From: Candidatus Kapaibacterium sp.
GTDB lineage: Bacteria > Bacteroidota > Ignavibacteria > Kapaibacteriales > Kapaibacteriaceae
Assembly (NCBI GenBank): GCA_026390655.1
Contig: JAPLFN010000106.1
Span: 20,272 to 61,289, forward strand
Direction of reading: 5' to 3'
DNA length: 41,018 nt
This document shows, piece after piece, positions 1 through 41,018 of this stretch (position 1 is its first letter; each line of letters begins with the position of its first letter). Below the pieces are notes generated by a model. It saw only the letters and a program-made list of their open reading frames with translations, ran no database searches and was not told the origin of the DNA. Made by a program: the position numbers and the translations under genes.

Positions 1-438
1 GATCTTGTTGAAGAGGCCGTGTATCTAGAGTTCAAGCGACTAACAGATCGTGGTGGTGTTCTCGGTGCTATGGAGAACATGTATCAACGCAATAAGATCC
101 AGGAAGAGAGCCTCTACTACGAGACGCTAAAACACACGGGTGAGTATCCGATTATTGGCGTGAACACGTTTCTTAGTTCAAAGGGATCTCCTACTGTAAT
201 TCCAAAGGAAGTGATCAGATCAACGACAGATGAAAAGGAGCAGCAGATATCAAATGTTCGCTCCGTGCAGACTCGCAATGGGGATGCTACTGCGAATGCC
301 CTCGTTGGGCTCCGTCATGCTGCAGTTCAGAACAAGAACATTTTCGGTGCCCTGATGGAGGCTGCTAAGGTTTGCTCGCTGGGACAGTTGACACACGCCC
401 TGTATGAAGTTGGCGGACAATACCGCCGCAACATGTAA
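1..438 (+). CDS. icmF: Fused isobutyryl-CoA mutase / methylmalonyl-CoA mutase family large subunit, C-terminal fragment (5' truncated by window)
   Basis: Open from base 1 ([41 protein letters not shown]...); contains [23 protein letters not shown] and ends [13 protein letters not shown], as recalled for IcmF-type fused mutases. Confidence 0.82.
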
Positions 439-457
439 AATCAATCGAGGAGATTTC

Positions 458-1228
458 ATGACGTTGAGTTTAGAATACAACATCGATCTCCCTCTTAAGC
501 GTGGCGCAAAAGGCAAACCAGTTAAGCTCATTCAGGAGTGGCTTTCACTTAATGGGGTCGGCTTAACGATCGACTCAAGCTTTGGTCCGGCCACAGAAGC
601 AGCAGTGAAAAAGTTTCAGTCCAAGGTAAAACTTCCAGTTACGGGTAGAGTAGACCGAGCTACATTCGATTCCCTTGTAGCTCCGATGAAACGAGCCACG
701 TCGCCACTGCAAACAACATCTTTAAACTTCTCTCAACGGGTTGTTGCGGCCGCAAAGGTCCACCTGAAAGAACACCCCCTAGAAGTAGGCGGACCAAATT
801 CAGGACCGTGGGTGAGACTTTACACTAACGGACGAGAGGGCGCGGCCTGGGCGTGGTGTGCAGGCTTTGTTTCTACCATGTTGAAAGCAGCAGCTGAGGA
901 CCAGACAGCAGAGAACTCCTCGCCTATAAAGGGGTCTTTATCGTGTGACGTTCTTGCAACGCAAGCGCGTAAGGCCGGTAGATTCGTTTCCGAAAAGGAC
1001 CTGGCTACAGGGGTGGTGGATCGAAGTGCACTCAAGAGTGGTGCGATCTTCCTCGTTCGCAATAAAAAGAATGCAAACGACTGGACCCATACCGGTCTCG
1101 TAACATCGATCTTCGATGAGTACCTTGAGACAATCGAGGGCAACACGAATGATTCAGGTGATCGCGAGGGGTATGAAGTTTGCGCCAGACGCCGCAGCTA
1201 CAAAAACATGGATTTCATCCGCCTGTGA
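458..1228 (+). CDS. Peptidoglycan-binding (PG_binding_1) + CHAP-like amidase/endopeptidase, no obvious signal peptide
   Basis: ATG at 458 preceded by cgaggag. LKRGAKGKPVKLIQEWLSLNGVGLTIDSSFGPATEAAVKKFQ is a PG_binding_1 pattern; AWCAGFVSTML and DWTHTGLVTSI...IEGNTND are CHAP-like Cys/His motifs. Confidence 0.8.
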   Translation: MTLSLEYNIDLPLKRGAKGKPVKLIQEWLSLNGVGLTIDSSFGPATEAAVKKFQSKVKLPVTGRVDRATFDSLVAPMKRATSPLQTTSLNFSQRVVAAAKVHLKEHPLEVGGPNSGPWVRLYTNGREGAAWAWCAGFVSTMLKAAAEDQTAENSSPIKGSLSCDVLATQARKAGRFVSEKDLATGVVDRSALKSGAIFLVRNKKNANDWTHTGLVTSIFDEYLETIEGNTNDSGDREGYEVCARRRSYKNMDFIRL

Positions 1229-2181
1229 TGGAGATTGAGATTCCTACGATCGCTGATGTTCGCCTAGCAGCCGATCGCATTCGCCCCTTTATACACAGAA
1301 CTCCGATCCTAACTTCCAGAACACTTGATGAACATGTAGGTGCGGAGTTGTTCTTCAAATGTGAGAGCTTTCAAAAAGTAGGTGCGTTTAAGGCAAGGGG
1401 CGCCTGCAATGCAGTGTTTATGCTCGACGAAGCAACTGCTAAACGTGGGGTGATAACGCACTCATCGGGCAATCACGCTCAGGCTCTTGCATATGCTGCG
1501 CGGCTGCGTGGGATACCGTGCTCGATCGTGATGCCACGTAACGCACCTACGGTGAAGCAAAAAGCTGTTGCAGAATACGGCGCGGTGATCACACTCTGCG
1601 AGCCTACGCTGCAATCCCGCTTGGAGACGATGGAGAGGATCATCAGCAACACCGGTGCACACGCAATCCCCCCGTATGATGATGCTAGAGTCATTGCAGG
1701 CCAAGGAACAGCTGCGCTCGAGATGATCGAAGACCTACCGGCTCTGGACGTGGTGATGGCACCCGTAGGTGGCGGTGGGCTCATGAGCGGAACCGCTATC
1801 GTAACTCGAGCGATGAGTCCGTCAGCGCAAGTGATCGGTGCAGAACCGGAGATTGCTGATGATGCAAGACGATCACTTGAAAGTGGAGTCCGCCAGCCCC
1901 CTCCAATTACTACCACTATTGCAGATGGTCTGCGAACGGCGTTGGGTGACATTACATTTGCTACTCTGAAAGCAATGAACGTCAGAATTGTTACCTCCTC
2001 AGAAGCGTCTATCGTAGAGGCAACCTATAGAATGATGGAGCGATTAAAGATCGTCATCGAACCAAGCGCGGCCGTGACCCTTGGTGCACTGCTTGAAGAT
2101 CCGCAACTCGTGCGAGGGAAGCGCGTAGGGATCATCGTCTGTGGTGGAAACCTCGACGTACGCTCACTTTTGAAGTTTTAG
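1228..2181 (+). CDS. PLP-dependent threonine/serine dehydratase or serine racemase family
   Basis: HRTPILTSRTLDEHVGAELFFKCESFQKVGAFKARGACNAV with PLP lysine context, SSGNHAQALAYAA, PVGGGGLMSG. Start ATG 1228 overlaps the previous stop (TGATG). Confidence 0.88.
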   Translation: MEIEIPTIADVRLAADRIRPFIHRTPILTSRTLDEHVGAELFFKCESFQKVGAFKARGACNAVFMLDEATAKRGVITHSSGNHAQALAYAARLRGIPCSIVMPRNAPTVKQKAVAEYGAVITLCEPTLQSRLETMERIISNTGAHAIPPYDDARVIAGQGTAALEMIEDLPALDVVMAPVGGGGLMSGTAIVTRAMSPSAQVIGAEPEIADDARRSLESGVRQPPPITTTIADGLRTALGDITFATLKAMNVRIVTSSEASIVEATYRMMERLKIVIEPSAAVTLGALLEDPQLVRGKRVGIIVCGGNLDVRSLLKF

Positions 2182-2184
2182 CGC

Positions 2185-3612
2185 ATGAGGGTTCTCCTCA
2201 TTTTACTCTTCCTGTTTGGGACGTTGTCTCAGGCCCGCGCCGCTACTGACTGGGCGCTTGTACACACGCGCACCATGGAAGCGATGGATCTTCTGTACAA
2301 CCTTGATTTCGTTGCGGCAGAGAAAAAATGCAATGAAGTGATCGGTCTCGCCCCGGGAGATCCACGGGGACACTTCTTCAAGGCAATGACATATTATTAC
2401 AAGATGTCATTCAAGGGTGGATCAAAGAACGACACTGCATTCTGGGCCTTCGTTTACCATGCAGATAAAGTAAAACAGGTTTGTGAGCGGCTCTTGGACC
2501 AGAACGAACAGGACACGAAGGCGATGTTCTATTTGGGTGGCACGATAGGTTTTAAGGGGCTTGCCTATGTGGGAAGGGGCGAAACAATGAAGGCGATCTG
2601 GGATGGGAAGAAGGGTTATGATTTGTTAGCAGATGCAGTCGCCATTGATCCAACAAACATGGATGCCAAAATGGGTCTGGGAATGTTTCAATACATGATC
2701 TCTCAGGCTCCCTCGGCCCTACAGCCGGCTATCAAACTTGCTGGTATGTCGGGAGATCGTTGGGGAGGACTGCGGATGCTGGAAGAAGCTGCCGCCAAAG
2801 GCACCTACGCGAAGAGCGAGGCGCGACGTTGGCTCAGCAGCTTCTATCTCGACGAAGATCTTCCGAAACGCGCCATCGTGCATCTCAGAATCGTCAAAGA
2901 AGCGTTTCCCAACAACTGGTATGTACTTCAACAATTCGCGGACGTGACGTGTTTTCAACTCTTTGATGCCAAGGCCGCGGAGGACGCCTATAAGCTGATG
3001 GCTACTATGGATGTGAAAACTGGTGACGATGCATATGTGCGATGGGTAGCCAACACACGTCTCGGCTACCTTTCCACGGCGAGAGAACGCTATGAAGAAG
3101 CCATCTCATATTACACCACAGCATACAACGTCACCAGTTCCTCAGATCGGAAGAACGAATCTGCCTCCAACCTCGGCCTCGCTTATGAATTAATGGGTGA
3201 CCGCAGAGTGGCTACCATGTGGTATCAGAAGGCTGGTGCGAGCCCGATGGCACAAAAGAACCTAGCACGAGCTTGGACAGCTGAGGATATTGTCACGAAC
3301 AAAATAGCGTGGGCATACAGCATTGGATTATACAGTCGTGTTGCCTTTCTTGCAGATTCGGCACGAAATCATGGAATGATTCCAGCAATTCCTAAATACG
3401 CGCAAGTGCTTTATCAACAAGGAGTTGCGTGCAGCGAGCTGTCTCGCTATTCAGACGCAGATCAGTGTTTTCGGGATATACTCGGAATTCAGGGTACAGA
3501 CCCTTGGGTGCCCCCTGCGAAAGCCCTGGAGTTTGAGGACTACCCGTCAGAGGTAACGCTTCGCAAGCGTATCGCACGCGAGAAGAGTGCGTTGGACCGA
3601 AACGGCAAATGA
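2185..3612 (+). CDS. Secreted/periplasmic tetratricopeptide repeat protein
   Basis: N-terminal signal peptide (MRVLLILLFLFGTLSQARA) and several TPR-like helical repeats. Confidence 0.75.
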   Translation: MRVLLILLFLFGTLSQARAATDWALVHTRTMEAMDLLYNLDFVAAEKKCNEVIGLAPGDPRGHFFKAMTYYYKMSFKGGSKNDTAFWAFVYHADKVKQVCERLLDQNEQDTKAMFYLGGTIGFKGLAYVGRGETMKAIWDGKKGYDLLADAVAIDPTNMDAKMGLGMFQYMISQAPSALQPAIKLAGMSGDRWGGLRMLEEAAAKGTYAKSEARRWLSSFYLDEDLPKRAIVHLRIVKEAFPNNWYVLQQFADVTCFQLFDAKAAEDAYKLMATMDVKTGDDAYVRWVANTRLGYLSTARERYEEAISYYTTAYNVTSSSDRKNESASNLGLAYELMGDRRVATMWYQKAGASPMAQKNLARAWTAEDIVTNKIAWAYSIGLYSRVAFLADSARNHGMIPAIPKYAQVLYQQGVACSELSRYSDADQCFRDILGIQGTDPWVPPAKALEFEDYPSEVTLRKRIAREKSALDRNGK

Positions 3613-3663
3613 CCACCGCCGATTTCCGTAGTTTCGAGGCTCTTTGGACCGATTGGAAGATGA

Positions 3664-5139
3664 ATGCGAACAGGCTACAATGCCGTGATCGGACTGGAAG
3701 TGCATGCGCAACTCAACACTGCGTCAAAGGCCTTCTGTTCCTGCCCTACTGAATTTGGCGCGCAGCCAAACGTGAATGTGTGCCCGATCTGTCTTGGACA
3801 TCCAGGAACATTGCCCGTCTTGAACAGGAATCTCGTGTCTTTCGCTGTAAAAATGGGGCTAGCCACGAATTGCTCAATACGTGAAGCGTCCACTTTTTCT
3901 CGGAAGAACTACTTCTATCCTGATCTTCCCAAGGGCTATCAGATAACGCAGTATGCAGACCCTATCTGCCACAATGGGTTCGTTGAGATCGAAACTGACG
4001 CTGGCGTAAAACACATCGGGATCACTCGCATCCATATGGAAGAAGACGCCGGTAAGAGCATTCACGATCTGGATATCGACACACTCGTTGATCTTAATCG
4101 AGCAGGAGTGCCCCTTATCGAGATCGTAAGTGAGCCAGATATACGGTCTCCCCACGAAGCATATCAATACCTACAACAGATACGTCAGATCCTGATCTAC
4201 CTAGGCATCTGCGATGGCAACCTTGAAGAAGGTAGTCTGCGATGTGATGCAAATATTTCTGTGAGACCCGATGGACAGAAAGAATTTGGAACACGACGGG
4301 AAGTGAAGAACCTCAATTCGTTTCGCAACGTGGAAAAAGCGATTGAATATGAGATCAATTCACAAATCGAGACATTGGTCGAAGGCAAAACAGTCGTTCA
4401 GCAAACGCTTATGTGGGATGCTGGCGCTCAGAAAACTAAGCTGATGCGTTCAAAGGAAGAAGCACACGACTATCGGTATTTTGCAGAGCCTGACCTAGTA
4501 TCCGTAGTAGTTGATGAACAATGGCGCAATCAAATTCATGCAACGCTTCCTGAGCTTGCGTTGGCAAAAAAGCGTCGATTCATCCAACAGTATGGATTGC
4601 CTGCATATGATGCAGGTGTTCTCGTTGATGATGTTGACGTGGCAAGAATGTACGAGGACACGTGCGGCCACCTAGAGCCAGCGTCACCGGAAGCATACAA
4701 GCTTGTTAGCAACTGGACCATGACGGAAATGCTGCGAATCATGGGTGAAAGAAAGTGCGGCATTGATGAAGTTGGTGTTTCATCAACTCAGCTGTCTTCA
4801 CTCATTAACGCAATCACGAATAAAAAGATCAGTAGTAAGACTGCTAAGGAGATCTTTCCGGACATGGTGGGCAGTGGAAGAACGGCTGACGAGTTCATCG
4901 ACGAACGAGGCCTAAGTCAAATCTCTGATGAAGGGGCACTCAAGACGATGGTTGACGAAGTAGTGCGTAATAACCCAGACAACCTCAAGAAGTACATTAG
5001 TGGTAAGACAAATCTCTTTGGTTTCTTCGTTGGTCAAGTCCTCAAAGCCTCCGGCGGGTCTGCTAATCCAACGATCGTTAGCAGTTTGATGAAAGATGCC
5101 TTAGAGGCAGTTCAGAATTCGAACACGGTGGAGGACTAA
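3664..5139 (+). CDS. gatB: Aspartyl/glutamyl-tRNA(Asn/Gln) amidotransferase subunit B
   Basis: VIGLEVHAQLNTASKAFCSC, CPICLGHPGTLPVLN, RSKEEAHDYRYFAEPDL, GatB/Yqey C-terminal domain. Confidence 0.97.
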   Translation: MRTGYNAVIGLEVHAQLNTASKAFCSCPTEFGAQPNVNVCPICLGHPGTLPVLNRNLVSFAVKMGLATNCSIREASTFSRKNYFYPDLPKGYQITQYADPICHNGFVEIETDAGVKHIGITRIHMEEDAGKSIHDLDIDTLVDLNRAGVPLIEIVSEPDIRSPHEAYQYLQQIRQILIYLGICDGNLEEGSLRCDANISVRPDGQKEFGTRREVKNLNSFRNVEKAIEYEINSQIETLVEGKTVVQQTLMWDAGAQKTKLMRSKEEAHDYRYFAEPDLVSVVVDEQWRNQIHATLPELALAKKRRFIQQYGLPAYDAGVLVDDVDVARMYEDTCGHLEPASPEAYKLVSNWTMTEMLRIMGERKCGIDEVGVSSTQLSSLINAITNKKISSKTAKEIFPDMVGSGRTADEFIDERGLSQISDEGALKTMVDEVVRNNPDNLKKYISGKTNLFGFFVGQVLKASGGSANPTIVSSLMKDALEAVQNSNTVED

Positions 5140-6074
5140 TGCCGATCACGCCTACACGCACAATCTGGAAGAATGGAACATTTGTTCCATTCGAGAAGGC
5201 TTCCATCCATGTTCTCTCACATGTGGTGCATTACGGATCCTCTTGGTTTGAGGGGATACGTTGTTATGAAACTCCGGACGGGCCCGCCATATTTCGACTT
5301 GAAGATCACATGCGTCGGCTCCATCAGTCTCTGAAGGTCTATCGCACAAAACTTCCGTTTAGCGTGGATGAATTGTCGGAGGCAGCTGTTGACCTTGTCC
5401 GCAGAAACAAATTGGGTAGGTGTTACATCCGTCCGTTTGCCTTGCGTGGATTAGGCGACATGGGTGTCTATGGCTTGCGCTGTCCGCTCGAGGTATACAT
5501 CGCGGCTTGGGAGTGGGGCGCGTACCTTGGTGATGACGCCTCAGACAACGGTGTAGATGTCTGCATTTCATCATGGGATCGCATCACACCCAACTCGTTA
5601 CCCTCGATGGCTAAGGCTGGGGGCAATTACATGAACTCACAGCTCGTGAAGATGGAAGCCGTAGAGAACGGCTATGCAGAAGGTATTTGTCTGGACACCT
5701 ATGGCAACATCGCCGAGGGGTCCGGCGAGAATGTCTTTATCGTCGTAGACAACGAGTTAGTAACGCCCCCTTCAGCATCTTCATTATTGCCTGGTATTAC
5801 GAGAGACACCGTTATCACGCTCGCGCATGAATTGGGCATTACTGTTCGGGAGCAAGACATTCCTAGGGCTATGGCCTATACATGTGATGAGATGTTTCTC
5901 ACAGGAACTGCTGTAGAAATCACACCTGTCACATCTGTAGACAGAATTGCAGTAGGCCGTGGTAAGGTTGGTCCTGTAACTCGGGCTATGCAACAGGCGT
6001 TTCATAAGATCACTGTGGACGGCGAAGATCCATATGGTTGGCTTACACTGGTGAAGAAGACAAGATCCAAATAA
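5139..6074 (+). CDS. ilvE: Branched-chain amino acid aminotransferase
   Basis: IWKNGTFVPFEKASIHVLSHVVHYGSSWFEGIRCYE, SSWDRITPNSLPSMAKAGGNYMNSQL, EGSGENVFIV, FLTGTAVEITPV. Overlaps gatB stop (TAATG). Confidence 0.95.
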   Translation: MPITPTRTIWKNGTFVPFEKASIHVLSHVVHYGSSWFEGIRCYETPDGPAIFRLEDHMRRLHQSLKVYRTKLPFSVDELSEAAVDLVRRNKLGRCYIRPFALRGLGDMGVYGLRCPLEVYIAAWEWGAYLGDDASDNGVDVCISSWDRITPNSLPSMAKAGGNYMNSQLVKMEAVENGYAEGICLDTYGNIAEGSGENVFIVVDNELVTPPSASSLLPGITRDTVITLAHELGITVREQDIPRAMAYTCDEMFLTGTAVEITPVTSVDRIAVGRGKVGPVTRAMQQAFHKITVDGEDPYGWLTLVKKTRSK

Positions 6075-6106
6075 GATACAACGAACAGAAAATAACGGAG
6101 ACAATC

Positions 6107-8194
6107 ATGGCCAAGGCCAAGGACGCAAAGAAGAGCGGAACTGCTCAGCGTACCGATCTTTTTAATGTATCGGGGTTTGACAAAGCAACATTGCTCGATT
6201 GGTACGTAACGCAACACCTCGGTAGGCGTCTTGATGAGAAGGCGGCCAATTACCTAAAGATGGCCAAGGGATGGTCTTATCACGCACCGTTTGCCGGTCA
6301 CGATGGGATTCAGCTTGCACTCGGCAAGATTTTCCGTTCGGGTAAGGATTTCCTCTTCCCGTACTACCGTGACCTTCTCACTTCGCTCGCTGCGGGATTG
6401 ACTGTTGAAGAGATCATCGCAAATGGACTCTCCAAGGATGTGGATGTTGCAGGAGGTGGCAGACACATGAGTAACCACTTCGCCAAGATCTCCATTGGAC
6501 TTCAGAACTCGTCGTCATGCACGGGTAATCACTCACAGCAAGCTGCAGGTACAGCGCGATCAATCAAGAAGTTCAAGGGCGATGAAGTTGTGTATTGCTC
6601 TACGGGAGACAGCACAACGTCTGAAGGCTACTATTATGAAGCCGTAAACGGAGCTGATCGAGAAAAGCTTCCCTTAGTGTTCGTGATCCAGAACAACAAG
6701 TATGGCATTTCTGTGCCATTGCGGGAGCAAACAGCCAATCCAGTGGTTGCTGAGAATTTCAGTGGGTTCACAAATCTCAAAATCTTTCTGTGCGACGGTA
6801 GAGATCCTATGGACTCATATCGTACGCTCGAAAAGGCAAGGGCATATGCATTGAGTGGTAAGGGGCCGGCGATGGTGCATGCGGACTGTGATCGCATAGG
6901 TTCACATTCCAATTCTGACAACCACGAGCTTTACCGGACGAAGGAAGACATCGACGCAATGAAGTTGCGCGATCCGTTGCCGAGAATGCGGGCAACGATC
7001 ATCGCTGCTGGTATTGCTACCGACGCCGAGCTTCTGGCGCTCGAAGAGGCTAATAAGGTCGCGATCTTTGCGGCTGCTGATGCAGTAGAGCCCCTTGCCG
7101 ATCCAGCTCCTGAATCATACAAAGAGTTTCTTTTGCCGGACGCAGTGGTTGGGTACAACGATGCGAGTGAATCTCTATGGATGCCGCCTGCAGGCGCTCC
7201 TTTGGTGACATTCCGTGAAGGCATCTTGAATGCAATGAAGGAAGAATTCCGACGTAACTCAAGCACCTTTCTGTTCGGTCAAGACGTAGCATCTGAGAAG
7301 AAGCAGGGCATTTTTAACGTCTGTAAGGGAATGTTAGACGAGTTTGGAAACGACCGCGTTTTCAACGCACCCATAGCTGAAGACTTCATTGTTGGGACGG
7401 CGAACGGAATGACCCGCTACCGGGACGATATACGAGTAGTCGTTGAGGGGGCTGAGTTTGCCGACTATTTCTGGCCAGCCATGGAGCAGTTGATCGAGTG
7501 CACCCATGATTATTGGCGAACACGGGGTCAGTTTTCCCCAGCCGTGGTAATTCGTCTTGCATCTGGTGGGTACATCCAGGGTGGTTTGTATCACTCTCAG
7601 AACCTTGAGGGTACGTTCACAACACTGCCTGGGCTGCGAGTGGTCTGCCCCTCTTTTGCGGACGATGCCGTAGGACTTATGCGAAACTCCATTCGGTCGC
7701 GAGGAACCACGATGTTTCTTGAGCCAAAATTCCTCTATAACTACCGCCCCACTTCTTCGGCGATGCCTCCTGAGGACTTTATTATTCCGTTTGGAAAGGC
7801 CAAGATTCGCAGACCCGGCACGGATGTTACCGTAGTTACCTACGGAACGCCCGTCCATTGGAGCCTCCAAGCTGCCGAAACTCTCCAAGCAGAAGGAATA
7901 AACGTTGAGGTAATCGATCTTCGATCGCTGGCTCCTTGGGACCGCGAGTTGGTCTTTGAGCGAGTCAAACGCACGGGAAGGTGCGTTGTGGTTCATGAGG
8001 ACAAGAAAACAGGTGGTTTTGGCGGAGAGATCGCATCGGCAATCGGCGAGGAGCTTTTTAGGTTTCTTGACGCTCCTGTAGCCAGGTTGGGATCCAAAGA
8101 CACACCTGTTGGCTTCGCCAAGAGCCTCGAAAGCGCCACCCTTGTCAATGTTGGCGACGTGATGGAAGCCATCCGCAAGACGATGGCTTTCTAA
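6107..8194 (+). CDS. 2-oxoisovalerate (branched-chain 2-oxoacid) dehydrogenase E1, fused alpha+beta subunits
   Basis: Alpha half with ThDP region STGDSTTSEGYYYEAVNGADREKLPLVFVIQNNKYGISVP; beta half NAPIAEDFIVGTANGMTRYRDDIRVVVEGAEFADYFWPA...VVHEDKKTGGFGGEIAS in one frame. Confidence 0.92.
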   Translation: MAKAKDAKKSGTAQRTDLFNVSGFDKATLLDWYVTQHLGRRLDEKAANYLKMAKGWSYHAPFAGHDGIQLALGKIFRSGKDFLFPYYRDLLTSLAAGLTVEEIIANGLSKDVDVAGGGRHMSNHFAKISIGLQNSSSCTGNHSQQAAGTARSIKKFKGDEVVYCSTGDSTTSEGYYYEAVNGADREKLPLVFVIQNNKYGISVPLREQTANPVVAENFSGFTNLKIFLCDGRDPMDSYRTLEKARAYALSGKGPAMVHADCDRIGSHSNSDNHELYRTKEDIDAMKLRDPLPRMRATIIAAGIATDAELLALEEANKVAIFAAADAVEPLADPAPESYKEFLLPDAVVGYNDASESLWMPPAGAPLVTFREGILNAMKEEFRRNSSTFLFGQDVASEKKQGIFNVCKGMLDEFGNDRVFNAPIAEDFIVGTANGMTRYRDDIRVVVEGAEFADYFWPAMEQLIECTHDYWRTRGQFSPAVVIRLASGGYIQGGLYHSQNLEGTFTTLPGLRVVCPSFADDAVGLMRNSIRSRGTTMFLEPKFLYNYRPTSSAMPPEDFIIPFGKAKIRRPGTDVTVVTYGTPVHWSLQAAETLQAEGINVEVIDLRSLAPWDRELVFERVKRTGRCVVVHEDKKTGGFGGEIASAIGEELFRFLDAPVARLGSKDTPVGFAKSLESATLVNVGDVMEAIRKTMAF

Positions 8195-8238
8195 GTCTGT
8201 GTGAACAACTCCTGACACTGTGAAGCCCCCTTGCGCCG

Positions 8239-8263
8239 TAAGCCGTTTTACAAAAATGGCTTA
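8239..8263 (+). other. Stem-loop downstream of the E1 gene (11-bp stem, 3-nt loop, no U-tract)
   Basis: taagccgtttt-aca-aaaatggctta, complementary with one G-U pair. Confidence 0.6.
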
Positions 8264-8290
8264 GGGCCATCCCCTCCCACCATCTTTCTC

Positions 8291-8322
8291 TTTGGTGGGT
8301 ATCAAAATCAGCCATATATTTG
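8291..8322 (+). promoter_or_regulatory. Bacteroidota-type promoter, TTTG-N20-TATATTTG
   Basis: TTTG at 8291-8294, 20-nt spacer, TATATTTG at 8315-8322; matches the Bacteroidetes -33/-7 consensus TTTG-N19-21-TAnnTTTG. Confidence 0.65.
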
Positions 8323-8451
8323 CAGGCTTCGCACTGTGGACTTGGTATGCGTTAAAGTATACCTCAGGTCTAGAGTGTGAGGATTGGGTAATATGAATGA
8401 ACGTGCGCCTTCAAGTTGGGGGCGTACACTCCGAGAGCAACAGAGGAGTGC

Positions 8452-9171
8452 ATGAGCACAGAACGTCAGGAAACAGTACAGGACAATGCATCTTCGCCAC
8501 GCGCGAACGGTAGCGGATTGCTTACAATAGCAGACCGACTTCGATCGCAGTGGAAGATTGTTATTGGTGTGATCGTTGTTCTCGGGATAGCGACTGGCGC
8601 GTATTGGTGGTATACCAACGATCGCACAGAGCGCAATGCCGAGGCATCAACGCAGCTATCTCGTATACGAATGACCTTTGACCTTGGAGAATATTCTAAA
8701 GCCCTAACCGGAGATTCGGTTCCCCCGGTGGGAGCTGATAAGGTGAAGGGGCTTTTAGAGATCAGTGAAGATTACTCAGGAACAGATGCAGGCTCCGTGG
8801 CGGCATTAATGTCCGGTAACGCCTTGCTCAACCTTGGGAGGTTTGCAGAAGCCCAGGTTCAATTTGAGCGCGCGCAGTCTTCGGACGCTCAAATAGTGGA
8901 AATTGGTGCTTTGCAAGGACTTGCGTCATGCAAAGAGGCAGCGAAGGACTTTCAAGGCGCGGCATCTATATATGAGAAGGCCGGAACGCAGGGAGCCAAG
9001 AGTGGCCTTGAAGACCGTTGCTACTATCATGCTGCATTATGTTTTGAGAAGGCCGGAAACAAGGAAAAAGCCATCGAATTGTACACTCTGGTCATAAAAA
9101 AGTTTGAAATGTCAGAAGTTGCTGCCTCCGCTCGCGGGGGGTTGGCAAGGCTTGGCATGGCAATTGATTAG
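8452..9171 (+). CDS. Membrane-anchored TPR protein (YfgM/UPF0070-like)
   Basis: Single TM segment (WKIVIGVIVVLGIATGAYWWY) followed by TPR-like repeats; ATG 8452 with gaggag upstream. Confidence 0.72.
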   Translation: MSTERQETVQDNASSPRANGSGLLTIADRLRSQWKIVIGVIVVLGIATGAYWWYTNDRTERNAEASTQLSRIRMTFDLGEYSKALTGDSVPPVGADKVKGLLEISEDYSGTDAGSVAALMSGNALLNLGRFAEAQVQFERAQSSDAQIVEIGALQGLASCKEAAKDFQGAASIYEKAGTQGAKSGLEDRCYYHAALCFEKAGNKEKAIELYTLVIKKFEMSEVAASARGGLARLGMAID

Positions 9172-9263
9172 CATCCCACGGCATTTTGCGCCCTTTTCCC
9201 TATATGAAGCTGAAAAAAAAAGTGAAAGAATTAAAGCATAAGATTTTTACAACTGGAGGTTGT

Positions 9264-12200
9264 ATGCAACGTTGGTTTCGTCTAAGCAGCTTGCTGCTTG
9301 TGCTAACCACGGCATTTAATGTAGCCCTATCGCAGGGTTACGTGGAGGTTCGTGGTAGTCTTCCTCCGGGCTCGGTGCGCGTATTCGTACGCGACACCAT
9401 TTATCGTATCAGCGGGTCGTACACCATAGGTGGAACACTCCTGATCGAGCCTGGAACACGAGTTGAGTTTCTACCGAACGGTCGGTTAGTAGACTCAACT
9501 GGTGGTCGTATTATTGCTGATGGGCGTGCGTCTGCGACGTATTTCCCGAATGCAGTGAATCCGTTGTTTCCGCCGTACACGGGCTATGATGACCCAACGT
9601 ACTTCGGATCACCAGGCGTCGTGGTATCCACGATTGCTACGGAGCCGACCATTCACCCGTCGAAGTATCCTACGATCTTCAACGTGGACCTCGGATCTAA
9701 TCCGAATCTTCAAGGTCTGACGCCAGCCAAGGCTATCATGTACAAGGCTGCCCGTCTCGAACTTGGAACGGTTATTTCCGCGATCCGTCTAAATCCTTGG
9801 TTCCGTCCAACGGGCCAAGCGATCAACGTCAGCGCAGCACGAATTCTTTTCGTAGCTGGTGACGTAAACAACTTCTCGCGTGAATGGGGCCACATCGTGG
9901 TTCTCCCAGGTGCGCGGGCAGCCTTTTTCCGTGACGTTGACTTCCTGAACTTCCGCAAGGACACTACGGTTGACAACGAGCCGGTATACCTAGCCAACAA
10001 CACAGGTTCGGTGTTCACGCGTCAGCAAGCCGAAACGGCAAACGACGCCCTTCTTCGTGCCTCGAACGGTGGTGGCGGTGCCATTACGACGTTCTCCTCA
10101 CGCACGTGGATAGTGGGCTGTACGTTCCGTAACAATATGGCACGCTATCGTGGTGGTGCTTTGCAGATCTTGCAAGCTCCAGTTGACCAATTCGCGGGTT
10201 CAAGCCTGCAATTGTGGCCGGTTATTTCGCAAAGCACAATGAACGCTTTGCCACAGTATCCTGCAACACTCAACCCTTTCCTTACGAGTCCTCTGACGGC
10301 AGCGCCGATCGACCAAGGACTTCGTATCACCGATCGAATCTACGATTCGGCTCCTGAGACTTTCACGGACAACGATCGCCAAGCGATCGATGATGCTCGT
10401 CTTGCTATGTACCTCGGTCGCATCCGTCAAATTCGCTTCACGTCTAACCGCGCGTTGCTTGCTGATGTTGACACTGTACGTATCGGAGCAATTCGCGTAG
10501 TAACAGATGCTAACCGTCCAGCAACCGTCTTTACAACCACGGGTCGTTCACAAAAGAACGAAGCGTCAGGTGGAGCTGTTTACATCAGTGGTCGCGATCC
10601 TATGATCGTTGGCTTTGGTATCAACGACTTCCAGGGTAAAGACACAATTGAATTCAACAGCAACTGGGCAGAGAACCGTCAACCATCAACTGTAGTAGGC
10701 AACAACGTTCGCACCCTTGGTGCACGCGGTGGTGCTGTACACGTTGCTGATCAAACGAGCGTTCTTTTTGCTGGTCGCTACTCGACGAACAAGACCATGA
10801 CGCCGTACATTACGAACGTCTCGTCGGACCCGGTTAATAGCGTTGGAAACTTCTCACAGGGTGGTGGTATTTACGCCGCCGCTGCTGCTTTGCAAATCCA
10901 GATCCGCGGTAATCTTGACAACAACCCACCTACGCACTTCCTCGGCAACGAGTCTGGTCGCGGGGGAGCTGTTTATGTTGCTGCCGGTGTAAATGATACC
11001 TTGATGTCTCCGTGGATCGGTGGCTCTGATGGAATCATTAATGCTCGTAACTATGGTTTCAACATCAAGTTCCGCGACAATCGCGCTTCTGTAGATGGTG
11101 GAGCTGTGTTTACAGCGCGTAACATGTATATGTACGGTTCGGGTGGAGCGAGCGGTCCCCTCTGGGTTTATGGCACCAATTATGGTGTTGAATTCCAGAA
11201 CAATACTGCAAACTTCTCGGGCGGTGCTATCACTGTTGCCATTCCGCAGAATCTTCCAATCTGGCGCCGCACTCTTCGCTTTATCCGTGGTAGCTTCATC
11301 AACAACCGTGTTGGAGAGGTAGCTGACTCGATTAAGGCAAGTGTTCGTGGTGGTGGTGCTCTCTATACGATCAATGCCGACCTCAACGTAGTTAAGGGTG
11401 TAGAATTCCGGGCTAATAAGGCTTGGAATGGTAATGGCGGCGCTATCGCTGTTGTTACTCCAGACACGCTCACACGCAAGCGTTACATGGTAACTGATCT
11501 AGACAACATCATCTACAATGGTCTAGGTGTTGCTGTTGGTTACACACCTCGTAATGATGTGTTTACCTTCCAGACAATGACCCCACGCGCAGACGAACGG
11601 ATGCTCACACGCTTCTATGATAACGTAGCGAACCAAAATCCTAGTCGTCAAGGTAGCGGTACTACTCAACGTGGCGATATCCGTGTGACACACCCAGGTA
11701 CAACCCTCCGTGAAAACGGAACAGGCCTTGGTGGTGCTATCTACATTCTCGATAGCGTTCGCGTTCGTGTTGACACAGTAGCTTTCGACCGTGTTCGTTT
11801 CCAAAACAACACGGCATATACTGGCGCTGGCGTTTACTCGGACAACTACGACCTCAAGCTTGCTTTCGCTCGTTGTTTGATCACTGGCAACAAAGCAGTA
11901 TCAGACATTGGTCGTAGCAATGACTCGATTCGTGGCCCACTTGTAGCGTCTGAGAACCCAGCATCAAGTGATCTTGCAGGAGCGATTCTCTATGGTGAAG
12001 TCACTGGCCCACTGCCATGGACAACCTATAGCTTCGCTGCTAACTCCATCTACGACAATGACGCTCGCTTTATCATCCGCTTGCCGGATGCTCAAGACAC
12101 AAAGGGTGTACTTGCAGGAACGACTGGCATTGGTTTTGGCGGTGTTGACACACTTCGTGGCAACTACTGGGGTCGCACAGAAGCGAACGTAAACACAATC

Positions 12201-15200
12201 CTTCCTGTATCTGGCAATCCATCCTCATTCGGCCGTATTCAAGAGACATTCTTTATTGCTGGCAATGGTAAGACGCACATGCGCTTCCTGCGTCAAGCAA
12301 CAAACAACGTCACAGAACAAGGTCCGTTTGAATCAACATGGCGTTACAACTACAAGCCGATTCCGATGATTCCGGACACGCTCCTTCTCCAAGGTCGTAT
12401 CTATGACATCTTTGACAAGGGTACGGACATTAAGACAGCTGACTACTCAAGTCGTCGCATGTCTCCCGTCGAGGACTTTGCTGTTGGTATCCCACCAGCA
12501 CTGAAGGTCTACACGGATTTTACGATGCCTTCGTATAATAAGTACGTAAAGCGCACTACTCGTAATCCATTTGATGCGGAGATGTATGCTGACATAGCTG
12601 CCGTGCAAACGGAATTCATTGGCAACCATCCAATTGGTTACCCATTGTTCCTCGAAGCACGTGCAGACTACAGCGGAACTGCTGAAGTCAACAACAACGA
12701 TGCAAGAGCAATCAACGAAACAGTATTCTTCGTTATCAACGAGCGTACGGGTGACTTCATCCGCACGAATCTGAAGCAGAAGACACTTACGGATACGATT
12801 TATCGTAGCCGAGTTGAACTCGTTCCTGACTCATCTAACGGTGGTGATCCAAATATCCGCCGTGCTTATGAGGGTCTTGCAACATATGGTACTGGACCAA
12901 CTCTCCTTTCCTTCCTTGCTGACAATGCAGTTGTTGAAGATTCTTCAGCTCTGTCAGGTCGCAAGTGGGATGGTTCAACAGTGATCGGTGAACTTGGTGG
13001 AGCGAACTTCCGTCTAGGAAATCGTCCAACTCTTCCAACTTCTAACTCACTTAATGGCGACGGTGGCAAGGAAACGTATTTTGGAGGTGAGCGTTATCGC
13101 GCATTGCCGGTACGTGAAGGCGACCAAGTAACTGTTGTTTCTCGCACTATCCTGTGGAAAGATGGCGTTGTTAACGCTATCAATGGTGGTATGTCATTTA
13201 CCGTTGGTAACAACACAACACCTCCTAGATTCACTGGCGCTGCGGACACACTAGGCACTTCACCGTTGATCCATCCGGAACTGCGTAATCGCGTCTTTGT
13301 ATCAGAGAATCGCCTCTATACACCAATTACGGCAGCTCAATCACCACGCAGTGGTGGACGGGGCAGCTGGTTCAACGAACCTCCAAGCTATCCGTCGGAT
13401 GCTACTGGTACGCCAATTCCAGGACGTGACATCTATGAGCGTGATTCGATCTTTACGATCACCGCGGTAGACGTTAACAAGTTCTATGACCCGCGCGTGA
13501 TCAGAGATTCGACCTTTAATGCTCGCTTGTCATACTTCTGGAACATAACGACCGGCAACTCTGCCCTTCGTTACTGGCTCCGCGACACACTCGTAAATGC
13601 GGCTAGCACCAACAACCCTAAGTGGGGTGCCCAGGGCTATCGCATGCTACGTGGTCGTCCAATCAACCCATACATCGTTCCAGGTGGAGAAGAGATCGAA
13701 GTTGTAACAAAGAACTTCCCGCCAACGCTGGAACTAGTTGATACACTCCGTAAGTCTGGCGTTGCCGAAGACGTCATCTCACGCTGGATCTACCTCTACC
13801 CATCGTACTTCCATGCGGAGCAATACGATAACAACTCTATTGCACTTTCCCAGCGCAATCCAGACAATACCAATGCCCGTTTCCTTCAACAGGACACGAC
13901 AAACTTTGGTTGGTTGGATACGAGCTCGTACCGCTTCCGCATTCACGTAGTAGACTCTATGCCGCGTTTCCTTTGGAACTACCGTGCCAATGCAGCACAG
14001 GCAGTTACATATCAGGGAATGCTAAAGGGTGACTCAACAATTGTTCTTGACCCAACAACAACGGACGCTGGTTCGTATGATGTTGCGACAGGTACCTTTA
14101 TTGATACACTGCGCATGCTCAACACTACTTCTCGTGTAGGTCGTCGTTTGGTTCAGCCAAACGCAATCCTCGACGAAGTGTATAATGATCCAGCTAATCA
14201 GCAACCTGATGACTTGAATGTTCACTTCGTCGCCAACCTAACAGACTCGCTGCGTTTCCGTCTCGACGTAAACACAGATGATGAGTTTGAGGATATGGCA
14301 GCGGTTGACACTAACCGTGCGGTTGTTAAGAAGTATGGTGTATGGGACTTCCGCTACGGTAAGACAGCCTATGGCTTCCTGTCAACGTCCGTTCGTCAAA
14401 ATCCAAATGACGCGACTCTTGATGAGGTTCTTCAGGCTCGTCCTATCTGGTTGTCTTCGCGCTACATGCGTCGTTATAACAGTGCTGGTACGGTTGACCA
14501 ATTTGCAGAAGACTTCACAACGCGCGGTCGCATCGAAGTTCGTATAGCGAACGACGAAGCCCGTGACATCTTGAAGCCAGTGAACGACTTCAACCCAGGT
14601 AATCCAACGAATGGAAACCTGAACACAGACACAGTAATGACTGTGGTTGTGAATGACGGTCACGGTGGCCTCAACACACTCACTCGTCGCTTGTTCGTTA
14701 ACGTTCAACCTCAACTTCTTGATGCGAATCTTGAAGATGCAATCGAAGATGTTGATTACAACCCAGCTCTTCTTGACTCTTCACGCCGAATCAAGGTTTA
14801 CGATCCGAACTTTGGGCAAGCTCAATCATTTGAACTCATCTACATTGATGAGTCGCGTGATTCGATTCAAGTTGACCCGTACTTCCCTGAAGCCGGTGTA
14901 CTGAAGCTAGATTCGACACGTAAGACTACACCTAAGTGGCTGAAAATCAATCCAACGAGCGGCCTGCTGTATGGCACACCACGCGTTACGGATACTCCAT
15001 TCCCGGACACAACAGTTCAAGTCACAGTAGTTGTCACAGATGCCGGCAAGCTGGTTGACATCCGCACCTACAACCTTGTAATTCGTGCACGTAACCATGA
15101 TCCTCGTCTCTTGACTTCCCCGATCATCAAGTGCGTTGAGCAGGGCAAGCCCTATTCTGACACACTACGTGTAACAGACCTCGATCTTCTTCGCAAGGAA

Positions 15201-16277
15201 GCTGACAATGAGCAGCTAACATTCGAAGTGAACGAGCCTACTGGTACTTGGACGTTCACGCCTGATCGTTTGTCAAGTCCAATTTCGGACACTCAGACGA
15301 TCGTGATCAGCACAAATGACCTGCAGGGCAACATTGTAAATGGTCGCATCAAGATTAAGGTCACGGTAACGGACCGTCAGGGCGCAAAGCACGAGCTCGT
15401 ATACGAGGTCGCAGTGTCTGCCACGACGCGATTTGTTGTAGATCTCCGTGTAGAAAACAATCTTGGCGCGTTCCAAGCCCTTCAATTCGGTCTACAGGGA
15501 ACTGAGATCGCAACTATGGGTTACGAAGACGGCGCGTTTGGTAAGCTTGACTCGAACTATTGCGAGTACGAACTTCCTCCGGTTCCATACATCGATGTCT
15601 TCGATGCACGCTGGACGATTCCAAACCGCAACGGTATTCTACGGAGTATCTATCCGTTCTCTACAACGCCTGGCGAAGCCATCTATCGTGGTCGCTTCCA
15701 AGCGGGTGGAGAAACAGGTCAGAGCTCAGCATACTATCCAGTGAAGATCTCATGGTGTCGTAGTCAGGTTCCTGCTGCTGATGCAACAAATCCTGGGTCT
15801 TACTACATCCGTGATGATCAATCTAACGGCGCACTGTTTGCCTACAATATGAAGACTGGCGTAGGTCGTTCGGCCTCCGACATTGGTCATAAGACAGACG
15901 GTAGCTGTGACACACTCGTAATCAGTCGTGATGCTATTCGCGGATTTATTATCGTCTATGACTTTACGTCTGGCGTTAATGATGGTGGAGAGACAATCAC
16001 GAATGAACTAGCCATTACAAAGACTGCTCCGAATCCATTCTCAACAACCACGGCTATTACGTTCAATGTGCCAACGACAACGAATGTGACCGTTGATGTC
16101 TACAATGCGATCGGAACACGTGTAGCAACAATCGCGAACAACTTGTTCTCGGCTGGCAGCCACACCATTGAATGGAATGGCCTGACGAGTGGTGTAATGT
16201 CTGCAAGCGGTCTCTACACAATCCGTGTTACTGACGGCGTGCACACTTCAACACAGCAAGTTGTTTTCATCCGCTAA
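9264..16277 (+). CDS. Giant (2337 aa) T9SS-secreted protein: Pmp-like beta-helix plus Ig/cadherin-like C-terminal part and T9SS type A sorting domain
   Basis: Signal peptide MQRWFRLSSLLLVLTTAFNVALS with ggaggt RBS; repeated GGA[IVL] and FxxN motifs over about 10060-11840; He_PIG-like TSGLLYGTP; C-terminus APNPFSTTTAITFNVPTTTNVTVDVYNAIGTRVAT...GLYTIRVTDGVHTSTQQVVFIR. Confidence 0.87.
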   Translation: MQRWFRLSSLLLVLTTAFNVALSQGYVEVRGSLPPGSVRVFVRDTIYRISGSYTIGGTLLIEPGTRVEFLPNGRLVDSTGGRIIADGRASATYFPNAVNPLFPPYTGYDDPTYFGSPGVVVSTIATEPTIHPSKYPTIFNVDLGSNPNLQGLTPAKAIMYKAARLELGTVISAIRLNPWFRPTGQAINVSAARILFVAGDVNNFSREWGHIVVLPGARAAFFRDVDFLNFRKDTTVDNEPVYLANNTGSVFTRQQAETANDALLRASNGGGGAITTFSSRTWIVGCTFRNNMARYRGGALQILQAPVDQFAGSSLQLWPVISQSTMNALPQYPATLNPFLTSPLTAAPIDQGLRITDRIYDSAPETFTDNDRQAIDDARLAMYLGRIRQIRFTSNRALLADVDTVRIGAIRVVTDANRPATVFTTTGRSQKNEASGGAVYISGRDPMIVGFGINDFQGKDTIEFNSNWAENRQPSTVVGNNVRTLGARGGAVHVADQTSVLFAGRYSTNKTMTPYITNVSSDPVNSVGNFSQGGGIYAAAAALQIQIRGNLDNNPPTHFLGNESGRGGAVYVAAGVNDTLMSPWIGGSDGIINARNYGFNIKFRDNRASVDGGAVFTARNMYMYGSGGASGPLWVYGTNYGVEFQNNTANFSGGAITVAIPQNLPIWRRTLRFIRGSFINNRVGEVADSIKASVRGGGALYTINADLNVVKGVEFRANKAWNGNGGAIAVVTPDTLTRKRYMVTDLDNIIYNGLGVAVGYTPRNDVFTFQTMTPRADERMLTRFYDNVANQNPSRQGSGTTQRGDIRVTHPGTTLRENGTGLGGAIYILDSVRVRVDTVAFDRVRFQNNTAYTGAGVYSDNYDLKLAFARCLITGNKAVSDIGRSNDSIRGPLVASENPASSDLAGAILYGEVTGPLPWTTYSFAANSIYDNDARFIIRLPDAQDTKGVLAGTTGIGFGGVDTLRGNYWGRTEANVNTILPVSGNPSSFGRIQETFFIAGNGKTHMRFLRQATNNVTEQGPFESTWRYNYKPIPMIPDTLLLQGRIYDIFDKGTDIKTADYSSRRMSPVEDFAVGIPPALKVYTDFTMPSYNKYVKRTTRNPFDAEMYADIAAVQTEFIGNHPIGYPLFLEARADYSGTAEVNNNDARAINETVFFVINERTGDFIRTNLKQKTLTDTIYRSRVELVPDSSNGGDPNIRRAYEGLATYGTGPTLLSFLADNAVVEDSSALSGRKWDGSTVIGELGGANFRLGNRPTLPTSNSLNGDGGKETYFGGERYRALPVREGDQVTVVSRTILWKDGVVNAINGGMSFTVGNNTTPPRFTGAADTLGTSPLIHPELRNRVFVSENRLYTPITAAQSPRSGGRGSWFNEPPSYPSDATGTPIPGRDIYERDSIFTITAVDVNKFYDPRVIRDSTFNARLSYFWNITTGNSALRYWLRDTLVNAASTNNPKWGAQGYRMLRGRPINPYIVPGGEEIEVVTKNFPPTLELVDTLRKSGVAEDVISRWIYLYPSYFHAEQYDNNSIALSQRNPDNTNARFLQQDTTNFGWLDTSSYRFRIHVVDSMPRFLWNYRANAAQAVTYQGMLKGDSTIVLDPTTTDAGSYDVATGTFIDTLRMLNTTSRVGRRLVQPNAILDEVYNDPANQQPDDLNVHFVANLTDSLRFRLDVNTDDEFEDMAAVDTNRAVVKKYGVWDFRYGKTAYGFLSTSVRQNPNDATLDEVLQARPIWLSSRYMRRYNSAGTVDQFAEDFTTRGRIEVRIANDEARDILKPVNDFNPGNPTNGNLNTDTVMTVVVNDGHGGLNTLTRRLFVNVQPQLLDANLEDAIEDVDYNPALLDSSRRIKVYDPNFGQAQSFELIYIDESRDSIQVDPYFPEAGVLKLDSTRKTTPKWLKINPTSGLLYGTPRVTDTPFPDTTVQVTVVVTDAGKLVDIRTYNLVIRARNHDPRLLTSPIIKCVEQGKPYSDTLRVTDLDLLRKEADNEQLTFEVNEPTGTWTFTPDRLSSPISDTQTIVISTNDLQGNIVNGRIKIKVTVTDRQGAKHELVYEVAVSATTRFVVDLRVENNLGAFQALQFGLQGTEIATMGYEDGAFGKLDSNYCEYELPPVPYIDVFDARWTIPNRNGILRSIYPFSTTPGEAIYRGRFQAGGETGQSSAYYPVKISWCRSQVPAADATNPGSYYIRDDQSNGALFAYNMKTGVGRSASDIGHKTDGSCDTLVISRDAIRGFIIVYDFTSGVNDGGETITNELAITKTAPNPFSTTTAITFNVPTTTNVTVDVYNAIGTRVATIANNLFSAGSHTIEWNGLTSGVMSASGLYTIRVTDGVHTSTQQVVFIR

Positions 16278-16288
16278 AGTTTTAACGA

Positions 16289-16313
16289 TAGGGCCGGAGT
16301 CAATCCGGCCCTA
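16289..16313 (+). other. Perfect 10-bp GC-rich stem-loop between T9SS cargo genes, no U-tract
   Basis: tagggccgga-gtcaa-tccggcccta. Confidence 0.7.
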
Positions 16314-16359
16314 CTCTACCGTAACGAATAAACATCCAGTTGTTAATCTTGGAGTATCT

Positions 16360-18411
16360 ATGAAGAAACAGGTATTTATTGCTGCGGCGATTGTACTCTG
16401 TTCATTCGCGATCGGTGCAGTGGATGGTATGGCGCAACAGATCTTCAACCAGTTCCAACAGCCTGAACTCGTCGTAGGTCTTCCATACCGGGATATCAAC
16501 AACTGCACAACTTCGCTTCTGAACAAGACTATACTTTCTCCATCGCAATTTGTTCTGGCCCCAACGTTTGTGAATGATCTAGATGATGGCTATGCCGTCG
16601 TCCAGTTTCCGTCTGGAGTTGTCTACAACTTCAATGGTCGCAATTACACAAGCGTATACGTCAGCATTAATGGATTTTTGACTTTTCAGAACACGAAACT
16701 TGTGCCTGCTAAAGCATCACAAGGCTTGTTCATTAATTCGTCATCTTTCCCTGACAACGTGATTGCCCCTTTTTGGGGTGACCACAGACTTCGCACTAGT
16801 GCTGACATTGGTGCCGGTTACATGCCCTCCGAAATATCGTGGGTTGTGGATGTGGATCGCGATGAAAATTGCGATACTATCAAGCCGGTTCGCCGCTGCA
16901 TCATCATTCAGTGGAAGAATCTGAACATCAATAACGCTTCGGTCAATTCGAGCGTCGCGAATTTTCAAGCTCGCCTATATCTGGGTGGTGCTTCAAACAA
17001 CAACCAGGGTCCAGTTGAATTGGCATATGGTCAAACTGGTGGTAACCCATTCACATCGAACACAACAGTGGTAACACGTGGTGCAACGGTTGGTATGAAG
17101 GGCGACGGCGGCTTCCCTGGTTTTCTATCTGATTTCTGGAATGGTCTCGTCTGGAAACCACGAGTTGGAGCAAATTCGCGCACGGATTCAACATCTGTGT
17201 GGCAGCCATCCGGTGGTCGTTCAGACGCACGTATCCGCTTCAACTCGATCGTGTATCTCACGTTCGACATGTGGGGTTTTGGAGATGCAGACACTTCTGC
17301 AGCAGCCGGGCAACGTCATGACGGTCTTCCGCAGAATCGTCGAGTGACTTCAAGTGATGCACGCGTAATTATGCGTTCAATCGTTACAAAGAGGCCACTT
17401 GACTCTGTATGGAAGCGTCAAGCGTATCAGGCTGACGTTAATCACTCTGGCCGCTACTACTTCACGAAGCTTAAGAGAGATTTCTCTGGAGACTCGATGG
17501 TAGGCAGCCGAATCATCATCTGGCGTCGCACGATTGACGTAGAACAATTCTTCCCAGGACAGGGCGTTGGCCCGAATACTGGTAAGCAAGTGTTACGAGT
17601 GATGTACGAGGGTGACGGTCTTTACGGTACAGGTGGTAAAGCTCCAGATGTAAGCAGTTTGAACCAGATCTATTATGAAGCAACAGAGTATGACGCTGGC
17701 TTGATCATGCGGTATATATCCGGTAGACTACCATACCTACCATGGGTATATGACAATGATACTACCGGCCCTGACTTTGGTAAGGTTGGCGTATCTAAAC
17801 TTGCTGACAACGTTTCATTTGGTACTGGCTCAAACGTAGGTAATGGACTGATTCGTGTTCCTGTCTACATGAACGGTAATCACACTGGTGCATTTGGAGT
17901 TCGATTCGAAACAAACTCCGACGTAGTTAGTGTTACACCCGTCATGAATGACAAAAACACTGTTGCAATTGACAATGGCTCTGACATTGTAACTCTTGCT
18001 GGCAACGGTTCATTCGATGCAACACAGCCAATTGCGTACGTGACGATGAAGGAAAAGGCAATCTTTAACTTCTCGAATATTCGGTTCAACGAGGCCATCG
18101 TTGGTTCACAGTCATTAAACATGGTCGAGTCTGAAGTTGGATCGGCTGTTTCAGTCTATCCTAATCCGACAACCTCGAATATGTCTATGGCTGTAACGCT
18201 TCCGCAAGCCGGTAACGTGTCAGTTCGTATTTACGATACGTTCGGCAAGCTTGTCAGTACGATCTTCGACGCTTCTGCTAACGTGGGAACGTTGTCTGCT
18301 ACGTGGAACGGAACAGATGCCAATGGAACTCCAGTAGTGCCAGGAACATATGTTGTTCGCGTTGATGGTGCAGGCGTTAATACGTCAAGTATGGTCACTG
18401 TAGTTCGTTAA
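16360..18411 (+). CDS. T9SS-secreted protein with possible dockerin-like and cohesin-like regions
   Basis: Signal peptide MKKQVFIAAAIVLCSFAIGAVDGMAQ; GDADTS...RRVTSSDARVIMRSIV...QADVNHSGRYYF; C-terminal YPNPTTSNMSMAVTLPQAGNVSVRIYDTFGKLVST...GTYVVRVDGAGVNTSSMVTVVR. Confidence 0.83.
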   Translation: MKKQVFIAAAIVLCSFAIGAVDGMAQQIFNQFQQPELVVGLPYRDINNCTTSLLNKTILSPSQFVLAPTFVNDLDDGYAVVQFPSGVVYNFNGRNYTSVYVSINGFLTFQNTKLVPAKASQGLFINSSSFPDNVIAPFWGDHRLRTSADIGAGYMPSEISWVVDVDRDENCDTIKPVRRCIIIQWKNLNINNASVNSSVANFQARLYLGGASNNNQGPVELAYGQTGGNPFTSNTTVVTRGATVGMKGDGGFPGFLSDFWNGLVWKPRVGANSRTDSTSVWQPSGGRSDARIRFNSIVYLTFDMWGFGDADTSAAAGQRHDGLPQNRRVTSSDARVIMRSIVTKRPLDSVWKRQAYQADVNHSGRYYFTKLKRDFSGDSMVGSRIIIWRRTIDVEQFFPGQGVGPNTGKQVLRVMYEGDGLYGTGGKAPDVSSLNQIYYEATEYDAGLIMRYISGRLPYLPWVYDNDTTGPDFGKVGVSKLADNVSFGTGSNVGNGLIRVPVYMNGNHTGAFGVRFETNSDVVSVTPVMNDKNTVAIDNGSDIVTLAGNGSFDATQPIAYVTMKEKAIFNFSNIRFNEAIVGSQSLNMVESEVGSAVSVYPNPTTSNMSMAVTLPQAGNVSVRIYDTFGKLVSTIFDASANVGTLSATWNGTDANGTPVVPGTYVVRVDGAGVNTSSMVTVVR

Positions 18412-18434
18412 TCGAACTATTGGCGACCTTCGAA

Positions 18435-19580
18435 ATGAAAAACTATGTGATGTGTATGCTGGCCGTTCTAACGGCGGCCAGCTGCCTCACAGCTCAGGAT
18501 ACACTGACAATTCGATCTGAACGAATCGTTGATGTATGTTCTTCGGAAAAGCGGTGGCTGATCGCTCCTAGTCTTGGGAGAGTTACTTCTCAAGACAGCC
18601 TCATGTCCTTTGACATTACGATTGGGTATGACACACTGGTCACTAGACCAACTGATGTGTTGACGGAAGGAACGCTTTCCGCCAATCTTGACTTTAGACC
18701 AACCATGAATTTGGTTATCCGAGGCGAGATGCGAATTGCAGGCTTCAATATCCTGAATCCGATGGTTGGCAATAAACCGCTCTTTGCTATTGCAGGAGAG
18801 TTTCTTGGTACTTGTACAAGTGAAGACCTGATGACTATTCCGTGGCCGATGGACTTCAACAGTGAATTCAAGAAGATGGTGACGGTATATAGGATTGAAC
18901 CAATTACAGCAGTTGCAAATGCAAGAACTAGGATGGACGTTGGAACATCGTTCGTTGCAGACAGTGCAAAGATCAATGGAAAGGACAGTATAGGTAGAGT
19001 TAGAGTTCTCATGCGATTGCCAAACCTTTCAAATACAAGTGTGAAAGCTAGGTTCAGTGTAGCAGATACTGCAGTGCTTTCTGTGATAGGGATTACAGCA
19101 ACAGGGGCTACAGTGGAAAGTATCGTCTTTTTGAATGGTGGTGTTGCGGAAGCATCATTAACACAAACGGGAGTTTCGCAGCCGGAGTTGGAAGTGTCAC
19201 TGGCCAATAGAACGGGACGTGGAAGAGTGGCAACAGAGATAATTGCAAGTATGAACGTGATAGACACGTGTTCATGTGTCAAGGCTGGCTTGGTCGACAG
19301 TATGACGGTGATTTGTGAAAACCCAATGGTAAGTGTTCTATCCTCTGCCGATAAACACAATGATAATCTCAAGGTATCTGGCCTTGACATAAGGTGTCAT
19401 TGTGACTATGGACAGACGAATAGCATAAACGTCTTCGCTATTACTGGTCAACTCGTTGCCTCAACGGGAGAACAGAAACAGCATGAAACGTTTTTGTCAA
19501 TTGAAAGTCTTCCACCAGGGGCCTATGTAGTTGTAGGTAACTGTGGCGACAAAAGAGTAGTTACAATGGAAATAAAATGA
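18435..19580 (+). CDS. Secreted protein with possible cohesin-like domain and degenerate T9SS-like C-terminus
   Basis: Signal peptide MKNYVMCMLAVLTAASCLTAQ (ATG 18435; track uses TTG 18420); C-terminal INVFAITGQLVASTGE...LPPGAYVVVGNCGDKRVVTMEIK. Confidence 0.7.
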   Translation: MKNYVMCMLAVLTAASCLTAQDTLTIRSERIVDVCSSEKRWLIAPSLGRVTSQDSLMSFDITIGYDTLVTRPTDVLTEGTLSANLDFRPTMNLVIRGEMRIAGFNILNPMVGNKPLFAIAGEFLGTCTSEDLMTIPWPMDFNSEFKKMVTVYRIEPITAVANARTRMDVGTSFVADSAKINGKDSIGRVRVLMRLPNLSNTSVKARFSVADTAVLSVIGITATGATVESIVFLNGGVAEASLTQTGVSQPELEVSLANRTGRGRVATEIIASMNVIDTCSCVKAGLVDSMTVICENPMVSVLSSADKHNDNLKVSGLDIRCHCDYGQTNSINVFAITGQLVASTGEQKQHETFLSIESLPPGAYVVVGNCGDKRVVTMEIK

Positions 19581-19615
19581 AGAATGTCTTGATCAACTCA
19601 TCTGAGGAGTTTCGT

Positions 19616-22600
19616 ATGAATCGTCGAAATGCTCAATGGAGTGTCGGCGCCAAAATTGGCGTTGTTCTCCTGCTTGCAGCATTGATCGGCCTTGGTTCGC
19701 AAGTGCTTTCAGCGCAAACGAACAAACCCGAGCTGCCGACAATCTCGCTGACAGGTTCTGGCGGAGGATGGAACACAACCTACTATCCCGACGGCCGAAT
19801 CTGGACATCAACCCAGGGTTCAAATGGGCAACGCGAACTACTTGTTCCCGTGTTCATTAAGAACTGCTGGCGTACAACAGACACGTACAAAACGTTTCCG
19901 ATCTACAGCTTTAAGTTCAAGGTCCAGTTCGACAGCACTGCACTTGAACTAATCGGAATCGACAAAAACGGTCCTAACCGCGGTCCACAATTCACTCCAC
20001 TTGGGTGCCTTGGTCGTGACTTCGAGTACTCCGTTTTCGTTGCTCGTGACACTACATTTCAAAGTGTTATCGGAGCTCCAATTCAAAACCGTTTGCGTGG
20101 CAAGCGTGCGATGATTACTGCTATATCATCGAAGGCTCTTCCACAAACAGGAGATCCATCTCAGCCTTGCGATCAGCGTCCGTACACAGAACTCGTGTAC
20201 TTGCGTTTTAAGGTTGTTGCCAATCCTTCAATCAATCAAGAGAGCTCACGTACACCGCTTATCGTAACGAACGATACCCTGTACTACAATGACTTTCAGA
20301 TGGGTAAAGAGCTTGCATTCCCTGGTGATGTTGCTCCCGGCCAATTTGCAGGACTTGGTGGCGTTGACAATTACTATACCGACGGTCTCGGGCAAGAGCA
20401 GATTCGTGATCCGCTGCGTCCATCAAAGCCTGGTATGATCTGGCTTGAAGTAACAGACGTTTCACCGCGCTTGTCATTCACGAACGTATCTAACCCAGCA
20501 TTCCGCCTTGTTGACTCAGTTAATCAGTCAGGTGGTTCAAAGTGGTTTGTAGTTGACCCAATTACAATTGACTACGGTAGCAACTACGATGATCAGCCAA
20601 ATGGAATGGGAACACGTGACATTGATGTAATCAATGCCGTTACAGGTACTCGTGCCTATGAGATTATGGTTCAGTCTGATTCTAAGTGGCTTAAATTCAA
20701 GTCGTTCCTTAAGGGCGGCCAAGGCGAAATCAACCCATTCCCTCAGCCAGTGCGTGAAGGATATGTGCAGTACATGGATAAGGGTATCCTTGGAACGACA
20801 CTCGGTGTGACGCCATTTGGTGATCCAACAGTTGGTCAACGTGACTTGAACTTCCGTATTCTCTGTGACCCAAATGAACTTCCAAACGGAGACGATCAAG
20901 AAATTTGTGGTACGTATGTAGGCTACCTCTCGTTCAAGTCAACGTCACTCGACGTTTCACCTGTTCGCGTAAAAGTCACGTTCATCTATTTCCGCACCCC
21001 GTACGAGCCGAACGTTTTTGATGAAAACAACAACTGGAAGCGTGGCCAGGAGTTTCTTGGACGCGGTGTAACGCTTGACATTCGTAACTCCAACAATCCA
21101 ATCGAACGTACTTTCATCACCTTTGGTGTTGGAAATCGTGCTACAGACTTGGTCGATACCCTCTTTGGAGAAACAGTCTATACAACGCCTGTTAACTCGT
21201 TTGGCGCTCGTTGGTATCCTAAGGATAAAACCGGTGCAGACATCTACCAGTATGGTCTTGGTGATCTCTGGACAGCAACGGCACAACGTCCTAAGGGTGC
21301 TTCGCGCGATATCCGTTCGATCTACACTGACACTACTATCCTTTACACATGTAAGTTCAATGCTGGTAGCAATTTGAACTACCCAGTAGTTGTTGCGTGG
21401 AACACTGATGAGTTTACTCCAGGTTCGCAATTGTTCATCCGTGATATCCTGAACGGAACACGTTTCAACGTCGACATGCGCCAAGGTACAGTTGTTGGTG
21501 GAACGAGACAGTCATTCACAATTCGTGATGCTGACATCGACGCCTTCGTTATCGAGTACACTCTTCCATTGGTAGCTCAGTTCCCGGTCATCAACAAGGG
21601 TTGGAATCTTCTTTCCGTCCCTGTTAATCCGTCATCGAGCTACTGGAAAGATGTGTTTAAGAATGCTCTGAATATCCCAATTCGTTTTGCTCAGAACTCG
21701 TACCAGACTAACGAAACAAATCTTGCCCCGGGTGTAGGTTACTTCGTGAAGTATTCAGAACAAGTTGACAAAACCGTCGCTGGTTCACGTATCCGCAATA
21801 TCAACGATCAGAGCTACCCAACACGTGTTTACGAAGGTTGGAACACAATCGGTTCGTTGTCATCACCAACATCGACGCAGAACGTTTCCTTGCTTCCATT
21901 CGGAACAGGTGCCTTCCCTGCTATCATTGGTGACATCTATGGATACGTTACTAACCGTGGATACCAAGCTGTAACAGAAATCCAGCCTGGTCTAGGTTAT
22001 TGGATGAAGATGAGTGGCCAAGCATACCTAGCCATGTGCTGCGGCACGCTCGGTAAGAGTGGCGTAAACTTCTCAGGTGTACGTGAGACAGTGAAGGCAA
22101 ATGCAATGCGTGTGACGATCAGCGACAACGCAGAGAACGTTGGCGATGTGTTTGTTGCACAGCAGGGTTCACTTGAAACGCGTAATGTGTTTGAGTTGCC
22201 ACCACTTCCACCAAACAACTTGTTCGACGTTCGTTTCTCTGATCAAACGTACATCAACGACGAAGCTAGCCCGCTGATTCAACTCCAAGGTGCTACATTC
22301 CCAATCACGGTAACAGTGAACAACCCTGGTCGTTCATATGTTGTCACGAACCCTATCTCGGGTGCAGTGCTTGGAACTCTCGTCTCTGGCCGTAATAACA
22401 CGATCACCATCACAGATTCACGCACACCTTACCTCCGCCTTCTCGGACAAGATGCAGATGTTACCGCTCTTACGGTTTCCGTCTCACCTAATCCGACAAG
22501 CACGACTGGTATGGTTAACGTAACTGTGCCTCAGGCTGGTCGCGTAACGGTTGGCGTTTATGACGCAGTTGGTCAACTTGTAGCAACAGTAGTTGATGAA

Positions 22601-22723
22601 GAGAAGACCGCAGGCATCTACGGTTTCGATCTGAATACAGCAACGCTTGCTCAAGGCCGCTACATCGTAAAGGTCTCGTCTAACGGCATCACGGCGATGA
22701 GCTCGGTTTCAGTTGTCCGTTAA
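19616..22723 (+). CDS. Large T9SS-secreted protein with cohesin-like N-terminus, duplicated GWN domain and T9SS type A sorting domain
   Basis: TM/signal segment IGVVLLLAALIGLGSQVLSAQ; tgaggag upstream of ATG 19616; KGWNLLSVP...APGVGYFVKY and EGWNTIGSLS...QPGLGYWMKM; C-terminal SPNPTSTTGMVNVTVPQAGRVTVGVYDAVGQLVAT...GRYIVKVSSNGITAMSSVSVVR. Confidence 0.83.
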   Translation: MNRRNAQWSVGAKIGVVLLLAALIGLGSQVLSAQTNKPELPTISLTGSGGGWNTTYYPDGRIWTSTQGSNGQRELLVPVFIKNCWRTTDTYKTFPIYSFKFKVQFDSTALELIGIDKNGPNRGPQFTPLGCLGRDFEYSVFVARDTTFQSVIGAPIQNRLRGKRAMITAISSKALPQTGDPSQPCDQRPYTELVYLRFKVVANPSINQESSRTPLIVTNDTLYYNDFQMGKELAFPGDVAPGQFAGLGGVDNYYTDGLGQEQIRDPLRPSKPGMIWLEVTDVSPRLSFTNVSNPAFRLVDSVNQSGGSKWFVVDPITIDYGSNYDDQPNGMGTRDIDVINAVTGTRAYEIMVQSDSKWLKFKSFLKGGQGEINPFPQPVREGYVQYMDKGILGTTLGVTPFGDPTVGQRDLNFRILCDPNELPNGDDQEICGTYVGYLSFKSTSLDVSPVRVKVTFIYFRTPYEPNVFDENNNWKRGQEFLGRGVTLDIRNSNNPIERTFITFGVGNRATDLVDTLFGETVYTTPVNSFGARWYPKDKTGADIYQYGLGDLWTATAQRPKGASRDIRSIYTDTTILYTCKFNAGSNLNYPVVVAWNTDEFTPGSQLFIRDILNGTRFNVDMRQGTVVGGTRQSFTIRDADIDAFVIEYTLPLVAQFPVINKGWNLLSVPVNPSSSYWKDVFKNALNIPIRFAQNSYQTNETNLAPGVGYFVKYSEQVDKTVAGSRIRNINDQSYPTRVYEGWNTIGSLSSPTSTQNVSLLPFGTGAFPAIIGDIYGYVTNRGYQAVTEIQPGLGYWMKMSGQAYLAMCCGTLGKSGVNFSGVRETVKANAMRVTISDNAENVGDVFVAQQGSLETRNVFELPPLPPNNLFDVRFSDQTYINDEASPLIQLQGATFPITVTVNNPGRSYVVTNPISGAVLGTLVSGRNNTITITDSRTPYLRLLGQDADVTALTVSVSPNPTSTTGMVNVTVPQAGRVTVGVYDAVGQLVATVVDEEKTAGIYGFDLNTATLAQGRYIVKVSSNGITAMSSVSVVR

Positions 22724-22743
22724 ACGGTAATGTAAATTCAAAG

Positions 22744-22775
22744 AAAGGGCAGCAGGTAACTGCTGCCCTTTTTTG
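22744..22775 (+). terminator. Rho-independent terminator
   Basis: aaagggcagcag-gtaa-ctgctgcccttt followed by tttt: 12-bp stem, tetraloop, U-tract. Confidence 0.92.
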
Positions 22776-22792
22776 TTCACGGTAGGTGTCGT

Positions 22793-23575
22793 ATGAATAA
22801 ACTCGCGTTTGTAGGTGTCCTCTCATTCGTGATGGTGTACTCAGCTGCATCGCAGCTCGTTGAGTTCCCAATGACATTTGTGAATGTACTTCCTACTGAG
22901 CGCAAGGCATTCAACTTTACGTTTGCTGCCCATCCTAGGGCAACTGCAGACGTGGATACACTATTGGGCGAGCGAGAGATCCCATCTATTCCACCTCCTG
23001 CCGGTGTCTATTTCGTCTACACTGTCCCGCCATCAGTTGAATACCTATGGCTGAGCCCGAAAGACATTCGAAAGATGAAGGCTGGTGTGCGCTTCAGAGA
23101 GGACTATGATGTTAATATTCTGTGGACCGGCGGTAAGTTAGAAGTTAGTTGGAAGAGCCCCCTTCCCGAACTTGTGGACTCCGCGTATCTGGTTGATGCG
23201 CTAACGGACTTCCCAGACAATTTTATCAAGGTCAAGATTGAGCCAGGTACGTCATTTACAACGGACAATCCAGCCATAACACGGTTAAAGCTTCTCGTTT
23301 GGTATAACGGCACTACTACCGGGGTTAATGAAGACGCAGTGCCTTCAAACATCTCGCTGCATCCGAATCCAACTACAGACGGATTTTTCCTTGATGAAGT
23401 AGAGCCAGGCTCCATAATCTCAATGATTGATGTGCAAGGGGCTTTTGTGGCAAAGACAGAGGCCACATCTCCTCGGCAGTGGATCGATTTGTCAAGCTTT
23501 GCTAGTGGCCTTTATGTTGCCGTAGTACTGCAGCCAAACGGTACCGTGGTGCATAGAACTGTTGTACGACAGTAA
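22793..23575 (+). CDS. Secreted protein with T9SS-type C-terminal sorting domain
   Basis: Signal peptide MNKLAFVGVLSFVMVYSAAS; C-terminal HPNPTTDGFFLDEVEPGSIISMIDVQGAFVAKTE...GLYVAVVLQPNGTVVHRTVVRQ. Confidence 0.77.
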   Translation: MNKLAFVGVLSFVMVYSAASQLVEFPMTFVNVLPTERKAFNFTFAAHPRATADVDTLLGEREIPSIPPPAGVYFVYTVPPSVEYLWLSPKDIRKMKAGVRFREDYDVNILWTGGKLEVSWKSPLPELVDSAYLVDALTDFPDNFIKVKIEPGTSFTTDNPAITRLKLLVWYNGTTTGVNEDAVPSNISLHPNPTTDGFFLDEVEPGSIISMIDVQGAFVAKTEATSPRQWIDLSSFASGLYVAVVLQPNGTVVHRTVVRQ

Positions 23576-23605
23576 CTTCAAGTACGCAAGAAAAGGTTGA
23601 TTGTA

Positions 23606-24829
23606 ATGAGTGAAGAACAACAAGGGGATAGACCACAGCGAAGGCGCAGATCACGTAGACGTTCGGGCGGTTCCAACGTTACGGCCCAGACGCAAGGTCA
23701 TGTGGAATCGGACCAGCCTGCACAAGGTCAGTTGGAGGCAGGCCACGAGGATGCTCGACCAAACAGACCAGAGAGAACAGAGCAACGCAACCCTAACCAA
23801 CGCAGGTCACATCCTCACCAAGAACAGCGGTCCGGTGATCAATCCCGGTATTCAAACCAACGAAACGATAGAAGAACACGTGCTGATCAGCTGGTTAGCT
23901 CGTCTATTTCGGTGATCATTCCCCTCTTGAATGAGGCAGAGTCACTACCTGAGCTTTCTAAGCAACTCGAGAGTGTATTGGAACGCATATCACGCGGACG
24001 GTATGAGGTTCTGTTTATCGATGATGGATCTACCGATGACTCATTCCGCGTAATTGAAGATATTCATACGCGTAATAATCGATTCAAGGCAATTCGGTTT
24101 AGAACGAATCACGGCAAATCCGCAGCACTTGCAATCGGCTTTGCTGAGAGCAAGGGCGACATCGTGATCACTATGGACGCTGACCTGCAAGATGATCCGG
24201 CAGAGATACCTGCGATGATCGCCAAGCTCGAAGAAGGCTACGACTTGGTATCTGGCTGGAAGAGAAAGCGGCACGACCCGTGGCATAAAACAATACCGTC
24301 CAAGCTCTTCAACACGGTCACTTCAAGGATGAGTGGAATACGACTACATGACTTCAATTGTGGTCTCAAGGCCTATCGTAGAGATGTGGTGAACAGCGTC
24401 CAGGTCTATGGCGAAATGCACCGATATATCCCTGCACTGGCACACTGGGAAGGATTCCGCGTAACGGAGATTCCAGTGCAACATAGAGCCCGTCAGTTTG
24501 GATCATCAAAGTTTGGAGTAAGTCGCTTTCTCAAAGGCTATCTAGATCTTCTTACTGTGATCTTTACAACTCGGTATATTAAACGCCCCTTGCACTTCTT
24601 TGGAACAGTGGGTTCAATGTTTGCAATTGTGGGCTTCGTCACAGACATGTATCTCGTAGTGGAGTGGTTCCTTGGTCACACTTCGTTGAGCAATCGCCCC
24701 CTCGCATTGTTTGGCATAGCCATGATCATTGTTGGTGTCCAGCTGATTTCTATTGGACTCGTTGGTGAACTCATAGTGAAGAATAATCTTGAGCACCAGC
24801 GATTTAGCGTTCGTGAGCGTTTGACGTAA
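23606..24829 (+). CDS. Glycosyltransferase family 2 (polyprenyl-phosphate sugar transferase type) with basic low-complexity N-terminal extension
   Basis: SISVIIPLLNEAESLPELSKQLE, LFIDDGSTDDSF, MDADLQDDP, two C-terminal TM segments; the first ~90 residues are R/Q/N/E rich. Confidence 0.88.
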   Translation: MSEEQQGDRPQRRRRSRRRSGGSNVTAQTQGHVESDQPAQGQLEAGHEDARPNRPERTEQRNPNQRRSHPHQEQRSGDQSRYSNQRNDRRTRADQLVSSSISVIIPLLNEAESLPELSKQLESVLERISRGRYEVLFIDDGSTDDSFRVIEDIHTRNNRFKAIRFRTNHGKSAALAIGFAESKGDIVITMDADLQDDPAEIPAMIAKLEEGYDLVSGWKRKRHDPWHKTIPSKLFNTVTSRMSGIRLHDFNCGLKAYRRDVVNSVQVYGEMHRYIPALAHWEGFRVTEIPVQHRARQFGSSKFGVSRFLKGYLDLLTVIFTTRYIKRPLHFFGTVGSMFAIVGFVTDMYLVVEWFLGHTSLSNRPLALFGIAMIIVGVQLISIGLVGELIVKNNLEHQRFSVRERLT

Positions 24830-24858
24830 CCTAAACTCAATTGTATTGTCATTTCACC

Positions 24859-25623
24859 ATGAACCGCCATCTATATCTAATCGTTGTAGCCATTACTACT
24901 TGTCTAGCGGTCTCGGCAGAAGCGCAGGTTCGCTTCCGCGTTGCTACGGGTCTTTCCACAGATTGGATCACAAACGATAACCCTGCTGTCTATCGTATCG
25001 CTGGTGGAGAGGATACCTCTAGCACAACAAATACGTTTGGGGGCGCATTCGACGGCGCACAAATCGGTTGGGGCTTTCGCGCGTACGCTGACCTTGACAA
25101 GCAGAAGAAATTTCGTATTCCAATCGGTGTTGATTATTACTCCTATAAGGGTACCCAGGCGATCAACGGAAACCTCTATAAGTTGCGGGTAACCCACGAA
25201 AATGTGCTTTGGACAGCCCTAACGGGTTTTGAATGGTCTTTTGTGGAGTTCCCCTGGGCGTTCGCAAGGGCATATGTAGGTGTAGAGGCACGTCTTCTTA
25301 ATGTAGGCGACAACACGATCACATCCACAGGTACTACGATCGTCAACGGCGAGGCGATCACAAACACAAGAGTAACGAACGGTAAACCATCGGCGTGGCG
25401 TCTTGGAGCCCTTGCTAGGCTTGGAATCGAAGGCGAGATTTACTACCCGGTCTTTGTGAACACAAGTGTTGGCTGGGGTGGAATGAATTTTATCGGTAGA
25501 GACACACGGCCAACGTCTGAAGGTGGGCGTGGAGAGCTTCTTACACCAACGTCGCTCAATGAATCAGGTGAGGGCATACTTTACCACATGAGCTTCACGT
25601 TCATGATCCAAGTGCGTCTCTAG
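24859..25623 (+). CDS. Secreted/outer-membrane beta-barrel-like protein
   Basis: Signal peptide MNRHLYLIVVAITTCLAVSAEAQ; alternating beta-strand pattern ending MSFTFMIQVRL. Confidence 0.6.
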   Translation: MNRHLYLIVVAITTCLAVSAEAQVRFRVATGLSTDWITNDNPAVYRIAGGEDTSSTTNTFGGAFDGAQIGWGFRAYADLDKQKKFRIPIGVDYYSYKGTQAINGNLYKLRVTHENVLWTALTGFEWSFVEFPWAFARAYVGVEARLLNVGDNTITSTGTTIVNGEAITNTRVTNGKPSAWRLGALARLGIEGEIYYPVFVNTSVGWGGMNFIGRDTRPTSEGGRGELLTPTSLNESGEGILYHMSFTFMIQVRL

Positions 25624-25651
25624 CACAATGGGCATCGCGGTTGTCTACCGC

Positions 25652-26653
25652 CTACTTGTAAAATGTCTCCTCAAAAGCCCCTTGCTCCGGTCTGTTGAGA
25701 ATGACTCGTAAGACGAGTCCCCGAATGAAGCCAGTGCCATAGCCGATGAGTTGCACATATGAAGCTGCAATACAGCTAACTCCGAGAAGGATGGAACGGT
25801 ATCGCACAAATCCTTGTAAGAAGAGAGCTAGGGTGTAGATGGCCAGCGGCACAAAGGTGGCCCATCCATAGGGTACAATGATTGTATCGACGAGTGCGAA
25901 CGCTAAGTACAGAGTAAAAGCAGTTGGGAAGAAGTGTGTGAGCTTCAACGTGCCATGATGACGTAGCGAAATATTGATCCGAGCGATGCCGCTGTTATGA
26001 ACCTGTTTGAAGAACTTTGAGAAGTCCGTCCTTCGCTTGTGGTAGACCCAGGCATCGGGGATGAGCTTAACATTGTAGCCCATAATGATCATGCGAATGC
26101 TAAACTCTACATCCTCGCCAAAACGCATTGTAGCGAAGCCATCCGTTGCATTGAAAACCGCGCGCGAAATTCCCATGTTGAACGAGCGAGGATGAAAAGC
26201 TCCTCCCACTCGTCGGGCCCCTCCCCTAATACCACCTGTTGTGAGAACAGAAGTCATTGCAAAGCTGATAGCCTTTTGTATCGGCGAGAATCGCTCGTGT
26301 TCCCGATCCGGTCCACCGAATGCATCTAAACCCAGAGATGACACGGAAAAGTCGACCACCTCAAGGTATTGAGAAGGCACCGTGCAATCAGAGTCAATAA
26401 ACAAGAAGTAGTCGCCCGAGGCACGGCGGCAGCCGTAATTTCTAGAGGGACCCGGTCCACTGTTCTCTTTGTAGTAATAATCGATCTGTAGCTTCGATCC
26501 AAACCGGGCACAGACCTCCTCGGCCCTCACGGAAGAGCCGTCCTCAACAACGATAACTTCGAAGTCGTTGAATGTTTGCTGAGCTAAACTCTCGAGGAGC
26601 TCACTGAGCTCGTCTGGCCGGTTAAATACGGCAATAACAATGGAGTACTTCAT
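25652..26653 (-). CDS. Glycosyltransferase family 2 with C-terminal membrane segments
   Basis: YSIVIAVFNRPDELSELLESLAQQTFNDFEVIVVEDGSS, FLFIDSDC; hydrophobic C-terminal segments. Confidence 0.88.
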   Translation of the reverse strand: MKYSIVIAVFNRPDELSELLESLAQQTFNDFEVIVVEDGSSVRAEEVCARFGSKLQIDYYYKENSGPGPSRNYGCRRASGDYFLFIDSDCTVPSQYLEVVDFSVSSLGLDAFGGPDREHERFSPIQKAISFAMTSVLTTGGIRGGARRVGGAFHPRSFNMGISRAVFNATDGFATMRFGEDVEFSIRMIIMGYNVKLIPDAWVYHKRRTDFSKFFKQVHNSGIARINISLRHHGTLKLTHFFPTAFTLYLAFALVDTIIVPYGWATFVPLAIYTLALFLQGFVRYRSILLGVSCIAASYVQLIGYGTGFIRGLVLRVILNRPEQGAFEETFYK

Positions 26654-26663
26654 AAAGGGTGTG

Positions 26664-26695
26664 CAAAGATACGGTCGCGCTCGGTGCTATCTTTG
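26664..26695. promoter_or_regulatory. Divergent pair of TATCTTTG -7-like elements forming an 8-bp inverted repeat
   Basis: caaagata (26664-26671) and tatctttg (26688-26695) are perfect reverse complements; each matches TAnnTTTG toward its adjacent gene. Confidence 0.55.
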
Positions 26696-26702
26696 ACGTT
26701 CC

Positions 26703-27530
26703 ATGAGCCCCATACATCATGATCTCGCCAGCCGAGCCTCAGCGCTCGATCTCCACCCGCGCACGTCTCGCAACGTGCGTATGCAATACCGCTTGGCGGT
26801 TCACACGCTCATCCCGTGGCTGACCAAGCTGGGACTCATGCGCGATAATGCGGCAGTCTGTGAGATCGGCTGTGCGGAGGGTGGTGTTTTGGCTGCTTTT
26901 GCCGAACGGAGTGCGTCGTTTGCGCTGGGCACGGACATTCAAGGGGCTCTCCTGACGCAGATCAGTGCACCATTGTGGCAAAGACTAGGCTTGCCAATGG
27001 AGTTTACTCAGCACGATGTGATCTACGAAGACATTCCAGGCGAATGGCAACGTCGATTTGATCTCGTAATTCTTCGTGACGTTATTGAACACCTCGACGA
27101 CCCCATGATCGCTCTTCGCAATATCACACGGTTGTTGAAACCAGGTGGCGCAGTGATAGTGACGTTCCCTCCGTACACATCACCCTTTGGTGGTCACCAG
27201 CAACTCATGAGCACGCCTGCGGGAGGTATTCCGTTTCTTCATCTGCTTCCTTGGAAGATCTTCAGCGGCTTTGTGCGTAAAGGCGACCCAGTGAACCAAG
27301 AAGAGATCGAGCGCCTACACCAAATACGGTGCTCAGCAAAAGGTGTCATACAAGCTGCCCTGGCCGCCGGATTGATTGTACGTGATGAACGGTACTTTGC
27401 GCTTCGGCCCGTGTTTCGCTGGAAGTATGAGATGCCTATTCCAAGCTTTGAGATTACCTCGTTGAAGATGCTTCCATTCGTACGCTCGCTCGCGATGGAA
27501 GCTGCATTTGTCCTGCAACTGCCTGCATGA
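26703..27530 (+). CDS. Class I SAM-dependent methyltransferase
   Basis: VCEIGCAEGGVLAAFAE, FDLVILRDVIEHLDDPMIALRNITRLLKPGGAVIVTFPPY. Confidence 0.85.
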   Translation: MSPIHHDLASRASALDLHPRTSRNVRMQYRLAVHTLIPWLTKLGLMRDNAAVCEIGCAEGGVLAAFAERSASFALGTDIQGALLTQISAPLWQRLGLPMEFTQHDVIYEDIPGEWQRRFDLVILRDVIEHLDDPMIALRNITRLLKPGGAVIVTFPPYTSPFGGHQQLMSTPAGGIPFLHLLPWKIFSGFVRKGDPVNQEEIERLHQIRCSAKGVIQAALAAGLIVRDERYFALRPVFRWKYEMPIPSFEITSLKMLPFVRSLAMEAAFVLQLPA

Positions 27531-28840
27531 AGTCCGTCCTCGTTATCGCCTATCACTTTCCGCCGGGAGGCGGGCCCGGTGTTCAACGCGTTTTAAAGCA
27601 CGTTACCTACCTACGCGAAGCGGGTTGGAATCCTATCGTCTTAACTGTTGAGAATGGAGACTTCCCTGCACGTGACGAATCACTTCTTGCGAAGATCCCA
27701 TCAGATGTGTCAGTGATCCGAGTGCCGATCTTAGAACCATATCAACTGTATCGTCGGTTCATGGGAAGCAAGGGGACTGCGATTGACGTCAATGTCAACA
27801 AATCTGCATCAGAGAGAAAAGGATGGAAAGAGAAACTTGCTGAGTGGATCCGAGCTACCTTCTTCATTCCAGACGCTCGTGTTGCGTGGCTTCTGACCGC
27901 TGTCAAGAAAGGCCTGGAGCTCGTGAAAGACCACGACATACAGGCAATCTACAGTTCGTCTCCTCCATATACCTGTGCGCTTATCGCTAGGAAGATCAAG
28001 CAACGCACCGGGCTTCCATGGGTAGCGGGTTTTCGAGATCCGTGGACGGAGTTTCTCACAACCCCCGATCGTTGGTTCTTGCCAGCTATGATCGACAAAT
28101 CGTTAGAACGATCTGTATTCGCCGAAGCCGATCTCATTGAATGTGCGTGGGTAGGTATCATTGATGACGCGATACGGAAGTATCCAAAACTTGACCGAAC
28201 CAAATTTCGACACGTCCCGAATGGATTTGACGCCTCCGACTTCCCATCTGTTGCATACGTACGAAACGATCGCTTCACAATTACGTATACAGGTTCAATG
28301 TACGGACGTAGGACGCCAAAGGCATTTCTTGATGCTCTCGACATGTTGGCGGAGAGAGGCGTGATAGCACCGCCCGACATTTGCGTGCGATTTGTGGGGC
28401 GCTTTGGCGACGAGGTTCTCACGATGCTTCGTGCCTCGAGATTCGCCCCCTCAATCGAGATCGTTGGCTATGTTCCTCATGAAGAAAGCATCGGCTTTGT
28501 GATGTCAAGTGAGGCCTCTCTGCTTATAGTGGATGACGCAAAGGAGAGCGCTGAGATCGTGCCCGGCAAGGTTTATGAATATCTCGGAATCGGTCGCCCG
28601 ATCATCGCACTCGCACCGCGGAATAGTGCAATAGAGGCCCTTTTGATAGAAACAAAAGCGGGTCTGAGTGCATCACAAAGTGACGTGAATGGCATAGCCG
28701 AGATCCTCGGCATGTTTTTTGATCGATGGAAACGGGGCGAGCAAATCATGCAACCGTTTGCGCGTGAGATCGTCAAGTATGAGCGTCGCGAGGCGGCGCA
28801 CCAACTAGCTTCAATGTTAAACGAATTGCAACGACCATGA
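27527..28840 (+). CDS. Glycosyltransferase family 4 / GT-B
   Basis: VLVIAYHFPPGGGPGVQRVLKHVTYLREAGWNPIVLT; C-terminal EIVPGKVYEYLGIGRPIIAL. Confidence 0.87.
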   Translation: MKSVLVIAYHFPPGGGPGVQRVLKHVTYLREAGWNPIVLTVENGDFPARDESLLAKIPSDVSVIRVPILEPYQLYRRFMGSKGTAIDVNVNKSASERKGWKEKLAEWIRATFFIPDARVAWLLTAVKKGLELVKDHDIQAIYSSSPPYTCALIARKIKQRTGLPWVAGFRDPWTEFLTTPDRWFLPAMIDKSLERSVFAEADLIECAWVGIIDDAIRKYPKLDRTKFRHVPNGFDASDFPSVAYVRNDRFTITYTGSMYGRRTPKAFLDALDMLAERGVIAPPDICVRFVGRFGDEVLTMLRASRFAPSIEIVGYVPHEESIGFVMSSEASLLIVDDAKESAEIVPGKVYEYLGIGRPIIALAPRNSAIEALLIETKAGLSASQSDVNGIAEILGMFFDRWKRGEQIMQPFAREIVKYERREAAHQLASMLNELQRP

Positions 28841-29019
28841 ATTTCAAAAAGATACTCGCTATTATTCTCGCGCTGGCGATCGGCTACTTTGTTTTGAAGG
28901 TGGCATGGTGGCTGATCAGGAATGTTTTCTCACTTGCGCTCGATCTTATAGGTCTTATACTCATTGTGATGATAGCTGCTCCTATCTACATTATCATCCG
29001 CAAAAAGCTTCTATCATAA
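28837..29019 (+). CDS. Small (60 aa) hydrophobic membrane protein
   Basis: ATGA overlap with upstream stop; two hydrophobic segments. Confidence 0.55.
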   Translation: MNFKKILAIILALAIGYFVLKVAWWLIRNVFSLALDLIGLILIVMIAAPIYIIIRKKLLS

Positions 29020-29022
29020 GTA

Positions 29023-30303
29023 ATGCTAAAGAAGCCACTTACTATAGCGTTCTTGTTACTCAGTGCCGTGTCTGTGCAGGCACAGTATTACAATCCGCTT
29101 GCTGTTGATCTCACGCGTGCTATTCTCAAGGATCTTTTTGAGAGTAACGCTGTTCCGTATATACAGCCGATGGTGAACACGATCAATGCCACCTCCAATG
29201 CACGATTTTATGACCGGGCCTATGTTCCAAGATCGGTTGACAGACCATATGTACGTGTGAGCGTAAATGGGATGGTGGGATATATCAATGAAGATCAACG
29301 GTGGTATACACCACGGATCGACCTTGGACCGCGCGTGAATGTCGTCGTAGAATTAGCGAAGTACGGGAAGATCGTGATCGGACAGAGCGGTCCCACATAT
29401 GAGATCGGGCCTCTCTACTCTGACACGCTAGGACTTGCTACAATGTTGGTGCAGGAACTCTTTCGTGACGCACAGGACAGTGGCTACATTGTTGTTCCTG
29501 ATAGTGCAGCAACGCTATTTGGATACAGGCCAAACAACAAGGTTCTTCTTCCAACTAATCAACAGTTGTTGACCGTTCTGCACAATAGACCCGAATACAA
29601 GCTGCTCGATAGCGCAGGAAAGGCGGGTCTTGACGCACTCTTGACAAACGTGAATCTGGTTGGGTTTTTAACGCTGCCTCCTGGCGTTAACATGACGAAG
29701 ATCATCGCTGCGGTTCCCCAGATCGAAATCGGATCCTTCTACGGAACAGAGTTACTCATTCGCTATTTGCCTCCGGTGGAGTTCGATCCCAATGTGGGCA
29801 AGTTTTCGTTCTGGGGGATCGGCATTAAGCATAGTCTCTCACAGTATTTCCCTGAGCGCTGGTTTGATCTTGCCATACAAGGGGTCTATCAGGGTACGTG
29901 GCTTCGAAACACCGTTGGATTCACGGAGTCCAAACTGGATGCCGATGCTACGATATTCAGCGGCAACATTCATGCTAGTAAGAACCTGTGGGAGATGCTC
30001 GACATCTATACGGGAATCTCACTTGAGAAGATTTCCGTCACAAGCACGTATACGTACGTGTTGCCCCAGGAGACTCAGATTGAGCTTGGACTTTTGCCGA
30101 AACCGCCAGTGGGTGAGCCGGCTGTGCCTACTCCGGAACAGCCCGGCGATCAGAAACCGCAGACATCAATCGTAACGGCACAGAATACCAACGTAAAGTG
30201 GACCATCGGTGCATCATTTGCATATGGGCCAATGCGCATCGCTCTCGATTATAGCGTGAGCACGTTCAACATCTTCTCAGCCGGACTGTCATACACGTTC
30301 TAG
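29023..30303 (+). CDS. Secreted/outer-membrane protein of unknown function (possibly DUF6588-like)
   Basis: Signal peptide MLKKPLTIAFLLLSAVSVQAQ; C-terminal beta-strand pattern ending FSAGLSYTF. Confidence 0.6.
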   Translation: MLKKPLTIAFLLLSAVSVQAQYYNPLAVDLTRAILKDLFESNAVPYIQPMVNTINATSNARFYDRAYVPRSVDRPYVRVSVNGMVGYINEDQRWYTPRIDLGPRVNVVVELAKYGKIVIGQSGPTYEIGPLYSDTLGLATMLVQELFRDAQDSGYIVVPDSAATLFGYRPNNKVLLPTNQQLLTVLHNRPEYKLLDSAGKAGLDALLTNVNLVGFLTLPPGVNMTKIIAAVPQIEIGSFYGTELLIRYLPPVEFDPNVGKFSFWGIGIKHSLSQYFPERWFDLAIQGVYQGTWLRNTVGFTESKLDADATIFSGNIHASKNLWEMLDIYTGISLEKISVTSTYTYVLPQETQIELGLLPKPPVGEPAVPTPEQPGDQKPQTSIVTAQNTNVKWTIGASFAYGPMRIALDYSVSTFNIFSAGLSYTF

Positions 30304-31187
30304 TCGGCTAGACGCACACCCTTAGATGTTCCCACGATAAGTCCATCAGACGTAAGTCGCTGAAGAGTCTGTTGATACCACTCATGCTCGCTCCTCTGCA
30401 AGGGGCTTCCAGCGGCAAGGGTAAACAGCTTGGAAATACTCGTATACGATCGACCATCTATCTTTCTCAACACCTCAATGAACCTGCCGCGCCAGATTCG
30501 CTGAGGCTCGCCACGAAATGTTGGTTCGGTTCTTCGCGGACGTGTCATTGGAATGAGCATATCATGTGAAGGGCATTGTTCGGCAAGTGGGCAGACTCCA
30601 CACTTGGGTGCCCGTGCAGTGCATATAGTTGCGCCAAGATCCATAACCGCATGATGCCAGGCGGACGCATTGCGCGCGGGGATAAGCTGCTCGGCAAAAG
30701 GAATCAGCGTTTCGTCAAGTTCCAGATCAAGTGTCGTTTTCTGCCGAGCGAGTATCCGGGAGTACACTCTCCGCACATTTACATCAAGCACTACAACACG
30801 TTTATTGAACGCAAAGCACATGATCGCAGCAGAAGTATACGGACCAACACCGGGGAGGGCGCGCAGAAGCCCCATTTCGCAAGGAACCACCCCTCCATGT
30901 AGTTCTACGATAGATCGTGCGGCGTCTCGAAGACGCAGCGCACGTGAGTTGTATCCCATGCCCTGCCATTGTCGAATAACGTCGGCATTGCTTGCCCGAG
31001 CAAGATCCTGAATAGTTGGAAAGACTGCAAGGAACCGAGGGAGCGCCTCCGCTACTCGAGATGTCTGCGTCTGCTGAAGCATCGTCTCAGACACCAGCAC
31101 AACGTACGGATCCGTATCGGCCGTTCGCCACGGAAAGTCCCGAGAGTTTTTCCGATACCATCGAAGAAGCGAACGTGAATAATCCAT
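30300..31187 (-). CDS. mutY: A/G-specific adenine glycosylase (MutY family), short form
   Basis: FPWRTADTDPYVVLVSETMLQQTQTSRV, ALPGVGPYTSAAIMCFAF, LDVNVRRVYSR, 4Fe-4S motif C-X6-C-X2-C-X5-C (CTARAPKCGVCPLAEQC). Confidence 0.88.
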   Translation of the reverse strand: MDYSRSLLRWYRKNSRDFPWRTADTDPYVVLVSETMLQQTQTSRVAEALPRFLAVFPTIQDLARASNADVIRQWQGMGYNSRALRLRDAARSIVELHGGVVPCEMGLLRALPGVGPYTSAAIMCFAFNKRVVVLDVNVRRVYSRILARQKTTLDLELDETLIPFAEQLIPARNASAWHHAVMDLGATICTARAPKCGVCPLAEQCPSHDMLIPMTRPRRTEPTFRGEPQRIWRGRFIEVLRKIDGRSYTSISKLFTLAAGSPLQRSEHEWYQQTLQRLTSDGLIVGTSKGVRLAD

Positions 31188-31202
31188 ACGTAGATTGGCA
31201 AA

Positions 31203-31613
31203 ATGAAAAGAGAGCTAGACCAAAAGATCATAGAAGAAGCCGTTGCTGCGGCACTGGCTGCAAGAACACATGCATATGCTCCGTACTCGGACTTTCTTGT
31301 AGGTGCCGCGGTGGTCGACACTGACGGTGGAGTCCATGTAGGCTGCAATGTAGAAAATGCAAGCTATGGACTCACCAATTGTGCTGAGCGAGCAGCTGTG
31401 GCTGCGGCTACGGTTGCCGGTAAGAGAGATCTCGATCTGTGCGTTGTTGTCACTGACGGGAAGAGCGCAGCATCGCCCTGTGGAGCATGTCGCCAGGTCC
31501 TCCATGAGTGCTCCCCCAATATGTTGATCCTCTGTACAACACCCGACAGGAACGACGTATGGTTTTCGCTCAATGACCTGCTTCCCAATGCCTTTGGTCC
31601 GAAGTCACTTTGA
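31203..31613 (+). CDS. cdd: Cytidine deaminase
   Basis: YAPYSDFLVGAAV, GCNVENASYGLTNCAERAAV, SPCGACRQVLHE zinc motifs. Confidence 0.95.
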   Translation: MKRELDQKIIEEAVAAALAARTHAYAPYSDFLVGAAVVDTDGGVHVGCNVENASYGLTNCAERAAVAAATVAGKRDLDLCVVVTDGKSAASPCGACRQVLHECSPNMLILCTTPDRNDVWFSLNDLLPNAFGPKSL

Positions 31614-32884
31614 CCTCACCTGTCCTCCCCATGGTCCAACCCTCCAAAACATCTGACGTCTCCTCACGAATCTGGCTTACAGTGCTGGTTTGTGGGCTGG
31701 GGTATTTCGTGGATATCTACGATCTCATCCTCTTCTCCATTGTCCGCCCGGAATCTCTGAGAGCCATTGGTGTATTGCCCTCTCAGCTGCAGGATGCGAG
31801 CGAGATCATTCTCAATGCTCAAATGGTGGGGATGTTGTTAGGGGGCTTACTCTTTGGGGTTCTGGCTGATAGGCGCGGTAGACTTTCGGTCCTCCTCGGA
31901 AGTATCCTGATGTATTCGATAATGAACATCGCAAATGCGTTCGTGACCACAGTGCCGATGTACGCTGCCTTTCGGTTCCTCTCAGGTGTCGGCCTGGCCG
32001 GTGAACTGGGCGTTGCCATCACATTAGTCAGCGAAGTAATGCCCAAGCACTCTCGAGGCTATGGGACAACCATTGTAGCCTCTATGGGTATTCTAGGGGC
32101 CGTAGGAGCCTATGTGGTGCATCAGATGTCTGATTGGCGGGTAGCCTTCATCATAGGGGGCGTAATGGGCCTCTGCCTGCTTGTCATGCGCGTTCGGGTT
32201 CGAGAGTCAGGGATGTTTAATCGGATGGAAGACTCACCTGTGGCTCGCGGCAATATCCTCATGATCCTTAAAAAGCACCGACTGGGGACCTATCTGAGCA
32301 GCGTAGCGATTGGGGTGCCGATATGGTTTGTGATCGGTATCCTCGTAACATTCGCCCCGGAGTTCACAAAGGAGGGAGGGGGCTCCCTCGATGTTGTTGC
32401 CGGGCAAGCCGTAATGTGGGCCTATGTAGGATTGGCCTCTGGAGACCTTGTTAGTGGACTCCTAAGTCAGTTCCTTAAGAGCCGTAGACGCACGATCCTG
32501 GTCTTTCCCCTTATGACCACAGGTACCGTGGCATGGTATCTCTTTACCCCAGCCAAGAGCGCATACCTAACGTACCTACAAACTGCTGCGCTAGGTTTTT
32601 CCGCGGGATATTGGGCCGTCTTTGTGACAACGGCGGCCGAACAGTTTGGCACAAATCTGCGGGCCACAGTGGCCACTACGATTCCGAACGTTGTTCGGGG
32701 TGGGCTGATGCCTGCGTTGCTCATGTTTGCCGCGCTGCGAAAAAGTGACTCAATTTTGTTGACCGGTCAGCCGCTTGTCTCAGGCGCCATCATCGTTGGT
32801 TGCGTATCACTCATAATAGCCTTCGTTGGTCTCATCTTTATCAAAGAGACATACGGGAAAGAACTCGACTATCTCGAGCATTGA
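31610..32884 (+). CDS. Major facilitator superfamily transporter
   Basis: FVDIYDLILFSIVRPESL, GVLADRRGRLSVLLGS, multiple TM helices; ATGA overlap with cdd. Confidence 0.87.
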   Translation: MTSPVLPMVQPSKTSDVSSRIWLTVLVCGLGYFVDIYDLILFSIVRPESLRAIGVLPSQLQDASEIILNAQMVGMLLGGLLFGVLADRRGRLSVLLGSILMYSIMNIANAFVTTVPMYAAFRFLSGVGLAGELGVAITLVSEVMPKHSRGYGTTIVASMGILGAVGAYVVHQMSDWRVAFIIGGVMGLCLLVMRVRVRESGMFNRMEDSPVARGNILMILKKHRLGTYLSSVAIGVPIWFVIGILVTFAPEFTKEGGGSLDVVAGQAVMWAYVGLASGDLVSGLLSQFLKSRRRTILVFPLMTTGTVAWYLFTPAKSAYLTYLQTAALGFSAGYWAVFVTTAAEQFGTNLRATVATTIPNVVRGGLMPALLMFAALRKSDSILLTGQPLVSGAIIVGCVSLIIAFVGLIFIKETYGKELDYLEH

Positions 32885-32915
32885 GCGCGTGTACCGTGGC
32901 GGACGGTGTAGGTGG

Positions 32916-32923
32916 TAACTTTG
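32916..32923 (+). promoter_or_regulatory. TAACTTTG -7-like element 4 nt upstream of the guaA start codon
   Basis: TAACTTTGcactATG, matches TAnnTTTG; no convincing -33 element found. Confidence 0.45.
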
Positions 32924-32927
32924 CACT

Positions 32928-34469
32928 ATGACACACGCAGAGCGTATCATCATTCTCGACTTCGGTTCTCAGTACACGCAGCTTATCGCGCGCAAAGTGC
33001 GCGAAGTGGGTGTATACGCTGAGATCCATCCGTACACCATTTCTCGTGAATCACTCATCGAGCTATCGCCGAAAGGAGTTATCCTCTCCGGTGGACCATC
33101 AAGTGTATACGCAGAAGGGGCTCCCATTCCTGACTTCGATGTTTTTAACATCGGTGTCCCGGTCTTGGGTATTTGTTATGGCCTGCAGTTAGTCGCTCAT
33201 CAGCTTGGAGGAGTAGTAGATAAAGCTGCCCGTCGCGAGTTTGGTCGGGCAATGTTAGAGATCGACGATACGAGTGATCTCTTCAAGGGCATGAACTCAA
33301 CAACTCAAGTTTGGATGAGTCACGGTGATCACATTACCGTAACGCCACCGGGTTTTGAACGCATCGCACATACGGAGAACGCTGGCATCTGCGCCATTCG
33401 TGATGCCTCGCGCAGAATATGGGGAGTGCAGTTCCACCCTGAAGTACACCACTCGCCGGAGGGCAAAACGATCCTCCGAAATTTCGCAATATCGATCTGT
33501 GGATGTGCTCCTACATGGAACGCAACGTCATTTATTGACGCCGCTGTTGCGGAGATACGAGCTACGGTAGGTGACGGAGGGGTCATTTGCGCACTGAGTG
33601 GCGGCGTTGACTCTACGGTTGCGGCCGTATTGCTACACAAGGCAATCGGTAATCAGGTGCATTGCATTCACATCGATAGTGGACTCATGCGTAAAGGCGA
33701 GAGTGAGAACATCATTGAGATGTTCAAATCGCACTTCTCCATGACCGTTGATCTTGTTGATGGCACAGACATGTTTCTTGGTCGCCTCAACGGCGTTGAA
33801 GATCCGGAACGCAAAAGAAAAATCATCGGTGGTGCGTTCATAGATCTCTTCGAGATTGAAGCCAAGAATTTCGCCGATGCCAAGTTTCTCGCACAAGGCA
33901 CGCTGTATCCGGATGTGATTGAATCGGTGAGCATAAAGGGTCCTTCTGCGACAATCAAGACTCATCATAACGTTGGTGGCCTGCCAGAGAAGATGAGCCT
34001 CAAGCTCATTGAACCGTTCCGCGAACTCTTTAAAGATGAAGTTCGTGCCGTAGGAAGGGAACTTGGTATTCCCGGGTGGTTCGTTGAACGACATCCCTTC
34101 CCAGGCCCCGGCCTTGCGATTCGCATCCCCGGAGCGATCACGCGCGAGAAGCTCGAAATCCTCAGAGCCGCCGACGAGATCTATCTCGAAGAGATTCGTA
34201 ACGCAGGACTCTACAACGACATCTGGCAGGCTTTTGCGGTGTTGCTCCCCGTTCGCACAGTAGGCGTTATGGGCGATGAGCGCACGTATGAGAGTGTATG
34301 CGGTCTTCGTGCCGTAACGAGTACTGACGGAATGACGGCAGACTGGTATCACATGCCGTATGAGGTCCTTGCTCGGATGAGCAACAGAATCATCAATGAA
34401 GTTCGAGGAATCAATCGAGTGGTTTATGACATATCGTCGAAGCCCCCTGCCACCATCGAATGGGAGTAG
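32928..34469 (+). CDS. guaA: GMP synthase (glutamine-hydrolysing)
   Basis: [79 protein letters not shown]. Confidence 0.98.
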
Positions 34470-34471
34470 TT

Positions 34472-34948
34472 ATGAACGAGTTACAGATTCACTTGTTTTT
34501 TAATCACGTACCGGTCATCGGTGCATCTGTTGCACTTCTGGTTGTGATCATTGGTTTTGTGTTGAAGAACAGCGCTGTTCGCGCCACAGGCCTTGCCGTG
34601 TACATTGCTATGTCTCTTGCCGTTATTCCAACGTATCTCACAGGCGAGGGAGCTGAAGAACGCATTGAGAACATTGCCGGTATCAGCGAGGACGTCATCG
34701 AATCTCATGAAGACATGGCCAAAGTATCACTATGGTTCATGCTTGGAGCTGCTGCTATTGCTGCAGCCAGCTTGTACACCCAGTGGAAACAGCACTCAAG
34801 GGCATCACTGCTCTCGATCATCTTTCTCGTTGTAGCCATCGGTGCATTTGTGCAGATAGGACTTACCGCTCACGAAGGTGGTAAGATCAGGCGCCCGGAT
34901 CTCAATTCACCATCCGCGACGCAACCCGCGGCGGCAGATAAAGATTAG
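34472..34948 (+). CDS. Small multi-TM membrane protein, DUF2231-like
   Basis: Four hydrophobic segments with His-bearing motifs HLFFNHVPVIG, ESHEDMAK and TAHEGGKIRRPD. Confidence 0.6.
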   Translation: MNELQIHLFFNHVPVIGASVALLVVIIGFVLKNSAVRATGLAVYIAMSLAVIPTYLTGEGAEERIENIAGISEDVIESHEDMAKVSLWFMLGAAAIAAASLYTQWKQHSRASLLSIIFLVVAIGAFVQIGLTAHEGGKIRRPDLNSPSATQPAAADKD

Positions 34949-34951
34949 TCA

Positions 34952-35503
34952 ATGAAAAAAGTTCTCGTTCCAATCGCGAACGGCACTGAAGAGATGGAAG
35001 CCGTTGTCATCATAGACATGCTTCGACGTGCGTCGTTGAACGTGGTTGTGGCCGGCGAGGGCGATGTTATTGTTTGTTCACGAGGTGTTCGTATCGTGCC
35101 GGATGTGCACATTGACGAGATCACGGACGATGACCATTTCGATGCCATAGTGCTTCCGGGTGGAGAACAAGGTGTCTCGAACTTCATCAACAATCATGCG
35201 CTTGAGCACATCATCAAACGACATAGCCTCAAAAAGGGACTTATCGGTGCGATATGTGCGGCGCCTGTTGTTCTTCATGAGTATGGACTTCTTCCGAAAC
35301 GAGCAGTCGTCACGTCTCACCCGGGCACAGCAAGTGTTTTCGCACCGTATGCATACACGCTCGATCGTGTAGCAGTTGAGGGGCATATTGTAACCAGCAG
35401 GGGTGCGGGAACGGCCTTTGAGTTTGCACTGATGCTCATCAGAAAACTCACAGACGAGGCTACAGCTACTCGCATAGCAACTGAGATCGTGATGTTCGAA
35501 TGA
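34952..35503 (+). CDS. DJ-1/PfpI (ThiJ/YajL) family protein
   Basis: VLVPIANGTEEMEAVVIIDMLRRA, IVLPGGEQGVSNF, GAICAAPVVLHEYGLL nucleophile elbow. Confidence 0.93.
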   Translation: MKKVLVPIANGTEEMEAVVIIDMLRRASLNVVVAGEGDVIVCSRGVRIVPDVHIDEITDDDHFDAIVLPGGEQGVSNFINNHALEHIIKRHSLKKGLIGAICAAPVVLHEYGLLPKRAVVTSHPGTASVFAPYAYTLDRVAVEGHIVTSRGAGTAFEFALMLIRKLTDEATATRIATEIVMFE

Positions 35504-37572
35504 AACGTTACCTCATTACATCGGCACTTCCCTACGCAAGCGGCGTAACGCACCTCGGCAACGTGGTTGGTTCTACATTGCCCGCAGACATTTACGCACG
35601 GTATTGTCGTTTACGCGGACGTGAAACTCTATCTATCTGCGGTTCTGACGAACATGGTGTGGCAATCACCATCGCTGCTGAGAAAGAAGGCGTCACGCCA
35701 CAAGTAGTGATTGATCGCTACCACGAGGCAAACGCCCGAGCGCTTATGGGGCTAGACATCGAATTCGATCTCTATGGCCGCACTTCTAATCCGATTCATG
35801 CTGCAACGGCTCAAGAGTTCTTTACGATCTGGTTGAAAAAGGGGCTCCTAACTGAGCGCGATGCAGATCAGTTCTATGATGACGAATCAAAGATCTTTCT
35901 TCCTGACCGTTATGTGGAAGGCATTTGTCCAAATTGCGGATACGACAAGGCTCGTGGCGATCAGTGCGACAATTGTGGTGCCTATTATGATCAGCTTGAT
36001 CTAAAGAGTCCCCGCTCTCTCATCAGTGGAAAGACGCCCGTTGTCCGCAAAACCAAACATTGGTATTTCAGGCTGGATGCGTTTCAACAATGGTGTGAAG
36101 AATATATTGAGTCGCACGCCGGACAGTGGAAGGATAACGTTCTCCAGCAAAGCCGCTCGTGGCTGAAGCAAGGACTAGCAGAGCGCTCCGCAACGCGAGA
36201 CATGAAGTGGGGCATCCCTGTTCCCATTGACGGAGCCGAAGGCAAGGTTCTCTATGTGTGGTTTGAGGCGGTACTCGGGTATATCTCCATCACCAAGCAG
36301 TGGGCTATCAACGAAGGCAAACCAAATGACTGGCAGCGTTGGTGGTGTGACTCTCAGACTGAGTACACTGCGTTTCTGGGTAAAGACAACATCGTGTTTC
36401 ACACGATCATCTTTCCCATTCTTCTCAACACGCGCCATGACGAAGGGTACATACTTCCGCAGAATGTTCCGGCGAACGAGTTTCTGAATCTTGAGGGACG
36501 AAAGTTCTCTAAGAGTCGTAACTGGGCTATTGATGTACTGCAGTACCTGGACGCCTTTCCGGAAGCACAACACAAGGACATTGCTCGGTATGTGTTAACG
36601 ATGAACATGCCCGAGACAAAGGATAGTGACTTTACATGGAAGGACTATCAAGCACGCACAAACAACGAGCTTGCGGCCATCCTAGGCAACTATGTAAACC
36701 GTGTAATGCAATTCGTGCACAAGAACTTCAATGGTCAAGTGCCGGCTCTACCTGCGGGGTTTGAAAACGGACCACATGAGATCGCGTTATTGGATGCGCT
36801 CAGGGATGGTCATAATGCAGTTGCGATGAATCTCGATGCCTATCGCTTTCGTGATGCGGCAACCGGGGCAATGAATATTGCACGTGCAGCAAACAAATAT
36901 TTCAATGATAAAGCCCCCTGGAAGAGTGTCGCCTCCGACGTGGACGACTGCGCTGCTACGATGTTTGTTTGTCTTCAGGTGATCCGCACACTATCAATTG
37001 TGTTTGCACCGTTTTGTCCGGTGGCTGCCTCTGCGATGCAGACAATGCTCGGGGTTCCCGTGAACGTTGGTTCGCCGAAACAGAACACCGTCGGTGTGGA
37101 TGTATGGTCACACTCTCATGATTTTCAATTGGTAGCTGGTGAGCCCCTTGCCACACCATCGATACTATTTACGAAGGTGGAGAACGAAGTGGTAGAACGT
37201 GAAGTGGCCAAACTTGATCCGGTTGTGGAAGAGCCTGCAACGGGGATAATTACAATTGATGACTTCGCAAAAGTGAAGCTACGCACAGCTGTTGTTGTGG
37301 AGGCTGAACGTGTTCCTAAATCTGAGAAGCTACTGAAACTTCAGGTAGACATTGGCACGGAACGTCGTCAGATCCTTGCTGGCATCGCAAAGCATTATGC
37401 CCCAGACGATCTCATTGGTAAGACCATTGTTGTTGTAGCTAATCTTAAGCCTGCAAAGCTGATGGGAATGGAGTCTCAGGGTATGGTGTTAGCAGCATCA
37501 AATGCAGAGGGTGTTCTCTCATTGGTCATGCCGGCTGATCCTGCGGTTGGTCCGGGAGCAGAAGTCCGATAA
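35500..37572 (+). CDS. metG: Methionyl-tRNA synthetase with C-terminal tRNA-binding OB domain
   Basis: YLITSALPYASGVTHLGN, CPNCGYDKARGDQCDNC zinc motif, KFSKSRNW, C-terminal VKLRTAVVVEAERVPKSEKLLKLQVDIG. Confidence 0.97.
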   Translation: MKRYLITSALPYASGVTHLGNVVGSTLPADIYARYCRLRGRETLSICGSDEHGVAITIAAEKEGVTPQVVIDRYHEANARALMGLDIEFDLYGRTSNPIHAATAQEFFTIWLKKGLLTERDADQFYDDESKIFLPDRYVEGICPNCGYDKARGDQCDNCGAYYDQLDLKSPRSLISGKTPVVRKTKHWYFRLDAFQQWCEEYIESHAGQWKDNVLQQSRSWLKQGLAERSATRDMKWGIPVPIDGAEGKVLYVWFEAVLGYISITKQWAINEGKPNDWQRWWCDSQTEYTAFLGKDNIVFHTIIFPILLNTRHDEGYILPQNVPANEFLNLEGRKFSKSRNWAIDVLQYLDAFPEAQHKDIARYVLTMNMPETKDSDFTWKDYQARTNNELAAILGNYVNRVMQFVHKNFNGQVPALPAGFENGPHEIALLDALRDGHNAVAMNLDAYRFRDAATGAMNIARAANKYFNDKAPWKSVASDVDDCAATMFVCLQVIRTLSIVFAPFCPVAASAMQTMLGVPVNVGSPKQNTVGVDVWSHSHDFQLVAGEPLATPSILFTKVENEVVEREVAKLDPVVEEPATGIITIDDFAKVKLRTAVVVEAERVPKSEKLLKLQVDIGTERRQILAGIAKHYAPDDLIGKTIVVVANLKPAKLMGMESQGMVLAASNAEGVLSLVMPADPAVGPGAEVR

Positions 37573-37934
37573 TGGCAGTACGGAGTACCATTCCGGATCT
37601 GAAGGATGAGGAACTGCTTCCAACGAAGGAGCCTCAGGTACTCGTTAAACAACGTAGACTGCTTAACCGCTGGAGCATATTTGCTCTCGTGTTTGTGAGT
37701 GCAGTATCAACGGTGCTTTACGTTAGTAATGTGATCGGCGTAAAGAAGCTCTTGGTAGAGACAGATGTATTGCAGCGCACGATCGACTCTCTTCGCACAG
37801 TGAATGAGAGTCTTCGTACCGAATCATATCGTTTGCAGTCTGCTGATAGAATTACTCGAATCGCCCAAGAAAAGCTCGGACTCATTCCGCCACCAAAGGC
37901 ACCGACTGTATTGGAAGAAAAGGCTAAGCCGTGA
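37572..37934 (+). CDS. ftsL: FtsL-like septum formation protein
   Basis: 120 aa bitopic protein with one TM and a coiled coil, ending RITRIAQEKLGLIPP, directly upstream of a class B PBP. Confidence 0.7.
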   Translation: MAVRSTIPDLKDEELLPTKEPQVLVKQRRLLNRWSIFALVFVSAVSTVLYVSNVIGVKKLLVETDVLQRTIDSLRTVNESLRTESYRLQSADRITRIAQEKLGLIPPPKAPTVLEEKAKP

Positions 37935-40000
37935 ACGTGCAAGCGCCCACATATGAGCCGATCAGATGGAAGGCCGGACTGCTCACGTTGGTTTTCTCAC
38001 TGGCGTTTATGCTGATAGTGGGCCGACTGTTCTGGGTACAAGTTGTTAACGGTGCAGGGTATCGCGATCTCGCCAAAAAGCAATACGAGAGTAAGGTTGC
38101 ACTTCGGGCAGAGCGTGGTAGACTCGTTGATAGATCGATGAGAGATCTTGCAACAATGATGAGGACTACATCTTTCGCAGCCGATCCATCGATGATCGAG
38201 CATCCGGAGATGTGTGCCCAACTGCTCGCCGCGGCAGCGGATGAATCAGCACAAGTATATCTCGAGCGTTTACGGGGCGCTCAAGGTCGGTTTGTTTGGT
38301 TGGCTAGGGGTGTTAACACTGTCATGTTCCCAGTCCTCGACACAATTCGTGACAGAGGCCTGATTCGCGTAAAAGAGCCTAAACGCTCCTTTACGCATGG
38401 ACCACTCGCAGCGCAGCTTATTGGGACAACGGACGTTGATAACAATGGTCTTACCGGCCTTGAACTATACTACGACGAACTCCTTCGAGGTCAAAGCGGA
38501 TTTGTGGTGATGCAGCGAGACGGTCGCGGCAGACTTCGTCCGGGTGTAGATCCGGAACGCGAGGCGCCAAAGAATGGAAGGGGGCTTCAGTTAACGATCG
38601 ACCTCGAACTTCAACGAGTTGCGGAGCAAGAACTCGCGCGTGGAGTTAGTGAGTCCGGGGCTCTATCAGGAACTGTTATCGCAATCGAGCCGTCATCAGG
38701 GGAGATTCTCGCGATGGCATCGTTCCCATCGTTCGATCCCAACCGATTGTATAAGGCTAGTGATGATGCTATCAGGATACGTGCCGTAACTGATCAATAT
38801 GAGCCGGGCTCAACGATGAAGGCCATCACCGCAGCCGCACTTTTGGAAGAACGGAAGCTTGCACCGGATGATAAAGTAGATGGTGGTGTTGGGGTCTTAC
38901 TAGCGGCAGGGGGCTCACAAATCAAGGATGATCATCCGGTTGGACAGACCACGTTCAGAGGTGCCTTGGAGCAATCTTCAAACGTTGTGTTTGCAACTCT
39001 CGCTCAAAAGCTTGATGACAGAGTATTCTACAAGTATGTGCGCGATTTCGGCTTTGGAATTCTTAGTGGCATCGATCTACCCGGTGAGGTTCGTGGCAGA
39101 CTGAAGAGACCCAATGAGTTTGGCCTGTCCACAAAGCAATACATGTCATTCGGTTATGAGATCAGCGCCACTGCCCTGCAAGTACTCGACGCCTATGCTG
39201 CAATTGCAAATGGTGGCGTGCTTATGCAACCACACGTTGTGAAGGGTATTCTCTCAACTGATGGTGACATCGAAAATGAGATACAGCCACAACAGATACG
39301 TCGCGTCGTTAGTCAAGAAACGGCAAGGCTCTTAACGGACATGCTTGTGGGAGTGGTAGAGCATGGAACAGGGCAAGAGGCGCGAATCAATGGAGTTCGG
39401 ATAGCAGGTAAAACTGGCACTGCTCAACAATTAACGGCCGGTGAGTACGGTAAGCAGAACTACACGGCCTCTTTTGTTGGGTATTATCCTGCCGAGAAGC
39501 CGCGTGTTGCAATGATCGTTATGCTGGACCGCCCGGTCACCAGCATCTATGGCGGAACGACGGCAGCACCCATCTTTAAGCGCATTGTTCAAAAGACAAT
39601 GACAATGCTCCAGCTCGACGCAGCCACTCAGAAGCACATCGCCGCCTCCTCCGAAGCTGATACAGTCATTGTGCCAGACGTTCGTGGGCTAGGCCTGGGA
39701 ACCGCAGACAGCGTCTTGAGACGTCTAGGACTACGCGCCGACATGTCCAAGGGTTCCGGACTGGTCCTACGTCAGAGCCCCACCACCGGGTCCCGAATAG
39801 AGCGCGGTTCTGTGGTCAAGGTTGAAGGACAGCCGGTTCAAGGGGCCGACCAACACCCTGATGTTGTCGGCTTTCCTCTTCGAAGGGCCATAACAGTGAT
39901 CTATGCCGCAGGCTTTGACGTGAAGATCAGAGGGACTGGGAGGGTTGTTCGGCAGGAATGGCAAGACCGGACGTGCCTGATCACCGCCAGAAGTAATTAG
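37931..40000 (+). CDS. ftsI: Class B penicillin-binding protein (FtsI/SpoVD-like) with C-terminal PASTA repeats
   Basis: SxxK in EPGSTMKAITAAAL, SSN, KTGTAQQL; two PASTA-like segments (IVPDVRGLGLGTADSVLRRLGL..., HPDVVGFPLRRAITVIYAAGF...). Confidence 0.9.
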   Translation: MNVQAPTYEPIRWKAGLLTLVFSLAFMLIVGRLFWVQVVNGAGYRDLAKKQYESKVALRAERGRLVDRSMRDLATMMRTTSFAADPSMIEHPEMCAQLLAAAADESAQVYLERLRGAQGRFVWLARGVNTVMFPVLDTIRDRGLIRVKEPKRSFTHGPLAAQLIGTTDVDNNGLTGLELYYDELLRGQSGFVVMQRDGRGRLRPGVDPEREAPKNGRGLQLTIDLELQRVAEQELARGVSESGALSGTVIAIEPSSGEILAMASFPSFDPNRLYKASDDAIRIRAVTDQYEPGSTMKAITAAALLEERKLAPDDKVDGGVGVLLAAGGSQIKDDHPVGQTTFRGALEQSSNVVFATLAQKLDDRVFYKYVRDFGFGILSGIDLPGEVRGRLKRPNEFGLSTKQYMSFGYEISATALQVLDAYAAIANGGVLMQPHVVKGILSTDGDIENEIQPQQIRRVVSQETARLLTDMLVGVVEHGTGQEARINGVRIAGKTGTAQQLTAGEYGKQNYTASFVGYYPAEKPRVAMIVMLDRPVTSIYGGTTAAPIFKRIVQKTMTMLQLDAATQKHIAASSEADTVIVPDVRGLGLGTADSVLRRLGLRADMSKGSGLVLRQSPTTGSRIERGSVVKVEGQPVQGADQHPDVVGFPLRRAITVIYAAGFDVKIRGTGRVVRQEWQDRTCLITARSN

Positions 40001-40051
40001 GACCTTTTGTAACTGTTATCTCCATTTTGGATTCTATACACACCACCGAAC

Positions 40052-41018
40052 ATGCGATTGACAGTCCTTATAGCGCTCCTTACCGTCTTGTTTGTGCCTC
40101 CAATTATGGCGCAGCCGGGCAGGACGCGCGTTGAACAAATGAACTTTCCTCCGATGCCGATCGGTGGACATAAAGGCATGGAAGCCCGCATCGGTGGCAT
40201 CATTGGTAATGGTGGGTTCGTGGTGGTGGATAGCTGCTCGGATCCCTTCACGATGAATAGTCGCATTCAAGATCTGCAAATCAATGGTGGCGAGATCCGT
40301 GTCAAGGTGGACTTCGACCCGATTACCCCGGGCGACTTTCGAGACGAGATCGTGCTTACTCGTCGTCCCGCTCTGATTCCGGTAAACGATACCATTCGTA
40401 TTCGACTTTTTGGTACCTCATTCCGAGTAGAGCGTAACGAAAAGGTAGATTTTGGCGAGGTTCTCGTAGGTGATTCCGTTCGCAGGCTCATTCTTGTCCG
40501 AGCAGATCTCAATCAAGATATACGATGGGAGATCCTAGGAAATCTCGATGAACCATTTCAACTCCTGAACCGCAATGGACCAATACTGGTCGGCGGAGAT
40601 ACTCTCGCCTTTGGGTTATCTTTTCAACCGACGGCTGAAGGCCGGTTTGTAGACAGCGTTGGGCTTGTTCGATTTCACAAGAACGGAAGGCCATTGGACA
40701 CCATTAACGTATTCTTTACGGGAAGTGGCCTCCGCATGCCGAAAGAAGCGGCTGTAGTCTTTGATAGCATGATGGTTGGCGAAAAGGCGTTGGATACCGT
40801 GATCATAAGACTCCCAGTATCTCCTCGCGCACAGAGTTTCGTCTACTCCGTTGTAGCAAAGGACCAACTGACTCCGGTCACGGCGAAGATCTTATCACCG
40901 CTAGGCCCAAGCAAGAGTCAGAGTATCGAGGTAGAGTTCACGTGTGCTCCCGCGGTGTTTGCAGAGAAACGGTACGGCTTCGTACTGCACAGAGCGCCAA
41001 CAGGTAGCAAATCTGTTG
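40052..41018 (+). CDS. Secreted protein with ASPM-SPD-2-Hydin / choice-of-anchor-D-like repeats, 3' truncated by window
   Basis: Hand translation from ATG 40052 (MRLTVLIALLTVLFVPPIMAQPGRTRVEQMNFPPMPIGG...) stays open to the window end; motifs VDFGEVLVGDSVRRLILVRAD, FTGSGLRMP. Not in the ORF track because no stop is present. Confidence 0.7.
   Translation, partial: MRLTVLIALLTVLFVPPIMAQPGRTRVEQMNFPPMPIGGHKGMEARIGGIIGNGGFVVVDSCSDPFTMNSRIQDLQINGGEIRVKVDFDPITPGDFRDEIVLTRRPALIPVNDTIRIRLFGTSFRVERNEKVDFGEVLVGDSVRRLILVRADLNQDIRWEILGNLDEPFQLLNRNGPILVGGDTLAFGLSFQPTAEGRFVDSVGLVRFHKNGRPLDTINVFFTGSGLRMPKEAAVVFDSMMVGEKALDTVIIRLPVSPRAQSFVYSVVAKDQLTPVTAKILSPLGPSKSQSIEVEFTCAPAVFAEKRYGFVLHRAPTGSKSV

Follow-up and report, generated by a model that had tools for sequence, protein, structure and literature searches.

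What do the five consecutive genes at positions 9264-23575 of the window studied here, a stretch of 41,018 nucleotides from Candidatus Kapaibacterium sp., encode: the parts of one surface structure or a set of unrelated secreted proteins? A preliminary description had read them as a co-directional array of T9SS cargo proteins. The five open reading frames, here called g1 to g5, are all intact and lie on the same strand (+, as do all the features located below), which bears out their co-directionality. They correspond to proteins of 2337 residues for g1 (9264-16277), 683 for g2 (16360-18411), 381 for g3 (18435-19580) and 260 for g5 (22793-23575), with g4 at 19616-22723. An alternative start of g4 exists at 19577, and most of its aligned orthologues begin at or near the methionine encoded at 19616; the starts of the orthologues and the intergenic distances come from a simple choice of start codons, independent of annotation. 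Each of the five proteins begins with a hydrophobic stretch resembling a signal peptide, as judged by eye in these proteins and likewise in their orthologues.

The carboxy-terminal tails were compared to the TIGR04183 model, whose cut-off is 23 bits. The preliminary description had counted four clear T9SS type A-like tails, and this HMM search likewise recovered four: g1 (16029-16265, 29.0 bits), g2 (18154-18384, 31.7 bits), g4 (22481-22699, 32.0 bits) and g5 (23360-23566, 37.8 bits) all exceed the cut-off. A second model, PF18962, is passed by g4 and g5, and g1, g2 and g3 score below its own cut-off. The count of four was in fact cautious, as g3 also qualifies at the family level. Its divergent sorting domain (19413-19553) reaches 17.3 bits, below the cut-off when taken singly, yet of the 21 g3 orthologues, 18 have a TIGR04183 match with E<=0.05 (8e-8 for the best one), and the profile of the family matches the solved T9SS C-terminal domains 8glk (E 3e-6) and 8glj (E 7e-6). 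Since four proteins pass the model and the fifth qualifies as a family, all five look like T9SS cargo. The absence of any recognizable catalytic domain was also confirmed: Pfam and NCBIfam searches, extended to the orthologues of g1, g2 and g4, found no catalytic family in g1-g5.

About 75 tails exceed the TIGR04183 cut-off in this 2.63-Mb genome, so their clustering alone is weak evidence. With such a number, neighboring cargos are not rare, and the five genes could be unrelated and adjacent by chance. Nevertheless, their order is kept across families while the flanks change, and the locus has a private module shared by several of its proteins as well as conserved RNA elements, both presented below. 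Chance adjacency is contradicted by this synteny and has next to no probability. It is the conservation of the gene order, and not the local clustering of tails, that is remarkable.

This conservation was studied at the level of the order in 41 loci from ten families; one of these loci (L069) extends only as far as the end of g1. The order and strand of g1-g2-g3-g4 are identical in 41 of 41 loci, g3 being identified by position alone in several of them. The next place is taken in 40 loci by g5 or by an unmatched frame of similar length (it was not found in L041). Two other families of the class, f13 and f19, have the identical block order among unrelated flanks, and g3 is often recognizable there by its position only. 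The search for conserved gene order that the preliminary description had proposed as a check therefore found the block both in the order and in these two families. In the class as a whole, g1 is present in 59 of 245 genomes and a strong g4 in 58 of these 59, with one copy per genome; the exception, G173, is 67% complete. Judging from these matches, the presence of g1 and g4 is all-or-none. Sampling 297 genomes of the phylum revealed no g1 outside these lineages. Within the order, g1 and g4 are absent from the sampled genomes of family f7 (G028, G036, G043 and G049), where the predicted structure would therefore be dispensable.

A block that is ancient, single-copy and all-or-none might be expected if it belonged to the T9SS machine as an accessory component, especially as some components of this machine, such as PorU and PorZ, also have sorting domains (the models share the tail). 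Yet the T9SS is spread across Bacteroidota at large (PMC10202324) and the block is not: most of the other families in the class lack it, as does the remainder of the sampled phylum. The codon adaptation reported below would, moreover, go beyond the needs of a machine part. This scenario is highly improbable. As for the machine, the genome encodes SprA (762.5 bits, above cut-off, with neighbors in the frame) and PorU (459.8 bits, above cut-off). PorU matches lie in pieces on contigs C105 and C3 of the same genome, and a further PorU-like frame of 1894 residues lies on C118 (about 5799-9494).

Directly upstream of g1 lies a gene (8452-9171) for a protein with Pfam TPR matches, a sub-threshold TPR_21 match and one predicted N-terminal membrane segment. 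The same gene precedes g1 in 40 of the 41 order loci (L069 is cut off) and in most f13 and f19 loci; it was not found at this place in two f13 loci. Its codon adaptation is low in this genome. The protein is a possible periplasmic assembly factor. Downstream of g5, the window encodes glycosyltransferases and a methyltransferase (23597-28840). The first of these, a glycosyltransferase gene, was considered as a part of the system and rejected: it accompanies the block only in families f1, f2 and f6 and was not seen outside them.

The largest protein, g1, combines a predicted parallel beta-helix with GGA[ILV]/FxxN repeats of the Chlam_PMP type (10071-12173, limits approximate), an Ig-like domain, a copy of the shared module (15438-15983) and the sorting domain. 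The motif GGA[ILV] occurs ten times in its first 1000 residues for 0.26 expected, and Chlam_PMP (PF02415) repeats together with the Ig-like domain were found in 17 of 17 g1 orthologues. Between this genome and the other families of the order, g1 proteins are 43-55% identical, which is high for a predicted surface protein. In g1 (P0001), the motif D[ST][AILVMT] for O-glycosylation is found 31 times for about 9.4 expected, an enrichment that is suggestive only, given that background proteins likewise carry this motif at 1.4-1.8 times expectation. The Pmp proteins of Chlamydia, which have the same type of beta-helix repeats, are autotransporters and function as adhesins. Contrary to them, g1 has a T9SS sorting domain at its C-terminus and includes domains other than the repeats. 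The universal presence of these repeats among the g1 orthologues could nonetheless indicate that the locus encodes a discrete multi-protein adhesin or appendage, a fiber or a patch used for attachment, and not a continuous coat. Yet g1 is conserved along its entire length, which would be unusual for an adhesin with varied targets.

The comparison of the g1, g2 and g4 family profiles with solved structures gave no match at E<=0.1. In g2, which has a weak NIDO-like N-terminal region (matched in 4 of 19 orthologues), a cohesin-like fold is predicted at 17797-18129 (AF2 strands 485-587, block pLDDT of about 77-91). The top Foldseek matches of the g2 model are the cohesin modules 2jh2 and 2o4e (E 2e-4 to 6e-4), to be read in the light of AF2 models built on about 20 sequences and of a pTM of 0.51 for g2. 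The g4 model is an all-beta, multi-domain chain that also includes a cohesin-like fold, and its Foldseek relatives are Ig-like adhesins as readily as cohesins. Among them are the adhesins PrgB and antigen I/II, a likeness that would again suit a discrete adhesin; the HPI S-layer protein appears at rank 49 and is not significant.

The cohesin-like folds of g2 and g4, together with the dockerin-like motifs discerned by eye in g2, bring to mind a cellulosome, that is, a platform for polymer degradation assembled through cohesin-dockerin pairs. Nevertheless, no Pfam dockerin or cohesin was detected in any of the 19 g2 orthologues or among the g4 orthologues, and g2 was accordingly rejected as a dockerin protein. 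Contrary to cellulosomes, the block has neither Pfam matches to these modules nor enzymes, and its single copy does not vary between lineages as a substrate-specific system would. A degradative platform is thus very unlikely.

A module of about 150 residues is common to g1, g4 (21077-21580) and g5 (22865-23332), as detected by hhalign (E 6e-22, 1e-12 and 4e-12; 6e-22 for g1-g4 and 4e-12 for g1-g5). The genome has three copies of it, all in these three proteins, and none was found elsewhere in the genome. Apart from its sorting domain, g5 consists mainly of this module. Such a cluster-specific module is independent support for one predicted surface structure, as the preliminary description had suggested, and it adds to the synteny and to the sorting domains in favor of that proposal. 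A weak resemblance was also detected between the N-terminal regions of g3 and g4 (hhalign 83%, 47 columns).

The RNA level offers a further set of conserved elements. An intercistronic hairpin without a U-tract follows the g1 stop (16287-16316, -22.9 kcal/mol, z -4.0); none of 20 other genes in the window reaches z -3. All 28 order loci examined have a strong hairpin 3' of the g1 stop, likewise devoid of a U-tract, with a median z of -5.3 (the corresponding median downstream of the TPR gene is -0.2), and 9 of 11 class loci have one as well. The hairpin sequences of the order loci are unrelated, meaning that the hairpin was kept while its sequence changed completely. After g4, the perfect terminator noted in the preliminary description was confirmed (22744-22775, with perfect arms and a run of T after them), and g5 lies beyond it. 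A stable hairpin 3' of g4 exists in 27 of 28 order loci, in most cases with T-rich sequence after it; its core is often GGGCAACA/TGTTGCCC across families, a motif found once in this genome. The short gaps, the hairpin between g1 and g2 and the hairpin or terminator after g4 fit a putative g1-g4 transcription unit. At the g2-g3 boundary, around the g2 stop and the g3 start (about 18375-18470), a hairpin is common (median z -3.4) and varies in position; more than half of the sequence preceding the g3 start is paired in only 19 of 28 loci. RNA structure at this boundary could dampen the translation of g3.

Codon adaptation was estimated with the S10 operon as reference and expressed as percentiles relative to 129 background genes. 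The values of g1 (0.753) and g4 (0.759) both correspond to the 98th percentile and are above the mean of the ribosomal proteins (0.740), and g2 (0.705) is at the 92nd percentile. By contrast with these three, g5 (0.647) is at the 38th percentile and the poorly adapted g3 (0.586) at the 2nd; low values of g3 are usual in the genomes tested. Among nine further genomes, g1, g2 and g4 are all at or above the 82nd percentile in six. In G075, g1 and g4 are at the 97th percentile and g2 at the 66th, and the small genomes G024 and G035 have no consistent excess for the three genes. Codon adaptation is only a proxy for the very high abundance typical of S-layer proteins, and its excess in g1, g2 and g4 varies between genomes. 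The fast-evolving g3 is probably a minor component.

These observations also bear on the discrete adhesin considered above, as the high codon adaptation of three proteins better fits a bulk component. Because of this adaptation and of the conservation of g1 throughout its length, we infer a coat in preference to a discrete adhesin, which is an unlikely explanation, albeit one with real weight. A gliding-motility system of the SprB kind is another scenario in which large T9SS surface proteins adjoin one another, and SprB of Flavobacterium is indeed a large surface protein delivered by the T9SS. Yet the tails of the present locus score as type A, contrary to the SprB system, and GldJ does not exceed its cut-off in any of 10 genomes that carry the block. 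Gliding is thus extremely improbable.

The best explanation is that g1-g5 are the parts of a single heteromeric structure at the cell surface, most likely an S-layer-like protein coat of high abundance, a reading to which we give somewhat better than even chances. The likeness to an S-layer is drawn by analogy from Tannerella forsythia, whose T9SS-dependent S-layer is made up of TfsA and TfsB; both of these distinct proteins are needed and T9SS mutants lack the layer (PMC4175972; PMC12175726). Like TfsA and TfsB, the proteins studied here include large secreted proteins that end in T9SS C-terminal domains. Contrary to that two-protein system, five proteins would be involved, among which a beta-helix, folds of the cohesin type and a private module are predicted.

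In the case of a coat, g1, g2 and g4 would be its major building blocks, and g3 and g5 minor parts with linking, capping or anchoring roles. All five proteins would cross the inner membrane through Sec and, once their C-terminal sorting domains have been recognized, leave through the SprA/Sov pore; PorU would process and probably anchor them. Outside the cell, the long Pmp-type beta-helix of g1 may pack with g2 and g4, the contacts being provided by the cohesin-like and other beta folds as well as by the module of g1, g4 and g5. RNA structures are known to set mRNA stoichiometry within E. coli operons (PMC5927463). In a similar manner, the hairpin that follows g1 would give more g1 than g2-g4 from a single mRNA, with g5 being set apart or reduced by the terminator downstream of g4.

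The literature searches yielded no account of the locus or of a comparable surface structure in Kapabacteria-like bacteria, and a T9SS structure of this kind appears to be undescribed in them. It is possible, and proposed here tentatively, that the locus represents a new five-protein layer or organelle of these bacteria built by the T9SS, held together by the private g1/g4/g5 module and the cohesin-like folds and with a stoichiometry set by the conserved hairpin between g1 and g2. The characterization of g1, g2 and g4, which are clear targets for proteomics and cryo-ET, could evaluate these hypotheses, and the hairpin after g1 offers a testable case of conserved control of mRNA stoichiometry. 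If the coat reading is true, T9SS-exported coats would extend beyond Tannerella. More generally, a large and mostly uncultured lineage would have a defining surface component in this single-copy T9SS set of invariant order and high predicted abundance.
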